Assembly (NCBI RefSeq): GCF_013128195.2
Contig: NZ_CP053452.2
Span: 6,200,001-6,264,000, forward strand
Direction: 5' to 3'
Length of the DNA: 64,000 bases
From: Frigoriglobus tundricola
GTDB taxonomy: Bacteria; Planctomycetota; Planctomycetia; Gemmatales; Gemmataceae
The translations under genes and the position numbers were made by a program. The notes under the pieces were generated by a model. The model was not told the DNA's origin. It saw nothing but the letters and a program-made list of their open reading frames with translations, and made no database searches. Of the stretch, positions 1 through 64,000 are shown one piece after another; the first letter of the stretch is position 1; every line of letters begins with the position of its first letter.

Positions 1-53
1 TTGTCGATCAAAATGCTGGGACCGTCGGCGAGCGACAGCAGGTGCGCGGGCAT
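1..53 (-). CDS. N-terminus of a divergent gene running off the left edge
   Basis: An ATG on the minus strand at 53 opens a frame of 17 complete codons ([17 protein letters not shown]) that leaves the window. A purine-rich GAGAGCGAGA stretch precedes it. The peptide resembles the first strand of FHA-domain proteins, which often begin with a short hydrophobic strand followed by a 'GR' turn, but the diagnostic part is outside the window. The frame is divergent from threonine synthase, with about 140 bp of shared upstream DNA. The call rests on very little sequence. Confidence 0.4.
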
Positions 54-192
54 GTCTCGCTCTCGTGGGGTCACTCTTTTATATCACGTCCGTGGCCCGG
101 CACGGTCCCATTTCCCGGTCCGGTTTTCGGCGCCGGCGCTTCCCGCGCGGCCCGGCGTGAATAACCCTCGCCGACCTGCTAAAACAGACCGT

Positions 193-1587
193 ATGGCCGA
201 CCTCGTTTACCAGCGCTGCATCGACCCCGCGTGCGGCGGCACCGCCGACCTCGCCGACACGACGTTCCGCTGCCCGCGGTGCGGCGGGTTGCTCGACGTC
301 GCCTACGATTGGGACCGGCTCCCGGTCCCGAAATCGCTGAAGCACTTCGAGGGCAAGTGGGCGAACCGCACGCACCCGCTGGACTTTTCCGGCGTGTGGC
401 GGTTCCGCGAACTCCTCCCGTTCGCCCCGGACGACGCGATCGTCACGATCGGCGAGGGGCAGACGCTCTGCCAGCGGGCCGATTCCGTGGCGGCATATGC
501 GGGGCTGAACCCCGGCCGGCTGTTCCTCCAGTACGAGGGGATGAACCCGTCCGGGAGCTTCAAAGACAACGGCATGAGTGCGGCGTTCACGCACGCCCGC
601 ATGACCGGGGCCAACCGGGCCGCGTGCGCCAGCACCGGTAACACCTCGGCGAGCCTCGCGGTGTACTGCGCGGCCACGCAACTGATGCGCGGCGTCATCT
701 TCATCGGCAGCGGCAAAATCAGCTACGGCAAGCTGTCGCAGGCGCTCGAGCACGGCGCGCTGACGGTCCAGATCCACGGCGACTTCGACGACGCGCTCCG
801 CCGCGTCCAGGAAGTGAGCCGGCAACTCGGCATTTACCTGGTCAACAGCGTGAACCCCTTCCGCCTGGAGGGGCAGAAAACGATCATGTACCGGGTGCTG
901 GAGGCCCGGGGGTGGGAGGTGCCGGACTGGGTCGTGGTGCCGGGCGGGAACCTGGGCAACGTGTCGGCCTTCGCCAAGGCGTTCCACGAGCTCCGGGCGC
1001 TGAACCTCATCCCGCGGCTCCCGCGGCTCGCGGTCATCAACGCGGCCGGCGCGGACACCTTCTATCAACTGCACGAGAAGCACGGGCTCCGCTGGGCCGG
1101 CGGGCGGTTCGACCGGTCGGAAATCGACGGCTACTACGCGGCGCTGGACGCGAGCGGGCGGAAGCCGGACACGCTCGCCAGCGCCATCGAGATCAACCGC
1201 CCGGTGAACCTGCCCAAGGCGCTCCGCGCGCTCGAATGTTGCGACGGGGTGGTGCGTGCGGTCCCCGACGCGGAGATCCTGGACGCCAAGGCGAAAATCG
1301 GCGCCGGCGGCCTGGGCTGCGAGCCGGCCAGCGCCGCCAGCGTCGCCGGGTTGCGGGCGCTCGTTCGAGAAAATGTGATTTCGCCGACCGACTCCGTCGT
1401 CTGTGTTCTGACGGGCCACGTGCTGAAAGACCCGGACGAGACGGTCGCGTACCACTCCGCGGACCGCGCCACGTTCGACGCGAAGCTCGGCGCGCGGGGC
1501 GTCAAGTCGGTCGCGTTCCCGAACCGGGCGGTGCAGGTGCCGAACGACCTCGCCGCGATCGTCCGGGCCATCGAGTCTCACACCTGA
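193..1587 (+). CDS. thrC: Threonine synthase
   Basis: This 464-residue protein is a fold-type II PLP enzyme that converts O-phospho-L-homoserine to L-threonine in the cytoplasm. The N-terminus carries a zinc-ribbon-like pair of motifs (CIDPACGG and CPRCGG). The PLP-binding lysine lies in [11 protein letters not shown] near residue 125, and a glycine-rich phosphate-binding loop (VVPGGNLGN) is near residue 250. The open frame extends upstream to base 1, but the start at 193 fits the zinc-ribbon type of threonine synthase and the upstream residues look non-coding. The stop overlaps the next start (TGATG), suggesting co-transcription with the DUF1559 gene. dapB, also in aspartate-family amino acid synthesis, follows shortly after. 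Confidence 0.88.
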
Positions 1588-2318
1588 TGGCCCCGCCGCT
1601 CGCCCGGCGCCGCCGGGCCGATCGACCGGGGGCCGCCGTGCGCCGCGGAGTTTCACTTCTCGAGCTGATCGTCGTCGTCGCAATCATCGCGGTCCTTGTC
1701 GGCCTCCTGCTCCCGGCCGTCCAGCGGGTGCGGGCGGCGGCCAACAACACCGTCTGCAAGAACAACCTGCGGCAAATCGGGCTCGGCCTGCACATGTACC
1801 ACGACGCAAACGGTACGCTCCCGTACGCCCGCATGTGCCCGGCGCCGTGGCAGGGCGGCAGCGACCCGCGGTGCGCGACGTGCAACCCGGCAACCGTCTA
1901 CACCTCGCCGAACGAAACGTGGTGGTGCCCCTACGACAACCGGCCCGGAACGACCGTGACCGCGCCGCTCGCGGGGCCCCCGCCCGTCGGAACGGTTTCG
2001 GCGTTCGTGGAGAACTCGGTCCGCGTGTTCCGCTGCCCGGACGGGATCGACCGGACGCCCGGGAGCCCGACCCGGGGCGCGTACTTTCAGGTCAGTTACG
2101 CGATCAACCCGGACGTGGGCGGGAAGAAGCTCACCGAGGTCGGCGGGTCCGTCCTCGTGACCGAACACGACGACCTGCCCGCGTGCCGCGGGGCCGCCGC
2201 GCACTTCACCGCCTGGCCCGTGGCCCCGACCGTCGCGGCCGACCGTCACGCCCCGGAGCGCCATCTCGGGCGGGCGAACTCTCTGCGGTACGACGGCAGC
2301 GTGCCCGCCGGCCCGTGA
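1587..2318 (+). CDS. DUF1559 prepilin-like protein
   Basis: This 243-residue protein has a type IV prepilin-like N-terminus: a basic leader, then [20 protein letters not shown], with the glutamate five residues after the processing glycine. The hydrophobic helix is followed by the planctomycete DUF1559 signature ([29 protein letters not shown]). The C-terminus ends in the usual H-x-G-R-A-N-x-L-x-x-DGSV pattern. Such pseudopilins are massively expanded in planctomycetes and their individual roles are unknown. The start overlaps the thrC stop by one base. The middle carries several cysteines (CPAPW, CATCNP, CPYDN) that may form disulfides after export. Confidence 0.85.
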
Positions 2319-2376
2319 TCCCATATGCTGGATGACGAACGGGCGGCACGGTCAGGCCGTTCGTGGTGAGGCACAC

Positions 2377-3168
2377 ATGAAGACGCATATCGCGATCAAC
2401 GGGGCGTGCGGGCGGATGGGGCAGCGGCTCGTCGCGCTGGCGAAAGACGACCCGCAGTTGCACCTCGTCGCGGCCGTGAACTCGGCCACCAACCCGCTCC
2501 AGGGCAAGGACGCCGGCGAGGTCGCCGGCATCGGTCCCATCGGCGTGCCGATCCGCTACGACCTTCCGATCGGGGTGCGGATCGACGCGCTCATCGACTT
2601 CTCCGCCCCCGCGGGCACGATGGCCGTGCTGCCGGTGTGCGTGGACCGGCAGATCCCGATTGTGGTCGCCACGACGGGGCACACCGAGGAGCAGAAGGCG
2701 GAGATCGGGGCCGCGGCGCACAACACGGCCGTGTTGTACGCGCCGAACATGAGCCTCGTGGTCAATTTGCTGTTCAAGCTCGTCCGGCTCACCGCCGAAG
2801 CGCTCAAGGGCAAGGGCTTTGACCCGGAGATCGTGGAGCGGCACCACCGGTTCAAGAAGGACTCACCGTCGGGGACGGCGACGCGGTTCGCCGAGATCAT
2901 CCGGGACGTGCAGGGCGGGGAGTTCGTCCACGGCCGCGAGGGCATCATCGGCGCGCGGACGGACACCGAGATCGGGATTCACGCGGTCCGCGGCGGGGAC
3001 AACGTGGGCGAGCACACGATCATCTTCACCACCATCGGCGAAACGCTGGAACTCGTCCACAAGGGCCACAACCGCGACAGCTACGCCCGCGGCGCGCTCC
3101 TTGCGGCGAAGTACATGGCGAACCGGCCCGCCGGCCGGTACACGATGAGCGACGTGCTGGGGCTGTGA
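2377..3168 (+). CDS. dapB: 4-hydroxy-tetrahydrodipicolinate reductase
   Basis: This 263-residue protein reduces 4-hydroxy-tetrahydrodipicolinate with NAD(P)H in the lysine/diaminopimelate pathway. The N-terminal Rossmann fold shows the dinucleotide loop GACGRMGQR near residues 8-16. The catalytic segment ERHHRFKKDSPSGTA contains the family's HHxxKxDxPSGTA signature with the catalytic His and Lys. The length matches the family. The chosen ATG is preceded by GGTGAG at a suitable distance; an upstream in-frame start at 2332 would add 15 residues without similarity. The gene is followed directly by two palindromes that could terminate transcription. Confidence 0.95.
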   Translation: MKTHIAINGACGRMGQRLVALAKDDPQLHLVAAVNSATNPLQGKDAGEVAGIGPIGVPIRYDLPIGVRIDALIDFSAPAGTMAVLPVCVDRQIPIVVATTGHTEEQKAEIGAAAHNTAVLYAPNMSLVVNLLFKLVRLTAEALKGKGFDPEIVERHHRFKKDSPSGTATRFAEIIRDVQGGEFVHGREGIIGARTDTEIGIHAVRGGDNVGEHTIIFTTIGETLELVHKGHNRDSYARGALLAAKYMANRPAGRYTMSDVLGL

Positions 3169-3255
3169 GCGAACCCGGCCGCAAGGTCGATGGGTGGTGA
3201 ACCGCGTCGCTTTGGGGGCTTCCGCCACCCACCGACCTTGAGGTTGGGGTTCGCT
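3168..3255. repeat. Long imperfect palindrome after dapB
   Basis: Two nested pairs of arms are visible. The outer pair is AGCGAACCC at 3168-3176 and GGGTTCGCT at 3247-3255. The inner pair starts with CAAGGTCGATGGGTGG at 3182-3197 and returns at 3225-3240 with one mismatch. It starts inside the dapB stop codon and may act as a terminator, although no T-run follows. Confidence 0.75.
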
Positions 3256-3266
3256 TCATACACGGT

Positions 3267-3376
3267 CCGGTTGGTGCGGTCTGTTTTCTGTGTTTGTGGC
3301 ACAGGCTTTCCAGCCTGTGCTTCCAGGCACACAGGCTAGAAAGCCTGTGCCACAAAAATCAGACCGCACCAACCGG
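3267..3376. repeat. Palindromic intergenic element (MITE-like)
   Basis: The outer arms CCGGTTGGTGCGGTCTG (3267-3283) and their perfect complement (3360-3376) enclose a second perfect 17-bp pair (3293-3309 with 3340-3356, TTTGTGGCACAGGCTTT). It lies between two convergent genes and could terminate both. It belongs to a set of similar but non-identical palindromes in this window. Confidence 0.85.
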
Positions 3377-3384
3377 ATCGTGAA

Positions 3385-3744
3385 TCAGAGCGGCCAGCGG
3401 TCCCCGCTCGTCGCGTCCTTCGGTGGGGGCGTGTTCAGGTAATACGCCCACACCTCCGGGTGGCCGTCCACCTCGATCCGCTCGCGGACGAACGGCCCCG
3501 GCACTTCCTCGAACTCGTCCAGTTCCGCCAGGCAGCAGTCGTTGACAGCGAACAACTCGCCGTGAACGGCCAGACCGTTGGCGGCGTCCCGGACCAACCC
3601 GGGGTGCGCCCCGAGGTCGATCACGCGGTACCGCGGTGCGGTCACCGCCGCGCCAACGAATTCTTGATCCGCGAGGAGGCGGTAGTTCCGCCCGCCGCGC
3701 TTGAGGGTGCCGTATACGAACAGCAGGGTCTTTGCGGCTGTCAC
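3385..3744 (-). CDS. Gamma-glutamylcyclotransferase-like (AIG2/GGCT fold) protein
   Basis: This 119-residue protein begins with the family's substrate-binding motif VYGTLKRGGRNYRLL and has the conserved acidic segment LDEFEEVPGPFVRERIEV, where the catalytic glutamate of GGCT-fold enzymes is found. Family members release 5-oxoproline from gamma-glutamyl amines or peptides in the cytoplasm; the exact substrate cannot be read from sequence. The length is typical for the AIG2-like branch. The gene is just downstream of recD2 on the same strand (36 bp), so they may be co-transcribed. Confidence 0.85.
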   Translation of the reverse strand: MTAAKTLLFVYGTLKRGGRNYRLLADQEFVGAAVTAPRYRVIDLGAHPGLVRDAANGLAVHGELFAVNDCCLAELDEFEEVPGPFVRERIEVDGHPEVWAYYLNTPPPKDATSGDRWPL

Positions 3745-3780
3745 GGGTCGTCTTTCTGTGCGCGGTGTGACTCCGGCACC

Positions 3781-6018
3781 TCACTCATCGGCCGGCTTCA
3801 ACCGCCATTTTAGGAGCGAATAGCGCATCTTCGTGTCGGCGGTCTTGGCCGCGATCCAGAGCGCCTTGCGGCTGCCCACCAGCGCCACCAGCTTCCGCCC
3901 GCGCGTGATACCTGTGTACAGCAAGTTGCGCTGGAGCATTACGAAGTGCTGCGTGTGAACCGGGATCACGACCGCCGGGTACTCGGAGCCCTGACTTTTG
4001 TGAATGGAACAACAGTACGCCAGTTGTAACTCGTCGAGGTCGCTGAATTCGTATTCCACCAGGCGCCCGTCGAAGTCCACCAGGAGCATCTGGTCGTCGC
4101 CGTCGATTTCGGTGATGCGGCCGATGTCGCCGTTGAACACCTCGCGGTCGTAATTGTTCTGGACCTGCATCACCTTGTCGCCGGTGCGGAACGCCGAATC
4201 GTACCGCTTCACCTCCGCCACGCCGGGCCGTGCGGGGTTCAGTGCCGCTTGCAGCTCGCGGTTCAGGTTCGCCACGCCGAGCGTCGTCTTCACCTGCGGG
4301 GAGAGCACCTGCACGTCGCGGAACGGGTCGAGCTTGAACTTCGCCGGGATGCGGTCGCGGACCATCTGGACGACGCGCTGGATCACGGCGTCCGGGTCGT
4401 TCGCCTCCACGAAGTAGAAGTCGCCGTCGCCGCCGGGCGGGGCGGACTGCGGCTCCTCGCCGTGGTTGATGGCGTGGGCCGCGCGCACGATCCAACTGCT
4501 CTCGGCCTGCCGGTGGACCTCGGTGAGCCGGGCGACCGCGAGGGCCTTCGAATCGATGAGGTCCGTGAGCACCGCGCCCGCGCCGACCGAGGGCAACTGG
4601 TCGACGTCGCCCACCAGCACCACGCACGCCCACGGCGGCACGGCCTGGAGCAGCTTGTTCATCAGCACCACGTCGACCATCGAGGTCTCGTCCACGACGA
4701 GCAGGTCCACGTCGAGCGGGCTCTCGGCGCAGCGCGCGAACTGGCGGTTCCGCGGGTCGAACTCCAGCAGGCGGTGGATCGTCTTCGCCTCGCGCCCGGT
4801 CGATTCCGCCAGGCGCTTCGCCGCGCGGCCGGTGGGCGCGGTGAGCAGCACGCGGAGCGACTTCGCCAGGAACATTTCGATAATGGCGCGGACGATGGTG
4901 GTCTTGCCCGTGCCGGGGCCGCCGGTGACGACGACCAGCTTGTTGGTGACCGCGGCGCGGATCGCGGCCCGCTGGCTGGCCGCGAACCCGATGCCCATCC
5001 TCGTCTCGGCCCACTTGATCGCGGCGTCGAGGTTCACGTTCGGCAGCGGGTGCGGCCCGGCCCCCAGCGCCTTCACCGCCCGCGCGACGCCGAGTTCCGC
5101 GAGGAACAGCGGCTTGAGGAAGATCAGGTCGTCGAGCGCGGGGGTCAAACCTTCTGTGTTCTCTCGCTTCTTGAACTCCGCGTTCCGCGTTCCGCGCTCC
5201 GCGCTTTGAGCACTGTCCCGCACCACCTCGTCGGTGATGCGCAGTTGCTCGATCGCGTCGATGATGCCGTTGGGCTCGATGCCGGTCATCTCGGTGGTGC
5301 GCGTGCGGAGCAGCTCTTCCGGGTAGCCGACGTGCCCGTTGCCCGACTCCTCCTGGAGCACGTGCCGCACCGCGGCCTGCGCGCGGAACGGCGAGTTGTG
5401 CGGGATGCCCAGGGCCACCGCGAGCTTGTCGGCGGTGTCGAACCCGACCCCCCAGATGTCCGCGCTCAGCCGGTACGGGTTCGCCTTGATGAGTTCGATG
5501 GCGCGGTCGCCGTAGGTCTTGTAGATGCGCACCGCGCGGGCGGTGCCGATCCCGTGCGACTGGAGGAACACCATGATCTTCCGGGACTCGCGCTGTTCCT
5601 CCCAGCTCGTGCGGATCTTCTCGATCTTCTTCGGGCCGAGCCCCTTCACCTGCGCCAGAAACGTGGGCGACTTGTCGATCACTTCAAGTGTTTTGTCGCC
5701 GAACACTTCGACGATCCGCTGCGCGAACTTCGGGCCGATGCCCTTGACCAGCCCGGAGCCGAGGTACTTGGCGATCCCCTCGGCCGTGTGCGGCGGGTTC
5801 GTTTTCAGCTCGGCCGCCTTGAACTGCGACCCGTGCGCGCGGTCGGTCACCCACTCGCCCGTGGCAGTGACGTACTCGCCCGCGATCACCTGCTGGCAGT
5901 GCCCGACGACGGTGACGACGTCGCGGTGCCCGCGCGCCGCCACCCGGAGCACGCAGTACCCGTTGTCCTCGTTGTGGAACGTGATCCGCTCGATCACGCC
6001 CGTGATCTGTTCAGGCAC
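3781..6018 (-). CDS. recD2: RecD2-family ATP-dependent DNA helicase
   Basis: This 745-residue protein is a 5'-3' superfamily 1B helicase of the RecBC-independent RecD2 type. The N-terminal OB-like segment (ITGVIERITFHNEDNGYCVL) and tandem helix-hairpin-helix region (IGPKFAQRIVE, KGLGPKKIEKI) precede the helicase core. Walker A is VVTGGPGTGKTTIV, the Walker B-like segment is LLVVDETSMVD, and the C-terminal motif is YCCSIHKSQGSEYP. All core motifs appear intact. Between the accessory domain and the helicase core there is an unusual segment, DSAQSAERGTRNAEFKKRE, which looks like translated dispersed repeat DNA. The start at 6018 gives the family N-terminus. Confidence 0.93.
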   Translation of the reverse strand: MPEQITGVIERITFHNEDNGYCVLRVAARGHRDVVTVVGHCQQVIAGEYVTATGEWVTDRAHGSQFKAAELKTNPPHTAEGIAKYLGSGLVKGIGPKFAQRIVEVFGDKTLEVIDKSPTFLAQVKGLGPKKIEKIRTSWEEQRESRKIMVFLQSHGIGTARAVRIYKTYGDRAIELIKANPYRLSADIWGVGFDTADKLAVALGIPHNSPFRAQAAVRHVLQEESGNGHVGYPEELLRTRTTEMTGIEPNGIIDAIEQLRITDEVVRDSAQSAERGTRNAEFKKRENTEGLTPALDDLIFLKPLFLAELGVARAVKALGAGPHPLPNVNLDAAIKWAETRMGIGFAASQRAAIRAAVTNKLVVVTGGPGTGKTTIVRAIIEMFLAKSLRVLLTAPTGRAAKRLAESTGREAKTIHRLLEFDPRNRQFARCAESPLDVDLLVVDETSMVDVVLMNKLLQAVPPWACVVLVGDVDQLPSVGAGAVLTDLIDSKALAVARLTEVHRQAESSWIVRAAHAINHGEEPQSAPPGGDGDFYFVEANDPDAVIQRVVQMVRDRIPAKFKLDPFRDVQVLSPQVKTTLGVANLNRELQAALNPARPGVAEVKRYDSAFRTGDKVMQVQNNYDREVFNGDIGRITEIDGDDQMLLVDFDGRLVEYEFSDLDELQLAYCCSIHKSQGSEYPAVVIPVHTQHFVMLQRNLLYTGITRGRKLVALVGSRKALWIAAKTADTKMRYSLLKWRLKPADE
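5160..5215. repeat. In-frame repeat-like insertion inside recD2
   Basis: The plus strand reads tandem CCGCGTTCCGCG/CCGCGCTCCGCG units. They encode SAERGTRNAEF on the recD2 strand, a typical translation of dispersed 'GCGGAACGCGGAG' repeats. It sits between the accessory region and the helicase core, where an extra loop could be tolerated. The boundaries are approximate. Confidence 0.5.
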
Positions 6019-6020
6019 GT

Positions 6021-6166
6021 CTCACCACAAAGGCACAAAGGTCACACAAAGGGCACGGAGCAGACAAAGAACGTCACCCCAACAGGCACAAGAATGTCAA
6101 AAAAGAAAACGGAATCCTCGCTCTCTGCGTGTACCTTTGTGTTGATCGTTGTGCCTTTGTGGTGAG
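6021..6166. repeat. Palindromic intergenic element with CACCACAAAGGCACAA arms
   Basis: CTCACCACAAAGGCACAA at 6021-6038 is repeated as a perfect 18-bp reverse complement at 6149-6166. It occupies most of the space between the divergent recD2 and membrane-protein genes. The arm resembles that of the palindrome at 51469-51693. Confidence 0.8.
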
Positions 6167-6239
6167 TGCTTCTGCCCCATGAAGATACCCGGTTCCGGCG
6201 GAATGTCCAACTCCGCAGCCGCGCCGTACCACTTCACCT

Positions 6240-7847
6240 ATGCGCACCGCCGCCCTCATGTTCCTGTACGTCGCCGCTCCCGTCCTCGGTACCTATCTGA
6301 CGTTCCGGCCGACGTTCGATTCGCACTTCGCGCTCGTCCAGACGGAGCGCGGCGACGGTCTGCTCAACCACTACCTGTTGGAAAACTCGTGGCTCGCTCT
6401 GAGCGACCCGAACTACTGCGGGTCGCTCCTGTCGCCGCCCCTTTACTTCCCCACGAAGCTCACGATTTACTATTCCGAGAACCTGTTCGGCGTAGCGCCT
6501 CTGTACTGGGTGCTGCGCCTCGTACTGCCCCACGATCTCGCCTACGCGTGGTGGCAGATCCTTTTGAACCTGCTGAACTTTGTGGCCTTTGCGCTCGCGG
6601 CCCGGTGGCTGAAGATGCCGCACCTGATCGCGCTGGGTGGCGCGTTCATGTGGGGGTTCGCGCTGGTCCACGCGGACCAGATCAAGCACCAGCAGTTGAT
6701 CGGGCGGTTCTGGATGCCGCTCGCCGTGTACTACGCGATCGGTCTCGTCACGGAGCCCGCCGCGAAGCCGCTGAACCGGCTCCTGGGGTGCATTTTCTTC
6801 CAGAGCCTCGCCTGCATCTATACCGGTTGGTTCCTCGTGGCGGGGCTCGCGGTGTTCGTGCCGCTCCTGGCCGCGCTGCGCCCGGGCGCGGCCGGGGCGC
6901 TGAAGCTGTTCGCGCGTGAGAACCGGCGGGAGCTGATCCGCACCTTCGGGCTGTGGGGCGCGGCGCTGGCGGCGCTGTTCGGGCCGTACATGGCGGTGAA
7001 TTTCGGCATCGGCCGCGGGTACGAAGAGACGTACAAACTGATGCCGACGCCGTCGGCGTGGATCACCGGCCCGCCGGACTCGATGTGGGTCATCACCACC
7101 GAACCGTACCGCGTGACGGTGCACCTGGAGTGCTGGTTGTTCTCCGGGTTCACCATTTACGCACTGATGATCGCCTCGGTGGTGGGCCTGTTCTTCTACT
7201 CGCGGGACGCGCGCCCGGTCGGGTGGGCGGTCATCGCGGCGGCGATGGGGACCGCCGCGCTGTGGGTGCTGCTGACGCTCACCCCGGCGGAGCGGGGCGA
7301 TTCGCTGTGGCGGTGGGCGCGTTACCTCCCCGGCGGGATGGCGATCCGGTGCGTGTCGCGGGTGTACCTGGTCGTGTACCTATTCGGCTCGATCGCGGGG
7401 CTGACGTGGCTCACCCGGGTGACCGAACGGGTCCGCAACGAATGGCTGCGGTACGCGGTGCAGGGGCTCGTCGTCGGGGCGATGGTGTGCGAACAGACGC
7501 AGTACCAGCAGCCGAGTTTCGCGCGGACGAATTTTTACCCGCTCGTGGACGCGGCGGCGCGCGACTTGCGCGGCGCGACAGTCGCGTACGTGGTGCCGCG
7601 GTACGTGGACGCAACGGGTGTGGTCGCGGACGGGGTGCCCGGTGAGGTGTTCGGGATGTGGGTGGGGCTCCGCGCGAACGTGTCGGTCGTGAACGGCTAC
7701 AGCGGGCGGGCGCCGGACGGGTTCCCGCCGTTCGGCCCCCTGTCCGATGAGGACGTGCGCGGCTGGCTCAAGGGCAAGTTCCGCGGCACGGTCCGCATCG
7801 TGGATTCGGAAACGCCGGGGCGGTTCCGAGAGCTGGCGGTGGAGTAG
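6240..7847 (+). CDS. Polytopic membrane protein, possibly GT-C glycosyltransferase-like
   Basis: This 535-residue protein has roughly ten hydrophobic segments spread over residues 5-410 (for example AALMFLYVAAPVLGTYLTF and ALAALFGPYMAVNFGIG) and a hydrophilic C-terminal domain of about 110 residues. The first extracytoplasmic loop after the first helix contains ERGDGLLNHYLLENSW. An acidic residue at that place is a feature of GT-C transferases using lipid-linked sugars, so a cell-envelope sugar transferase is possible. No family-specific motif could be confirmed. It is preceded and followed by palindromic elements and is probably monocistronic. Confidence 0.7.
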   Translation: MRTAALMFLYVAAPVLGTYLTFRPTFDSHFALVQTERGDGLLNHYLLENSWLALSDPNYCGSLLSPPLYFPTKLTIYYSENLFGVAPLYWVLRLVLPHDLAYAWWQILLNLLNFVAFALAARWLKMPHLIALGGAFMWGFALVHADQIKHQQLIGRFWMPLAVYYAIGLVTEPAAKPLNRLLGCIFFQSLACIYTGWFLVAGLAVFVPLLAALRPGAAGALKLFARENRRELIRTFGLWGAALAALFGPYMAVNFGIGRGYEETYKLMPTPSAWITGPPDSMWVITTEPYRVTVHLECWLFSGFTIYALMIASVVGLFFYSRDARPVGWAVIAAAMGTAALWVLLTLTPAERGDSLWRWARYLPGGMAIRCVSRVYLVVYLFGSIAGLTWLTRVTERVRNEWLRYAVQGLVVGAMVCEQTQYQQPSFARTNFYPLVDAAARDLRGATVAYVVPRYVDATGVVADGVPGEVFGMWVGLRANVSVVNGYSGRAPDGFPPFGPLSDEDVRGWLKGKFRGTVRIVDSETPGRFRELAVE

Positions 7848-7850
7848 GGC

Positions 7851-7975
7851 GCGAGCGGCGCGGCGTGAGCCCGCCGGTGCGAGGCCACACGAGCTCCTTC
7901 GGGGTTCGTGGCACGGGCACACCCGGAAGTTGCTGGCGTTGTGTCGCACCGGCGGGCTCACGCCGCGCCGCTCGC
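7851..7975. repeat. Palindromic element with perfect 32-bp arms
   Basis: The arm at 7851-7882 begins GCGAGCGGCGCGGCGTGAGC and is matched exactly by the reverse complement at 7944-7975. It starts three bases after the stop of the membrane protein, so it may also act as a transcription terminator. Confidence 0.9.
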
Positions 7976-7993
7976 CGCCCGCGGGCCGTTGTT

Positions 7994-8137
7994 GTAGGTC
8001 GCGGTCGAGCGTGGCTTTGCACGCGAGGCCCGACGGCGGATCGTCATGCGGATCTGCGAAGCAAAGCGGCGCAGGCGTGACACGTGTCGCCCCGGGCCGT
8101 CGGGCCTCGTCGCAAAGCCTCCGCGACCACGACCTAC
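7994..8137. repeat. Second adjacent palindromic element
   Basis: Imperfect arms run from GTAGGTCGCGGTCGAGCG at 7994 to CCGCGACCACGACCTAC ending at 8137, with shared blocks GGCTTTGC and GAGGCCCGACGGC. Together with the preceding palindrome it fills the whole space between two convergent genes. Confidence 0.75.
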
Positions 8138-8157
8138 GAGCGCACGTCGGCCGCTCC

Positions 8158-8730
8158 TCACCAGAACTTCCACCACGGCCGCCGCGGCGGTTCGGGCTGG
8201 GACAGGGGCCTGTGCATGATTCCCATCGTGCGAATGAAATGATGTTTGTCGGGACCGCGCCGGAGGTCGCCCTCGGACCGGGACACCGCTTCCGACACGG
8301 CCACACAATCGCCGTTCCGGGCGTGTTCGTAGGCGTCGCGGACCGTGTGGCAGTAGTACACTTCTTTCTGGCACGAGTCGCAGTACCGCACCGTCGGATC
8401 GTCGGTGCCCTTCAGTTTCACCCACTGTTTCGGGCACTTGAACGCGAACTGCTCGTCGCAGTTTTCGACCCGCGGGCGGTCGAAGATCGCCACCCAGTCC
8501 TGGTCGAGCTTCGGGCGCAGCTCTTCCAGTTGTGCGACGATGCCGAACCGCTCCGTCTGCGTCGTGTCGTGCGCCGTCCGCTTCACTTCCAGGCGGATGA
8601 ACTCGGCGCGCGGGTCGTCGCGCTCGTCGAGCCAGTCGGCGTAGACGAGCCACGCGGTCAACTCGGCCGGGTTCGACAGGATGGCGCGGAGGAACGCTCG
8701 GTCGTCGTCGGTGAAGGCCGGATGGGACAT
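8158..8730 (-). CDS. TIGR02996-domain protein, paralogue 1
   Basis: This 190-residue protein carries the planctomycete TIGR02996 domain at residues 7-50 (AELTAWLVYADWLDERDDPRAEFIRLE). A second part follows with paired cysteines (CPKQW, CDSCQKEVYYC), suggesting a small metal-binding or disulfide module. The C-terminus is the aromatic tail PPRRPWWKFW. The domain is found in large paralogous families in Gemmata relatives and its biochemical role is unknown. It is closely related to the gene at 9338-9904, including the tail, and is the last of three same-strand TIGR02996 genes. Confidence 0.85.
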   Translation of the reverse strand: MSHPAFTDDDRAFLRAILSNPAELTAWLVYADWLDERDDPRAEFIRLEVKRTAHDTTQTERFGIVAQLEELRPKLDQDWVAIFDRPRVENCDEQFAFKCPKQWVKLKGTDDPTVRYCDSCQKEVYYCHTVRDAYEHARNGDCVAVSEAVSRSEGDLRRGPDKHHFIRTMGIMHRPLSQPEPPRRPWWKFW

Positions 8731-8772
8731 GGCGGTACCCCACTGGCAGAGCGGCGGTGCGTCGAAAACGTC

Positions 8773-9300
8773 TCAGGAAATTTCCGTGTTCGGGAACCGT
8801 TCGCGGGCGGAGATCAGCAACCGGGCCTCTTCCCGCCCCATGATCCCCGGCAGGTTCAGCGTGAGCAACTGGGCCAACTGGGGGCACTCGAGCAACTCGC
8901 CCAGTTGGCCCCTCCGCAGGGTGGTGACGGTGAGGTAGCGGAGCGGCGTCGCGGCGAACGCCGCCGCCACGGTCAGCCGCACGCTGTACATCTCGAACGT
9001 GCGGGCCGTGTCGATGAAGCCGCGGACGAACAGGTCGCCCCATTCGACGCCGGGGACCGTCGGCAGTTCTTCGAACCACCGGTCGCGGTGGACCCGCAGC
9101 AGCTCCGACGCCCGCGTCCGCGCCGCCGCGATCGTGGGGTAGGCCGGGCACAGGCCCCACGCCTCGCACTGCAGGCGGATGAACTCGGCCCGCTCCGGTC
9201 GGCCGTTCTCCTGGAGCCAGTCCGCGTAGACGAGCCGCGGCGTGTCCTCCGCCGGGTTCTCGCAGATGGCACGGAGCAGGGCGGCGCCGTCGGTGGGCAT
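8773..9300 (-). CDS. TIGR02996-domain protein with leucine-rich C-terminus
   Basis: This 175-residue protein begins MPTDGAALLRAICENPAED and carries the TIGR02996 motif LVYADWLQENGRPERAEFIRLQ. Unlike its two neighbours it has no cysteine module. Its C-terminal half (LRYLTVTTLRRGQLGELLEC and so on) resembles degenerate leucine-rich repeats, a common partner of this domain in planctomycetes. The frame is open far upstream, but the start at 9300 matches the family N-terminus. It sits between the two paralogues and is probably co-transcribed with them. Confidence 0.85.
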   Translation of the reverse strand: MPTDGAALLRAICENPAEDTPRLVYADWLQENGRPERAEFIRLQCEAWGLCPAYPTIAAARTRASELLRVHRDRWFEELPTVPGVEWGDLFVRGFIDTARTFEMYSVRLTVAAAFAATPLRYLTVTTLRRGQLGELLECPQLAQLLTLNLPGIMGREEARLLISARERFPNTEIS

Positions 9301-9337
9301 GATCGAAGCTTCCGTATGGAGACGGGCCGAACGGCCC

Positions 9338-9904
9338 CTACCAGAACTTCCACCACGGGCGCCGCGGGGGATCGGGAGGGGTGTAGTACGGGTCGAAAAA
9401 CCCGATGACGTCCGCATCGGCATCGTTTGTCGCCGAGTCATTCGACTCCAGGTCTTCGGGGTAGCGCAGCACGCCGAGTTGCACGGCGACGCAGTGACCC
9501 TGCCGCGCGTGGTTCTGCGCTTCGGGTAGCGTGCGGCAGTAGTACACGAGCTTCTTACAACCCGCGCAGTGTCGCACCGAGTTGTCGGCCGTCGCGTCCA
9601 GATTCTCCCAATGCTTCGGACATTTGAACGCGAACGCTTCGTCACAGTTCTCGATCTTCGGACGGTCGAAGATTGAAACCCAGTCGGGATCGAGTGAGCC
9701 GCGTAACTCGCGGAGGCGCGACTCAACCAGCCCCCAAGCCGGGTCCGTCGTGCGGAGTTGGCCGCGCCGAAATTCCAGGCGGATGAACTCGGCACGCGGG
9801 TCGTCGCGCTTGTCGAGCCAGTCGGCGTAGACGAGCCACGCGGTCAACTCGGCCGGGTGCGACAGGATGGCGCGGATGAACGACCTGTCCTCGGCTGTGA
9901 ACAT
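9338..9904 (-). CDS. TIGR02996-domain protein, paralogue 2
   Basis: This 188-residue protein has the TIGR02996 domain near residues 10-55 (HPAELTAWLVYADWLDKRDD), a cysteine module (CPKHW, CAGCKKLVYYC) and the same PPRRPWWKFW tail as the gene at 8158-8730. The two copies are clearly a duplication with the other TIGR02996 gene between them. The start MFTAEDRS at 9904 aligns with the start of paralogue 1; an upstream in-frame ATG would add 14 unrelated residues. The function is unknown. Confidence 0.85.
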   Translation of the reverse strand: MFTAEDRSFIRAILSHPAELTAWLVYADWLDKRDDPRAEFIRLEFRRGQLRTTDPAWGLVESRLRELRGSLDPDWVSIFDRPKIENCDEAFAFKCPKHWENLDATADNSVRHCAGCKKLVYYCRTLPEAQNHARQGHCVAVQLGVLRYPEDLESNDSATNDADADVIGFFDPYYTPPDPPRRPWWKFW

Positions 9905-9956
9905 GCGCCGATCTCCGGGCGTACCTCGTGGCGGCACCTCCAGCATACCCGAAAGC

Positions 9957-10078
9957 GCGTTTCATCCGCAGATGACACAGAGAACACAGATTGCAGGCAG
10001 CAGAAGAGTAACCTGGTAATTCAAATGGAGATTGTTGATTTTTAATCTGCGTTTTCTGAGTCATCTGCGGATAAACGC
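9957..10078. repeat. Palindromic intergenic element
   Basis: The arms around CATCCGCAGATGACACAGAG (from 9957) and CTGAGTCATCTGCGGATAAACGC (ending 10078) are reverse complements with a few differences. The element lies between two minus-strand genes, directly downstream of the transporter at 10087. Confidence 0.75.
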
Positions 10079-10086
10079 TTCTGCCG

Positions 10087-12210
10087 TCACGCCACCACCA
10101 CGCGCGGCTTGCGGGCCTCGGGCACGGCGGCGCGGCGGATGAGGGTGTACACCATCCACGGCACGTTCCCCATCCCGAACAGCACGAAGTGCAAGTTCGC
10201 GGTCACCGGGTTCTCCGCCGACCAGCCGAAGTGGACCTCCGGCACGGCCCCGGCGCTCGCCAGCTCGAGCGCCGCCGACGCCAGCGCGTGCGGGATCGAA
10301 CAGCACCGCGTGAGGTGGATCACCACGCGCCCCTCCTCGCGGGCGATGCGCACCAGGGGGCGGTGCGCGAAGTCGCTCGGGTCGGCCAGCTCCGCCTTCA
10401 CGAACATGATCGGCACCGCGCCCGGCAAGCGGTGCCGGGTGCGGACGTCGATCTCCTTCTCGCGCAGGGCCTCGTGGTCGGACCGGATCGGGACCAGGAT
10501 CGGGTACTCCGACGCCTTCAGCTTCTGCCACTCGTACTCCGTCGCCTTGTCCGCGAACTCGAACGCCGTGAACCGGAACTCGGTGCTGCGCCACGCCCGG
10601 ACCGCGACCGACAGGCCCATGACGAGCGCGACGAACGCGCCGGCCACCGCGGCGCCGACCGGCCGCTCGCTCACCACCCACGCCGCACACGCGAGGAACA
10701 CGGCGATCGCGAGTGTGAACAGCGGCGGCACGCGGAGCGCCTTGCGCCACCCCCGATCGGCCCGGCGGTTCCACACGTCCACGGCCGCGGCCAGCGCGGC
10801 GAAGGCGAAGATCGCCAGCACCGCCGTCAGGTACGCGGCCCGGTGCGCGTCCACGTCGGCGCCGTAGTACGCGGTGGCGGCGAACTTCACGCCGAGCAGG
10901 AGGTACGCCAGCACGCCCCACTTCATCGACCACGCGAACTCCATCCCGAGCCGGTTCAGGTACGGCGGGATCCACGACGCGAGCGTCAGCGCGAAGGTCA
11001 GCCCCGCGAGCGCGAGGATCGCGACCGTGGCGGCGTCGTAGGCGCTGCCGAACGCCAGCCCGAAGGCGGGGTTCATCGCGGTCGCGGGGCGTCCGTCGGC
11101 GAGCGCGCCGCCGTGCGCGAGGTACGCGAGCGAGCGGTACTTCGCCTGTCCGTTCGTCGCGTGCGCGCCGGCCGGAATGAGGACCGTGGTCACGAGGGTG
11201 GACGTGAGCAGGTAGGCCGACATCGTGACGGCCGCGACCGTGAGCAGCACGCGCGTGTTGCGGATCACGCCGCGGGGGCTCTCCGGGGCGTCGCCCCGGC
11301 GGCCGCGCACGAGCGGCATCGCCATGAGGGTCAGCTCGAAGCCGCTGAGACCGAGACACAGCGCGGGGAGCAGCGGGATGCACGCCCCGAGCAGCGCGCC
11401 CCACCCGCCGATCGGTCGCGGTTCGGCGCCGGGCTTCCCGTGCCCGGCCCACACGTCGGCCCACCACGCCCCGACCAGTTGCGGGTGCTCGACGAGGTAC
11501 GCGACGCCGCTGCCGATCACGACGAGCGTGAACGCGAGGTACAGGCCGACGGTGAGGGCCGCGAGCCGCACGAAGTTCCGCGTGTACCCGCGGAAGAACA
11601 TCAGCCCCAGGGCCGTACTCAGCACGATCAGGACGAGCGCGACGACCGTCTGCCGGTGCCACAGCCCGTCGCTGTGGGCCTTCGCCCACTCGGGCAACTG
11701 CTGCCGCCAGCCCTCACCGTGGCGGGTGGTCGCTTCGAGCGACTGTTGCCACTGCGGGTGCGGGTTGAACGTCAGGTGTTCGGCCGCCGCGGCGGCCGAG
11801 AACGTGCGCGTGAACACGAGGTCCACCGCGCCGAACGCGAGCAGCACCAGCAGCAGCGCCTTCCCGAACCAGCCCGGGATGACGCGTTCGAGGAGCGCGG
11901 TGGAGCCGCCGCCGTGCGGCGACCGACCGGCCACATACAAGTACACGGGTAACGCGAGGAACAAGGTAACACACGCGACCAGTACCGTGACGAGTGGCGC
12001 GAGCCGCCCGGCCGCGGCGAAGGCGATCGACGGCTGGTACGCGAGCGTGCTGAGGTAGTCCAGGCCGATGACGCACAGCACCCACGGCCACGCCGCACGA
12101 TACGGAGCGGGTAGTGGGGCGGTGGAGCTGTCGGGGGAACCGGTGGAGGGTTCCCCCGGTCTCGATGGGGGTTCGCTTGATTCGCCGGACGGGATCGGAG
12201 GGGCGGGCAT
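10087..12210 (-). CDS. APC-superfamily transporter, KimA/KUP-like
   Basis: This 707-residue inner-membrane protein has a proline-rich cytoplasmic N-terminus, about twelve hydrophobic helices between residues 35 and 540, and a soluble C-terminal domain of about 160 residues. The first helix region reads VIGLDYLSTLAYQPSIAF, which resembles the G-x-D-x-L-S-x-x-A-Y signature of KimA-type potassium importers and other APC permeases. The soluble C-terminal part (from about residue 545) is also reminiscent of potassium importers, which use it for regulation. The substrate is not proven; an amino acid permease is the alternative. It is followed by a palindrome and preceded by a 343-bp spacer. Confidence 0.75.
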   Translation of the reverse strand: MPAPPIPSGESSEPPSRPGEPSTGSPDSSTAPLPAPYRAAWPWVLCVIGLDYLSTLAYQPSIAFAAAGRLAPLVTVLVACVTLFLALPVYLYVAGRSPHGGGSTALLERVIPGWFGKALLLVLLAFGAVDLVFTRTFSAAAAAEHLTFNPHPQWQQSLEATTRHGEGWRQQLPEWAKAHSDGLWHRQTVVALVLIVLSTALGLMFFRGYTRNFVRLAALTVGLYLAFTLVVIGSGVAYLVEHPQLVGAWWADVWAGHGKPGAEPRPIGGWGALLGACIPLLPALCLGLSGFELTLMAMPLVRGRRGDAPESPRGVIRNTRVLLTVAAVTMSAYLLTSTLVTTVLIPAGAHATNGQAKYRSLAYLAHGGALADGRPATAMNPAFGLAFGSAYDAATVAILALAGLTFALTLASWIPPYLNRLGMEFAWSMKWGVLAYLLLGVKFAATAYYGADVDAHRAAYLTAVLAIFAFAALAAAVDVWNRRADRGWRKALRVPPLFTLAIAVFLACAAWVVSERPVGAAVAGAFVALVMGLSVAVRAWRSTEFRFTAFEFADKATEYEWQKLKASEYPILVPIRSDHEALREKEIDVRTRHRLPGAVPIMFVKAELADPSDFAHRPLVRIAREEGRVVIHLTRCCSIPHALASAALELASAGAVPEVHFGWSAENPVTANLHFVLFGMGNVPWMVYTLIRRAAVPEARKPRVVVA

Positions 12211-12553
12211 GGTGGGCTTCTCCAGACGGCCAGGGTGGCGGCCGACTGGAACCCATTTTACGCGGTCCGAACATCAGAATGCGTGCAATCGCGGAAGTTC
12301 TATACGCTGTTTGGTCTTATAGCGAGTGATGGGAGCCATTCGACAAGCCGAGTGCCGACTCAAGTCGGCCGGTCGCCCGTCGTAAAGCCAAGGGTTTTCG
12401 ACTGTATGACTAGTGATTATTTGACTTGATACTCTACGAATTAATGGGATACTCGCAGAGAAATCGAGATCATTGTGCGACGGATCGATCCGGGAAGAGA
12501 TGGTATTCCGGCCGAACGGTTTGACCCGAGAACGAAACGGTGAAGCCCGACAA
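12211..12553. other. Spacer upstream of the APC transporter
   Basis: No convincing gene is present. The part around 12390-12450 is notably AT-rich for this genome and may hold the transporter promoter (transcribed leftward). I see no clear hairpin or repeat. Confidence 0.5.
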
Positions 12554-13156
12554 TCACTCGTCCCCGGTCCTCATCCCGGACCAGATCTCCCGTATCCGCT
12601 TCAATTTCCGCTCGACCGTCGCCACCGCCTTGCCGATGGCCGCGGCCGTCTCCACGTTGGTGTGGCCCTCCAGAGCCAGAATCGCGACCCGTCGCAACTC
12701 CGCGTTCCCGAGAGCCGCTAACAGGCTCTCGCCCCCCTCGGCCAGCGCCACCGCTTCGGCCGGGTCGGAGTCGGGGGCCGCGGGCACTGCCACCGGGTCC
12801 GATTCGTCGTCGGGCAGTTGGTGATGCACCCGGCACCCGCCCCGTTTCTGCCGGTACTCATCTCGAATCGAGTTCCGCGCCTTGTTCGCCGTCATGCGGA
12901 GCAGCACGGACCACAGGTCGTTTCGGTCGTTGAGCTTCGGGAACCGACCGGCCTCCAGCGCGCGGACGAACCCCTCAAACGCGATCAGGGCCACGTCCTC
13001 ACCATCGACTGCCGCGCGCTTGCCCCGGAGGTGATTGTGGGCCTGGCCCACGAGTTGAGCGAAGTACCGCTCCCACAACCGGGCAACCGCCGCGTCGCGG
13101 TCGCCGCCGGACTTCAACCGATCCAACCATACGGTCACACTGCCCGGCCCTCTCAT
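12554..13156 (-). CDS. ECF-type sigma-70 family RNA polymerase sigma factor
   Basis: This 200-residue protein is an alternative sigma factor. Region 2 is seen as WERYFAQLVGQAHNHLRG with VALIAFEGFVRALEAGRF, followed by LWSVLLRMTANKARNSIRDE. Region 4 is a helix-turn-helix near residues 150-185 (RVAILALEGHTNVETAAAIG, then KAVATVERKLKRIREIW). The start at 13156 is chosen because a strong purine-rich ribosome site (GGAGCGGAGGGG) precedes it; the open frame continues 41 codons upstream. It belongs to the ECF groups expanded in planctomycetes, which are often linked to Ser/Thr kinases. It is divergent from the giant surface protein, which could be a target. No anti-sigma factor is visible. Confidence 0.85.
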   Translation of the reverse strand: MRGPGSVTVWLDRLKSGGDRDAAVARLWERYFAQLVGQAHNHLRGKRAAVDGEDVALIAFEGFVRALEAGRFPKLNDRNDLWSVLLRMTANKARNSIRDEYRQKRGGCRVHHQLPDDESDPVAVPAAPDSDPAEAVALAEGGESLLAALGNAELRRVAILALEGHTNVETAAAIGKAVATVERKLKRIREIWSGMRTGDE

Positions 13157-13565
13157 CGGTCCCCTCCGCTCCTGCGTCTTACGGACCAGTTTACCACCCC
13201 GGAACGACTCGATAGCAACCGCGATCGTTTTGTGAGGGGTCCGGGGCGCGGACGGGGATAAATGATGTGTCGGGTCCACTCACCCCGGCCGATTGGCACC
13301 CTCTCGAAGGCCGCCCAAGACGCACTGGCGCGGCGGGGACCGCTCATGGGGCCACACGAAGGGGCGGCTGGATTAAGAACGTCCTGTGAAAAAAGACTGT
13401 TGCGAACCAGCCTGGAAATGCGGGGCGTGGCTCGGCAAATATAACGCCCCCTGGCCACAAGATCGACGGGCGGATGAGAGCGTGGATCAGGCCCGGTCGT
13501 GGCATGTAGCTGACCTCATACGAAGAACCGCACCCGAACAATCCCGAGATCAAGAGCAATCGCCT
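13157..13565. other. Divergent promoter region between sigma factor and surface protein
   Basis: This 409-bp spacer separates two divergent genes and must hold both promoters. In-frame ORF extensions cover it on both strands, but their translations look non-coding. No clear promoter consensus or hairpin could be assigned by eye. Confidence 0.5.
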
Positions 13566-16500
13566 ATGTTCTCTTTCCTCAGCAAGTTGCGCCACATTTC
13601 CCGACCCTCGTCACTACGACAGGTGCCACGGCGTCCCAGGGGTTGGCCCAGGGAACCGCTGGCGTTGCTGGTGCTGGAGGACCGGCTCACGCCGACGACC
13701 TTGCACTGGCTCGGGGCCGCCGGGGCCAACGGGAACCTGTGGAGCGTGGCTTCCAACTGGGCGGAGAACCAGGCCCCCACGAGCGGCTCGACCCTGGTCT
13801 TCGATACGACCACGACCGGGTTTTCGGCAACAACTAACGGCTTCGCGCCGACGAACGACATTGCGGGGCTGGCCGGCCTGACGGTCGTCGTCAACGACGC
13901 CTCCGCCGCCGGCGACTTCGCCATCTCCGGCGACGCCCTCGGGCTCACCACCACCGGCATCGGCATCGAGAGCACCCTCTCCGTCGGGACCGCCGCCGCG
14001 ATCAACAACCCGATCGCCCTCGCCGCCAACACCACCGTGGACGTCGGGCTCGGCGCGCTGACCCTGGGCGGCGTGGTCAGCGGCGGGTTCTCGCTGACCG
14101 AGTCCGGGTCGCCCGCGGGCACGCTCACGCTGAACGCGGCGAACACGTACACCGGGGGCACCGTGCTGGCGGGCGGCACCGTGTCCGTCAACACGAGCAC
14201 CTCGCTGGGCACCGGTACGCTCACGTTCGAGGGCGGCACCCTCGCCAACGCGGCCGCGTTCCTCAACCTCGCCAACCCGTTCGTGGTCAACGCGCCGAGC
14301 ACCATCGGCGGTGGCAGCTTCCTTACCCTGAGCGGCGACGGCACGCTCAACGCCAACCTGTCCCTCACGAATAGCGGCTTCCTGACACTCGACGGCGCGC
14401 TCTCCGGTAACGGCGGCCTGATCGAAAACGGGGGCATCGGATCGACGACGCTGGGCGGTACGGCCGCCAACACGTTCACCGGTGGCACGAACATTTTGTC
14501 CGGCGGGGTCAGCCTACAAAAGTCGGCGGGAGTGAACGCCCTCGAGTCCCCGGTTACGATCGTCGGCGGTTCGGGCAACCTCACGCTCAACGCCAGCGAT
14601 CAGTTGAACGGCAATGTCAGTGTTTCGCTGGGCGCCGGCGGTTCGTTCAATACGAACTCGCAAACGGACAGCGTGCTGTCGGTGAGCGGCGCCGGGACGC
14701 TCAACACCGGAGGGAACGCGGGGGCCGGGCTCACGATCACGGGCGGCGGGACTCAACTCCTGGCCGCCCAGGTCACCGGTTCCGGGTTCCTCACGTACGA
14801 CGGCTCCGGCTCCCTGACCCTGGGGGGGACCAGTTCGTCGTACACCGGAACGCTGACGGTTGCGGCCGGCACCCTGCTCGTCAGCGCGAACTTCTCGGGG
14901 GCGACGGTCGCTGTCACGGGCGGGGTCTTGGGCGGGACCGGGGTCGTGAAGTCCGTCACGGCCACGGGCGGCACCCTGGCCCCCACCACCGGCGGCACGG
15001 TGAGCACCTTTAGCACCGCCACGGGGGCGAACGCGACGTCCCTGAACGGTGCGACCTTCCAGGTGGATCTGACCGCTCAGACCAGCGACCAACTGGTTCT
15101 CGGCACCAACGCGACGCTCAACCTGACGGGCGCCACGCTCGCCCTCAACGCGACGGGCGCGACGCTCGGCAGTGAGTACCAGATCGTTACCAGCCCGACC
15201 GGCGGGCTGTCCGGAACGTTTAACGGCCTGGCGAACGGGGCGACGCTCACGGTCGCCGGTCAGACGTTCCAGATCAGCTACACGGCGAACGCGGTGACGC
15301 TCACGAAGGTCGGGGCCACGACCCCAACGACGTTGCACTGGACCGGGGCGGCGAGCAGCAACTGGAGCGCGGCCGGGAACTGGGAAGAGGGTGCGGCCCC
15401 GGTGAGCGGCGACACCCTGGTGTTCGATACCACCACGGCCGGGTTCGCCGCGACCACGGCCGCGTTCGCGCCGACGAACGACATCACGGGGCTGACCGGC
15501 CTGACGGTCGTCGTCAACGACGCCTCCGCCGCCGGCGACTTCGCCATCTCCGGCGACGCCCTCGGGCTCACCACCACCGGCATCGGCATCGAGAGCACCC
15601 TCTCCGTCGGGACCGCCGCCGCGATCAACAACCCGATCGCCCTCGCCGCCAACACCACCGTGGACGTCGGGCTCGGCGCGCTGACCCTGGGCGGCGTGGT
15701 CAGCGGCGGGTTCTCGCTGACCGAGTCCGGGTCGCCCGCGGGCACGCTCACGCTGAACGCGGCGAACACGTACACCGGGGGCACCGTGCTGGCGGGCGGC
15801 ACCGTGTCCGTCAACACGAGCACCTCGCTGGGCACCGGTACGCTCACGTTCGAGGGCGGCACCCTCGCCAACGCGGCCGCGTTCCTCAACCTCGCCAACC
15901 CGTTCGTGGTCAACGCGCCGAGCACCATCGGCGGTGGCAGCTTCCTTACCCTGAGCGGCGACGGCACGCTCAACGCCAACCTGTCCCTCACGAATAGCGG
16001 CTTCCTGACACTCGACGGCGCGCTCTCCGGTAACGGCGGCCTGATCGAAAACGGCTTCCCGGGCAACACGATCCTCGGGGGCACCGCGGCGAATACATTC
16101 ACCGGCACAACAACCATCATTTCCGGCACCCTCGAGGTGGACAAGACGCCGGGCGTCCAGGCCCTCTCCTCCCCGCTGATTGTGATCGGGGGCGGGGCGT
16201 TCCCGACGCTGAGCTGGTCGGCGAACAACCAGTTGAACGGGACCGTGTCGATCCTTTCCTTCGGCCACCTCGCCACGAACGGTAACTCGGACAGCGTGTC
16301 CGGGCTGAACGGGACCGGCTCGATCGATACCGGATCGACGGCGACGGCCGGGCTCACGGTGACCGGCGGCGGTTCGAACACGGTGACGGGGGCGGTCACC
16401 GGCTCCGGGCTCCTGACCTACAACGGAACGGGCTACCTGTTACTGGCCGGAGCCAGTTCGTCGTACACGGGCAAGTTGACGGCCGCGCAAGGGGCGCTCT

Positions 16501-18911
16501 TCGTCGCGGCGGATTTCTCGGGCGCGTCCGGCGTCGCCTCCGGCAGCGGGGCGCTCGGGGGAACGGGGATCGTGGGCACCCTGGCGAGCGGGGGTACGGG
16601 TGCGATCAACCTCGGCGGGAGCAGCGTCGGGGGCACCCTGTCCACCAAGGGCGGAAGCGGCCTCGCGTCCGCGCTCGCGGGTGAGACGCTCCAGGTCGAT
16701 CTGACCGACCTCGGGCCGTCCGACCAGCTCGTCGTCGGCGACGCGGCGACGCTGAGCCTGACGAACGTCGCGCTCGGCGTGAACGTCCTGCACTCGACCG
16801 CGGGCGCTGTCTTTACCATCGTTTCGAGCGCGACGGGCGGGATCAGCGGCACGTTCCTCGGCCTCCCGGACGGCAGCACGGTCACCGCGGGCGGTCGATC
16901 GTTCGTGATCCACTACACGGCGACCGCCGTCACCTTGACCGATGGCCAGGGGGGGATCACGCTGAGCCCGTCCGCGCTCCCGGCGGGTGAAGTGGGGCTC
17001 TCGTACAATCAGTCGATTACGTCCTCCGGCGGGTCGGGCACGGTGACATTGGCCGTATCGGGGGTGACGAACACGACCGGGCTGACGATTTCCGGGAGCG
17101 GCACCGGGTCGATCACCGTCAGCGGCACGCCCACCAGTTCCGGGACCGTCACGTTCACGGTGACGCCCACCGACAGCAACGGGACCGGGAGCGGGAAGGT
17201 CTACTCCTTCACGGTTAACCCGGCGGTGGCCCTCACGCCGGCCACGCTCCCGGCGGGCGAAGTGGGGGTGTCGTACAGCCAGTCGGTCACGCCCTCCGGC
17301 GGGTCGGGCGCGGTGACGCTGGCGGTGTCGGGGGTGACGAACACGACCGGGCTGACGATTTCTGGGAGCGGCACCGGGACGATCACCCTTAGCGGCGCGC
17401 CGACGAGCGCGGGCACCGTCACGTTCACAGTGACGCCCACCGACAGCAGCGGGACCGGGACCGGAACCGTCTACTCCTTCACGGTCAGCCCGGCAGTGGT
17501 CCTCACGCCGGCCACGCTCCCGGTGGCCGCCCTCGGGCTGCCGTACAATCAGTCGATTACGTCCTCCGGCGGGTCGGGTGCGGTGACACTGGCCGTATCG
17601 GGGGTGACGAACACGACCGGGCTGACGATCTCCGGGAGCGGCACCGGGGCGATCACTCTCAGCGGCACGCCGACGGCCAGCGGAACGGTCACCTTCACGG
17701 TGACGCCCACCGATAGCAACGGGACCGGGAGCGGGAAGGTCTACTCCATCACGGTCGGACCGGCCCCGGTCCTGACCCCGCCGGCGCTCCCGGCGGCCGA
17801 GGTGGGCCTGTCGTACAACCAAACCGTCACCTCGGCGGGAGGCGTCGGCGCGGTGGCGCTGGCGGTGTCGGGTGTCACGAACACGACCGGGCTGACGATT
17901 TCCGGGAGCGGCACCGAAACGATCACCATCAGCGGCACCCCCACCAGCTCCGGGACCGTCACGTTCACGGTGACGCCCGCCGCAGGAACCGCGATCGTCT
18001 ATTCCTTCGTCGTGCGTGCCAAACCGCTCATCGCGGCTGCGACCGCCGGCGCGGGCAGCGGGACGGTGACGGTGTACGACCCGTTGTCCGGCGCGCTGGT
18101 CGCCCAGTTCCAGCCGTTCGGCGCCTACGCGGGCGGGGTGAAGGTGGCGGTGGGCGACGTGAACGGGGACGGGTACAGCGATCTGATCGTGATGGCCGGA
18201 CCCGGCGCCCTCAACGGCCTGGTCGAGATCTACAGCGGCCGGGACCTCTCGCTGATGAGCACGTACTTCGCGTTCCCCGGGTACCAGGGCGCGTTCAACA
18301 TTGCGGCCGGGGACCTGACCGGCAACGGGGTCGCGGACGTGATCTTCTCCACGGCCACCGGGGGCGACTTCGTGTTCGCCTACGCCGGGGCCAGCAACAC
18401 CTTCATCGTGCCGGTGTTCTCGGCGTTCGGCGGGTTCACGGGCGGGGTGACGATCGCGGCCGGGGACCTGACCGGGATCGGTCGCGACGAGATCATCGTG
18501 GGCACGGCGTCCCAGGTCGGTGCGGCCGGGGTGTTCAACCAGTACGGCCAACTGCTCCAGCCGTACTACTTCGCCCCGATCCCGATGAACGGGGTGAACG
18601 TGGCGGCCGGGGACCTGAACGACTCGGGCCACGACGACCTGATCTTCGGCGCGAAGGACTCGACCCTGGTGCTCACCTACGACGGGGAGTCGCAAGGGCT
18701 GATGGGGTACTTCTTCGCGCTCCCGGGCCAGCCGTACGGGGTGACCGTGGCGACGGTGGACCCGACGGGCGACGGGTACGCGGACCTGGTGATCGGGTTC
18801 ACGGGGAACGTGTCGGCGATCGCGCTGTTCACCGGGCTGTCGTTCCAACTGGCCGACGTCTACGGGCAGCCGAGCGGGGCCGGCGGGGTCAACGTCGCCG
18901 GGAGCGCCTGA
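13566..18911 (+). CDS. Giant secreted beta-repeat surface protein with FG-GAP C-terminus
   Basis: This 1,781-residue protein begins with a basic N-terminus and the planctomycete export-associated motif LALLVLEDRLTP near residue 35. Residues about 50-1130 are two copies of a roughly 541-residue unit of autotransporter-associated beta-strand repeats (for example GTLTLNAANTYTGGTVLAGG), predicted to form a beta-helix. Residues about 1135-1480 are four tandem repeats of about 87 residues with the Ig-like pattern GLTISGSGTGTITLSG. The last 300 residues are FG-GAP/VCBS repeats (GDVNGDGYSDLIV, GDLTGNGVADVIF) expected to form a calcium-binding beta-propeller. A cell-surface adhesion or matrix role is likely. 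The first 559 bp of each large unit are duplicated exactly. Confidence 0.88.
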   Translation: MFSFLSKLRHISRPSSLRQVPRRPRGWPREPLALLVLEDRLTPTTLHWLGAAGANGNLWSVASNWAENQAPTSGSTLVFDTTTTGFSATTNGFAPTNDIAGLAGLTVVVNDASAAGDFAISGDALGLTTTGIGIESTLSVGTAAAINNPIALAANTTVDVGLGALTLGGVVSGGFSLTESGSPAGTLTLNAANTYTGGTVLAGGTVSVNTSTSLGTGTLTFEGGTLANAAAFLNLANPFVVNAPSTIGGGSFLTLSGDGTLNANLSLTNSGFLTLDGALSGNGGLIENGGIGSTTLGGTAANTFTGGTNILSGGVSLQKSAGVNALESPVTIVGGSGNLTLNASDQLNGNVSVSLGAGGSFNTNSQTDSVLSVSGAGTLNTGGNAGAGLTITGGGTQLLAAQVTGSGFLTYDGSGSLTLGGTSSSYTGTLTVAAGTLLVSANFSGATVAVTGGVLGGTGVVKSVTATGGTLAPTTGGTVSTFSTATGANATSLNGATFQVDLTAQTSDQLVLGTNATLNLTGATLALNATGATLGSEYQIVTSPTGGLSGTFNGLANGATLTVAGQTFQISYTANAVTLTKVGATTPTTLHWTGAASSNWSAAGNWEEGAAPVSGDTLVFDTTTAGFAATTAAFAPTNDITGLTGLTVVVNDASAAGDFAISGDALGLTTTGIGIESTLSVGTAAAINNPIALAANTTVDVGLGALTLGGVVSGGFSLTESGSPAGTLTLNAANTYTGGTVLAGGTVSVNTSTSLGTGTLTFEGGTLANAAAFLNLANPFVVNAPSTIGGGSFLTLSGDGTLNANLSLTNSGFLTLDGALSGNGGLIENGFPGNTILGGTAANTFTGTTTIISGTLEVDKTPGVQALSSPLIVIGGGAFPTLSWSANNQLNGTVSILSFGHLATNGNSDSVSGLNGTGSIDTGSTATAGLTVTGGGSNTVTGAVTGSGLLTYNGTGYLLLAGASSSYTGKLTAAQGALFVAADFSGASGVASGSGALGGTGIVGTLASGGTGAINLGGSSVGGTLSTKGGSGLASALAGETLQVDLTDLGPSDQLVVGDAATLSLTNVALGVNVLHSTAGAVFTIVSSATGGISGTFLGLPDGSTVTAGGRSFVIHYTATAVTLTDGQGGITLSPSALPAGEVGLSYNQSITSSGGSGTVTLAVSGVTNTTGLTISGSGTGSITVSGTPTSSGTVTFTVTPTDSNGTGSGKVYSFTVNPAVALTPATLPAGEVGVSYSQSVTPSGGSGAVTLAVSGVTNTTGLTISGSGTGTITLSGAPTSAGTVTFTVTPTDSSGTGTGTVYSFTVSPAVVLTPATLPVAALGLPYNQSITSSGGSGAVTLAVSGVTNTTGLTISGSGTGAITLSGTPTASGTVTFTVTPTDSNGTGSGKVYSITVGPAPVLTPPALPAAEVGLSYNQTVTSAGGVGAVALAVSGVTNTTGLTISGSGTETITISGTPTSSGTVTFTVTPAAGTAIVYSFVVRAKPLIAAATAGAGSGTVTVYDPLSGALVAQFQPFGAYAGGVKVAVGDVNGDGYSDLIVMAGPGALNGLVEIYSGRDLSLMSTYFAFPGYQGAFNIAAGDLTGNGVADVIFSTATGGDFVFAYAGASNTFIVPVFSAFGGFTGGVTIAAGDLTGIGRDEIIVGTASQVGAAGVFNQYGQLLQPYYFAPIPMNGVNVAAGDLNDSGHDDLIFGAKDSTLVLTYDGESQGLMGYFFALPGQPYGVTVATVDPTGDGYADLVIGFTGNVSAIALFTGLSFQLADVYGQPSGAGGVNVAGSA
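13873..14431 (+). repeat. Copy 1 of a 559-bp identical direct repeat
   Basis: The sequence from CCGGCCTGACGGTC to GATCGAAAACGG recurs at 15496-16054 with a constant offset of 1,623 bp (541 codons), keeping the frame. I saw no differences along the copies, even at third codon positions, while flanking parts of the two units have diverged. This points to recent duplication or gene conversion. Confidence 0.9.
15496..16054 (+). repeat. Copy 2 of a 559-bp identical direct repeat
   Basis: This is the second copy of the segment at 13873-14431, inside the same reading frame of the giant surface protein. The two copies are a likely site of assembly collapse or of recombination that changes protein length. 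Confidence 0.9.
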
Positions 18912-18922
18912 GCGGCGGGCGC

Positions 18923-18940
18923 GGCCCCGAGCGCGGGGCC
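18923..18940 (+). terminator. GC-rich hairpin after the surface protein
   Basis: GGCCCCG and CGGGGCC form a perfect 7-bp stem 11 bp after the stop codon. There is no T-run, so termination is plausible but unproven. Confidence 0.45.
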
Positions 18941-19118
18941 TCAACGGCTGTCGGTTGTTGAAACCGGTGGCGGTCCGGGGTCGGCGGGTTTGCGTCCGCC
19001 GATCCGGGGGGAGCCACAGGGCACGCGGCAAACGCAGATCAGTCGGGTGCAATATCTTGTGTCTTGATCCGCGTCGGCTGTGCCATCTGTGGCGTCTTCG
19101 TCGCTTACAGGACGCGCC

Positions 19119-19466
19119 ATGTCCGTTGCCTACCTGTCCCACAACGCCGCCAACTTGGTCCTGGCCGGCCGGATCGCCGAGCGCCTCGGCCTGGAGCTGA
19201 CGGTCGTAACGCTCCGGGACGCCGCCGATGCGCTCCTCGCCGACCTGCTGGTCCTCGACCTCGACCACCTGCCGCCGGCCTGCAAATCGAAGCTGTTCCT
19301 CCAGATCGGCCGCGGGACGCTGCGGGACGGCGTTACCGTCCACTCCCACCACCTCGCACCCGCGGAGATCGACGCCCTCCGGGCGGCCGGGGTGCGCGTC
19401 GCCCGCCGGCTGACGGCGCTGATCCTGGTCCCCCGGGCACCGACCGGCTCGACCGTTCGAGCGTAG
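19119..19466 (+). CDS. Hypothetical 115-residue protein
   Basis: A short protein starting MSVAYLSHNAANLVLAGRIA, preceded by an AGGA ribosome site. It has an alternating strand/helix pattern (LTVVTLRDAADALLADLLVLDLDHLPP, then VHSHHLAPAEIDALRAAGV) that resembles a single receiver-like or Rossmann-like subdomain, but the phosphoacceptor layout of response regulators is incomplete. I do not recognise the family. It lies 74 bp upstream of the kinase gene on the same strand and could share its transcript. Confidence 0.6.
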   Translation: MSVAYLSHNAANLVLAGRIAERLGLELTVVTLRDAADALLADLLVLDLDHLPPACKSKLFLQIGRGTLRDGVTVHSHHLAPAEIDALRAAGVRVARRLTALILVPRAPTGSTVRA

Positions 19467-19540
19467 CGAAACGCGCTGGTGGCGGCCGCGCGCCGCCGGT
19501 ACGATAATTCCCATACCCGTGCTCTATCAAAAAGCCCGCT

Positions 19541-21055
19541 ATGCCCGAGACATCCGAGCCGACGAGCGTGGCCGCCGGGGAACTGATCGACCGCTTGTGC
19601 GACGAGTTCGAGGCGGGCTGGCTGGAGCACCGGCCGGTCCCGCTCGAGGGCGTCGTGCGCTCCGCCCCGGACGCGGTGCGGGTGTGCCTGTTCCGCGAGC
19701 TGCTGGCCGTCGAGCGGGAGTACCGGACCCGGGACGGGCGCCCGGTGAGTGAGACCGAGGCCCTCGCGCGGTTCGCCGCGCTGGGGGCGTGGGCGGAGGG
19801 CGTCGTTCGGGACGTGTTCGCCGCCCGCGAGAGCGGGGCCGCCGGTCCGCCGCCGAGCGCCCCCGACCCCTTCTCCGAACTCCTCACCACCCGACACGCG
19901 GTGCGGCCCGAACGGGTCGGCGGGTACCGCGTCGTCCGGGAACTCGGTGACGGCGGCATGGGGATCGTGTACCTCGTCGATGACCCGCTCGGGCACCGCC
20001 AGTTGGCGGTGAAGGTGATGCGGCCGGACCGGGCGACCGATCCGATCAGCCGGAAGCGGTTCCTCAGCGAGGCCCGGTCCGCGAGTGCGGTCGAACACGA
20101 GAACGTCGTCCCGGTCTACCAGGTCGGGCTCGACGGCGACGCGCCGTATCTGGTCATGCCGTTTCTTCGGGGCGAAACGCTGGAGGGCCGGTTGAAGCGG
20201 GACCCGCTCCCCCCGCTCGCGCTGGTCCTCCGGGTCGGTCGGGACATCGCACTCGGGTTGGCGGCCGCGCACGAGAAGGGCCTGGTCCACCGCGACGCGA
20301 AGCCGGCGAACGTGTGGCTGGAGGGCGACCCGGCGTCCCCCGATCCGGTGCGCCAGGTGGTCCGGGCCAAGGTGCTGGACTTCGGGCTCGCGCGGGCGGC
20401 GGACGGGGCCGGGAACGTGTCCGTCACCGGATCGATCGTCGGCACGCCCGGATACATGGCCCCGGAACAGGCGGCCGGGCGGCCCGTTGATGGCCGCGCC
20501 GACGTGTTCAGCTTGGGGGCGATCCTCTACCGGATGGCGACCGGGCGGGCGCCGTTCACCGGGTCAACGGTCACCGCCGTTTTGACCGCGGTCGCCACGC
20601 ACGACCCGCCGCCGCCGGTCCGCGTGAACCCGGCCCTCCCGCCCGCGCTCTCGGCGCTGATCGTGCAGTTGTTGGAGAAGGACCCGGGCAAGCGCCCGGC
20701 CTCGGCCCGTGACGTGGCGGACGCGTTGACCGCCATCGGGAAGGGGCCGTCGGCGCCCGCCCGGCGGCGCCGCCGCGAGCGGTGGGCGGTCCGTGGCGCC
20801 GCTCTTCTCGCGATCTGCGGGGCTGTGGTTATCGTGCGGTCGCGGGTCGGTGAGAGCCGGCCGGCCGAGCCGGCCCCGGCCGCGATGACCGGAACGGCTC
20901 CGCGCGTGCCGAACCCGGCCCCCCCCCGGCCGCCGCGCCGGCCCCGCGAACCGAACCCCTTCGCGCGAAATCGCTCGACGTGTGGCACTACGCGAGCACC
21001 CCGGAGGGGGACGACCCGCGCGGGGTGCTCGGCCGGGACTCGTTCGCCCCCCTAA
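19541..21055 (+). CDS. Membrane-anchored Ser/Thr protein kinase (frame broken at its C-terminus)
   Basis: This is a Hanks-type kinase. An N-terminal helical segment (residues 1-120) precedes the kinase domain at about 127-395: glycine loop LGDGGMGIVY, VAIK-like lysine in LAVKVM, catalytic loop HRDAKPAN (Ala where Leu or Ile is usual), DFGLAR, and the APE-equivalent MAPEQA. A single transmembrane helix (AALLAICGAVVIV) lies near residues 418-432. A proline-rich linker then reaches a run of nine C (20919-20927). Beyond it this frame gives only low-complexity Arg/Pro sequence, whereas the adjacent frame continues into a DUF4384-like domain (next feature). The intact protein would have about 664 residues. 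It ends just before the TPR/CHAT gene on the same strand. Confidence 0.85.
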   Translation: MPETSEPTSVAAGELIDRLCDEFEAGWLEHRPVPLEGVVRSAPDAVRVCLFRELLAVEREYRTRDGRPVSETEALARFAALGAWAEGVVRDVFAARESGAAGPPPSAPDPFSELLTTRHAVRPERVGGYRVVRELGDGGMGIVYLVDDPLGHRQLAVKVMRPDRATDPISRKRFLSEARSASAVEHENVVPVYQVGLDGDAPYLVMPFLRGETLEGRLKRDPLPPLALVLRVGRDIALGLAAAHEKGLVHRDAKPANVWLEGDPASPDPVRQVVRAKVLDFGLARAADGAGNVSVTGSIVGTPGYMAPEQAAGRPVDGRADVFSLGAILYRMATGRAPFTGSTVTAVLTAVATHDPPPPVRVNPALPPALSALIVQLLEKDPGKRPASARDVADALTAIGKGPSAPARRRRRERWAVRGAALLAICGAVVIVRSRVGESRPAEPAPAAMTGTAPRVPNPAPPRPPRRPREPNPFARNRSTCGTTRAPRRGTTRAGCSAGTRSPP

Positions 21056-21534
21056 TCGGGGACCGCGTGCAGGTGCAGGCGAACCTCTCCCGCCCCGGCT
21101 ACGCCTACATCATCGCGTTCCGCCCGGACGGCGTCGCGGACCTCTGCTTCCCGAACGACGAGGACACGGTGCCCCCCCTCACCGACGCCCCACGGTACCC
21201 CCCGGCCGGCAGCACGAGGGCCTACGGCCTCCGCGAGGGGACGGGCCTGTGGGCCATCGCCGTCGTGGCCGCAGCGGAGCCGCTCCCGGCGTACCGCCAG
21301 TGGCTCGCGGGCCGGACGCCGAACTGGAAGCGGCAGGCGTGCCCGCCGGGCTCGGTCTGGTGGTACGACGGGGCCGACGTGGACGCGCTCATCAAGGGGA
21401 GCCGAACCAAGCGGGGCAAAGACGAGGAACTAACGGGGCCGGCGGCCGCCGTGCGTTCGCTCGGCCGGTGGCTGGAGCAAACCCCGGACGCGACGGTCGG
21501 CGTCCTCGGCTTCGGGGTGAGGACACGGAACTAA
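20980..21534 (+). CDS. DUF4384-like C-terminal domain of the kinase, out of frame
   Basis: This frame reads LRAKSLDVWHYASTPEGDD and then a globular domain (VQANLSRPGYAYIIAFRPDG, LCFPNDED, GLWAIAVVAAAEPLPAY) that resembles DUF4384, a domain commonly attached to planctomycete kinases and found near CHAT proteins. The frame is open back to the C9 tract at 20919-20927 in the kinase linker. One extra C, or two fewer, would fuse it to the kinase. It is therefore probably the extracytoplasmic sensor part of the kinase rather than a separate gene; a GTG at 20980 is the only convenient start and has no clear ribosome site. The stop is 15 bp before the TPR/CHAT start. Confidence 0.75.
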   Translation: MWHYASTPEGDDPRGVLGRDSFAPLIGDRVQVQANLSRPGYAYIIAFRPDGVADLCFPNDEDTVPPLTDAPRYPPAGSTRAYGLREGTGLWAIAVVAAAEPLPAYRQWLAGRTPNWKRQACPPGSVWWYDGADVDALIKGSRTKRGKDEELTGPAAAVRSLGRWLEQTPDATVGVLGFGVRTRN

Positions 21535-21549
21535 CTCGGGGGCGCGCAC

Positions 21550-24500
21550 ATGGTCCGCTTGGTTCTGTTCGTGTCGGCGTGGTGCGCGACGATCGGGCTC
21601 TGCGTACCGGCCGACCCGCCGGCGCCGCCACAATGGAAGCGGGTGCTCGCCGGCGCCGACGCTCGGGCGGCCCAAACGCTCCAGCAACAGATCGACAAAC
21701 GGGCCGAGCAGGACGACTACGCGGGGGCCGTCCAAGCGGCGGAGGACCTGCTGGCACTGCGGACGAAACGCCAGGGCGCGGACCACCACGAAACCGTGGA
21801 CGCGAAACACGCCCTCGCCGCGTTACGCGCGGTCGCGGAGCTGTCGCCCGAGAAACGGCAGGGGTGGCGCGCGGCGCGGGCCGGGGCGGCGGACGCACGC
21901 GCGCTCACGACAAAGGGGCGGCACGCCGAGGCACTACCACTCGAGCGGACGCACCTGAAATGGTGCCGGGAGGTGCTCGGGGAGGGGCACCCCGATACCG
22001 CCACCGGTTACTACAACTCGGCGATCAATCTGAAAGCGCAGCGGAAGTACGCGGAGGCCCAGCCGCTGTACCAGAGGGCCCTGGACATCCGTCGCAAGGC
22101 GCTCGGCGAGCAGCACCCCGACACGGTGGACAGTTACAACGGCGTGGCGTTTAACCTGAACGCCCAGCGGATGTACGTCGAGGCCCAGCCGCTCTTCGAG
22201 ACGGTCCTGGACCTCCGCCGTCAGGTGTTCGGCGAGGACCACCCGGACACCGCAACCAGCTATAACAACTCGGCGTTCAACCTCAAGGCCCAGCGGAAGT
22301 ACGCCGAGGCCCAGCCGCTTTTTCAAAAGGCCCTGGACGCCCGCCGCAAGGTACTCGGCGAGGTGCACTTTGCCACCGCCGACAGTTACATCCACCTCGC
22401 CGCGAACCTGGACGCTCAGGGGAAGCGGGCCGAGGCCCAGCCGCTGTACGAGAAGGCTCTGGAGATCCGCCGCAAGGCGCTCGGCGAGGACCACCCCGAT
22501 ACCGCTGCGAGCTACAATAGTCTGGCATTTAACCTGAAAAGCCAGGGGAAGCGAAGTGCGGCCCAGCCGTTGTACGAGCGGGCCCTGGCCATCCGCCGTA
22601 AAGCGCTCGGCGAGGAGCACCCCGATACCGCCGGCAGCTACAGCAATCTCGCGTACAACCTGGATGGCCTGGGGAAGCACGTCGAGGCCCAGCCGCTGCA
22701 CCAGAAGGCCCTGGACATCCGCCGCCAGGTGCTCGGCGAGGAGCACCCCGACACCGCAATCAGTTACGGTGGCTTGGCGCTCAGCCTTCGTGCCCAGGGG
22801 AAGCACGCCGAGGCCCAGCCGCAGTTCCAGAAGGCCCTGGACATTCGCCGCAAGACGCTCGGCGAGGAGCACCCCGAGACCTTAACCAGTTACAACAATT
22901 TGGCCGCCAATCTGGAGGCCCAGCGGAAGCACGCCGAGGCCCAGCCGCTGTACCAGAAGGTTCTGGACGTTCGGCGCAAGGCGCTCGGCGAGGAGCACCT
23001 CAACACCGTCGATAGCTACAACCGCTTGGCTTACAACCTGAACACCCAGCGGAAGCACGGCGAGGCCCAGCCTCTGTTCCAGAAAGTCCTGGATTCCCGC
23101 CGCCGGACGTTCGGGGAAGAGCACCCCGATACGGCCACCAGCTACAACGACACGGCGTTCAACCTGGCCGCACTGGGGAGGCACGCCGAGGCCCAGCCGC
23201 TGTTCCAAAAGGCGCTGGACATTCGCCGCAAGACGCTCGGCGAGGAACACAGCGCCACTGCCGATAGCTACGGGCACCTCGCCGCCCATCTGAAGGGCCA
23301 GCGAAAGTACGCCGAGGCCCAGCCGCTGTACGAGAAGGTGCTGGAGATCCGCCGCAAGACGCTCGGCGAGAACCACCTCGACACCGCAAACAGTTACAAC
23401 CGCGCGGCCCTGAACCTGGAAGCCCAAGGGCGGTACGCCGAAACCGAGCCGCTGTTCGTTAAGGTCCTGGAGATTCGCCGCAACGCGCTCGGTGAGCTGC
23501 ACACCGAGACCGCAGACGGGTACACCAATCTGGCCGGCAGCCTGGGTGCCCAGGGGAAGCGCGCCGAGGCCCACCTGCTGTACCAGAAGGCCCTGGACAT
23601 CTACCGAAAGGTGCGGGGGGAGGAGCACCTGAGCACCGCCGCAGCGTACAGTAATCTGGCATTCAATCTGACGTTTCAAAGAAAGAGCGCGGAAGCGGAA
23701 CCGCTGTTCCAGAAGGCCCTGGCCGTGCGCCTGGCGCGGCTCGGCGAGGGGCACCCGGATACCGCTACCTGTTGGGTCGGTTTGGCCATTAACTTGGCGT
23801 ACCAGGGCAAGCACGCCGAGGCCCAGCCGCTGTACCAGAAGGCGCTCGACGTCCGCCGCAAGGCGCTCAGCGAACGGCACCCCGACACGGCGGGCAGCTA
23901 CAGCGCTCTGGCGCTCAACCTGGCCGCCCAGGGGAAGAACGCCGAGGCCCAGCCGCTGCACCAGAAGGCCCTGGACATCCGCCGCCAGGTACTCGGCGAG
24001 CAGCACCCCGATACGGCCACTGCCTACAACAATCTGGCCGCGAACCTGGCGTACCAGGGGAAGCACGCCGCGGCCCAGCCGCTCTTCCAGAAGGCCCTGG
24101 ACATCCGCCGCGAGGTACTCGGCGAGGAACACCCCTACACCGCAAACAGTTACAGCAGTATCGCCTACAACCTTGACGCCCAGCAAAAGCGGGCGGACGC
24201 CCAGCCGCTGTACGAGAAGGCCCTGGAGATCCGCCGCAAGGTGCTCGGCGAGGGGCACCCCGACACCGCGGACAGCTACCGGGGGGTGGCGTTTAACCTG
24301 GCCGTCCGGGGGAAGCGGGCCGAGGCCCAGCCGCTGTACGAGAAGGCTCTGGAGATCCGCCGCAAGGCGCTCGGCGAGGAGCACCCCGACACCGCGGACA
24401 GCTACGGCAACGTGGCGCTCAACTTGAGCGCTCAGGGGAAGCACACCGAGGCCGCGGCGGTCCTCGCGCGCGCCGTCCACTCCTACGAAGCGAGCCGGAT

Positions 24501-26463
24501 CGCCGGAGCGTCCGGGTTGGACCGGGCGTCGCTCCGCACCTTCAACCCGCGCCTGCTGCTGGCGGCCCTGCGCCAGAGCCACGACCCGACCGGCGCCTGG
24601 CACGAGATCGAACTGTCCCTGGCGCGCGGCCTGCTCGACCAGCAGGCCGGCCGGCACGAGTCGTCGATGACGCCCGCGGAGCGCGCGGAACAGAGTAAAC
24701 AGCACGAGCGGATCGCCGATCTGCAATCGCAGATCGTGTTCCTCGTCTCGAAGGCGGATCGGACCCCGGCGGAGGCGGCGACCCTGGACGCGCTCCTCGG
24801 GGAGCGCCGCGCCGCGGAGACCCGGCTGGCGGCACTGGCGGTATCGGTCAGCGCGCACCAGGTGGCCGATCCCGGGGCGATCCGCAAGGCGCTCCCCGCG
24901 GATGCCGCCCTGGTGTTCTGGGCCGATGTGGCCACCGCCAGCGGGGACATCCAGGAGCACTGGGTCTGTGCGGTCCGCTCGACCGGTGAGCCCCGGTGGG
25001 AGCGGTTGCCGGGCACGGGGCCGGACAAGAAGTGGACGGCCGCCGACGCGGCGCTGCCCGGGAGGCTCCGAACGGCGCTGGCGCGTTCCGCCCCGGCGGC
25101 CGAGATCGCGGCGCTCGCCGAGCAACTTCACGCGTCGCGGATCGCCCCCGTCGTCGCGCACCTCGCCGGGGTCAAGACCCTGTACGTCGTCCCGGTCGGC
25201 TCCGTGGCCGGCGTGCCGGTCGAACTGCTGACGCCGGATCTGACCGTGAGCTACGTCCCGTCGGGGACGTTCCTGGCCCGCGCGCGGGGCCAAGCCCCGC
25301 TCACCGGCCGCCGGCTGCTGGCCCTGGGCGATCCGATCTTCGCCCGCCCCGACGCGGGGCCGCCCGCCCCGAAGCCGCTGCCGCCCGGCGGCTTGCTGGT
25401 CGCGCAGGTGATCCCCGAGGGCGCCGCGGCCAAGGCCCGGCTCCAACCGGGCGACGTGCTGCTCAGGTACGGCGACACCGACGTGACGACCCCCGACGGG
25501 CTGGCGGCGGCGATCGCCGCCAACGAGAAGGCGGCTTCGGTCCCGGTCACGGTGTGGCGGGAGGCCGCCGACAAGCCCTTCGTTCGTGACGTCGCCCCGG
25601 GCCGGTTGGGGGTGGTTTTCGACCCGGACCCGGCCCCCGTTGCCCTGGCCGGCCGCCGCAAGGCCGCCGCCGTGCTGCTGTCCCTCCGGGGGGGCAACTG
25701 GACGGACCTGCCCGGCACCCGTGTCGAGACGGAGCGGCTGCGGCAGCTGTTCGGCGATCCGTGCGTGGTGCTGACCGACGGCGCGGCCAGCGAGCAGGCC
25801 CTGGAGGCGCTCCGGAAGGCCGGGGACCTGGCGACGTTCCGGTACCTGCACTTCGCGACGCACGGCGAGGGCAATTCGGTCCGGGCCTTCGAGTCGGCAC
25901 TGATCCTGGCGCAGGACAAGTTGCCGAAGGGCTCGTCTGCGCGGGCGGGTGAGCCGACCATCGACGGGCGGCTGTCGGCCGCCGAAGTGCTGGAGTTCTG
26001 GAGGCTCGACGCCGACCTGGTCACCCTCTCGGCGTGCGAAACCGCCGTCGGTAAGAACGGCAACGGAGAGGGGGCGCTGGGGTTCGCCCAGGCGTTCCTA
26101 CACGCGGGTTCGCGGAGCGTGTGCCTGAGCCTGTGGAAGGTGGACGACACGGCGACGGCGCTGCTGATGGACCGGTTCTACCAGAACCTCCTGGGCCAGC
26201 GCGCGGGGCTGGCCGGGCCGATGGGCAAGGCCGCGGCCCTGGACGAGGCGAAGCGGTGGCTGCGGACCCTCTCGGCCGAGGAGGCGGTGACCGTGACGGC
26301 GCACGTGACCAAGGGCGTGGCCCGCGGCACGCGGGGCAAGGACGAGGTGTTGAACCTCGTCGTCCCGTCGGCCGGCCCGAAGTCCGCGCCGGCCAAGGGC
26401 AGTTCGCCGTTTGCTCATCCCCAATACTGGGCGGCGTTCGTTCTCATCGGCGCCCCCAACTGA
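21550..26463 (+). CDS. Exported TPR protein with CHAT protease domain and embedded PDZ domain
   Basis: This 1,637-residue protein starts with a signal-peptide-like segment (MVRLVLFVSAWCATIGLC, then VPADPPAPP). Residues about 125-975 hold some 20 kinesin-light-chain-like TPRs of 42 residues (pattern EAQPLYQKALDIRRKALGEE and HPDTA-x-SYNNLA). A coiled region follows, then a CHAT domain from about 1190 to the end. The putative dyad is H1438 in HFATHG and C1496 in LSACETAVG, both intact. Between the first CHAT strands and the catalytic part lies a PDZ-like domain (about 1278-1357, AKARLQPGDVLLRYGDTDV). TPR-CHAT proteins are caspase-like proteases with protein partners bound by the TPRs. Export would place this one outside the cytoplasm, on the same side as the kinase's DUF4384 part. 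Confidence 0.88.
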   Translation: MVRLVLFVSAWCATIGLCVPADPPAPPQWKRVLAGADARAAQTLQQQIDKRAEQDDYAGAVQAAEDLLALRTKRQGADHHETVDAKHALAALRAVAELSPEKRQGWRAARAGAADARALTTKGRHAEALPLERTHLKWCREVLGEGHPDTATGYYNSAINLKAQRKYAEAQPLYQRALDIRRKALGEQHPDTVDSYNGVAFNLNAQRMYVEAQPLFETVLDLRRQVFGEDHPDTATSYNNSAFNLKAQRKYAEAQPLFQKALDARRKVLGEVHFATADSYIHLAANLDAQGKRAEAQPLYEKALEIRRKALGEDHPDTAASYNSLAFNLKSQGKRSAAQPLYERALAIRRKALGEEHPDTAGSYSNLAYNLDGLGKHVEAQPLHQKALDIRRQVLGEEHPDTAISYGGLALSLRAQGKHAEAQPQFQKALDIRRKTLGEEHPETLTSYNNLAANLEAQRKHAEAQPLYQKVLDVRRKALGEEHLNTVDSYNRLAYNLNTQRKHGEAQPLFQKVLDSRRRTFGEEHPDTATSYNDTAFNLAALGRHAEAQPLFQKALDIRRKTLGEEHSATADSYGHLAAHLKGQRKYAEAQPLYEKVLEIRRKTLGENHLDTANSYNRAALNLEAQGRYAETEPLFVKVLEIRRNALGELHTETADGYTNLAGSLGAQGKRAEAHLLYQKALDIYRKVRGEEHLSTAAAYSNLAFNLTFQRKSAEAEPLFQKALAVRLARLGEGHPDTATCWVGLAINLAYQGKHAEAQPLYQKALDVRRKALSERHPDTAGSYSALALNLAAQGKNAEAQPLHQKALDIRRQVLGEQHPDTATAYNNLAANLAYQGKHAAAQPLFQKALDIRREVLGEEHPYTANSYSSIAYNLDAQQKRADAQPLYEKALEIRRKVLGEGHPDTADSYRGVAFNLAVRGKRAEAQPLYEKALEIRRKALGEEHPDTADSYGNVALNLSAQGKHTEAAAVLARAVHSYEASRIAGASGLDRASLRTFNPRLLLAALRQSHDPTGAWHEIELSLARGLLDQQAGRHESSMTPAERAEQSKQHERIADLQSQIVFLVSKADRTPAEAATLDALLGERRAAETRLAALAVSVSAHQVADPGAIRKALPADAALVFWADVATASGDIQEHWVCAVRSTGEPRWERLPGTGPDKKWTAADAALPGRLRTALARSAPAAEIAALAEQLHASRIAPVVAHLAGVKTLYVVPVGSVAGVPVELLTPDLTVSYVPSGTFLARARGQAPLTGRRLLALGDPIFARPDAGPPAPKPLPPGGLLVAQVIPEGAAAKARLQPGDVLLRYGDTDVTTPDGLAAAIAANEKAASVPVTVWREAADKPFVRDVAPGRLGVVFDPDPAPVALAGRRKAAAVLLSLRGGNWTDLPGTRVETERLRQLFGDPCVVLTDGAASEQALEALRKAGDLATFRYLHFATHGEGNSVRAFESALILAQDKLPKGSSARAGEPTIDGRLSAAEVLEFWRLDADLVTLSACETAVGKNGNGEGALGFAQAFLHAGSRSVCLSLWKVDDTATALLMDRFYQNLLGQRAGLAGPMGKAAALDEAKRWLRTLSAEEAVTVTAHVTKGVARGTRGKDEVLNLVVPSAGPKSAPAKGSSPFAHPQYWAAFVLIGAPN

Positions 26464-26470
26464 CAATGTC

Positions 26471-26496
26471 GCCCCGGTTCGATGCCGGCCCGGGGC
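26471..26496 (+). terminator. Hairpin after the TPR/CHAT gene
   Basis: GCCCCGG (26471-26477) and CCGGGGC (26490-26496) form a perfect stem eight bases after the stop codon. No T-run follows. Confidence 0.4.
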
Positions 26497-26993
26497 ATGC
26501 GGGAATGAAACGCGGCTTCCAGCGCTTGTCGGCCAACCCCGAACGTCCCGCTGACATCAGAGATTCCGGCGAGGGGATTCGCGGACACCTCCAACGTTTT
26601 CGTGCCAAGCCGGTCCTTCGTTCCGTTCGGGGTCGAGCCAATTACCAGTCATCGGCCTACGACGTGTTCTGGAGGGTAAGGACCCACCAGCGGCCCGATT
26701 GCGGGCGCCTACGCTGCGAGAGTTGCAGGCGCTTTCCGGTCGGATCGTGTGCTCTGTGGCGGAACGGCGGAACGGCGGAACGGTGGGGAGGGCTTCTCCG
26801 GTTTCCTTATCGGTCGCAATTTCTTAGACTGACACATGTGGTTCCTCACCCGGCCGGGAAAGTCGCGTTGCACCGTCTGTTTACGGTCGCCGGGGCATCA
26901 CAACAGCCCCCCAGCAATCGGTCGTAAAATGAACGGTAAACCTGAATGGGCGCAAGTTGGATAATAGCGCCGAGCTCTGGAATTTTCAGCTAT
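26497..26993. other. Non-coding stretch including the probable native tRNA-Sec promoter
   Basis: No supported gene. A short tandem repeat (CGGAACGGC, about three copies) lies around 26760-26785. GGATAAT around 26959-26965, about 30 bp before the truncated tRNA copy at 26994, could be a -10 element of the original tRNA-Sec promoter. Confidence 0.45.
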
Positions 26994-27034
26994 GGGAGTG
27001 TTTGCACGGCTGGTGCCGGCCCAGGTCTTCAAAA
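26994..27034 (+). repeat. Left attachment site: truncated tRNA-Sec 5' half
   Basis: The segment from GGGAGTGTTTGCACGG to CTTCAAAA is identical to positions 1-41 of the intact tRNA-Sec at 39723. Similarity also extends upstream (ATTTTCAGCTATGGGAG against ATTTTCAGCTTTGGGAG). Identity stops in the anticodon loop, so this copy cannot form a tRNA. Confidence 0.9.
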
Positions 27035-27747
27035 GCAGACTAGACTGTTTTCGCATTCCCGCATGTAAGTGCAGGACGCCAGGATTTCTAGCGTTTTCTT
27101 CGTTTTTCGTGAATAGCTCGAAAAGCCTAAAATGACCTCAAATGGCTCCTTGCGGTAGTAATTACTACCGGTCAGTTCTCACCTTTGCATGGGGCTTCGC
27201 CCCCCGACCCCCCCGAAGACCGAAGAGTCGGGAGGGATCACGTCTGACGAAGTGGCTTCTCTTCAGCGGCTCGGGGCGTTGAGCGGGAGATGTGCGGGGC
27301 ACCGGCGAGGACGGCCGGTGCAGAAAGGCACGGTGCGGCCGTTCGCTCTGCTTCGGCCCTCCAAAGTTCATTATAGCTCGCATTCGCTCGCTGACATGAA
27401 CTTTGGGGGCCTCCGCTGCGCTCACCCCGGGTGACCAAAACTCGACGCATCGCACGGCCTTGCGGCCGGCTCTTGGACGGGGTGGGGTTCGGGGTCGGCG
27501 AGAAGGGTGGCGTGGGGCTCTGCGCCGGCAGGAGGCCGGCGGTGGCTCCGCGGCCGGATGCCGCGCCCGTGGCGTGGGGCGCTTTGTCTCGCAAAGTTTG
27601 CGATGCGAAAATGCAGGAAAAACAAGCATTTTCTGCTTGCGCGAGGCGCAAAAACTGATAAAATGTACACCAGTGATGAAACGATGCCGCCGCAGTGCGC
27701 TAACACTGCGGCGGCGGCCCAACCCCTGAGTGAAGCAGGAGCAGGCA
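27035..27747. other. Non-coding left end of the island
   Basis: No convincing gene. It begins with AT-rich sequence and a poly-C/G stretch near 27190-27240. It contains a hairpin with CCAAAGTTCA and TGAACTTTGG arms at 27361-27405, and the left arm of a large inverted repeat whose right arm is at 28243-28394. Confidence 0.5.
27686..27715 (+). terminator. Strong 12-bp hairpin upstream of the small island gene
   Basis: GCCGCCGCAGTG (27686-27697) and CACTGCGGCGGC (27704-27715) pair perfectly around a six-base CGCTAA loop. It lies 32 bp before the start at 27748, so it could be an attenuator or leader hairpin rather than a terminator. Confidence 0.5.
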
Positions 27748-27987
27748 ATGAAAACTGTAACGCGGGTGCGCGCACACAGCAAGGCGCGCAGGAAGAGGCA
27801 CAGCCCGCACACCCGGCACCTGCTGCGGCTGGTGCGGGAATTCTCCTGGTGTGTCATGCTGGTGCCGAACTTCGGCCCGGTGAAAATTACCAAGCGGGAA
27901 GCGCGCTACCAGATCCGCACTCGCGGCGACCAACTGACCTACCAGCGCGTGGGCCGGGACATGCTGCTGGAAGTTCTGCCCTGGTAA
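27748..27987 (+). CDS. Small basic hypothetical protein
   Basis: The 79-residue frame starts MKTVTRVRAHSKARRKRHSP after a good ribosome site (AGGAGCAGGCA). The N-terminus is strongly basic; the remainder (REFSWCVMLVPNFGPVKITK, then ARYQIRTRGDQLTYQRVGR) looks like a small beta-rich domain. I do not recognise the family. It lies inside the large inverted repeat at the left end of the island, away from the replication genes and on the opposite strand. A nucleic-acid-binding role is only a guess from the charge. Confidence 0.5.
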   Translation: MKTVTRVRAHSKARRKRHSPHTRHLLRLVREFSWCVMLVPNFGPVKITKREARYQIRTRGDQLTYQRVGRDMLLEVLPW

Positions 27988-28430
27988 TGCGGCCCGCGGC
28001 TCGGCCGGCAGGACGCCGGCCGTGCTGCCCGGCAGGATGACGGCCAGGAGCACGGAGAGCAACCCGGGGCGCGGGGCAACGGCGGACGCGGCCCCGCAGC
28101 CGCCCGGGACGCACCGGCGCCGGCATCCGGCCGCGAAGACACGCCGGCCTCCTGCCGGCGGACAAGCACACGGGGACCGCGAGAGCCCACAACACCCCCA
28201 CCGCCTTTCTCTTCTCTTCCCACACCCCTCTCAACTCACTGCGAGCGCAGCGGAGGCCCCCCGAAGGCGAACAAACCGGCTGTCAAGGGCCGGGCCGGCT
28301 TTGCGGCCCGGAGCGAGGCTTTGCGAGCGGTCCCTTGACTGCCGAGTTAGTTTGGAGCCGAGGGGGCCGGAGCGGAGCGAGCCGCCGCACCGTGACTTTC
28401 CGCGGCAGCAAACAACGGGTGCTTTGGTAT
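27988..28430. other. GC-rich non-coding stretch
   Basis: No supported gene. It holds CCGGC-rich short repeats (27990-28160), the right arm of the inverted repeat that starts at 27329, and a nested pair GTCAAGGG/CCCTTGAC between about 28280 and 28338. Confidence 0.5.
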
Positions 28431-29876
28431 TTATTGATCGAATGCGCGGTTGATCGGCCTGCTTTGAATTGCAGGACCTAAATCAATGTCGATCACCCGT
28501 TCGCTTCGGGTTTTATCCGTCCCCTGTGGGTTGGCTTTGTCTCGCTCGTTGAAACACGCATAGTTCTGAATGATTTCGAGCCAGCGTATGGCTTTCGGCT
28601 CCTCACAACTCAAAACCCAGATCGTACTGACCCGGTCTCGGTTATCAAAAAACCAATTGAAAATTCGTTGCGAATTAATTTTTTCGTTGTACGGATCGTC
28701 TTCTTCGTTTTTGACAGGTATCGGTTGGTCCGGCGCGGGTGCCGGAAAGGTTTTGGGTAAATCATCAATAACCACGGCACGGGGCGTGAAAGGGCAGTAT
28801 GCGAGGGGATCGTGCGGGTCGCGCGCGAACCGTTTCCACCGGCTCAGTTCGTCGGGACCCTCCATAAGCTTGTTCGCGGTGAAGTAATAAACCGCCTTGC
28901 GGCGCACCGCGAATTCCGCTCCTAACGCCGTTGCGAGGGCGCTGCGGTTCACGGGCCAACTGCCCCGGATGACACAGTGAACGACGGGGCCGCCACTCGC
29001 GGTGTGGTTAAAAAACAAGAGCGTTTGTTCTTGCATTCGGGTGCGAGCCTTGTTTTGGTCGGCCTGTTCATCTTCGGAAAGGCCCTCCGGCGAAAAGACC
29101 CGATCCGTTCGGAAGTGGCTCAGACGCACCCACCCCGAAGGCAGATCGGATCGGTCGAACGTGCCCTTTTGCTCGGTCCACCACTCGTAATGGCGTACCC
29201 CCAGGCCAATGGCCGTTATCAGGGCGAATACACTCAACCATCGACGGTGCGGGAAAAGCCGTTCAGGAAGGAACGCCACGATCGCCCACAAGCAGGAGAC
29301 GAAGCGGGTGAGGAATTCACAGCCTCTCCGGACTAGAATCCTGACTGCCCCGAGGCCAGTCGAGCAGTTGTGCGTGTCAGCGGTAGGAGCACCGACGCGA
29401 ATGGGCTCTATCGGGTTGGGGTGTACCGCACGCACGAACAGGACTTGCGCGAACAACATGCCCAAGTACCAAAAGGTCAGATCAGTGAATTTGTCGTGCC
29501 AGAAATCAAGCCAATCGATCGGAAAGTTTTTACTTGATAAAGTTGTGAATATATAATCAAACGGTAGCTTGCAAGCGGGGATCAGAAAGGGTAGCGAATA
29601 CCGGAGCCACGGGTGCTGGGTCCATAACCGGTGAACGGGGCGAAACCACTTTCGCCATCCGGCGGGCGGTGATGCGGCGCCCGGAACCTCGGGGGCCTTG
29701 TTCCCTGCGGCCCCGCTCCGGCCGATCGCGATGGCGAGAAAAAAGCCCATCGTCGTGTGCGCCATTTGGTTCGAGAGCCAGCTGTATGTCGCCGTGTAAG
29801 CCTGAAACTCATCCGAGCCAAAGCACGAATTGCGCAAACTCGTGAATACACGAAAAACGAGGTTGTCGTTTGTCAT
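28431..29876 (-). CDS. Membrane protein with degenerate AAA-like P-loop domain
   Basis: This 481-residue protein has several hydrophobic helices in its first 230 residues (MAHTTMGFFLAIAIG, LRYSLPFLIPACKLPFDYIF, LTFWYLGMLFAQVLFV, WLSVFALITAIGLGV). The C-terminal half is soluble and keeps the layout of a P-loop NTPase. VVHCVIRGSWPVNRSALATA occupies the Walker A position but lacks the GKT/S lysine, RAVVIDDLP resembles Walker B, and TIWVLSCEEP resembles a sensor-1 strand. I do not recognise a named family, so this is inference from pattern. It is the last of three same-strand cargo genes after the tyrosinase. The start MTNDNLVF at 29876 is chosen over an upstream extension of 27 residues. Confidence 0.65.
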   Translation of the reverse strand: MTNDNLVFRVFTSLRNSCFGSDEFQAYTATYSWLSNQMAHTTMGFFLAIAIGRSGAAGNKAPEVPGAASPPAGWRKWFRPVHRLWTQHPWLRYSLPFLIPACKLPFDYIFTTLSSKNFPIDWLDFWHDKFTDLTFWYLGMLFAQVLFVRAVHPNPIEPIRVGAPTADTHNCSTGLGAVRILVRRGCEFLTRFVSCLWAIVAFLPERLFPHRRWLSVFALITAIGLGVRHYEWWTEQKGTFDRSDLPSGWVRLSHFRTDRVFSPEGLSEDEQADQNKARTRMQEQTLLFFNHTASGGPVVHCVIRGSWPVNRSALATALGAEFAVRRKAVYYFTANKLMEGPDELSRWKRFARDPHDPLAYCPFTPRAVVIDDLPKTFPAPAPDQPIPVKNEEDDPYNEKINSQRIFNWFFDNRDRVSTIWVLSCEEPKAIRWLEIIQNYACFNERDKANPQGTDKTRSERVIDIDLGPAIQSRPINRAFDQ

Positions 29877-30009
29877 GGCTGCCGTGGTCGGGAGGTGCGG
29901 TTGATGAACTGAACGAAGACGGGGCGGGGCGTTGCACGTCCCGCCCCGGCAAGACACGCTGGGCGCAGCTCAACAGCTACGCCGGGGCTCGACAAACAGC
30001 AGGCACGGT

Positions 30010-30774
30010 TTACGGGCCGAACGGAGCGGCGGTTGGGGCCGCATCGGACTCGCTCGATGTGAGCGTTAACCGCTCGAAGACGACGGGGGTATTCAGTGGC
30101 TCACCATCGGCCCCGAAACCAACAACGCCGATGCTGAACTGATTTGGGTCAAACCACTTCGTACCCGACAAGCGGCTCACAACCGGGGCAAGATCCCAGA
30201 TGTAATCGCAGGGCTTCCCTGAATCCTCGCTCGACCCGAGCGTCACGTATCCAATGTAGCCCTTATGGTCTGTGGATGTGGGAAGCGGCGCGCCCGGCTG
30301 CAAGATGTACACGCGCGCGCGCATCGTTGGGAACTCGGGTAACACAACGCCCTCCAAGTGCAACTCCAACGGGAATGCCCCCTCAGAAACATGTGCCGCT
30401 GTGTTCTCTCGGAGGCGCGCAAGCAGTCGTCCACTCGGCTTCAGCACGGCCGTGTAAATCGGAATGTCGGCCGTCGGTGCCAGGGGACGTGACGTCGCAA
30501 ACGAGGTTGCTGCGTGTGGGGGGGGTATCTCGTCGTCGAGGTTCCGTCGATACGCCCGGCCCCGGTCGCAATAAGGGGACACCCGCTTGTGAAACGGAGC
30601 CGATGGCCACGCATGAAGCGGATCAGATTGCTGTTCGCGAACCAGACGATCGTCTTTCTCTTTTCGCGCTTTCATCCACTCCCGAGCCGCCCCGGTGCCG
30701 AGGGCGATAAAAGAGGCGGCTGCGACGAACCACACCAGGAGCGACCATTTTCTGCCTCGTGTGTTCTCGGCCAT
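30010..30774 (-). CDS. Membrane-anchored protein resembling the tyrosinase C-terminal domain
   Basis: This 254-residue protein has one N-terminal transmembrane helix (WSLLVWFVAAASFIALGTG) after a short basic segment, giving a probable N-in anchor. The outer part (residues 110-245) is a beta-rich domain with YIGYVTLGSSEDSG and WDLAPVVSRL. Its order of strands is reminiscent of the C-terminal domain of polyphenol oxidases, and the neighbouring tyrosinase has a comparable tail. It may be a split or accessory tyrosinase partner, but this is inferred from position and a weak pattern. The start MAENTRGRK at 30774 is used; the longer frame lacks support. Confidence 0.6.
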   Translation of the reverse strand: MAENTRGRKWSLLVWFVAAASFIALGTGAAREWMKARKEKDDRLVREQQSDPLHAWPSAPFHKRVSPYCDRGRAYRRNLDDEIPPPHAATSFATSRPLAPTADIPIYTAVLKPSGRLLARLRENTAAHVSEGAFPLELHLEGVVLPEFPTMRARVYILQPGAPLPTSTDHKGYIGYVTLGSSEDSGKPCDYIWDLAPVVSRLSGTKWFDPNQFSIGVVGFGADGEPLNTPVVFERLTLTSSESDAAPTAAPFGP

Positions 30775-30980
30775 AAACGTGCCTCGGGCGAAAGGACACT
30801 TAGGTTGTATCGACACAAACGCGGACGAGCTAAAACGTATCCTTGTAATCGATGAAGTCCTCAAAAAAAAGCAGAGCTTTTTGCGTGCAGAGCGACTATA
30901 AAGCAGACTTCATGATCCCATTTCGCACCTTGCGTTAATCTTCCTGCGTGTGTATTTTACACGGTTTCTTCACCTGGTTT

Positions 30981-32417
30981 TTAAGTTTGCTCCGCTATTT
31001 CGACCGAAATGCGTCGGATCAAAGCATCTGGCGCGTCGCTCCACCAGCCTTCGGCGACACACGTTACAGTAATAGTGGCATCCTCTTTCACTTCGAATTT
31101 CGCCAGCGTCTTCCCGATGTCGAGGATGTATTCCTCCTTGGGATCGTCTTCCTTGTGAGCAGAGTGCGGTGAGAAGAAGGAAATGAAGCCAGCGTAAGAC
31201 GGGTCTGTGACCCGTGTGCTTGAGTTGGCGTCGGGGTTGTTGACAAAGACGCGAACCCGGCCGCCCCCGTGTGGCACGCTCTGAAATTCGATACGCACGC
31301 GAGATTCAACATGAGTTCCTTTTTTTGATGATTCAGCCAGATTATCTCTCAGATTCTTCAGAAAAACGTTGCTCGGCTTGAGCGTCATCACAGCCGGCCG
31401 TTTGATATTGAGCGCGGCCCCGAGTTCCTGTTCGGCGGCATTTACGGCAGAGGCATTGACATTGAGGAATTTCACGACAGAATCCAACCGCTTGGCGCCG
31501 GTTTTCGCCTCCTCCTTTGCGAACTCGTCGTAGGTGTATCCGAGGTCGTATGTCGAGAGACAGTCCTCAACAAAAATAGATTTATCCACGGCGTTGACAG
31601 TCACGAACTCGAATTTGGTGGCCGCCCATGAGTTACCTTTTTGACTGGGCCACTGTTTGGTCCGCCCTTTCAATTCTGTGACGCACCACCGCATCCAGAT
31701 ACGGTCGAGATTGGCATGGTGTACCCAAAAGAGCGGGTCCAGGGCGGCCCGGTTGCCGAACATGGCGCTGTGTTTGTCCCCCTCCCTGGCGGCTCGGCCA
31801 ACGTATTCGTGGATGATGTTATGCGGGCCGCCTTCGATACCGCCAGCTGCCCCTGGTGTTCGTGAGTCATTCGCTTTCAGATCGGTCGCGGTCCCCCCGA
31901 ACGAGCGAAAACTGGACGTGGCGAGAAGGTCACTGATCGCCTTCGAGCCGATGTCTGCCTCTGTCGGAAAATCTTTACCCTTAAGTGCGCGATCTTCGAA
32001 ATACAGCGGACTCTTCTTATCGAGAAACCGCTGCGGCACAGCCCGGTCCGTGGACCAGTCCCAGTAGGGCAAGGCAAAGCTTTCTTTTGTTAATTTGCGA
32101 CAAAGCACTTCAAAATAGTATAGGTAGGCACGGTGCCACGGAAAGAAAAACCAGTTCCTATGAGCGCAGCTCGTGTTGTGAAAATTTGCAAACTGATTAT
32201 ACCCCAAATTGTTCTTTTGATTCTTCATTTCTATGATAGCCGATTCGAATAACTCCCATTCTTCTTTTGTTAGCTTGCTCAAATTTTTCCGTTGTGCAAT
32301 GTTTTTCCCAGGGGCACTGTGCCGTCGGGGCGTGGCCGCGCCAACCGGTGCTAGCGGCCGGAGGATCGGCAGGGCGCATCCCGATGCTGACACGCCTAGG
32401 AACTCGCGGCGATTCAT
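30981..32417 (-). CDS. Tyrosinase / polyphenol oxidase, Tat-exported
   Basis: This 478-residue type-3 copper enzyme is expected to oxidise phenols to o-quinones outside the cytoplasm. The N-terminus MNRREFLGVSASGCALPIL is a twin-arginine signal with RR followed by EFLG. The CuA histidines lie in ANFHNTSCAHRNW and FFPWHRAYLYYFE, and the CuB histidines in GGPHNIIHEYVG and DPLFWVHHANLDRIW. The C-terminal third (residues about 330-478) is a beta domain like that of plant-type polyphenol oxidases (VRVFVNNPDANSS). The gene and its neighbours have lower GC than the rest of the window, which fits recent acquisition within the island. Confidence 0.88.
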   Translation of the reverse strand: MNRREFLGVSASGCALPILRPLAPVGAATPRRHSAPGKNIAQRKNLSKLTKEEWELFESAIIEMKNQKNNLGYNQFANFHNTSCAHRNWFFFPWHRAYLYYFEVLCRKLTKESFALPYWDWSTDRAVPQRFLDKKSPLYFEDRALKGKDFPTEADIGSKAISDLLATSSFRSFGGTATDLKANDSRTPGAAGGIEGGPHNIIHEYVGRAAREGDKHSAMFGNRAALDPLFWVHHANLDRIWMRWCVTELKGRTKQWPSQKGNSWAATKFEFVTVNAVDKSIFVEDCLSTYDLGYTYDEFAKEEAKTGAKRLDSVVKFLNVNASAVNAAEQELGAALNIKRPAVMTLKPSNVFLKNLRDNLAESSKKGTHVESRVRIEFQSVPHGGGRVRVFVNNPDANSSTRVTDPSYAGFISFFSPHSAHKEDDPKEEYILDIGKTLAKFEVKEDATITVTCVAEGWWSDAPDALIRRISVEIAEQT

Positions 32418-32929
32418 GTAAACCCCTGAGTGGCAGCTCACGACGTCTTGTTGCAGCTATGTGAGGGGGAAGTGTAGCCAGCAGCGGTCGGCAGAGCAAG
32501 CAGAACTCCAAAAAAGATGCATACTTCTTCTAATGAATTCCGCTTACGTCAGTAGATGCGTTATTAATGCACGCTATGACGTGTTGCAGATCGGATGCGG
32601 CTACTGTTTTTTGCGGTATATCGTTCTGAACGGGCCGGTGCGGCGAGCACCGGTGATCAGAATTACACATACCTCCCATCGTATCCTCTGGTTGTGGCGA
32701 CAGACGGGCTTCTATTAAGTCTGCAAACCGCGCGCCTGACCTCTGATCGCGTTTGAGATCGCAGTCACCTGCTGAATGCGTTGCAGACCAGGCTCATCTC
32801 CGGGTTGCTCGCAAGCTGACGACAGCCGCCGACTCCCAATTGAACGGCGAGACTCGTCTCAGAGAAGGAGTCGTGACTTTCTCGAACGGATCTGAAAAGC
32901 GGCACAATGGACAACAGCCGACCGCGCCA
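32418..32929. other. AT-richer spacer between replication and cargo genes
   Basis: No supported gene. A hairpin at 32624-32662 combines TTCTGA/TCAGAA with CCGGTGC/GCACCGG arms around GGCGA. The stretch must contain the promoter for the leftward tyrosinase block and the end of the polymerase transcript. Confidence 0.5.
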
Positions 32930-35900
32930 TCACCCCACCCATGTCTGCCCGATCGTCACCTCCACTTCGACTGCTACTGGTGCGATCGTTTCCTCCAGCG
33001 CTTCCACCATGCACCCCCGCAGCCAGTCCGCCGCCGCCGGCGCGTCGGCCTCCGGCGCCTCGATCACGATCTCGTCGTGACAGAACAGCACCGGCACCGC
33101 CGCCGGGCACTCGGCCCGGCGCTCCCACAGGAGCGCAATCGCGGCCTTCAACCCGTCGGCGCCCGTGCCCTGCACCGGCGTGTTCAGCGCGTCCTGCTTG
33201 TTCGCGTACAGCGCGCCGTCGGCGCTCCGCTTCGCGACCGGCAGCACCCGCCGCCGACCGCCGAGCGTTCGGACCTCGTGCGTGCCGGTCGGATCGGCCC
33301 GGAAACGCGCGGTCACGTCGGCCCCGACCCGGGCGTGCCACGCCCGGAGCGCCGGGTAGGCCGTGAAGAACGCGTCCCGGTAGCTCCGGGCCTGGGCGTC
33401 GGTGAGCGTCACCCCGTAGTTCGCCTGCGCGTACTGCCGGAGCCCCTTCCAACCCATGCCGTACAGCAAGCCGAAGTTCACCGCCTTCGCCAACTGGCGG
33501 TCGGCCTTCGTCACGGCCGCTTCAGGCTTCCCGAGCACGCGGGCCGCGGTGAGCGTGTGCAGGTCGCGCCCGTCCCGGTACGCCGCGATCATCACCGCCT
33601 CGTCCGCCACCTTCGCCGCGATCCGCAGTTCGATTTGCGAATAGTCGGCCTTCACCAGCACGCACCCGGGCCGCGCCACGAAGCACCGGCGGTACTCGGA
33701 CCCCCGCGGGATCTGCTGAAGGTTGGGGTCGGAACACGACATGCGCCCGGACTCCGCCCCGAGCTGGTTCCACGAGGGCAGCACCGCCCCGCCGGCGGCG
33801 TGCGCCTCGACCCACGCCCGGCCGTAGGTGCCCACCCGCTTCGCGCACCCGCGGTACGCGCGGAGCAGCCCGGCGAGCGGGTGGTTCACCCCCGCGAGCG
33901 TGTCGTCGTCGGTCGCGTCCACACTCACGCCGACCTGCGCGAACGCGTCCTTCACCTGCTGCGGGCTGTCCCAGTTCCGCGTTTCCATGCCGGGCAGGCC
34001 CGCGGGGTTCGGCGCCAGGGCGTCCATCGCGTCCGCCAGCCGTGCCCGCTCGGCCCCGGCCGCGTCCGCGAGCGCGAGCCACGCCGGCACGTCCACCGCG
34101 ACCGGCGCGGCCCACGCGATGCCGGGCAGCGCCCGCATCTCCGTCTCCGCGATCGCGGACAGGTCCGCCGCCGCCAGCTTCTCCTTCAGTGCCGAAGCGA
34201 GCGGGACCAGCACCGCGGCATCGTCCGCGGCGTAGCGGATCTGCGCGGCCGTAAGCCGTCCCGACCAGTCGGACGCCTGGTGGTCCTTGTCCAGTTCGCG
34301 GCCGAGTTCCCGCGCGACAACGTCCCCGAGGCCGTGCTTGAGGCGGGCGCCGGTCCCGTCGCGCCGGCCGGCGTGCCGCACGCGACTCGCGAGCATCGTG
34401 TCGAACACCCGCCCCGGCACGAACCCGAGCGGGGACAAGAACCGCAGATCGAATTGCGCGTTGTGGCCGACGATCTCCTTCCCGGCCAGCGCCGCGAACA
34501 GCGGGGCCAGATCACCCCGAGGGTTCGCGAGCGCGAAGACATCGACGACCGCCACGTCTTCACCGACCGCGACCTGGATCAGCCGCACCCGGTCCGTGCG
34601 CGGGTCCAGGCCGGTCGTCTCGGTGTCCAGGCCGATCGGCCCCGCCCACCCCGTCAGCGCGTCTACCAGCGTCCCGACCCCGGCCGCCGTGGTGATGACG
34701 TGCGGGGCCGGGACGGGTGTGACACTCGGCCCCTCCGGTGCGGGACACTCGGCCCCGGCGGGCGCGGGATGATCGTGACGTCGATTTTCGGTTGTGCGGT
34801 CCTGCGTGACGCGTGACACTTCATACTCTTGCTCGCCCCATCCCTCGGCGCCGCGGTCGCATGCTTCGGTACTGTCGGACTTTACGGTGCCGGGGGCGAG
34901 TTCGGGGCCGGGCGACGGGTCCGGCCCTCCGGGGCGCGTGTCACACGTCCCCCCGTCACCGCTATCGTCCTCCTCGCCGGGGCGAGTGTATGAAGTGTCA
35001 CGCGTCACGCAGGGGCGAGGGGCGGGAACGAAGTAGGTCGGTTGCCACCCCCCGGCCGGACGTTCCGGGGCGGGCTCCCAGGTGCCGAGATCGAGGGCCA
35101 CGAGCTTCTGAAGATCGGCCCGTGCCAGCTCCGGGGTGGTGTACTTCCGCTGATTGGACCGCTGGAAGGTGCGAACGGTGACCCGCCCCTCGTTGCGGGC
35201 GGCGATGCGGGCCACCAGCTCCGCCAGCTTGCGGACCTCGGACTCGGCCGCGGACTCGGCCAGGAGCGCGTACACCCGCTCCGCCTCGTGCGCGCACCAC
35301 TCGGCCAGCCGAATGCCCGCCTCCAGATCATCCAGACCGATGGGTGCGGCGGAGGGCGGAACCCCCCACTCGCTCCCGGGCGGAGCCCCGCTCGGCGTGC
35401 CGGCGGTGCGGACCAGGTGCCGGACCAGCGCGAACCGACCGGGGAGGGCTTCGAGCTTCGCCAGGACCGCGGCCCGCGCCCCCTCGGCCTCGAACTGGCG
35501 CAGGCCCCACGCGTTCACGAACCGCTTCAGTCGCGCCTGCGCCGCCGGGGCCAGCGGCACCACGACGGGGCACCCGTCGCCGTCCGCGTCGGGGGCGCTC
35601 TGAAGGGCGAAGAGGGCGTCGAGCGACCGCTGCGCCGCGTCCCGGGTCGCGGCGGAGATCGCGTCGTCGCTCCACGTCTTCGGGGTCCGGGGCGGCATGG
35701 CGAAGATGATCCGGGCCACCAGGCCCGACTCGAACAGCGCGTGCGAGGCCAGCCGCTTGAGGACGCCGGGCTGGATGCCCCCGGTGATGCTGGTGGCCGC
35801 GTGGGGGACGAACACCTGCGTCTTGTCGCCCGTCTTGCGGTCGTAGATGATCGCGTCGGCCCGGTGCATCGAGAGCCAGTTCGGCTCGTCCGTTCCGCCG

Positions 35901-36556
35901 CCGCCCTTGTACTTCGTGAAGCTGCCGAACCACCCGGCCAGCTCGTCCCGGGCCACGAGCAGGCCCCGCCGGTTGTCGTCGTGGAGCCCGGCGAGCTTCT
36001 CGACGGTCACGTCCGCGACCACCACGCGCTCCAGGTTCGGTTTCTCGGGCTCGTCGCCGGCCCCGTCCGAGTCCTTGAACGCCTTCCGGTTCCGCTTGTA
36101 CTCGGTCAGCGCGTCCGTGTGCGCCTTCACGAGCCGCTTCTGACGTGCCCGCACCAGGTCGAGGCTCAGGTTCGCGGCGGCGGTCTTCATGCCCCCGGAC
36201 TCGGCGACCGGGCACGTCCACAGGACCGCGGGCTCGAACCACTCGCCCCCCAGGTGGGCGCGCCGCGTGTTCCCGACCGCGCCGGCGAGCACGGCCAGGA
36301 GCGGCAGGGCGATCAGGGACGCGTCGCACTTCAGCGCGGCCGCGCCCTCGCGAACGAACGCGCTCCACGGCGCGGGCAGACAGTCCGTGGGGAACGGGAC
36401 GAACTCGGGAATCGGGGCGTAGCGCTCGGGCGGGACGGGGGCCGTTTCATACCGGCGCCCGTCGCCGAAGACGACCCGCGGAGCGGTCGGCGGGACGCCC
36501 AGCCCGTCCGTCACCGCGCCCACGACGGCCGCGCCGTGCGCGCCGAGGAGCGTCAC
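32930..36556 (-). CDS. DUF3987 helicase-like domain fused to PolA-type exonuclease and polymerase
   Basis: As read, this frame encodes 1,208 residues. Residues about 30-470 match the DUF3987 helicase/primase-associated domain, with a P-loop-like VAESGGMKTAAAN. After a low-complexity linker comes a DEDD 3'-5' exonuclease (about 638-800: GLDTETTGLD, GHNAQFDLRFL, YAADDAAVL). The rest is a family A polymerase: motif A DYSQIELR near 972, motif B RQLAKAVNFGLLYG near 1020, and motif C CHDEIVIE near 1157. All catalytic residues I can identify are present. The frame opens at a GTG, but its upstream continuation (ADPFTGWPTLVTLLGAHG) joins the PrimPol gene after one base is removed, so it is probably the larger part of a single protein. 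It likely replicates the island. Confidence 0.9.
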   Translation of the reverse strand: MTLLGAHGAAVVGAVTDGLGVPPTAPRVVFGDGRRYETAPVPPERYAPIPEFVPFPTDCLPAPWSAFVREGAAALKCDASLIALPLLAVLAGAVGNTRRAHLGGEWFEPAVLWTCPVAESGGMKTAAANLSLDLVRARQKRLVKAHTDALTEYKRNRKAFKDSDGAGDEPEKPNLERVVVADVTVEKLAGLHDDNRRGLLVARDELAGWFGSFTKYKGGGGTDEPNWLSMHRADAIIYDRKTGDKTQVFVPHAATSITGGIQPGVLKRLASHALFESGLVARIIFAMPPRTPKTWSDDAISAATRDAAQRSLDALFALQSAPDADGDGCPVVVPLAPAAQARLKRFVNAWGLRQFEAEGARAAVLAKLEALPGRFALVRHLVRTAGTPSGAPPGSEWGVPPSAAPIGLDDLEAGIRLAEWCAHEAERVYALLAESAAESEVRKLAELVARIAARNEGRVTVRTFQRSNQRKYTTPELARADLQKLVALDLGTWEPAPERPAGGWQPTYFVPAPRPCVTRDTSYTRPGEEDDSGDGGTCDTRPGGPDPSPGPELAPGTVKSDSTEACDRGAEGWGEQEYEVSRVTQDRTTENRRHDHPAPAGAECPAPEGPSVTPVPAPHVITTAAGVGTLVDALTGWAGPIGLDTETTGLDPRTDRVRLIQVAVGEDVAVVDVFALANPRGDLAPLFAALAGKEIVGHNAQFDLRFLSPLGFVPGRVFDTMLASRVRHAGRRDGTGARLKHGLGDVVARELGRELDKDHQASDWSGRLTAAQIRYAADDAAVLVPLASALKEKLAAADLSAIAETEMRALPGIAWAAPVAVDVPAWLALADAAGAERARLADAMDALAPNPAGLPGMETRNWDSPQQVKDAFAQVGVSVDATDDDTLAGVNHPLAGLLRAYRGCAKRVGTYGRAWVEAHAAGGAVLPSWNQLGAESGRMSCSDPNLQQIPRGSEYRRCFVARPGCVLVKADYSQIELRIAAKVADEAVMIAAYRDGRDLHTLTAARVLGKPEAAVTKADRQLAKAVNFGLLYGMGWKGLRQYAQANYGVTLTDAQARSYRDAFFTAYPALRAWHARVGADVTARFRADPTGTHEVRTLGGRRRVLPVAKRSADGALYANKQDALNTPVQGTGADGLKAAIALLWERRAECPAAVPVLFCHDEIVIEAPEADAPAAADWLRGCMVEALEETIAPVAVEVEVTIGQTWVG

Positions 36557-37361
36557 GAGCGTGGGCCAGCCGGTGAACGGGTCGGCGGGCGCTCGCGGCG
36601 AACGTGGACCGCACGCAGCCGGTGCGGTCGCGCGCCTCCTCGTCCCGGGCCGCGGCGCAGACCGCGGTCACGAACGTCACCGCCGCGTCTTCCCGCCACC
36701 CGGCCCGCCGCAGCCCGCCGGCGAGCGCGAGCGAGGGCGCGCCGTGCCGGCTCGAGCGGGGCCAGTACCGGCCGAGCAGCGCCGCGGCGGCGACGGCCCG
36801 GACGGCGGTTCGCAGCGCGTCGGCGCCAACGCCGGCGGGCTCCCCGTGCGCCTGCCACACGAACCGCTCGGGCTCCGGGTGCCCCTTGTCGGGGTCGGCC
36901 CCGTACACGGACGGGGCGACGACGGTTTGCCCGCCGGTCGAGCGGAGTTCGAGGAGCGGCGCGCCGGTGACGGGGTCCTTGAGCGCGTCGGACGCCTTCG
37001 CGGGCGGGTCGGCGGCGACGTAGAAGTAGTGCGAGTTCGGGGCGCTCTGCCGGCCGCCGATCATCGCGGTACGGGGGAGCAGGTGCGGGGCGGCCCGGCG
37101 CGCCTCGGGGCAGTCCAGATCGACATCGACCAGCCCGCCGGAGGGGGCGCCGAGCCGGATGCCGATGTTGGCGCCGTCGGGGAACAGGGTGTCAATGGTG
37201 TCGTCTGAAAGGGCGAGCCGGTCCCAACCTTCGAGGGGCCGGTTGCGCGCGAAGCTCCAGGGCTTCTTGCCGTGTCGGGCGAGTGGCACGGCCTGTCGGC
37301 CGTCCCGGAGGTAGTGCCGGGCGGCGGCGGCGGCGGTCTTGATGTGGCCGTTGGTGGTCAT
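36447..37361 (-). CDS. Bifunctional primase/polymerase (PrimPol) domain, frame broken at its end
   Basis: This frame starts MTTNGHIKTAAAAARHYL and carries an archaeo-eukaryotic primase-like PrimPol domain. Residues 20-60 form the typical opening (AVPLARHGKKPW, FPDGANIGIRLG), the catalytic acidic pair is in GGLVDVDLDCPEA near 80-90, and a histidine strand is in SAPNSHYFYV. After CVRSTFAASA (about residue 262) this frame turns into Arg-rich non-protein-like sequence, while the neighbouring frame gives DPFTGWPTLVTLLG and continues into DUF3987. The frame switch sits at GCGCCCGCC around 36586-36596. The start overlaps the preceding stop by four bases (ATGA), suggesting translational coupling with the small upstream gene. 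Confidence 0.85.
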   Translation of the reverse strand: MTTNGHIKTAAAAARHYLRDGRQAVPLARHGKKPWSFARNRPLEGWDRLALSDDTIDTLFPDGANIGIRLGAPSGGLVDVDLDCPEARRAAPHLLPRTAMIGGRQSAPNSHYFYVAADPPAKASDALKDPVTGAPLLELRSTGGQTVVAPSVYGADPDKGHPEPERFVWQAHGEPAGVGADALRTAVRAVAAAALLGRYWPRSSRHGAPSLALAGGLRRAGWREDAAVTFVTAVCAAARDEEARDRTGCVRSTFAASARRPVHRLAHARDAPRRARRGRRGRGDGRAGRPADRSAGRLRRRAPV

Positions 37362-37561
37362 TGCGCCCCCCCTTTCCGATCGAGGAGGGTGAGCAGGTCC
37401 AGCGCCTCATCGGCGGGCCAGTACGGTTCGCCGTCCGGGCCGACGTGCCGCACCGGAAGCTGGTGGACGCGCGCCCCCTCGGCGCCGAGCGCGATCAGAT
37501 CGGCACGGGTAACGGGGGGCGGGGGGTTGGTATGGGTGCTGCTGTCCGCGAAGTCGTGCAT
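37358..37561 (-). CDS. Small island protein upstream of PrimPol
   Basis: A 67-residue protein beginning MHDFADSSTHTNPPPPVTRA and containing RVHQLPVRHVGPDGEPYWPA. The C-terminal part (ADEALDLLTLLDRKGGA) is helical. Its stop overlaps the PrimPol start by four bases (ATGA), so it belongs to the replication operon. I do not recognise it; small adaptor-like proteins often precede PrimPol genes in integrative elements. The frame is open further upstream to 37618, and the start is uncertain because no good ribosome site is seen. Confidence 0.55.
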   Translation of the reverse strand: MHDFADSSTHTNPPPPVTRADLIALGAEGARVHQLPVRHVGPDGEPYWPADEALDLLTLLDRKGGAQ

Positions 37562-37902
37562 GGTGAGGCGCGTGTGGGTGATTGGGGGTTCCGCCGGGGG
37601 GCGGTGTGGTGTGCGCACCGCCGTCCCGGCGTTTCGGGGTTCACTTGTAGAACTCGATGACGTCGGCCGGTCGGGGCCGGCGGCGCGCGCGCGCTCGGGG
37701 GCGGGGTGCCGGCGCGGCGGGCCTCGAACGCCGCGAGAGCGGCTTCGGAGACGCGCCAGCGCGGCTTTTTGGAGCGCGGGGAGCGCGAGACGTTGACGGC
37801 CGGCAGCTCGCCCGCCCGGATCCAGGCGAGCACGGTTGCCGGTCCCACGCCGAAGCGCTCGGCCGCGTCGCGGACCGTGAGCGCCGGGCGGTCAGTCGGC
37901 AT
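37495..37902 (-). CDS. Excisionase-like helix-turn-helix protein, probably frameshifted
   Basis: The N-terminal 65 residues (LTVRDAAERFGVGPATVLAW, then IRAGELPAVNVSRSPRSKKPRWRVSEAALAAFEARRA) form a MerR/excisionase-type winged HTH that binds DNA during recombination or regulation. After GTPPPSARAPP this frame continues as Pro/Arg-rich sequence to 37495. The adjacent frame instead ends cleanly at 37641 with RRRPRPADVIEFYK, the expected short tail, so a frameshift in the GCGC/C-rich tract near 37685-37710 is likely and the true product is about 87 residues. Its start overlaps the end of the next HTH gene. Confidence 0.75.
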   Translation of the reverse strand: MPTDRPALTVRDAAERFGVGPATVLAWIRAGELPAVNVSRSPRSKKPRWRVSEAALAAFEARRAGTPPPSARAPPAPTGRRHRVLQVNPETPGRRCAHHTAPRRNPQSPTRASPCTTSRTAAPIPTPRPPLPVPI

Positions 37903-38104
37903 GAGCGCGGTCCCCCGGTTGAGCCGGCAGATAGCCGGCCTTGACGAGTGCGGCGCGGACCAGCTCCACGTCCTCCGCGGCGATGAGGCGCTGGTTGCCG
38001 GCCAGAGCGAACGGGATGAGCTTGCGCTTGCAGAGGTTGGTGATGTGGTGGGGCTGAACGCCCAGCTTCACCGCGAGCGGCCCGGGCGTGAAGAACTTCT
38101 GCAT
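37892..38104 (-). CDS. Small helix-turn-helix DNA-binding protein
   Basis: A 70-residue protein beginning MQKFFTPGPLAVKLGVQPHH. The sequence LAVKLGVQPHHITNLCKRK is an excisionase/MerR-type HTH, and PFALAGNQRLIAAEDVELVR fits the wing and helix of HTH_17 proteins. It lies between the integrase and the other HTH gene on the same strand and overlaps the latter by 11 bases, so the two are co-translated. It is probably the recombination directionality factor or a regulator of the replication operon. The open frame upstream of 38104 is long but not protein-like. Confidence 0.8.
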   Translation of the reverse strand: MQKFFTPGPLAVKLGVQPHHITNLCKRKLIPFALAGNQRLIAAEDVELVRAALVKAGYLPAQPGDRAHAD

Positions 38105-38341
38105 GTCGTCCTCGGCTGTGGTGACCAACGCCGAAGCCACTCGCTTCGACGTTACACGGCCGATGGCAGGGCACGAACCGGGGTGCTTGAAGGGGGTGCG
38201 GGCGGGCGCGAACCGGTCACGAGGGGGCTGCGCGAACCTGTCAATTCCCGTCAGGGGGCGGCGGGGCACCGGCCCGCGTGTCCCCGACCGGCGGCGCGGG
38301 CCGGCTGCCGGTCGGGGCACGCGGCGCGAGGGAGAGGCCCA

Positions 38342-39562
38342 TCAGGGGGCGGCGGGTGAACCGGGCACCGGCCAGAGCCATGTGCGGACGTGTTCGGCCA
38401 CGGCCTTCAACCGGACGTCGTCAACGTGTTCCCGGTACGTGGCGGCCATCGACGGGTCCGCGTGGCCCATGATGAGGTCCACCGCGATCTGGTCCTTCGA
38501 GCCGCCGGCCACGGTCTCGAAGACGTGCCGGAGCCCGTAGAACCCGAGTTGCTTTCGGTAGATCCCGGTGGACCGCAGCATCGCCTTGAACCGCTCGGCA
38601 ATGAGATCCTTCGTGTGCCCGGCGGCCGACCGCGTCACCAGCATCGTTCCCGCTTCGGACAGGAGCGCCCGCTCCACGTCGCGGGGCCGCGCGGGCTTCG
38701 CCCGCTCCGCGAGTGCGGCCCGGAGCGCGGCGACCGTTTCCGGCCACAAGTAGCAGCGCCGGGCGATGCCCGTTTTGGGCCGGGGGAAGTCGATCCAGCC
38801 GGTTTCCAGATTGACGGCGCTCATCGGCAGCTCCGCACAGTCCGCGTTGCCGAACCCCGCGTTGACCCCGAGCAGGACCACTGCCTTCATCAGCGTGTCC
38901 GGGGCTCTGTCGAGCAGCTCCCGCACCTCTTCGGCTGTGAAGATCTTCGGTCCACTCTTGGCCTTGTGACGGCGCAGGACCGCTTGGTCGGGCTTCTTGA
39001 ACTCCGGCCCGTACCGAACCGGCCGATCGAGAAGCGCCGCCTCGTAGCCGTACTTGAAGACCGATTTCGTGCGGGTGATGCTGTTCCCCAGGCGGACCGG
39101 CCCCCACTTTTTCGCCATCGCGGCCCGGAGCGCGGCGAAGTCGTCGGCCGAGAGGTCGCTCACCACACGGGTGCCGCCGAACTGCTTCACGAGCCAATCC
39201 GTGGTCACCTTGTAGTCGTAAAACAGCATCGAGGACATCTCGCCGGCGTCCACCTTCCTCTGCTTGGCCGTGAGGAAGCTGTTGCACAAGTCCTTGACCG
39301 TGAGCCCGTCGGTTTGTGTCCTGGGCGCGCGGCCCGCGTGCAGGTCATCGGCAACGGCCTTGTACTCTCCAAGGGCCTCCTTCCAGCCGTCGCCTTCGGT
39401 CGGGATCAGAACGCCTTCGAGGCGGCGCGCCCAGGCCCCGAAGTAGTGGATCTGGCCGCGAATCTTCTTCATCCATTTGCCGCTCGCGTGCGGAGTGAGC
39501 GGAAACGTCGGGTACGGCTTCTTCGGTTTACGGAGCGCGGGCGACTTCTTAGACTTGGGCAT
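38342..39562 (-). CDS. Tyrosine recombinase (integrase) of the island
   Basis: This 406-residue phage-type integrase has a basic N-terminus, a SAM-like core-binding domain (about 95-190) and a C-terminal catalytic domain. The box II region is YGLRHVFETVAGG, and the last box is MGHADPSMAATYRE with the nucleophilic tyrosine. The usual box I arginine is not found; that place reads GVNAGFGNADCAELP, which recalls a planctomycete integrase subgroup. It lies 160 bp from the tRNA-Sec gene with its start facing the tRNA, the standard position next to the attachment site. The start at 39562 has a GAGG ribosome site. Confidence 0.92.
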   Translation of the reverse strand: MPKSKKSPALRKPKKPYPTFPLTPHASGKWMKKIRGQIHYFGAWARRLEGVLIPTEGDGWKEALGEYKAVADDLHAGRAPRTQTDGLTVKDLCNSFLTAKQRKVDAGEMSSMLFYDYKVTTDWLVKQFGGTRVVSDLSADDFAALRAAMAKKWGPVRLGNSITRTKSVFKYGYEAALLDRPVRYGPEFKKPDQAVLRRHKAKSGPKIFTAEEVRELLDRAPDTLMKAVVLLGVNAGFGNADCAELPMSAVNLETGWIDFPRPKTGIARRCYLWPETVAALRAALAERAKPARPRDVERALLSEAGTMLVTRSAAGHTKDLIAERFKAMLRSTGIYRKQLGFYGLRHVFETVAGGSKDQIAVDLIMGHADPSMAATYREHVDDVRLKAVAEHVRTWLWPVPGSPAAP

Positions 39563-39722
39563 ACGGAACCTCGCTCGGGCGGGGTGAAGTGCCGTTGCCC
39601 CGGCCGTTCACGGCGGCCGGGGCAACAATACGTCCGTATAGTGTACCGGTAGTAAAGCGGGTAGTAAACCTAAGTAGGTGGTGAAAGGACAGCAGTCGCA
39701 AAATGCTGGGATTTTCAGCTTT

Positions 39723-39817
39723 GGGAGTGTTTGCACGGCTGGTGCCGGCCCAGGTCTTCAAAACCTGTGGGGGGTGTGAGCAACGCTCCCAGTGGGTTCG
39801 ATTCCCATACACTCCCG
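39723..39817 (+). tRNA. selC: Selenocysteine tRNA, anticodon UCA
   Basis: The 95-nt gene has an 8-bp acceptor stem (GGGAGTGT with ACACTCCC), a 5-bp anticodon stem CAGGT/ACCTG around loop CTTCAAA (anticodon TCA), an 8-bp variable arm (GGGGGTGT with ACGCTCCC, using G-T pairs) and a T arm GTGGG-TTCGATT-CCCAT. The 8+5 acceptor/T geometry, long variable arm and UCA anticodon identify tRNA-Sec. The first 41 nt are duplicated at 26994, marking this as the island's integration target. CCA is not encoded. Confidence 0.95.
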
Positions 39818-40035
39818 CTGTACAGTTGTTTGATTGGTTGCAGGTGCTCGCGCCGAACCGCAGAACGTTGCAGAAACTCCAGCATTCTCGCGTTTCCGCC
39901 GCTGTCGTGCGATTCACCGCGTGTAGCTGTTGCGCCGCTGTTTGCGCCACCCGTGTGCCGCTTCCTTGCGGCTATTTGGCAGCGCCGGCCACCAGCGTTT
40001 GCGGCCGTTCGGTCCCGGTCCACACAACCGCTGAT

Positions 40036-42102
40036 TCAATTCGGCCTGCCGCTTGCGATCGAATTCGAGTTGAGAATCTGGCACACCACATCGAGTTCCA
40101 CGGGCTTCACGAGGTGGTGATCGAACCCCGCCTCCCGTGACTTCTGCCGGTCTTCGGCCTGGCCGTATCCGGTCATCGCGATCAGTACGGTCGCGCGGAG
40201 TTCGGGGAGCTGCCGCATCCGGCGCGCGACCCCGTAGCCGTCAATCAGGGGAAGGCCGATGTCCAGAAGGACGAACTCCGGGCGGAACTTTTGCGCTTCG
40301 ATCAGTGCGGATTTCCCGTCGTGAGCCGTTCGCGCCTCGTGGCCGAGGAGCCCGAGCAGTTCGGCCAGACTTTCTGCCGAATCGACGTTGTCGTCCACGA
40401 TGAGCAGGCGCCGGCGTGCCGCGGGGGCCGGGGCCGCGTTCCCCGCTCCGGGCGCGTCCCCCGCGCCCTTTTCCTCCGCCGGCGGGACCGGTAACCGCAC
40501 AACGAACTCGCTCCCGCGCCCGGGGCCGGCGCTCGTGGCCCGGACGCTCCCCCCGTGCAGCTCGACCAAACTCTTGACCAGGGTCAGGCCGATCCCGAGG
40601 CCCCCCTGCGCCCGGTCCAGGCCCCGGTGCTCTTGGGCGAACAGGTCGAACACGCTCGTGAGCACGTCCGGCGCCAGACCGATCCCGGTGTCCCGGACGC
40701 GGACCACCGCCTCGCTCGCGTCACGTGTCACGGACACGAAGATCCGGCCGCCCTCTTCCGTGTACTTGGCGGCGTTGTTCAGCAGGTTCCCGAACACCTG
40801 CGTGAGCCGCATCGGGTCGGCGGCGAGAACGATCGGTTCGGTCGGGGCCGAGACGCTCAACTCGTGGCGCCGGGCCTCGATGAGCGGGCGCGCCGTCTCG
40901 ACGGCACGGGCGATGGTGTCCGCCAGCTCCACCCGCTCCTTCCGCAGCTCCACCTTCCCCCGCGTGATGCGCGAGACGTCGAGCAGGTCGTCCACCATGT
41001 GCGCCATCTGGCCCACCTGGCGGCCCATCAGCTCCGCCAGGCGCACGACAGCGGTGTCGCCGGCCCGGGTCGTCCGGAGGATCTGGATCGCGTTCCGGAC
41101 CGGGGCCAGCGGGTTGCGCAGCTCGTGCGCCAACATCGCCAGGAACTCGTCCTTGCGGCGGTCGCCGGCGGCCAGTTCACCGACCCGCAAATGAAGCTCC
41201 GCCTCCAGCCGCTTCCGTTCGGTCGCCGTTCCGATGATGTCGGCCAGCGCCTGCACGAACTGGGCCTCGTCCGGCGTGAACCGCCGGTGCGCGCGCGTGT
41301 AGGCGCCCAACATTCCGAAGGGCCGGGGGCCGCGGCCGGGGATCCGGACGATGATCCCGCTCGCCACGCCGTGGGTCCGCAGGGCGGGGTCGGCCCCGTC
41401 GTGCGGCTCGCGCTCCGATTCCCCGATCGTGAGAGCGGTTCCGGACGAGAGGACCGCGAGCGCCCGAGGGGCGTCGCCCGCTTCGAGTTCGGAGCCGGAG
41501 GGCTCCGGCCACCCGGTTCCGGCCACGCGCGCCCACGCGCCGTCGGGTTGCAGTTCCAGGGCCTCGGCGAGGTCCGCCCCGAGCGTTTCGGAGAGGTGCC
41601 GGACCGACTCCCGGCACAGGTCCGCCACGTCACGCCCGGCGAGCGCGCAGCGGGCGGAGAACGCGAGGGCCGCCTGCTGCCGCGTGCGCGACAGGAGCTC
41701 GGCCTCGCGGAGCACCCGCTCGGTCACGTCCTCGACCACCGTCAGCGTGCCGCACACGGCCGCGCCGGCGATGAGGGGAACGATTCGGCCGGACTGGTAC
41801 ATGCGCCCCGCGCCGTTCGCGCCGGGCGCGGGCGGGAGCGCGAGGATGAACTTGTGGAACCGCTGCGAGAGAATGGCGGTCTGCCCGGCCAGGGCCTGGC
41901 GGAAGTACTTGTCCAGCCCGCGCGACACGAGGTCGGGGAACAGGTCGAAGAGCGCGCGGCCGATGGCGTCGGAGGCGGCGCGCCCGGTCCGCCGCTCGAG
42001 CCACCGGTTCCAGCCGGTGACGATCAGGTCCGGGTCGGTCGCGATCAGGCCCCAGTCGCCGACCGCATCGAGTTGGCCGAACAGTTCTGGCGACAGCCCC
42101 AT
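40036..42102 (-). CDS. Hybrid sensor histidine kinase (PAS-GAF-HisKA-HATPase-REC)
   Basis: This 688-residue protein has no clear transmembrane helix. A PAS domain (about 5-130, DLIVTGWNRWLERRTG) and a GAF-like domain (about 155-310) precede the kinase core. The phosphoacceptor histidine is in KDEFLAMLAHELRNPLAPV. The ATP-binding N box and G boxes are visible (FGNLLNNAAKYTEEGG, VRDTGIGLAPD, GLGIGLTLVK). A C-terminal receiver domain (RRLLIVDDNVDSAESLAELL, FVLLDIGLPLIDG) carries the aspartate. It is the last gene of the chemosensory operon, 36 bp after cheC, and may link the pathway to other outputs. The start at 42102 has a GGAAG ribosome site. Confidence 0.88.
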   Translation of the reverse strand: MGLSPELFGQLDAVGDWGLIATDPDLIVTGWNRWLERRTGRAASDAIGRALFDLFPDLVSRGLDKYFRQALAGQTAILSQRFHKFILALPPAPGANGAGRMYQSGRIVPLIAGAAVCGTLTVVEDVTERVLREAELLSRTRQQAALAFSARCALAGRDVADLCRESVRHLSETLGADLAEALELQPDGAWARVAGTGWPEPSGSELEAGDAPRALAVLSSGTALTIGESEREPHDGADPALRTHGVASGIIVRIPGRGPRPFGMLGAYTRAHRRFTPDEAQFVQALADIIGTATERKRLEAELHLRVGELAAGDRRKDEFLAMLAHELRNPLAPVRNAIQILRTTRAGDTAVVRLAELMGRQVGQMAHMVDDLLDVSRITRGKVELRKERVELADTIARAVETARPLIEARRHELSVSAPTEPIVLAADPMRLTQVFGNLLNNAAKYTEEGGRIFVSVTRDASEAVVRVRDTGIGLAPDVLTSVFDLFAQEHRGLDRAQGGLGIGLTLVKSLVELHGGSVRATSAGPGRGSEFVVRLPVPPAEEKGAGDAPGAGNAAPAPAARRRLLIVDDNVDSAESLAELLGLLGHEARTAHDGKSALIEAQKFRPEFVLLDIGLPLIDGYGVARRMRQLPELRATVLIAMTGYGQAEDRQKSREAGFDHHLVKPVELDVVCQILNSNSIASGRPN

Positions 42103-42138
42103 GAGCGCTCTTCCAAGGCCGGCGGGCACCCGAACCGC

Positions 42139-42759
42139 TCAGGACTGGGTCGCCCGCTCCGCCCAGTTTTCGATCGCCTCGACGAACCGGTCCAGGGACG
42201 TGACCCCCAGGACCATGACCATGCACCCGGTCACCTCGCTCCCCCGCACGTGGAACCGCGCGCCGATGAGTAGAGCGTGGCGGATTTCGTCGCCCCCGAT
42301 TTCCAGGGAGCCGAGCATCGAGCCGAGTGAATCTAAATGTAGCCGGGGGACCGTAAATGTGAAACGGACTTGCAGCAAATCGCCGAACACCCCGAGGCAG
42401 GCGTTGAGCAAAATGTTCCCCACTTCCGCGAGCACCTCCCGCGCGGACGCGCCCATGTGGGTCGTCGGCGCCCCGGCGTCGGACAGCAGGTCCACCAGCC
42501 GCGCCGCGCCGGCGATGTCGAGCAACAGGAACGCGTCGCCCGACACCGGGCCGCCGAAGATCTGGTGGACGGTCGCGACCTCGCCGCGCACGAACCGCCC
42601 CAGTGCCGGCAGGAGCTCGGCGATGGGGTACGCCGACACGTCGGGGACGGCGAGGTCCACCCGGTTCCCCGTCAGCTCCGACAGCGCGGCCGCCGTGCGC
42701 GAGAACGCGATGTTCACCAGCTCCGTGACGGAGTCCTTCTGCTCCTCAGAAAGGATCAC
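42139..42759 (-). CDS. cheC: CheC-family chemotaxis phosphatase
   Basis: This 206-residue protein dephosphorylates CheY-P. Both CheC active-site half-motifs are present: SVTELVNIAFSRTAAAL followed by a proline about 22 residues later, and AEVGNILLNACLGVF followed by FTVP. Each keeps the E-x2-N spacing. The GTG start at 42759 overlaps the cheY stop (GTGA), indicating translational coupling, and the upstream open frame is only antisense or alternate-frame coding. The length is typical of CheC rather than CheX. Confidence 0.88.
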   Translation of the reverse strand: MILSEEQKDSVTELVNIAFSRTAAALSELTGNRVDLAVPDVSAYPIAELLPALGRFVRGEVATVHQIFGGPVSGDAFLLLDIAGAARLVDLLSDAGAPTTHMGASAREVLAEVGNILLNACLGVFGDLLQVRFTFTVPRLHLDSLGSMLGSLEIGGDEIRHALLIGARFHVRGSEVTGCMVMVLGVTSLDRFVEAIENWAERATQS

Positions 42760-43133
42760 TTCGCACCCCCCGCCTGCCCGAGGAGGGCCGCGGCCACGGC
42801 CCGGAGCACCGTCTCGGCGGTGAGCGGCTTGATGACGAACCCGACCGCCCCGCCGGCCTCCGCGAGCACGCGGGTGGACGATTGCACGTCGGCGGTGGCC
42901 ATCACCACCACCGCCAACGGGTCCATCGCCCGGAGCTGGTTTAGCACCTCCAGCCCGTCCATTTCGGTCATCGTGACGTCGAGGAGGACGAGGTCCGGCC
43001 GGTCCAGGGAGTAGGTCTCGAGCGCGCTCAGCCCGTCGGCCGCTTCCGCAACCGTGTGCCCCGCCGGCTCCAGAATGCGGCGGGACACGCGGCGCGACAG
43101 CGCGGAATCGTCCACGATCAGGATTTTGGCCAT
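42756..43133 (-). CDS. cheY: CheY-like response regulator
   Basis: This 125-residue single receiver domain has the acidic pocket DD (ILIVDDSALSRRVSRRI), the phosphoacceptor aspartate in DLVLLDVTMTEMDG, the conserved threonine in VVVMATADV and the lysine in FVIKPL. It lacks any output domain. It starts within the last base of cheB (TGATG) and its stop overlaps the cheC start. It is the likely soluble output of the CheA of this operon and the substrate of the neighbouring CheC. Confidence 0.92.
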   Translation of the reverse strand: MAKILIVDDSALSRRVSRRILEPAGHTVAEAADGLSALETYSLDRPDLVLLDVTMTEMDGLEVLNQLRAMDPLAVVVMATADVQSSTRVLAEAGGAVGFVIKPLTAETVLRAVAAALLGQAGGAK

Positions 43134-44167
43134 CAGAGTGCTCCGAGTATGGCTTCCACCATCCTATCGAGTGGAACGGCCCGGTCACTCAGGCCGGCCT
43201 CGGCCACCGACCGGGGCATGCCGTACACCACACACGTCTCCTCCGCCTCCGTGAACACGCGCCCGCCTTGCGCCTTGATCCAGGCGGCGCCCTGCGTCCC
43301 GTCCGAGCCCATTCCGGTGAGTACGACGGCGAGCGTGCGCTCGCCGTACACGTCGGCCGCCGACCGGAACAGGACGTCCACCGCCGGCCGGTGGGGGGTG
43401 TCGAGCGGGCGCACGCCGAGCCGGGCGACGACCGCCCCGTCCGCGCGGCGGTCACAGGACAGGTGATACCCGGCCGGGGCCAGAAGGGCCAGACCGGGTC
43501 GAAAGACGTCGCCCTCCCGGGCCTCGGCGACCGCCATTTGGGACACCTGGGCCAGGCTCCGGGCGAACAGCTCCGTGTACCCCACCGGCATGTGCAGCAC
43601 CATGGCCACGGGGATTGGGAAGTCGGCCGGCAGCCGGGGAACGATCCGCTTGAGCGCCTGCGGGCCGCCGGTCGAGACGCCGATCACCAGCACGTCGGTC
43701 GTTCCGGTCCGGGCCGTTGGGCCGGCTTTGAGCGGCCGCGGGGCCTCTGCGGGCGGCACGGGCACCCGGGCGGCGGCGACGGCTTTAATCGTCGCCACCA
43801 GTTCCTCGGCGATCTCGAACACCCGGTCGGTCGCCAGCGCCGTCGGCTTCTGAACGACCGCCACGGCCCCGGCGTCGAGCGCCCGCATCACCAGCTCGCC
43901 GCTCTCGCTGGACGCGCTCAGGACGATCACCGGGACCGGCCGCCGGGCCATCTGCTTCTTCAGGAAATCGAGCCCGTCGGACCGGGGCATCGTGAGATCG
44001 AGCGTGACGACGTCCGGCGCGAGCTGGTCGACCAGTTCCCGCGCCTCGTCCCCGTCCCGGGCGGCGCCGACGACGTCGATGAACGGGCTGCGGGAGAGCA
44101 TCTGGCGGACGGCCTTGCGGACGTAGGCCGAGTCGTCCACGATGAGGACCCGCACGATCGGATTCAC
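43133..44167 (-). CDS. cheB: Protein-glutamate methylesterase
   Basis: This 344-residue protein is an intact CheB. The N-terminal receiver domain (VRVLIVDDSAYVRKAVRQML; aspartate in VVTLDLTMPRSDG) is joined by a Pro/Ala linker to the methylesterase domain. The catalytic triad is visible as Ser in GVSTGGPQALKR, His in AMVLHMPVGYTELF and Asp in VLTGMGSDGTQGA. It removes methyl groups from receptor glutamates, opposing CheR, which precedes it by 18 bp in the operon. It overlaps cheY by one base. Confidence 0.93.
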   Translation of the reverse strand: MNPIVRVLIVDDSAYVRKAVRQMLSRSPFIDVVGAARDGDEARELVDQLAPDVVTLDLTMPRSDGLDFLKKQMARRPVPVIVLSASSESGELVMRALDAGAVAVVQKPTALATDRVFEIAEELVATIKAVAAARVPVPPAEAPRPLKAGPTARTGTTDVLVIGVSTGGPQALKRIVPRLPADFPIPVAMVLHMPVGYTELFARSLAQVSQMAVAEAREGDVFRPGLALLAPAGYHLSCDRRADGAVVARLGVRPLDTPHRPAVDVLFRSAADVYGERTLAVVLTGMGSDGTQGAAWIKAQGGRVFTEAEETCVVYGMPRSVAEAGLSDRAVPLDRMVEAILGAL

Positions 44168-44185
44168 GCACGCCTCGGATCGGGT

Positions 44186-45022
44186 TCAGCGCTTCGCGTA
44201 CACGAACGCCTTGCCGACTTCTTCGAGTTGGAACTCGGTCGTTACCCGGAGCAACGATTCGGACACCCCGGGAAACAGGAACCCGGGCCTCGGCATCCGT
44301 GCGGCAAAGTGCCCGACCACCCGCGCCACCGTCGCCGCCGAGAAGTAGATGAACACGTTCCGGCAGAACACGAACGGGGCGGTGGCGAGCGTGACGGTGT
44401 CCGACGGCTCGAGGAGGTTCGCGCGAACGAAGTTTACCCGAGAGTGCAAATCGCGAGCCACCGACCAGCCCCCGGCCACCGGGGTGAAGTATTTCTCGCG
44501 CAAGTGGGGCGGGAGCGCCCGGAACGATCGTTCGCGGTACACCCCGGCGCGCGCTTTATCGAGCGCGGCCGGGCTCACGTCGCTCGCCCACACCTCCACG
44601 TCGGCACGATCGAACCACCCGCCCTCGGCCAGCGCGATCGCGATACTTAACGGCTCCTCGCCCGTCGCACAGGCCGCGGACCACACCCGAACCGGCCCCC
44701 GCTCGGCGGCCACGTGCTCGGGCACGAGAACATCGACGAGCGCCCGAACCTGATCGAGTTCGCGCCAGAAGTACGTTTCCTGGACGGAGAGCGCGTCCGT
44801 GAGCTGGGGCCACTCCTCGTCCGCACCCGGACCGTACTTCAGCAAATAATAGTAGTCCAGGAACGACACGAGTGCCCGGGCGCGGAGCCGCTCCGCGAGC
44901 TTTCCGGCCAACAGGTCCCGCTTGTCGTCGTCGAACCAGACGCCGATCCGGTCGCGGATGATGTCCCGCAAGAGGACGAACACGCCGATGGGTATAGTGG
45001 GCGGACCGGAATCGAATGCCAT
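44186..45022 (-). CDS. cheR: Chemoreceptor glutamate methyltransferase
   Basis: This 278-residue SAM-dependent methyltransferase has the N-terminal helical domain (IIRDRIGVWFDDDKRDLL, and the 'TYFWRE' segment in VQETYFWRELDQ). The SAM-binding motif is VRVWSAACATGEEPLSIAIA. The conserved FVFCRNVFIYFS and FLFPGVSESL segments are also present. It methylates receptor glutamates as part of adaptation. It lies between the receptor gene (48 bp) and cheB (18 bp). Confidence 0.93.
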   Translation of the reverse strand: MAFDSGPPTIPIGVFVLLRDIIRDRIGVWFDDDKRDLLAGKLAERLRARALVSFLDYYYLLKYGPGADEEWPQLTDALSVQETYFWRELDQVRALVDVLVPEHVAAERGPVRVWSAACATGEEPLSIAIALAEGGWFDRADVEVWASDVSPAALDKARAGVYRERSFRALPPHLREKYFTPVAGGWSVARDLHSRVNFVRANLLEPSDTVTLATAPFVFCRNVFIYFSAATVARVVGHFAARMPRPGFLFPGVSESLLRVTTEFQLEEVGKAFVYAKR

Positions 45023-45070
45023 TTCCCACCTGTTCGGTCCCGCGGCCGTCCGTCAGCACACCCACCCGAT

Positions 45071-47149
45071 TTACCGTTTTTCGCCCTTCCGCGGGCGCGG
45101 CGGGGGGGCGGGCCGGCCCAGTCGGTCCGCGACGCCGGAGAGGACCCCCGCCCCCTCCGCGAGCCCCTCCGCGGTGCGCCTCACCTCACTGATGCTCTGG
45201 TCGCTGCGGTCGGTGACGGCACGGATCTCGAGGAGCGCCCGCAGGATGGCCTCGCCGGCGGTCGAGTGCTCCCGGTTCGACCGCGTGATGAGGGCCAACT
45301 GCCGGGAAATGTGTTCCGCCGCCACGGTCATGTCTTTCGTTGCCCGGCTCTGCTGGTGAATGGCCTGTGCCACCTGTGCGGACTGCCGGCGCATGTCCCC
45401 GACCGCCTTGGCCACCTCGTTCGATGCCGCGGTCTGCTCGGTCATGGCTTTCGTCACGTCCCCGATCAGCCGCGCGAGGCGGTCCACCTCCCGCGCCACC
45501 TCGTCGGCCGCCTTCGCCTGTTCGGTCACGGCCCGGGCGGTGTTTGCCGCTCCCTTTCTCATGGACGCGAGGGCCTGGGTGATCTGCCCCGCCCCGGCCG
45601 CCTGTTCGGCGGTCGCGGCGCGGACCTGTTGGGCCAGGGTACGGGTCGCCTGCCCGGCTTTTATGATATCGCGCGCGGCGCGGCCCTGTTCGCCCATCGC
45701 CTGCGCTACCTGTCGGGCGATCTTCCGCATCTGCTCGGTCGCCCGAGCGATCCCCTGAGCGGCTTTCGTCTGCTCGGCCGAGGCGGTCGCGGCTTGCCGC
45801 GCCTGGGTCGCCGTCGTCGTGATCGCGGCCACCACGTGCCGGCCGGCTTCGAGTTGCTCGTTGGAGGCCCGCGCGATGTGGGTGACGAGCTGGGTCGTGT
45901 CGTGGACGCCGCTGAGGATCTTCTTCAGCCCGGCCATGCCGTCCTCGGCGAGCTGGCCGCTCTCGTGCGCCACTCGCGCCCCCTCGCTCGACGCGGTAAC
46001 GGCTTCCTGGACCGCCTCTTGCAGCGCCCGAACGATCGTGGCGATGTCGGCGGTCGCCTGCGCCGCCCGGTTGGCGAGGTTGCGGATCTCTTCGGCGACG
46101 ACGGCGAACCCGCGCCCGGCCTCGCCGGCCCGCGCCGCCTCGATCGACGCGTTCAGCGACAGCAGGTTCGTGCGTTCGGCGATGACGTTGATGGTGGAGA
46201 CGATCCCGCCGATTTCACCCGCCCGTTTCCCCATTTCCTTGATGACGACCGCGGACTGGGTCATCGATTCGCGCACCCGGCCCAGCCCCTGAATCGATTT
46301 CTGCACCGCGGCCCCGCCCTCCTCGGCGTCCCGGGTCACCCGCCGGGTGGTCTCGTCGGCCTGTTTCGCCAGCCCGGCGACCGCACGGATGGAGTGGTCG
46401 AGCTGGGTGGCGCTCGTCGCGGCCGCGGTGGCGGTCTCGGTGATTTTTTCGGCGTTCTGCGACACGGCGGCCGCGGACCGGGCCACCTGCTCGGTCCCCG
46501 TTGCGACCCCCTCGACTTCGGCCGTCAGGCTCTCCGCCGTGGCCGCCATCTGCTCCGTGGACGCGGCCATCTCGTTGATGGCCGACGCGGTGGTCTCGGC
46601 CGCCGTGGTCAGCTCGTCCGCGTTCTTCGCGACCCCCTGGATCGAGCGGGCCATTTCCTCGACCGCTGTGCCCGTTTCTTCTGCGGACGCGGCCAGGGCC
46701 GTCGTGTCGTCGCTCACGCCCTTGACCGACGCGGCCACCTCGGCCACCGCCCCGCGGACCTCGGTGGCCGCCGTCGCCATCTCCTGCGCGTTGGCGGTCA
46801 CCGTCCGGATGGACGCCGCCGCCTCTTCGACCGCGGCCGCCGTCTCGCTCAGCCCGGTGTTGAACTGCGCGGTGTTCGCGTTGACCTGCTCGATGGACGC
46901 GGCCATTTCGTTGGCCGACGAGGCCAGCTCTTCCATCGCCCCCGCCACCGCGGCGGCCTGACCGGCCGTTTCCTTGAGCGAGGCCGCGGTTTCGTTCGCG
47001 GCACTGGTCGCCCCGTCCAGCGCTCGTGCCTGCACGTTCGTTCCGCTCGACAATTGATCGGCAATGCGCGTGAGGGCGCCGGCCGCGGCCGTCACGCGCC
47101 CGCTCTCCGCGCGCAAGCTGCTCACGTCCGTAGCGGATTCGGTAGCCAT
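45071..47149 (-). CDS. Soluble methyl-accepting chemotaxis protein
   Basis: This 692-residue receptor has no transmembrane helix and no recognisable ligand domain. Almost the whole protein is a long Ala/Thr/Gln-rich coiled coil of the MCP signalling type. The conserved hairpin tip is near residues 323-355 ([20 protein letters not shown], then [14 protein letters not shown]). It is therefore a cytoplasmic receptor that may sense metabolic state or an intracellular partner. The start at 47149 is chosen for a strong GGGGAGG ribosome site; an ATG at 47170 would add seven residues. It lies between cheW and cheR. Confidence 0.92.
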
Positions 47150-47201
47150 GTTGTCCTCCCCGAAAATCATCGGGTCACGGGTGCGGGAACGGGAAACCGG
47201 C

Positions 47202-47678
47202 TCAGTCCCCGGGACCGCCGGCGGGGGCCGGATCGGCCGCGTGTTTCAAGACCTCGGACACGTCGAGAAGCAGGACCACCCGGTCGGCGACGGTGGCGAT
47301 GCCACTCAGGTAGTTCCCGCTCGTCCCGGCGAGCGCGTCGGGCGGCGGCTGGACGGCGTCCGTCGAGATGCTCACGAACTCTCGGGCCGAATCGACGATC
47401 AGACCGACCGCCCGGTCGGCGTGGGTGACGACGATCAGGCGGGTCCTCAGGTCGTACGCCACCCGCTCGAACCCGAACCGGCGCCGGAGGTTGATGGCGG
47501 GGACGACGCGACCGCGGGAGAACACCACCCCGTCCACGAACGGCGGGGCGTTCGGCACCGGGGTGACGTGCTCGAGCATCTCCATCCGCTGGACGCCCGC
47601 GCTGGGCACGGCATACGGGGTGCCGGCGAGTTCAAACAGGATGTACGGTTCGGACGTCGCCACGGGGGGGAGCTCCAT
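47202..47678 (-). CDS. cheW: CheW-like coupling protein
   Basis: This 158-residue protein is a single CheW domain with the expected openings ([20 protein letters not shown]) and the conserved [22 protein letters not shown] segment, ending [12 protein letters not shown]. It couples the soluble receptor to CheA. The start lies four bases after the cheA stop, so the two are tightly coupled. Confidence 0.92.
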
Positions 47679-47682
47679 CGGG

Positions 47683-49662
47683 TCACACGAGCCGGCGCCG
47701 GGTCCGGGCGTACCGGGCCAGCCCGACCGCGTCCAGAATCAGGACCGCCCGCCCGTCCCCGAGTTCGGTCGCGCCGGCGAGCCCGGGCGCCTGGACCAGC
47801 GGATCGGACAACTGGCGGACGACAATTTCCCGCAACCCGAGCACGCGGTCGGCGCCCAGCGCCACGGCCTGCACCCCCTCGCCGACGACGAGGGCGGGGA
47901 AGGGGCCGGGCGGCCGCGCCGCGCCGAACAGGTCGGTCAGCCGGAGCAGCGGGAGCACGCCGCCGTGGTGCCGCAGCAGCTCGTTGTTCTCCAGAACAGT
48001 AAGGGCATTCGGTTCGACCAGCACGACCTCCCGGACGACGGCCTGTGGGGCCGCGTACGTCTGTCCCCCGACCGCGACAATCAGGGCGTCCGCGATCGCC
48101 AGGGTGAGCGGCAGCCGGGCAGTAAACCGGGCGCCCCGCGCCGGGCGAGTGGTCAACTCCAGCGAGCCGCCGAGGTCCTCGATCGCCCGCCGCACCACGT
48201 CCATGCCGACGCCCCGCCCGCTGGCCCGGTCCGCGGTGTCGCGGGTCGAGAACCCGGGCAGGCAGATCAGGTCCAGCACCGCGCCCGGGTCGGACCAGCC
48301 GCCCGGCGGAACGAGGCCGCGCTCCCGCGCCTTCGCGAACACCCGCTCCGGATCGATCCCGCGCCCGTCGTCCTCCACCTCGACCACGACCGCGCCGCCG
48401 GCCGCGGCGGCGCGGAGATCGATCCGCCCCCGCGCCGGCTTCCCGGCCGCGACCCGTTCGGCCGCCGGCTCCAGGCCGTGACTGACCGCGTTCCGGACGA
48501 GGTGCAGGAGCGGGTCGGCCAGCCGCTCGACCACGAACTTGTCGATCTCCGTGGCCTCGCCCTTGAGTGCCAGGTCGATCTCCCGCCCGGTCTCACGCGC
48601 CAGGTCCCGGACGACGAACTGCATCCGCGCGAAGACGTCCCGGACGGGAACCAGGCGGACGCGCATCACCCCCTCGCGTAGGTCGCGGAGCTGGCGCTCG
48701 AGGGTCAAACTGGTCTCCTGCAGCTCGCGCCGTTCGGCCGCCGGGAGCGCCGCCGCCACACGCTCCAGCGCGTTGTCCAAACGGGCGCGCGTGATGACCA
48801 ACTCGCCGACGGTTCGCATGAGATCGTCGAGGCGCCCGAGGTCCACGCGAACCACGTTGCGGGGCGCGATCGACAGCGGTTCCCGGGCCGGCTCGGCCGC
48901 GGGCGGGACCGCGGGCGGCTCGTAGGGCGCGACGCTCAGCCCGTCGCCCGCGAGAGCTGTGGCCAAATCGGCGTCCCGGCTCAGGACGACGAACGCGAAT
49001 GAAATCCCGCCGCCCGAAATCGGGGTCGGCTCGGCGTGAACGATCTCGCCCAGGGCTTTCAACCGCTCCCGGACCGACCCCACGTTCGTGCCCCGCTCCG
49101 CGAGTGCGGGCGTCGGAACAAAGGTGACGCGCCACGCCCGTGCGCCCTCGCGCAGGGCGGCCCGGATCGCGACCAGCTTATCGGCCGGCGGACCCGGCAG
49201 TCGCTGCTGGGCCGCGGACGCGCGGGCGGGCGATTCGGGGGGCGCGGAGTCGGCCGCGGCGCGGGTCGGGAGAAGCGCGATCACTCGCGTGATCAGCGGT
49301 TCGATCACCGGCATCGGGAGGCGATCGCGGCGCGCCCCGATGACCCCTTCGACCGCCTTAACCCCGTCGATGAGAACGCTGATCCCCTCGGAGTTCAGTT
49401 CGGCGCTGCCCCTTCGCAGTGCCCCCAGGTACTCCTCCAAATGGTGGGCGAGTTGCTCCGCTTCTCGCACCCCGGCGATGCCCGACAGCCCCTTGATTGT
49501 GTGGAAGTGTCTGAACAGACCGTCGAATTGCTCGCGCCGTTCGCTGCCGGGTTTCGATTCGAGCCCGAGCAACAGTTCCTTCGCCCCGGTCAAATGCTCA
49601 TCGCACTCGACCAGGTAGTCGGAGAACAGGTCCGAAGGGTCGATCGGGTCGTCTGTGGCCAC
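47683..49662 (-). CDS. cheA: Chemotaxis histidine kinase
   Basis: This 659-residue CheA has an HPt domain with phosphoacceptor H54 in FRHFHTIKGLSG. A variable region follows, possibly a CheY-binding domain (about 160-245). The dimerisation helices (VRVDLGRLDDLMRTVGELVI) lead into an HATPase with HLVRNAVSHGLEP, DDGRGIDPERV and GRGVGMDVVRRAI. A C-terminal CheW-like regulatory domain completes it. It is the first gene of an eight-gene minus-strand operon, and a 266-bp spacer upstream should hold the promoter. The class cannot be fixed by eye; a cytoplasmic-receptor system controlling motility or another cellular function is equally possible. Confidence 0.93.
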   Translation of the reverse strand: MATDDPIDPSDLFSDYLVECDEHLTGAKELLLGLESKPGSERREQFDGLFRHFHTIKGLSGIAGVREAEQLAHHLEEYLGALRRGSAELNSEGISVLIDGVKAVEGVIGARRDRLPMPVIEPLITRVIALLPTRAAADSAPPESPARASAAQQRLPGPPADKLVAIRAALREGARAWRVTFVPTPALAERGTNVGSVRERLKALGEIVHAEPTPISGGGISFAFVVLSRDADLATALAGDGLSVAPYEPPAVPPAAEPAREPLSIAPRNVVRVDLGRLDDLMRTVGELVITRARLDNALERVAAALPAAERRELQETSLTLERQLRDLREGVMRVRLVPVRDVFARMQFVVRDLARETGREIDLALKGEATEIDKFVVERLADPLLHLVRNAVSHGLEPAAERVAAGKPARGRIDLRAAAAGGAVVVEVEDDGRGIDPERVFAKARERGLVPPGGWSDPGAVLDLICLPGFSTRDTADRASGRGVGMDVVRRAIEDLGGSLELTTRPARGARFTARLPLTLAIADALIVAVGGQTYAAPQAVVREVVLVEPNALTVLENNELLRHHGGVLPLLRLTDLFGAARPPGPFPALVVGEGVQAVALGADRVLGLREIVVRQLSDPLVQAPGLAGATELGDGRAVLILDAVGLARYARTRRRLV

Positions 49663-49928
49663 TGGTGGTTGGCACCGCGTCGCACCGGTCTGAGAGACGC
49701 ACGCTCGGTCAGAAGCGGCAGAAGAAAGGTTACTTCAGAAGGAATAGTTTACCCAACCAGCAAATTGTTAACCCGCGGGCTTCCGGCGGCTCCAGAAGGT
49801 ACAGCCTCGATAACTGATGTAATCCGCACCATCCACTCGGTCTGCACTCGCTCGCTCGGAGGGGAGGTAGGTTCTTCGCCCGGGCGCCGGAGAACGATGC
49901 CGGCCCGGTCTTCCCGACACCGATTGAC

Positions 49929-51317
49929 TCACCCCCGCGGATAGGGAACCGTGACGGTTGTGTTTCCGCCGGGGTTGAGGAGCGCCACGGCGGTGCCGTC
50001 CGGCCAGGTGACGGTGACGCGGTCCACGGCGGTGGCGTTGCCCAGTCCGAAGTGCGCCACCGGTTCCATCTGGCACAGGTAGCCGCTGCCGGCGCACACG
50101 CCCTTCACGCGCACGCGACTGCCGTACTCGGCGCGAACGACCGCGCCGCGGGCCGGCGCGCCGAACCGCGTGAGCGGCTTCACGCGGAGCCAGTTCGGGT
50201 ACGCGGCCCGCGCCTTGAACACCGCCAGCGGTTGCGGCGACCGTTCCCCGCGCGAAACCAGCAGTTCGAGGACGCCGTCACCGTCGATGTCGCAGACCGC
50301 CGCCCCCGTGCCGAACCCGTCCTCGTCCTGAGCGGCGCCCGCGTCGAGCATCGTGAGTGCGACTTCGCCTCCCGGCGTGTGATCGGGCGCGGTGCCCACC
50401 CGGTAGAGGCGGTTCGGTTCGCCCAGGTGGTTGAGGAACAGCTCGTCGGTGCCGTCGTTGTCGAAGTCGGCCGCGATCACCGTGCGGGCCGCCGACGGGA
50501 ACGCGAACCCCGGCGTCGCGCGGTCCCTCCACTCCCCGTTCGGGCGGCGCGTCATGAACCGGTGCGGGCCGCCCCAGTTGGCCCACGCCAGCGCGAACGC
50601 GCCGCCCGCATCAACCGCCGCCACCCCGCGGGCCGGTTCCTCGCAGTCGCGGAGGTGCAGGTGCTCCGCCACCTCCTCGAAGGTGCCGTCGCCGCGGTTG
50701 CGGAATGCGAAGTTCGGCCCCTGCTCGTTCACGCAGATCAGGTCCGGGTGCGCGGAAAGCACCGGCAGGGCCAGCACCCCGCGGCCGCTCGCCGTTCGCG
50801 CCAGGCCCAGCGGCGGGGCCAGGTCCGCGACCGTCCCGCCGGGGCCGAGTTCGTAGAGGCGCATCGGGCGGCCGAAGTTGGCAACGAAGAAGCCGTACCG
50901 ACCGATCCCGCGGCGGTCGATCACGGCCACACTGCGGCCGGAGGCGAGGTTCCGCACGCCGGCGTTCTCGGGGCGGTCGAAGAGGTCCGCCCAGTGCCCG
51001 TCCGGGCCGCGCTTGAAGAGCCGGTCGGCGAACCGCTTCGGCCCGGTGAACGTGTCCGCGTTGAGGACGTACAGTTCCTCGCGGCCGTCGCCGTCGAAGT
51101 CGCCCGCGGCCACCGCCACGCTCTGGCGCTCCTCGTCGGCCAGTTCCGGGGGGGCCGTGTCGCGTAACTGACCGTTCGCCCACGCGAGTACGCGGTTCGG
51201 CCCGGCGAAGCCGGCGACCACGAACGCGAACTTCGTCCCGTTCAGCGCCGCCACGGCCACGCCGTAGTGCAGCCCCGGCGGGTTGTTCGCGATCAGACAG
51301 GACACGTCTTCGAACAT
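49929..51317 (-). CDS. CRTAC1-like FG-GAP/VCBS repeat protein with UnbV domain
   Basis: This 462-residue protein has FG-GAP/VCBS motifs (AAGDFDGDGREELYVLN, ADFDNDGTDELFLNH, CDIDGDGVLELLVSR) that should form a calcium-binding propeller. The C-terminus is an ASPIC/UnbV domain (GAVVRAEYGSRVRVKGVCAG, then FGLGNATAVDRVTVTWPDG). No signal peptide is apparent from the start MFEDVSCLI, which is unusual for this family and may mean a further upstream start or a non-classical location. The role in planctomycetes is unknown. It is downstream of, and oriented like, the chemosensory operon but separated by 266 bp. Confidence 0.85.
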   Translation of the reverse strand: MFEDVSCLIANNPPGLHYGVAVAALNGTKFAFVVAGFAGPNRVLAWANGQLRDTAPPELADEERQSVAVAAGDFDGDGREELYVLNADTFTGPKRFADRLFKRGPDGHWADLFDRPENAGVRNLASGRSVAVIDRRGIGRYGFFVANFGRPMRLYELGPGGTVADLAPPLGLARTASGRGVLALPVLSAHPDLICVNEQGPNFAFRNRGDGTFEEVAEHLHLRDCEEPARGVAAVDAGGAFALAWANWGGPHRFMTRRPNGEWRDRATPGFAFPSAARTVIAADFDNDGTDELFLNHLGEPNRLYRVGTAPDHTPGGEVALTMLDAGAAQDEDGFGTGAAVCDIDGDGVLELLVSRGERSPQPLAVFKARAAYPNWLRVKPLTRFGAPARGAVVRAEYGSRVRVKGVCAGSGYLCQMEPVAHFGLGNATAVDRVTVTWPDGTAVALLNPGGNTTVTVPYPRG

Positions 51318-51468
51318 TCAAGGCCCATGATTCGGGCACGGATCATTCCTAACCGTAACCCACGATTGCAGAAGCGCAAACGAAAAAGCTCCGCCGGGGG
51401 CGCGCGGCCGCGCAGCCGCGGCGCAGAACCGGCCCAATTGCTCGGGCGCACCCGGGTAGGAATCGTCG

Positions 51469-51693
51469 GACCGCAGATTTCACCACAAGGGCACGAAGCG
51501 AGCACAGAGGGACACAAAGAAGACATAACGCTGAAGCGGAGTGATGACGCGGAAGAGATTGATAAAATATGATATTTATTAATATCATAATGATTGCCAT
51601 TTTATGTATATATGCCCTGCTCTGGTCAGGGCCCTTGGCTTTCGTTGTGGCACTTTGTGCTCGCTTCGTGTCTTTGTGGTGAAATCTGCGGTC
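51469..51693. repeat. Palindromic element with 37-bp arms and AT-rich centre
   Basis: The arm GACCGCAGATTTCACCACAA at 51469-51505 returns as a reverse complement at 51657-51693 with two mismatches. The centre (51560-51610) is very AT-rich and itself palindromic (TATGATATTTATTAATATCA). It occupies most of the divergent spacer 51318-51803, in which I see no gene. Confidence 0.88.
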
Positions 51694-51803
51694 TTTAGAG
51701 CCGAGTCTGATCGGTTACGCCCGAATCGCTCGCCGCGCCGGGCGGCGTGCATACAGTGGCGGGGTTCGTGCGCCCGCGCACCGGTTGCGAGCCAAGAAGA
51801 CCC

Positions 51804-53432
51804 ATGCCGATACTCACGCTTGCCGCGAAGGACCTGCGCCTGTTGCTCCGCGACCCGCGGAGCGCGGTCATCCTGCTCGTTACGCCGCTGCTGCTCATCC
51901 TCGTGTTGTACTTCGCGCTCGGGGAGGGGTTCGGCGAGACAACGGACGAGCGGCTCCGCATTTCCATTGTGAATCTCGACCACGGGCTCCCGGCGACGGT
52001 TCCGTTCCCCGAAAAGCCGTGGTCTGAAGTTGTAATCGACGATCTGAGCGCCACGCAAGACATTCGCCTAGAAATTATAACTGACCGGGCCGAGGCCGAG
52101 CGGCTGGTCGCGAAGGGGCGGCGCCCGGCGGTCGTGGTGTTCGGCGAGCGGTTCAGCGAGCGCATGCAGCGCTGTTCGTTCCTCTCGCAGCCGGATGCGG
52201 TCAACCCGCTCGGCCGCGACGGGATCGAGTTCGACCGCCTGGACCTGTCGCTGGTGACGGACCGCACCCAGCCCGTCTCCGCGTCCATTATCGAGCAGGT
52301 CGCGCAGGTCACGCTCTTGCGCGTCGTGATCCCCTGGATGATCGGGAAAGCGTTCCAGCGCGTCGGTGACGAGAAATTCATGGAACTCGTAACCGACCGG
52401 CTCAACAGGGTGAAGCCGGTCCCGCCGGAGGTGCTGGCCGAACTCGACCCGGTGGTGCAGAAACTGCTCGTCGCGCTGACCGACAGCCCGGAGTTCCAGG
52501 CACTGGTGCTGCAAGAGTTCCGCGACGCGAAGGGGAGCAACTTCCTCAAGGCCGGTCAGGACGCGCTCGTGATCGCGGGCCGGAAGGCGGAGTTCCGGCG
52601 GGCGGTTCACAAGGCGTTCCAGAGCCCGAAGCTCCTCGAAGTGATGGGCAAGAACATTGCCTTCGGGGAGGTCCTGACGCCCGCAGTTCGGAAGCAGGTC
52701 GGCCCGACGGTGAAGCGCGGCGTCGGCGACCTGTTCTCGAACTACAACTTCGAGGCGGTGAAGTGGGCCGATCTCGTCAAGAGCGACGCCCGGCGCGCCG
52801 GCACCACCAACCGCACGACGGTGTCCGCCATCGCGGACCTCCGGGCACCGATCCTGGTGCCGTCGAACTCGGTGATGTTCGCGTTCTTCCTGGTGCTGAC
52901 CGTGGGCTGGCTGTTCGTCGCGGAGCGGAAGAACGGCACGCTGGTGCGGCTCCGGGCGGCGCCGATTACGCGCGGGCAGATCCTGCTGGGTAAATTGCTC
53001 CCGTGCCTGGTCGTGTCGCTGTTCCAGGGCTTCTTCCTGCTCGCCGCCGGCCGGGTGCTGCTCAGTATGTCGTGGGGGCCGCGGCCGGAACTACTGGTCC
53101 CGCTGATCGCCTGTACGTCGTTCGCGGCCGTCGGCCTCTCGGTGCTGGTGGCGAGCGTGGCCCGCACCGAGACTCAAGTCGCGGTGTACGGCACGCTCAT
53201 GGTTCTGGTGTTGGGCGGCATCAGCGGCGCGCTGATGCCGCGCGAGCTGATGCCGGAACAGATGAAGACGATCAGCCTCGTCACCCCGCACGCATGGGCA
53301 CTGGACGCCTACGCCCAACTCCTCGCCTCGCCCGCCCCCGACGTCACCGTCGTCTGGACGTCCTGCGCGGTGCTGCTCGCGTTCGGCGGGGCGTTCACGG
53401 CGCTGGCGTGGTGGCGGATGGATCTGGAGTAG
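51804..53432 (+). CDS. ABC-2 type transporter permease
   Basis: This 542-residue membrane protein has the ABC-2 export permease layout: a first helix (AVILLVTPLLLILVLYFAL), a large hydrophilic extracytoplasmic domain of about 320 residues, then five C-terminal helices from VMFAFFLVLTVGWLFV onward. The loop AERKNGTLVRLRAAPITRGQILLGK is the family's conserved cytoplasmic coupling region. No ATP-binding subunit is encoded on either side, so it must pair with one elsewhere. The substrate is unknown; export of lipid, drug or polymer, or a Nat-like role, are possible. The start MPILTLAAKDL at 51804 is chosen over a longer frame without similarity. Confidence 0.85.
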   Translation: MPILTLAAKDLRLLLRDPRSAVILLVTPLLLILVLYFALGEGFGETTDERLRISIVNLDHGLPATVPFPEKPWSEVVIDDLSATQDIRLEIITDRAEAERLVAKGRRPAVVVFGERFSERMQRCSFLSQPDAVNPLGRDGIEFDRLDLSLVTDRTQPVSASIIEQVAQVTLLRVVIPWMIGKAFQRVGDEKFMELVTDRLNRVKPVPPEVLAELDPVVQKLLVALTDSPEFQALVLQEFRDAKGSNFLKAGQDALVIAGRKAEFRRAVHKAFQSPKLLEVMGKNIAFGEVLTPAVRKQVGPTVKRGVGDLFSNYNFEAVKWADLVKSDARRAGTTNRTTVSAIADLRAPILVPSNSVMFAFFLVLTVGWLFVAERKNGTLVRLRAAPITRGQILLGKLLPCLVVSLFQGFFLLAAGRVLLSMSWGPRPELLVPLIACTSFAAVGLSVLVASVARTETQVAVYGTLMVLVLGGISGALMPRELMPEQMKTISLVTPHAWALDAYAQLLASPAPDVTVVWTSCAVLLAFGGAFTALAWWRMDLE

Positions 53433-53630
53433 GGCCTGGTTCAATGGCCGCCGAGGCGCGGCTGAAAGGGCGGCCTGGGCCTGGCGCCGTCATCGAGATT
53501 ACTTTCCATTGCGCGACGAGCGGGGCCTTTTGCTCAGCCGTTAAAACAGCGACTCTGTACGCGATACTGGTCGCCGCACCGAACCGGCCCGTTTCACCGC
53601 TCGATGAGCGGACGCCGGGGGATCGGTCGA

Positions 53631-54215
53631 TCAATTTTTCGGCTTCACGCCGGGGATCTTGAGGGCGCCCTCGACGACCGTGTCCAACTTCTTGTTCGTG
53701 TCGTCGAGCCGGCTCTCAACCCGCTCGAGCCGCTGGTTGGTCGTGCCGAGCTTCTTGTCAACGCCATCGAGCTTGTCGTTCGTGCCCGCCAACTTCTTGT
53801 CCACGGAGTCCAACTTGTCGTTGGTGCCCGCGAGCCGTTTGTCCACGGACTCCAGGCGGGCGTCGACCGAATCAAGGGCCGCCAGTTTCGTATTCGTCGT
53901 GCCCAGGTCCTTCCTCACCCCGCCGAGTTGCGTCGCCACGTCGCCCAGCCCCGCTTCCACCTTGCCGAGTCGGGCGTTCGTCGCGTCGAGGCGCTGCACG
54001 ACGCTCGCCAGGGCACTGTTCGTCTGGTCGAGCCGTTGGTTCACGCCGCCGAGCTGGCGGTTGACCTCGGCCAACTGCCGGTTCGTCTCGGCGAGCTGGT
54101 CGTTCGTGAGATCGAGCCGGGTCGTAATCGGGGAGAACAGCCGCTCCGTAACCGTCGTCTGGCAGCCGGGGAGGGCCACGACGATGAGCAGAAAGGCGAG
54201 AAATCGGCCGCGCAT
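53631..54215 (-). CDS. Coiled-coil lipoprotein
   Basis: This 194-residue protein has a lipoprotein signal (FLAFLLIVVALPGC, cysteine at residue 18). After it comes a long heptad-like repeat with the recurring unit TNDKLDSVDKKLAG and TNRQLAEVNRQLGG through residue 180, predicted to form an extended coiled coil in the periplasm. The repeats resemble phage fibre or Lpp-like spacers. I do not recognise a family. It may tether or space envelope layers. Confidence 0.75.
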   Translation of the reverse strand: MRGRFLAFLLIVVALPGCQTTVTERLFSPITTRLDLTNDQLAETNRQLAEVNRQLGGVNQRLDQTNSALASVVQRLDATNARLGKVEAGLGDVATQLGGVRKDLGTTNTKLAALDSVDARLESVDKRLAGTNDKLDSVDKKLAGTNDKLDGVDKKLGTTNQRLERVESRLDDTNKKLDTVVEGALKIPGVKPKN

Positions 54216-54321
54216 GACGCTTTCTCCATCGGCGGGACGTTAAGTCCATCGACGGATGAACGGCGGCGACTTGAGCGGGTTGTGAGAACCAGGTGATCCG
54301 GGAGGGCTGTGCCGAGCGGCG

Positions 54322-54681
54322 TCAGTAATTGATGCCGACCACCTTGCCGTCCTTAAACACGACCTGCACGTCGGTGTCGGTCGCGTTGGTCAGCGGGTCC
54401 CGCACCCGCCACTTGTAGTGCCAGAATTTGTTCTCCTCGTCCTCCGAAGTGGTGTCCGGTCGGCCGACGGCTTCGACCACGCTCGCCTCGGTCTTGCCCA
54501 TGACCAGGCGGTCGAATTCCGGCCGCAGGTAGACCGGTCGGCTGTCGCCCGGGGCGGGCGGCGGCGGGCCCTGGCAAGAGGACAAACCCAGGTACAGTGC
54601 GGCCGCCGCGACCGCGGCGGCGCCCACCAGCTTGATGACCAGCGCGGCCCGCGACCGGCGGAGGGGGGCGGGATCGGGCAT
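54322..54681 (-). CDS. BamE/SmpA-like small lipoprotein
   Basis: This 119-residue protein has a hydrophobic leader (LVGAAAVAAAALYLGLSSC) ending in a lipobox LSSC, then a proline-rich linker. The mature part starts FDRLVMGKTEASVVEAVGRPD, the pattern of BamE/SmpA-fold lipoproteins, followed by a beta-hairpin WHYKWRVRDPLTN and VQVVFKDGKVVGINY. It is probably anchored in the outer membrane and could be an assembly or scaffold factor. A weak match is possible because the fold also occurs in unrelated proteins. The start MPDPAPLRR at 54681 is chosen to give the leader. Confidence 0.7.
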   Translation of the reverse strand: MPDPAPLRRSRAALVIKLVGAAAVAAAALYLGLSSCQGPPPPAPGDSRPVYLRPEFDRLVMGKTEASVVEAVGRPDTTSEDEENKFWHYKWRVRDPLTNATDTDVQVVFKDGKVVGINY

Positions 54682-54709
54682 AAGGGCCTCCGTGCGAGAA
54701 GGGGGTGGG

Positions 54710-55852
54710 CTACGCCGAGACGGGCGCGGGCCGGGGCGCCCGCTTGCGGCCCCAATCGTCGCCAATGGCGTAGTCGATCAGCCGGCGAACGAACGCCGCG
54801 TCGGTCGGGGGGCACGGCCGGTCCGGGACGGCGGCTTGCAGGTTCCGCGTGTCGAACCGCGGCTCGTCGGCCCAGTATTGCTCGTACCGGGCGACGTACT
54901 TGTAGAACTGCGCTTCGGCCGGGGTGAGCGAGCCCGCGGCCAGTGCCCCGCGGCCGGCGAAGGTCACGCCCTCGTAGCCGAAGTACCCGGCGATGCTCGC
55001 CTCCAGACTCTGGGTGGTCAGCGGCCGCGCGGGCGCGAGGTGGTACGTCCGCCCGTGCAGCTCCGGCCGGGAGACCACATCGGCCATGACGGCCGACACC
55101 CAGTCCACGGGGACGATGTTCCGCAACTCGCCGCCGGCCAAGTTGAGCCGGATCGGCAGCCGCCACGACCGGTCCGGGCGGCGGGGCGCCCGCCGGGCCA
55201 TTTGCCACAGGAACTGGAGGTACAGGTACAGCCCGTGGTACGTGGACGTGAACCCGGTGGCGTAGTCCCCGACGATGACGGCCGGCCGGAGCACGGTGAC
55301 CGGCTCCGGGAAATCGGCCGCCCGCACCAGCCGCTCGGCCGCCGCCTTCGACGCCTCGTAGTCGTTCCGGAACCCGTCCGCGGCGACCGGCTCGTTCTCG
55401 TAGACGCAGTCGGTTCGCCGCCCGCAGACGTACGCGGTCGAGACGTAGTGGAGCGCCCGCACCCCGGCCGCCCGACAGGCCGCCACGACGTTGGCCGTCC
55501 CGGTCACATTGGTCAGCCACGGATCGCCGGTGCGGTCGGCCCCGACGAACGTCAGGCTCGCCCCGTTGTGTACCACTTGCCGGCACCGCGCGGCCATCCA
55601 CGCGGCCGCTTCCCGGGACAAGCCGAGGCCGGGTTTGGTCAGGTCGCCTTCCAACAGGTGCGGCCGGGGCAGGCGGCGGCCGAACTCCCGGTCCCAGCAG
55701 CCGAGCAGTGTGTCCAGGCGGGCGGCCGCGGGCCGCTGCCGGTCGCCTCGCACCAGGACGGCCAGGGGCACGCCCCGGGCGCTCAGATCCCGGAGCAAAT
55801 AGCGGCCGAGCAGACCGGTCGCTCCGGTTAGCAAAGTCGTGTCGGCGGTCAC
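54710..55852 (-). CDS. Extended SDR / NAD(P)-binding reductase (thioester reductase-like)
   Basis: This 380-residue Rossmann protein has the dinucleotide loop LLTGATGLLGRYLLRDL and a catalytic YxxxK in NDYEASKAAAERLV. DRTGDPWLTNVTGTANVVAAC and HYVSTAYVCG are typical of the NAD-binding 4 (male-sterility/thioester reductase) branch of extended SDRs, so reduction of a thioester or a carbonyl is likely. I chose GTG at 55852 because a GGGAGGA ribosome site precedes it; ATG at 55882 would add ten residues. It follows the methyltransferase gene by about 50 bp on the same strand. Confidence 0.85.
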   Translation of the reverse strand: MTADTTLLTGATGLLGRYLLRDLSARGVPLAVLVRGDRQRPAAARLDTLLGCWDREFGRRLPRPHLLEGDLTKPGLGLSREAAAWMAARCRQVVHNGASLTFVGADRTGDPWLTNVTGTANVVAACRAAGVRALHYVSTAYVCGRRTDCVYENEPVAADGFRNDYEASKAAAERLVRAADFPEPVTVLRPAVIVGDYATGFTSTYHGLYLYLQFLWQMARRAPRRPDRSWRLPIRLNLAGGELRNIVPVDWVSAVMADVVSRPELHGRTYHLAPARPLTTQSLEASIAGYFGYEGVTFAGRGALAAGSLTPAEAQFYKYVARYEQYWADEPRFDTRNLQAAVPDRPCPPTDAAFVRRLIDYAIGDDWGRKRAPRPAPVSA

Positions 55853-55903
55853 GGGTTCCTCCCAGGTGAGAATGTCAGTCATGGAGTGGTGTGCGGCCGG
55901 CGG

Positions 55904-56698
55904 TCAGATGACCCGGCGGCCGGTGGGAAGGAGGGCGGGGACGCGGCGCCGGTAGACGGCGTACTCCCTGCCGAACAGGCGGATCAACTTCCGCTCCTCG
56001 ACCGGGATACCGACCGAGAGGTACGCCAGGGCGGCGGCAAACACGGCCAGCCGGTCGAGCGAGAGCGTCGGACCGAGAAGGAACATCATGAGCAGGCCGG
56101 TATACACCGGGTGCCGGACGTGACCGTAGATGCCGGTGGTTCTCAGGGCAGGCGTGCCGGCGGTGCGGACGACCGGGGCCGCCGGGCCGAATAACTGGGC
56201 CCACCCAAGGAAGTCCCAGAACCCGAGTCGGGCGACCAGCCACAGCACGATGACCGCAGGTATCGCAAATACGATGCCGGCCGCCCACGCCTCGGCTTCT
56301 GCCGACAAGGGCAGTCGCCAGACCTTTACGCCCGTGTGCTGCCAGAGGCCCATCATGAGAAAGAGGGCGCTGCCCGACACGGCCAGGTAGAACGATCGCA
56401 CCACCGGGGCGGGAACGACCGCCCGTACGCGGTCCTGTACGCCCACCTGGGCGAAGAACGAGTGCAGGAAGGCGAACAGTGCGAACAGGCCCGCGTCCCA
56501 GATCAGCTTCTCGCCGACGGATTCCATCGGTAACTCGACCCACGGCCAACCGAACGCGTGGGCGACGGCGGGTATGTCGGTGTCTTGCTCGACCCATGCG
56601 AAAAAGAGCAGCGTCGGCAAGATACCCAAGGTGAGGTTGACAACGAACCAGGCGAGGCGGGCCGACAGGGACAGATCGCGTGCCGGTAATGGCTCCAT
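55904..56698 (-). CDS. Isoprenylcysteine methyltransferase-like (ICMT/NnrU) membrane protein
   Basis: This 264-residue protein has about six transmembrane helices (LAWFVVNLTLGILPTLLFFA, LFALFAFLHSFFAQ, SFYLAVSGSALFLMMGLW and others). The C-terminal catalytic signature is TGIYGHVRHPVYTGLLMMF, followed by PVEERKLIRLFGREYAVYRR, which is the SAM-binding pattern of ICMT/phospholipid methyltransferase-fold enzymes. It probably methylates a membrane-associated substrate that cannot be named. It precedes the SDR gene closely and may share its operon. Confidence 0.82.
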   Translation of the reverse strand: MEPLPARDLSLSARLAWFVVNLTLGILPTLLFFAWVEQDTDIPAVAHAFGWPWVELPMESVGEKLIWDAGLFALFAFLHSFFAQVGVQDRVRAVVPAPVVRSFYLAVSGSALFLMMGLWQHTGVKVWRLPLSAEAEAWAAGIVFAIPAVIVLWLVARLGFWDFLGWAQLFGPAAPVVRTAGTPALRTTGIYGHVRHPVYTGLLMMFLLGPTLSLDRLAVFAAALAYLSVGIPVEERKLIRLFGREYAVYRRRVPALLPTGRRVI

Positions 56699-57965
56699 CG
56701 GATGTTCCTTATTGTACCTCAGGATTGGTTATGTATTGCTCTGATCGGATCGCCCATATCAAGAAGGTCAGCGGGGGAATAGAGTCGGAGGACCTAACAC
56801 GTTCCCTTCTTAGAGAAGCCATCGCGTTGAGCTTGTATCAGTGAAAAGTCATATGAGAGGCCCCTCTGAGATTTATAAGTGAGCGAATCGTGAGCCCGGG
56901 AGCGATTGAGGCGCTCCCTTGCGTTCGCAACAGCGGCTCTGGTAATTGAGGGCTTAATTGCTGTTGAGGGGCCGAGGTAAGCGGGCAGGGCAGGACGGCC
57001 CCGATCCTGCGGTCGTTACTCGAATGACTTCGTTCGCCATTACCGCCTGCTGTGGGCCGATCCGTGAGGGGGCATTCTCCCGCCCAGTGCATTGCAAGCA
57101 GCGCGCCGCGAGCGTAAATGGGAGTTTTCGGGTCGATTAAAGGCCCTTCTGAGCAAACTTGTGCACTCCGGTGCCGTTCGGATGTTGTGCCACTTCCTCC
57201 CAGTAGCGCACGGGCTGGCCTGATCGGCACTCCAGAGGATTCCGTCACACTTCCCACAATTAGATTGCGAGTGCGTGTCCCGGCCCCGCGACTACATATG
57301 GAGGTCCGCCTGGGGTCGCGGCCGGATCCGGCGCCATCACCATTCCCGGACGGCGTGCGCGGACGGCGTGCGCGGCCCCCCTTTGAGCGGCCTATGGCCC
57401 CAGAGATCAGCCGCTCATCTACAGGAACCTGTGCATGAAGTGCCGCATGCGCGCGCAGGGCCTTTCCGGTCTCGGGCAAGCCGGGGTCGTGGACGTGAGC
57501 CTCCAGGTCGTTGGGGAGGTATGTGCCGGGCTTCAGTTCGGGCTGAGCGGGACAGGTAGAACACAGCCAAGAGACCCGCGTGCGGTTGTCCTTGCGCCGG
57601 GCAGCGACCGGTATCCTTGAGGCGTTCGATTGGCCGGAGCTTCAGGGCCGGAGCCGGCCCGAATCCGTGGCGGTCCTGGGGACCATTACGGTTCGTGTCC
57701 GCGTGGCGCCCCGTCGGCTCGCGGCCCTGCCATCTGCCAATTGTGCCAGCGCACGGTTTCAACTCCGGGTCGCGCGGAGTGCGGGACAAGTAACGCCGCG
57801 CGTGGCACAAGAGAGCACCCGAAAGGCAGCCGAACGTATCGTTCTCTTCATTCCGGGTTCTGGATGCCGTGCGCGGGGGCGCTTGATCGGCCAGTGAGCT
57901 AACGGGCTAGCACCTCGTTCCCGGGCGATTCCGGGGGCGCGACCCGGCTGCTGTCCGGCGCAATC

Positions 57966-58012
57966 GGTCTTCGGGATGGTCCGTCGGTTCGGGACTCCCG
58001 AAGACGGTTTTT
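57966..58012 (+). terminator. Probable rho-independent terminator
   Basis: GTCTTCGGGA (about 57967-57976) pairs with TCCCGAAGAC (57996-58005) and is followed by GGTTTTT. It would end a rightward transcript from the gene-free region 57000-57960, although no gene is recognised there. Confidence 0.6.
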
Positions 58013-58079
58013 CACAACCGGTGACACCGACGGGCGGCTCGCCCCGCTCGATCCGGGGGAACGCTCGGGAGGGTGAAGG

Positions 58080-58171
58080 TGTTACCCCCGTAACAACTGG
58101 CTCCGACCGCCTATGGGATCTAATGACCGACGAAAGTGCCGATGTGGCGCCGGTGTTACCCCCCGTAACAC
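58080..58171. repeat. Two C-loop palindromes (TGTTAC-CCCC-GTAACA)
   Basis: TGTTAC-CCCC-GTAACA at 58080-58095 and GTGTTAC-CCCCC-GTAACAC at 58153-58171 share stem and loop. They fall in different codon phases of the only overlapping ORF, which argues that the palindrome, not a peptide, is conserved. They could be operator sites or RNA hairpins. Confidence 0.6.
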
Positions 58172-58354
58172 TTGATCTGGCTGAGTGGGGCGACAGGGCT
58201 CGGCAGACCCGTGCCGGCGGGGAACGTGATCGGTGAAAAGGTGACCGACCCGTCGGCCGTGCCGCTTTCGTGTAACCCGGATCGACCCAGAGGCGGTTGG
58301 GTACGTTCCTGGTACTGCCTGAGCACCGCGCACGGAAGACCGATTAAAAGACGA

Positions 58355-58603
58355 GCCGCCGCCCTGGGGGAGGGCGGCGGCGTGGGGGAGTGTGCCGTAG
58401 ACAGGGGAACGGATGTGGAATCTGAAAGGCTCGGGAGAGGGGGGAAATCTCTCCCGCGGCCGCGACCTTGGGGGAAGGTCGTATGGCCTGTGCATCGTTC
58501 GGTGCCGGTCCGCCTTATGGGGGTTGGCGATAACCTTGGGGGAAGGCTCGCCGTAGCGGCCCGGCACCGATCCGCGATTCGCTTGGGGGGTGCTTGTCGC
58601 GGA
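58355..58603 (+). ncRNA. Candidate structured RNA with G5-loop hairpins
   Basis: Hairpins follow each other closely. An 11-bp stem with GGGGG loop lies at 58355-58381 and a GGGAGAG/CTCTCCC stem at 58433-58455. CGACCTT-GGGGG-AAGGTCG spans 58463-58481. CCTT-GGGGG-AAGG at 58534-58546 is nested in GGCGA/TCGCC and in a 10-bp closing stem (58499-58508 with 58561-58570). TCCGCGA/TCGCGGA closes 58571-58603. The strand is assumed. No known family is recognised. Confidence 0.4.
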
Positions 58604-58854
58604 CGGAAGAAGTAAAAGCACCGGTCGTGCCAATTCCCCGTTTCGCGCCGGACATGAAGCGTGGTGATGAACGCAAGTCATTGCGATGCTGTGGTTTGAG
58701 AAAAGCGAATCGTTGAGTGGCACGAACCGTCGCGCCGTGCCACAGTTATCGGAATCGCCGCGTTTGTAATTCTTGCTCGGCGTTCTAAGACGAAAGACTG
58801 GTAAAACTGACAAAGTTGACCCACTTCTACATCTCGCTAAACCGAGAGGGCGTC

Positions 58855-60111
58855 ATGCCGGCCGATCAACTGGTGCAGAACCTGGAGTCCGCGCTGTCCA
58901 TGGTTCCCCTCATCGACGCGCACTCCCACATCGACCCGCTCAGCCCCGTGTCGAAGTCGCTCGACGACATCCTCGGCTACCACTACTACACGGAACTCGC
59001 GCACTCCGCGGGGATGCCCCAGACGCTGCTCGCGAAAGACGCCGACCCGCGCGACCGCGTCCGCGAGATCGTTCGGTTCATGGACCGGTACGACAACACC
59101 GCCCAGTACGGCTGGTTCCTGGACATCGCCCGCGCGTTCCTCGGCTTCGAGGACGGGCGCAAGCTCGTCCCGGCGGACGCGGACCGACTGTTCGATGTGG
59201 CCGCGAAGACCTTCGCCCAGCCGGACTGGGAGGCGCAGGTGTTCGCGAAGTCGCGGCTCGAAAAGGTCTTCCTGACCAACGAGTTCGACGACCCGCTGAA
59301 GGGATTCGACACCGCGAAGTACGTCCCCTGCCTCCGCACGGACGCGCTCGTCTTCCACCTGGACCGGCCGGACACGCGGCGGCGGCTCGAAGCGATCAGC
59401 GGCGTTCACGTCCGCGACGGGGCCACGCTGCGAATGGCGCTGGCGCGGGTGTTCGTTCACTTCACGCGGAACGGGGCGAAGGCGTGCGCCATCTCCCTGC
59501 CGCCCAACTTCCACCCGGCGAAGTTCGACGACGAGCACTTCTACGAGCAGATGCAGTTCCACGGGTTCCAGGACCTGGCGCCGGGCGTGTTCTGGCTGAT
59601 CGCCGAGTACTGCCGCGACTTCAAGCTGCCGTTCGACCTGATGATCGGCGTGAACCGCCGCGTGTACGACAAGGGCGTGTACCAGGGGCAGGACCTGTTC
59701 GACCAGCGCACCAGCCTGGTGCAGTACAAGGACCTGTTCAACGCGTTCCCGGACGTGACGTTCCCGGTGTCGGTGCTGACGAGCGCGCAGAACCAGGAAC
59801 TGGTCGCGCACTCGTGGATCTTCCCGAACGTGCTCCCGAACGGGCACTGGTGGTACTCGAACACCCCGCCGTACATCCGGAAGGACCTGACCGAGCGGCT
59901 GACGGCGGTGCCGAAGACGAAGCTGATCGGCTACTACTCGGACGCGTACAAGCTGGAGTTCGTGAAGCCGAAGTACGGCATGTACCGGCGCATCCTGGCG
60001 CACGTGCTGGCGGACGAGTACGTGCGGCCGGGGGCGCTGAGCGAAACCGACGCCGTCGCGCTGGGCACGCGGCTCCTGCGCGACAACGTCAAAGAGGTGT
60101 TCAAGGTGTGA
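58855..60111 (+). CDS. Uronate isomerase-like amidohydrolase
   Basis: This 418-residue protein belongs to the glucuronate isomerase (UxaC) branch of the amidohydrolase superfamily. The metal-binding motif DAHSHIDPLSPV is near residue 35, and further characteristic elements are LTNEFDDPLKGFD and VNRRVYDKGVYQG. The size is slightly shorter than classical UxaC (about 470), and paralogues in planctomycetes may act on other substrates, so the reaction is not certain. The start MPADQLVQ at 58855 has a GAGAGGG ribosome site; the 13 residues encoded upstream are not family-like. No other uronate genes are adjacent. Confidence 0.82.
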   Translation: MPADQLVQNLESALSMVPLIDAHSHIDPLSPVSKSLDDILGYHYYTELAHSAGMPQTLLAKDADPRDRVREIVRFMDRYDNTAQYGWFLDIARAFLGFEDGRKLVPADADRLFDVAAKTFAQPDWEAQVFAKSRLEKVFLTNEFDDPLKGFDTAKYVPCLRTDALVFHLDRPDTRRRLEAISGVHVRDGATLRMALARVFVHFTRNGAKACAISLPPNFHPAKFDDEHFYEQMQFHGFQDLAPGVFWLIAEYCRDFKLPFDLMIGVNRRVYDKGVYQGQDLFDQRTSLVQYKDLFNAFPDVTFPVSVLTSAQNQELVAHSWIFPNVLPNGHWWYSNTPPYIRKDLTERLTAVPKTKLIGYYSDAYKLEFVKPKYGMYRRILAHVLADEYVRPGALSETDAVALGTRLLRDNVKEVFKV

Positions 60112-60156
60112 CGCGGGGCGATCCGGGTTGACCGGCCGCTACGGGGTCCCGAGCCG

Positions 60157-60345
60157 TCACGGGATCGCGGCCGGCATGGCCGCGATCCAGGTCTTCTCCC
60201 AATACTCGCGGCTGCGCTCGCCAGTCCCCGCGCGGAATGCACCGGGCTTGTTCTTGAGTTTCTCGAACGCAGTTCACATCTCGTCGCGGGTGTCGAGCGC
60301 CTTCTGTGCCTCGCCGCCTCGTGCAGCGACTCGTCGAGTCCCTTG
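60157..60345 (-). pseudogene. Remnant of a protein-coding fragment
   Basis: The minus-strand frame ending at 60157 reads ALDTRDEM, a stop, then TAFEKLKNKPGAFRAG and YWEKTWIAAMPAAIP. It has coding-like composition but an internal stop and no start, consistent with a decayed gene or relic of a larger insertion. The family is unknown. Confidence 0.35.
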
Positions 60346-60346
60346 G

Positions 60347-61669
60347 TTACTTCTTGATTTGGCAGTTCGGCAATGCCTGCTGGAGTTCCTTCAGCCCCGC
60401 GTCCGTCACCTTGGTGTCGAATAGGTAGAGTGCGGTGAGGTTCGTGAGTGCGGCCACGTCCTTCAAGCCCGCGTCCGTCACCTCTGTCTGTCTCAGATTG
60501 AGCGTGGTGAGGTTCTTGAATGTGGCCAGTTCCTTCAGGCCCGCATCCGTCACCCGGGTGGATCTCAGGTCTAGTGCGGTAAGGTTCTTGAGTGTAGCCA
60601 GTTCCTTCAGGCCCGCATCTGTCACCCGGGTGGATCTCAGGTCTAGTGCGGTAAGGTTCTTGAGTGTAGCCAGTTCCTTCAGCCCCGCGTCCGTCACCTC
60701 AGTCCCGTCCAGGCCGAGCGTGATGAGGTTCTTGAGTGTAGCCAGTTCCTTCACTCCCGCGTCCGTTACCTTCTTGCCGCTCAGGTAGAGCGTGGTGAGG
60801 TTCGTGAGTGCGGCCAGTTCCTTCAGGCCCGTGTCCGTCACCTTCGGATCCACCAGATAGAGCTCGGTGAGGTTCTTGAGTGTGGCCAATTCCTTCAGCC
60901 CCGCGTCCGTCACCTTCGTGCCGCCCACGTTGAGTGAGGTAAGGTTCGTGAGTGTAGCCAGTTCCTTCACTCCCGCGTCCGTCACCTTCGTGTTGCCCAC
61001 GTTGAGGGTGGTGAGGTTCGTGAGTGTAGCCAGTTCCTTCACTCCCGCGTCCGTCACCTTCGTGCCGCTCAGGCCGAGCTCGGTGAGGTCCTTGAGTGTG
61101 GCCAATTCCTTCAGCCCCGCGTCCGTCACCTTCGTACCGCCCACCTCGAGCGTGATGAGGTTCTTGAGTGTAGTCAGTTCCTTCACTCCCGCGTCCGTGA
61201 CATTCGTGCCGCCCACCTCGAGCGTGGTGAGGTTCGTGAGTGTAACCAGTTCCTTCAACCCCGCGTCCGTCACCTTCGTGGCGTTTATGTTGAGCGTGGA
61301 GAGGCTCGGGAGTGCGGCCAGTTCCTTCAGCCCCGCGTCCGTCACTGGCGTGAAGCTCAGGTCGAGGGTGGTGAGGTTCGTGAGCGGAGCCAGTTCCTTC
61401 AGACTCGCGTCCGTCAGCTTGGTGCCGCTCAGTTCGAGAGTGGTGAGGTTCGTGAGTCCGGCCAGGTCTTTCAGCCCCGCGTCCGTCACTTCCGTGTTAC
61501 TCAGGGTGACGGTAGTGATCGGTTTCCCGAGTCCCGTCTCATCGCGGGTCACCGTTCCGCCAAGCTTCTTCACGACCGCAACGGCCTTGTCCTCGGCGTC
61601 GTCGGCCCGGAGAGTCGAGCACAGACACAGCCCCGACAACGCCAGAGCGAACGACACAATCCTTAACAT
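60347..61669 (-). CDS. Secreted leucine-rich repeat protein
   Basis: This 440-residue protein has a signal peptide (MLRIVSFALALSGLCLCSTL, then RADDAED) and 16 leucine-rich repeats of 24 residues (pattern NLTTLxLSGTKVTDAGLKEL) from about residue 55 to the C-terminus. The unit is the internalin/LRR_6-like type common in Gemmata relatives. Adjacent repeats are nearly identical at the DNA level (around 60551-60690), showing recent expansion. It probably binds protein or glycan outside the cytoplasm. The start ATG at 61669 has a GGGAG ribosome site; GTG at 61672 is an alternative. Confidence 0.9.
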   Translation of the reverse strand: MLRIVSFALALSGLCLCSTLRADDAEDKAVAVVKKLGGTVTRDETGLGKPITTVTLSNTEVTDAGLKDLAGLTNLTTLELSGTKLTDASLKELAPLTNLTTLDLSFTPVTDAGLKELAALPSLSTLNINATKVTDAGLKELVTLTNLTTLEVGGTNVTDAGVKELTTLKNLITLEVGGTKVTDAGLKELATLKDLTELGLSGTKVTDAGVKELATLTNLTTLNVGNTKVTDAGVKELATLTNLTSLNVGGTKVTDAGLKELATLKNLTELYLVDPKVTDTGLKELAALTNLTTLYLSGKKVTDAGVKELATLKNLITLGLDGTEVTDAGLKELATLKNLTALDLRSTRVTDAGLKELATLKNLTALDLRSTRVTDAGLKELATFKNLTTLNLRQTEVTDAGLKDVAALTNLTALYLFDTKVTDAGLKELQQALPNCQIKK

Positions 61670-62075
61670 CACATCTCCCGCTTGCGGACGGAGGGACGGG
61701 TGGTGTGGTGATGCTACCCGGCGGTGAACACCGGAGCAACGGTCACCGCTTCGCCTTGTCCACGTTCGGTGCTGGACCCGGGAACGGGTAGGGAGACCAA
61801 CCGGTCAACGATAGCTCCTTCCTGTCCGCGTGGAGTATCTCGGCGACAGCAACACTTCCGCCTTCGCTGGTTATTTTTAGATAAATACAATAATGTATTT
61901 GATTTACTAAATATTAATTAGGTATTTTTTATGTCGCTAATGCGCTCGGGACAATGACACTCTATCCCGGCGCGGCGGGCGCAAGATCTGGCGAGTGGGG
62001 GAGATCGCCTCGAACTGCGACGCGCCTCTGTTTTGACGTTCCACACTGATCTGATTTTCGGGAACCATCTCAAGC
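61670..62075. other. Spacer with an AT-rich block
   Basis: No gene is supported. Bases 61868-61932 are strikingly AT-rich (TTATTTTTAGATAAATACAA and TACTAAATATTAATTAGG) in a genome of very high GC. Confidence 0.5.
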
Positions 62076-62102
62076 TGTCACAAAATCGGTGCGCCGGTCG
62101 TC
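62076..62102 (+). promoter_or_regulatory. ECF41-type sigma factor promoter
   Basis: TGTCACA at 62076-62082 is followed after 16 bp by CGTC at 62099-62102. This matches, as I recall it, the promoter consensus described for autoregulated ECF41 operons (TGTCACA, about 16 bp, CGTC). It lies about 50 bp before the cupin gene, in the operon containing the ECF41 sigma factor. Confidence 0.75.
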
Positions 62103-62153
62103 CTTGTCGCCGAACGGGGAATACGGGACGTCCAACCTGCAGGAATTGCGACC

Positions 62154-62579
62154 ATGATCCGGACGCTATTCACGCTCGCGGCGGGTATGGGTGTCGGGGC
62201 TGGTGGGACGACGGTGGCCCGCCGCCATGAGGACGGCGAGAAGGTGAAGGTGCTTTCGGCGACCGACATAAAGGAGAAGGTGGACGGCAAGGGAGCGAAA
62301 GCGACGGTCGTCGAGGTGACGATCGAGCCCGGGCAATCCGGTCTTGCGCACCGTCATCCGGGGCCGGGGTTCGTGTACGTGCGAGAAGGCGAGTACGAAC
62401 TGGGAATCGACGACCAGCCGACCAGGGTACTCAAGGCGGGTGAGACGTTCTACGAGCCGACCGGATGCCTCCGTCGGGTGTCGAAGAACCCGGGCCAGGT
62501 GAAGACCCGTCTCATCGCGGTTGTACTTCACTCGCGAGACGCAAAGGAGGTAGCCGTCCCGGAAGCAAAGCAGAAATAG
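62154..62579 (+). CDS. Cupin-domain protein, probably exported
   Basis: This 141-residue protein has a short hydrophobic N-terminus (MIRTLFTLAAGMGVGAGGTT) that may be a signal peptide. A cupin follows: motif 1 is GLAHRHPGPGFVYVREGEYEL with the metal-binding histidines HRH, and a motif 2-like segment runs through LKAGETFYEPTGCLRRVS. Motif 2's histidine seems absent, so metal binding may differ from the standard. It is the first gene after the ECF41 promoter and precedes the sigma factor. Small cupins or oxidoreductases next to ECF41 are typical. Confidence 0.82.
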   Translation: MIRTLFTLAAGMGVGAGGTTVARRHEDGEKVKVLSATDIKEKVDGKGAKATVVEVTIEPGQSGLAHRHPGPGFVYVREGEYELGIDDQPTRVLKAGETFYEPTGCLRRVSKNPGQVKTRLIAVVLHSRDAKEVAVPEAKQK

Positions 62580-62647
62580 TCCAGCGGGACCGGCATAGGA
62601 TCTGCCCTGGGGACTTGGAATGAAAGGCGGACTGCGTGAGGGCTCCC

Positions 62648-63502
62648 ATGAACATCGATCCTGCGATCCTCCTCGGGCTCCAGCCCCGGATGATGTCCGT
62701 CGCGTACCGGATGCTCGGGAGCGTTGCGGACGCGGAGGACGCGGTGCAGGACGCGTTCGTGCGTCTCCAGACCGCCCAGGGGGTCAACTCACCGGAGGGG
62801 TTCCTGATCCGCACGACGACCCGGCTGTGCATCGACCGGCTCCGTGAACGCCGGCGTAAAGAGTACGTCGGCCCGTGGGTGCCGGAGCCGGTGGAGACGC
62901 GGGCGGGTACGCGCGACGCTGTTCTGTCCGCGTCTCTGACCCAGGCGTTCCTGATGCTTCTGGAGCGACTGACCCCCGATGAGCGGGCGGCGTTCCTCCT
63001 CCGCACGGTGTTCGACTACGAGTACACCGAGATCGGTGGGGTACTGGGCAAGGGCGATGCGGCGGTTCGGCAACTGGTCAGCCGGGCGCGGGGCCGGCTG
63101 GAACTCGACGATGACCGCCGGTTTCCGGTATCCATCGCGCGGGCGGACGGGCTGGCGGAGCGGTTCGTGGCGGCGTGCCGGACGGGAGACGTAAAAGCGG
63201 TCGAGGCCATGCTCGCCGAGGACGCAGAGGCCCATTCGGATGGCGGCGGCAAGGTGTCGGCGGCCCGGGTGGTGATCCGCGGCCGGGACAAGGTGGCCCG
63301 GTTCCTGACCGGGGTGTTCCGCAAGCGGTGGTTCCAAGAAGTGGGCATGACGACGGTGAACGGCGAGCCGGGGTTAGTGTTCCGGTCCGGCGGCACAGTC
63401 GTGTCGGTGCTGTCCGTGCGGATCGAGGGCAACGTGCGGGCAGTGTACATCACAGTAAACCCGGACAAGCTCGGCCGCTGGGCGGCGGCTGAGGTCGAAT
63501 AA
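62648..63502 (+). CDS. ECF41-family RNA polymerase sigma factor
   Basis: This 284-residue protein has sigma regions 2 (AYRMLGSVADAEDAVQDAFV) and 4 (RTVFDYEYTEIGGVLGKGDA, VRQLVSRARGRLE) and the ECF41-specific C-terminal SnoaL-like extension. Diagnostic elements are VGPWVPEPVE between regions 2 and 4, DGGGKV in the extension and NPDKL near the C-terminus. In ECF41 the extension replaces an anti-sigma factor and controls activity in cis. The start ATG at 62648 follows GAGGG; a GTG at 62636 is the alternative. It lies between the cupin and an oxidoreductase, the usual partner genes. Confidence 0.9.
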   Translation: MNIDPAILLGLQPRMMSVAYRMLGSVADAEDAVQDAFVRLQTAQGVNSPEGFLIRTTTRLCIDRLRERRRKEYVGPWVPEPVETRAGTRDAVLSASLTQAFLMLLERLTPDERAAFLLRTVFDYEYTEIGGVLGKGDAAVRQLVSRARGRLELDDDRRFPVSIARADGLAERFVAACRTGDVKAVEAMLAEDAEAHSDGGGKVSAARVVIRGRDKVARFLTGVFRKRWFQEVGMTTVNGEPGLVFRSGGTVVSVLSVRIEGNVRAVYITVNPDKLGRWAAAEVE

Positions 63503-63526
63503 CTCGAGTCACAAGGAGAATCATCC

Positions 63527-64000
63527 ATGAAGATCATCGTGATCGGCGGGAGCGGTCTCATCGGGAAGAAGCTGGTGCCGCTGCTCCGCCAGCAGGGCCA
63601 TGAGGCGGTGCCAGCGTCCCCGTCCACCGGCGTGAATGCACTCACCGGCGAGGGACTGGCCGCGGCACTGACCGGTTCGGATGTGGTTGTGGACGTGTCG
63701 AACTCGCCGTCATGGGATGACGCGGCGGTGATGGAATTCTTCGACAAAACCACCCGGAACTTGTTGGCGGCAGAGGAAGCCGCCGGGGTCAAGTATCACG
63801 TCGCGCTGTCGGTGGTCGGGGCGGACCGCATGACGGGGAGCGGATATATGCGGGCCAAGGTAAACCAAGAGAACCTGATCAAGGACGGCAGGGTGCCGTA
63901 CTCGATTGTCCGGGCCACACAGTTCTTCGAGTTCCTCGGCTGGATCGCGGGCGAAAAGGGCGACGGCGACACTGTTCGCCTCCCGTCGGCGCCGATGCAG
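63527..64000 (+). CDS. NmrA/SDR-like NAD(P)-binding oxidoreductase (partial)
   Basis: The 158 codons seen begin MKIIVIGGSGLIGKKLVPLL with a Rossmann GGSGLIG loop and continue with SNSPSWDDAAV, HVALSVVGADRM, YMRAKVNQENLI and YSIVRATQFFEFLGWI. These match atypical SDRs of the NmrA/SDR_a5 type. A strong AAGGAGA site precedes the start, and the gene runs off the right edge. Oxidoreductase/epimerase partners of this type are the expected targets of ECF41 sigma factors; the substrate is unknown. Confidence 0.88.
   Translation, partial: MKIIVIGGSGLIGKKLVPLLRQQGHEAVPASPSTGVNALTGEGLAAALTGSDVVVDVSNSPSWDDAAVMEFFDKTTRNLLAAEEAAGVKYHVALSVVGADRMTGSGYMRAKVNQENLIKDGRVPYSIVRATQFFEFLGWIAGEKGDGDTVRLPSAPMQ

Follow-up and report, generated by a model that had tools for sequence, protein, structure and literature searches.

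Integration of mobile DNA through the 5' half of a tRNA gene is already known from Islander islands and from the archaeal element pTN3. Islander is described as holding 159 islands with a displaced 5' tDNA fragment among 3919 tRNA islands (PMC4383910), and most tRNA-targeted elements are stated, in a sentence quoting Williams 2002, to retain the original tRNA promoter (PMC8371274). Here we analysed a window of 64,000 nt from Frigoriglobus tundricola (NZ_CP053452.2, positions 6,200,001-6,264,000; coordinates below are window positions), in which a lambda-type integrative element with a tRNA-Sec 5' half in its attP has very probably inserted on the upstream side of tRNA-Sec, after at least one earlier insertion of this kind at the gene. 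The locus comprises the following features:

26775-26993, no strand: scar left by an earlier 5'-mode insertion (N-terminus of an integrase and decayed arms, running into the left 5'-half copy)
26977-27034, plus: left (far-side) attachment junction, carrying the displaced copy of the 5' half
27035-39763, no strand: integrated element of 12,729 bp, with boundaries deduced from the repeats and the right-hand repeat copy counted as element
27154-27169, no strand: P'-arm pair GGTAGTAATTACTACC, inverted, ~120 nt inside the far junction, putatively bound
28431-29957, minus: cargo ORF, no family match
30010-30864, minus: cargo ORF, no family match
30981-32441, minus: cargo, tyrosinase/polyphenol oxidase-like (family match)
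32930-36556, minus: fusion of DUF3987, 3'-5' exonuclease and family A DNA polymerase (family matches)
36447-37361, minus: primase-polymerase, Prim-Pol (family matches)
37495-37902, minus: excisionase-like HTH protein (TIGR01764 at 29.1 bits, cut-off 28.8; phrog_66; HTH_17)
37892-38320, minus: short ORF of 142 aa adjoining the integrase, without family match
38342-39562, minus: tyrosine recombinase (integrase) of 406 aa with arm-binding, core-binding and catalytic domains, lacking Arg I and with Tyr for the box-II His
39648-39666, plus: P-arm pair GGTAGTA between the integrase and the tRNA, with starts 12 nt apart, putatively bound
39706-39763, plus: right attachment junction (tRNA side), repeat copy made of the tRNA 5' half and 17 nt upstream
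39723-39818, plus: tRNA-Sec (UCA), the complete copy now present (ARAGORN; RF01852)

The two junctions are formed by a 58-nt repeat with 2 mismatches (26977-27034 and 39706-39763), spaced 12,729 nt start to start. Its longest exact run of 42 nt (26993-27034 and 39722-39763) begins 1 nt upstream of tRNA-Sec and stops 1 nt beyond the anticodon loop, and similarity extends 17 nt further upstream than the tRNA part. The original prediction that the first 41 nt of tRNA-Sec recur exactly about 12.7 kb upstream is thus correct for the tRNA part of this 42-nt run, and the shared block ends at the anticodon loop, in agreement with a crossover predicted in or before it. The next-longest direct repeat between 26500 and 40000, among the 20 of 24 families listed, spans 34 nt at 71% identity, and when tRNA-Sec plus the DNA downstream of it was searched against the full genome (E-value cut-off 1e-8), the left-hand copy was the only extra 5' half retrieved. 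Chance is not a serious option as the origin of the repeat. The present tRNA-Sec scores 74.7 bits against RF01852 (gathering score 47); its part up to approximately 39763 would derive from the element and its 3' part from the target gene.

The layout conforms to an Islander island of the 5'-fragment class, with an upstream 5' tDNA fragment in the same orientation, an integrase within and a length in the range of 2-200 kb. No structural PHROG, as a temperate phage would carry, was found among the 8 window proteins scanned, a set that does not include the tyrosinase. The integrase start codon lies 160 nt from tRNA-Sec and faces its 5' end. Its protein matches Pfam Phage_integrase PF00589 (E 2.5e-07; 31.1 bits, cut-off 27.1), which identifies it as a tyrosine recombinase, and the predicted structure (pLDDT 92.6) adopts a lambda-Int fold with 1z1b as top PDB match, the best matches being lambda Int, Tn1549 Int and XerA. 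N-terminal strands modelled at residues 29-54, together with paired heptamers at both ends of the element, point to a probable arm-binding domain. The complete RKHRH pentad plus Tyr nucleophile is not found in this protein; the pentad is described as usual, not universal, and exceptions are in print (PMC8138268). In an alignment of 119 rows, some integrases being present twice, the position of Arg I is Gly in 112 rows and Arg in no row, that of the box-II His is Tyr in 112, and Lys263, Arg345, His367 and Tyr376 are kept in 119, 117, 114 and 115 rows, respectively. Loss of Arg I is unsupported as the cause of the 5' mode because two integrases with 30 and 29% identity (L236 and L238) lack it too, and their integrase-side DNA holds a tRNA 3' end (found by BLAST in L238 and by eye in L236). 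No match to the integrase was retrieved from 50,697 phage and 72,556 plasmid annotated records. The integrase tree was built by a quick method, and long branches make its deep joins unsafe.

Related integrases evidenced the same arrangement. The tRNA 5' end points toward the integrase in all 30 loci retained from 36 matches in the genome of the window and related genomes. Among 100 loci on GTDB and IMG/VR contigs, 6 of which are integrases already in the first set, 70 have a tRNA with its 5' end facing, 29 have no tRNA, one has a distant tRNA and none has a 3' end facing. The non-redundant set comprises 118 loci including that of the window; in 91 of them, covering 23 anticodons, the integrase is faced by the 5' end of a tRNA, 27 lack any tRNA within 600 nt, and in none does a 3' end face the integrase. 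For this set, L229 was merged with L228 and 11 loci were left out for having one or more 50-mers in common with a retained integrase, among them five (L064, L065, L067, L187 and L238) with just 7-39 shared 50-mers that are probably distinct. Related elements are placed likewise at many other tRNA genes across Planctomycetota, and 5'-mode integration is a habit of the integrase family. The far repeat was scored separately. A displaced 5' half was found for 11 of 25 integrase-tRNA pairs (12 repeats, since tRNA-Thr of G008 has two), and a twelfth was recovered beyond 40 kb once more DNA was read; it belongs to the 14 pairs in which a clear far repeat was missing at first, six of them on stretches shorter than 10 kb. 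Partial matches of tRNA-Trp in G000, which may be other tRNA genes, were left out of this count. In the second survey, 5 of 69 loci carry a displaced 5' half. Across the 16 elements of the two initial counts (11 and 5), the repeat ends 4-7 nt past the first anticodon base in 15 and 10 nt past it in L151. A second tRNA-Sec case is a 28.3-kb element with a 45-nt repeat in G010, whose integrase reading contains one stop codon, so this copy may be dead; L172 is a third tRNA-Sec locus.

Putative arm sites flank the core in a recurrent layout. An identical pair of 7-mers 12 nt apart occurs in 68 of the 91 upstream regions (0.85 expected from shuffles); the pairs keep an almost constant distance, apart from smaller groups lying ~10 and ~20 nt farther away. 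The heptamers agree between the two ends of the same element to a degree reached in 0 of 2000 permutations (11 elements). Of 30 tRNA-less loci, 5 have a lone 5' half upstream of their integrase and 25 have none. Three of these five are IMG/VR contigs with arm pairs on both sides by eye, in the order arms, tRNA-Lys 5' half, arms, a layout that corresponds to attP. In several of the 25 loci without a 5' half (L164, L178, L188, L206, L212 and L225), arm pairs recognized by eye are followed by non-tRNA DNA, so the clade may not be confined to tRNA genes throughout.

The DNA in front of the rebuilt gene was also inspected for expression signals. At 14 of the 91 loci, the tRNA is preceded at 10-20 nt by a TATAAT-like hexamer (3.25 in shuffles, at most 5), and a two-box promoter score slightly exceeds that of shuffles (7.18 vs 7.04, SD 0.08). 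No consensus promoter is evident in the attachment region of the window, where the best score of 7/12 approximates the shuffled mean. We infer that tRNA-Sec is now transcribed from element DNA. A terminator at the far end was considered as a general insulator and rejected: among 17 far ends, eight have a hairpin of -8 kcal/mol or lower with a T-run just inside (reached by none of 20 shuffles per end), while that of the window is weak (-6.7, reached in 2 of 20 shuffles) and most GGTAGT relatives have none.

The repeat, the geometry, the arms matching at both ends, the viral attP layout, the family habit and the older scar, all read from sequence comparison, are accommodated by a single scheme. 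An element that encodes an integrase, an excisionase-like protein and replication functions would carry an attP made of the tRNA-Sec 5' half through the anticodon loop, element DNA before it and flanking arm-type sites. After arm binding, the integrase would cross attP with the resident tRNA-Sec by strand exchange within the anticodon loop. This would rebuild the gene beside the integrase, its 5' half and upstream region now supplied by the element, and move the old 5' half to the far end; the element would also be able to excise. Insertion from the upstream side implies that the front half of tRNA-Sec and the DNA just before it derive from the element. Both the upstream position and this origin had been predicted, and they are supported by the geometry of 91 of the 118 non-redundant loci, by the G010 case and by the solitary 5' half that viral contigs carry beside the integrase.

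An ordinary 3'-mode island on the downstream side, in which case the 5' fragment upstream would be a partial duplication of the tRNA arising by coincidence or from an unrelated event, is scarcely credible. Such islands do exist at tRNA-Sec in the genus, with 3' copies 15 kb (G015) and 18.5 kb (G001) downstream and TGLR-bearing integrases beside the tRNA-Sec 3' end in G015, G001 and G018. However, the complete tRNA, searched against the entire window, returned the 5'-half copy as sole match and no 3' fragment, the integrase sits on the 5' side, a tRNA 3' end facing it was found in 0 of 118 loci, and the arm motifs pair the two ends of the element. Homologous recombination or segmental duplication around the tRNA, in place of site-specific integration, would fit the flanks of several tRNA loci that match different places in relatives; it is nonetheless highly improbable given that the repeat of almost every element ends at the anticodon loop, that arm geometry is conserved with attP present in viral contigs, and that the integrase always occupies the same element end.

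The original prediction took the DNA left of 26994 for the native upstream region of the tRNA, which would make this a single insertion next to a chromosomal tRNA 5' end. A long ORF further out on the left (ending at 26463, TPR/CHAT-like by eye) is unlike the element genes seen here and suits that view, which we nevertheless regard as improbable: the 260 nt running through the left copy (26775-27034) are 71% identical to the integrase-side end of the element (39499-39763), and contain an integrase start (ATG 26837, minus strand, MCQSKKLRPIRKPEKPSPPF) and decayed arm sites (26920-26940). A comparable, scar-type left flank was found at 7 of 17 far repeats. The left copy is thus best read, from these sequence remnants, as a scar that an earlier, similar element left behind and not as pristine chromosome. 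It follows that the tRNA-Sec 5' half would have been replaced at least twice, and that a relative which never carried either element would not show 26775-26993 before the tRNA.

No clean empty site was found in 19 genus genomes, that of the window included, searched with the right and left flanks, the G010 left flank and the flanks of other elements. The left flank of the window beyond the 5' half is absent from all 18 other genus genomes searched, and none of the genus genomes searched combines the same left and right flanks with an uninterrupted tRNA-Sec. The best partial case is tRNA-Arg-CCU of G010, where 256 nt through the 5' half share 85.5% identity with a stretch that terminates in the far repeat of a 38.9-kb G008 island, and the G010 match continues into a complete tRNA-Arg-CCU; the outer flanks of the two genes do not match. 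In the same pair of genomes, the ~30 kb upstream of each tRNA-Sec are almost wholly unshared.

A phylum-wide bacterial clade using the 5' mode was not found in the literature searched. On balance, we favour the view that such an integrase clade is specialised in tRNA 5' halves, that many host tRNA genes have received a new promoter and 5' half through its repeated insertion, so that essential or single-copy tRNAs would be driven from mobile DNA, and that, with 3'-mode islands on the opposite side (as at tRNA-Arg-CCU of G008), whole tRNA genes would be built from two elements. If a large bacterial clade abandons the original promoter at genes of 23 anticodons, promoter retention would not be a mechanical need, and the clade becomes a natural test of what limits tRNA-gene targeting. 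Were the promoter reading true, tRNA supply in Planctomycetota could be controlled by mobile elements and altered upon their excision. The clade is also a source of integrases that lack the customary first catalytic arginine, and has a readily legible attachment code of heptamer pairs.

With the Islander 5' class, the locus shares the upstream 5' fragment, the complete tRNA and the integrase inside, and anticodon-centred sites are common in that set (2083) (PMC4383910); unlike here, that class is presented as a minority in a genome survey, whose description names no dedicated integrase clade, attP anatomy or serial replacement (PMC4383910). As in pTN3-like elements of Thermococcales, for which a tRNA 5' half is described as attB, with 41 bp including the anticodon shared between attP and attB, the tRNA is rebuilt but parted from its original promoter (PMC8371274, PMC5495485). 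pTN3, however, is described as disrupting its own integrase gene, whereas the ORF at 38342-39562 is uninterrupted, with attP outside it; moreover, pTN3 is archaeal, and lambda-like arm pairs are a feature of the bacterial element in this comparison, made by description. IntDes of Desulfovibrio resembles our integrase, by the description in its paper, in the arm-binding domain, the shifted first catalytic Arg and the change of the first His to Tyr, but it is described there from Desulfovibrio only and with function unknown (PMC8138268). Some IntCTnDOT members likewise lack Arg I and use a downstream Arg, but these are conjugative transposon integrases for which that account states no tRNA 5'-half targeting (PMC8138268). 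In the tRNA-dependent lysogeny described for mycobacteriophages, finally, host tRNA function in the lysogen also depends on the phage, which carries a whole tRNA, and the tRNA is not rebuilt (PMC10865867), whereas the element of the window would supply one half and the gene is rebuilt.

The sole tRNA gene that ARAGORN recognises in the window is tRNA-Sec (39723-39818; 74.7 bits against the Rfam model), and a second copy of its 5' half, together with 17 nt of upstream DNA, lies at 26977-27034. The two copies are 12,729 bp apart and match over 58 nt with 2 mismatches, 42 nt being exact; this exact block stops one base beyond the 7-nt anticodon loop. Counting from the tRNA, the intervening element encodes an integrase, a short unmatched ORF, an excisionase-like HTH protein, a small ORF and a Prim-Pol primase, followed by a DUF3987/exonuclease/family-A polymerase fusion, a tyrosinase and two unmatched ORFs. 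None of the eight element proteins scanned matched structural phage families. Near the far end, a 40-nt inverted repeat (27320-27359 and 28364-28403, 1 kb apart, 85% complementary) is accompanied by shorter nested pairs.

38342-39562, minus strand: integrase, first gene from the tRNA side
30981-32441: tyrosinase/polyphenol oxidase-like cargo gene (PF00264)

Orientation of the tRNA 5' end towards the integrase is a habit of this integrase family. Relatives were detected in 16 of the 59 genomes searched, the window's included (36 matches, 30 loci kept), and all 30 kept loci have an upstream tRNA with its 5' end toward the integrase start. A further 79 loci from GTDB contigs (from the best 80 of 166 candidates) and 21 from IMG/VR yielded 70 with the same arrangement, 29 without a tRNA and one with a far tRNA; six of these 100 duplicate integrases in the first set. 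Once duplicates were removed, the tRNA 5' end faced the integrase in 91/118 loci, involving 23 anticodons, 27 had no tRNA within 600 nt, and a facing 3' end occurred in none of the 118. The distance between integrase and tRNA was 88-505 nt (median 194; 100 loci, duplicates still included). Planctomycetota is named in 76 of the 79 GTDB titles, the remaining three being MAGs titled Nitrospira or Nealsonbacteria that are perhaps misbinned. In a quick tree, the window integrase clusters with those at tRNA-Ser, tRNA-Met and tRNA-Ala. Unusual tRNA-Ala and tRNA-Met genes, with similar tRNA pieces nearby, adjoin the integrases of loci L041 (G013) and L040 (G008), and may represent an element-borne tRNA cluster. 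BLAST recognised no tRNA 5' half in 25 of 30 tRNA-less loci, six of which have the integrase or its start at a contig end. Some of the 25 retain, by eye, pairs of the putative arm-type integrase sites adjoining non-tRNA DNA, and targets other than tRNA genes are therefore possible.

Within the sequence examined, 11 of 25 integrase-tRNA pairs showed a displaced 5' half 12.7-38.9 kb away; tRNA-Arg-CCU of G000 has an additional one at ~49.5 kb, and 5 of 69 other loci also have one. The repeat ends 4-7 nt past the first anticodon base in 15 of these 16 elements (11 plus 5), the exception being L151 (10 nt). At tRNA-Thr of G008, two 5'-half repeats with one integrase each form a tandem array. G010 carries a separate tRNA-Sec island of 28.3 kb, whose repeat measures 45 nt and whose integrase reading contains one stop. 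Downstream of tRNA-Sec, G010 matches G008 at 92-96%; the left flank common to the two resumes >31 kb upstream, and the DNA in between has a single 137-nt piece in common. No clean empty site was found. The flanks of tRNA-Thr, tRNA-Arg(UCU) and tRNA-Met loci with these elements in G008, G010 and G013 match different places in relatives, possibly reflecting rearrangement by the integrase, a process that PMC5495485 proposes for pTN3.

The left 5'-half copy itself is the scar of an older element. Its flank (26775-27034) is 71% identical to the integrase end of the present element (39499-39763); the ATG of an integrase start (26837) and, at 26920-26940, decayed arms align there with their present counterparts. 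Integrase-end-like flanks accompany 7 of 17 far repeats and are absent at 10. These scars indicate that elements come successively to the same rebuilt gene, the newest adjoining the tRNA 3' half, and that no 5' half or promoter in the window can be assigned to the original host gene. In G002 (L069), a stretch immediately before tRNA-Sec looks by eye like the start of an integrase turned toward the tRNA 5' end and is possibly another scar, although G002 yielded no integrase relative at E 1e-20.

The stretch between integrase and tRNA carries one heptamer twice. In 68 of 91 upstream regions the same 7-mer occurs twice with a spacing of exactly 12 nt, versus 0.85 in shuffles; each of the other spacings between 7 and 40 gives 8 regions at most. 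Measured back from the end of the anticodon loop, the first arm begins at 112-118 nt in 53 of the 77 loci that could be measured, at 122-125 nt in 7 and at 134-138 nt in 7, classes that may reflect helical phasing. The motif varies between element groups (GGTAGTA in the window, G010 tRNA-Sec, G008 tRNA-Met and G005; GGTTGT at G000 tRNA-Leu; GGTGTCA, GGTGTAG or GGCGTCA in other elements), and an element's own heptamer is found again inside its far end. Summed over the own end pairs of 11 elements, the arm match exceeded all 2000 shuffled pairings, single elements tying with others bearing the same motif. Three IMG/VR contigs (L228, L231, L232) harbor a tRNA-Lys 5' half that ends at the anticodon loop and is flanked, by eye, by arm pairs on both sides, forming an uninterrupted attP. 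Taken over all loci, a hexamer resembling a -10 box is over-represented (14/91 versus 3.25 in shuffles); no convincing promoter was found in the window's own attachment region.

One tRNA gene has elements on both sides. Upstream of tRNA-Arg-CCU in G008 (L243, G008:C1:7264001-7277000, with L104-L105) lies a 38.9-kb island of the 5' mode; on the other side is a 3'-mode island of ~11 kb, where a TGLR-motif integrase and a 3' half displaced by 11.2 kb (49 nt, 90%) are found, so both halves look element-supplied. In sister genomes, TGLR-motif integrases whose reading frame runs into tRNA-Sec lie beside its 3' end (L081 in G015, L068 in G001, L084 in G018), with 3' copies 15 kb (G015) and 18.5 kb (G001) downstream. 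A protein encoded downstream of tRNA-Sec in G001 is 39% identical to the window DUF3987/polymerase ORF; the replication module may thus be common to 3'- and 5'-mode elements.

Fragments of tDNA 5' ends are reported for 159 of 3919 Islander islands (PMC4383910), and archaeal pTN3-like integrases use the tRNA 5' half, a situation seldom met in bacteria according to PMC8371274. Within a paper library that covers a minority of subscription papers, literature searches brought up no account of such a clade in planctomycetes. A confident structure model of the integrase (mean pLDDT 92.6) most resembles lambda Int, Tn1549 Int and XerA. Among 119 aligned rows, some integrases appearing twice, the column of the first catalytic Arg (Arg I) is Gly in 112 rows and never Arg, the box-II His column is Tyr in 112, and Asp241, Arg261 and Lys263 are invariant; XerA Arg I aligns with this Gly in a profile alignment. 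Distant relatives L236 and L238 also lack Arg I, yet have a tRNA 3' end beside the integrase; loss of Arg I alone is therefore insufficient for use of the 5' half. According to PMC8138268, IntDes integrases show a shifted Arg together with a His-to-Tyr change, and in IntCTnDOT the Arg is substituted.
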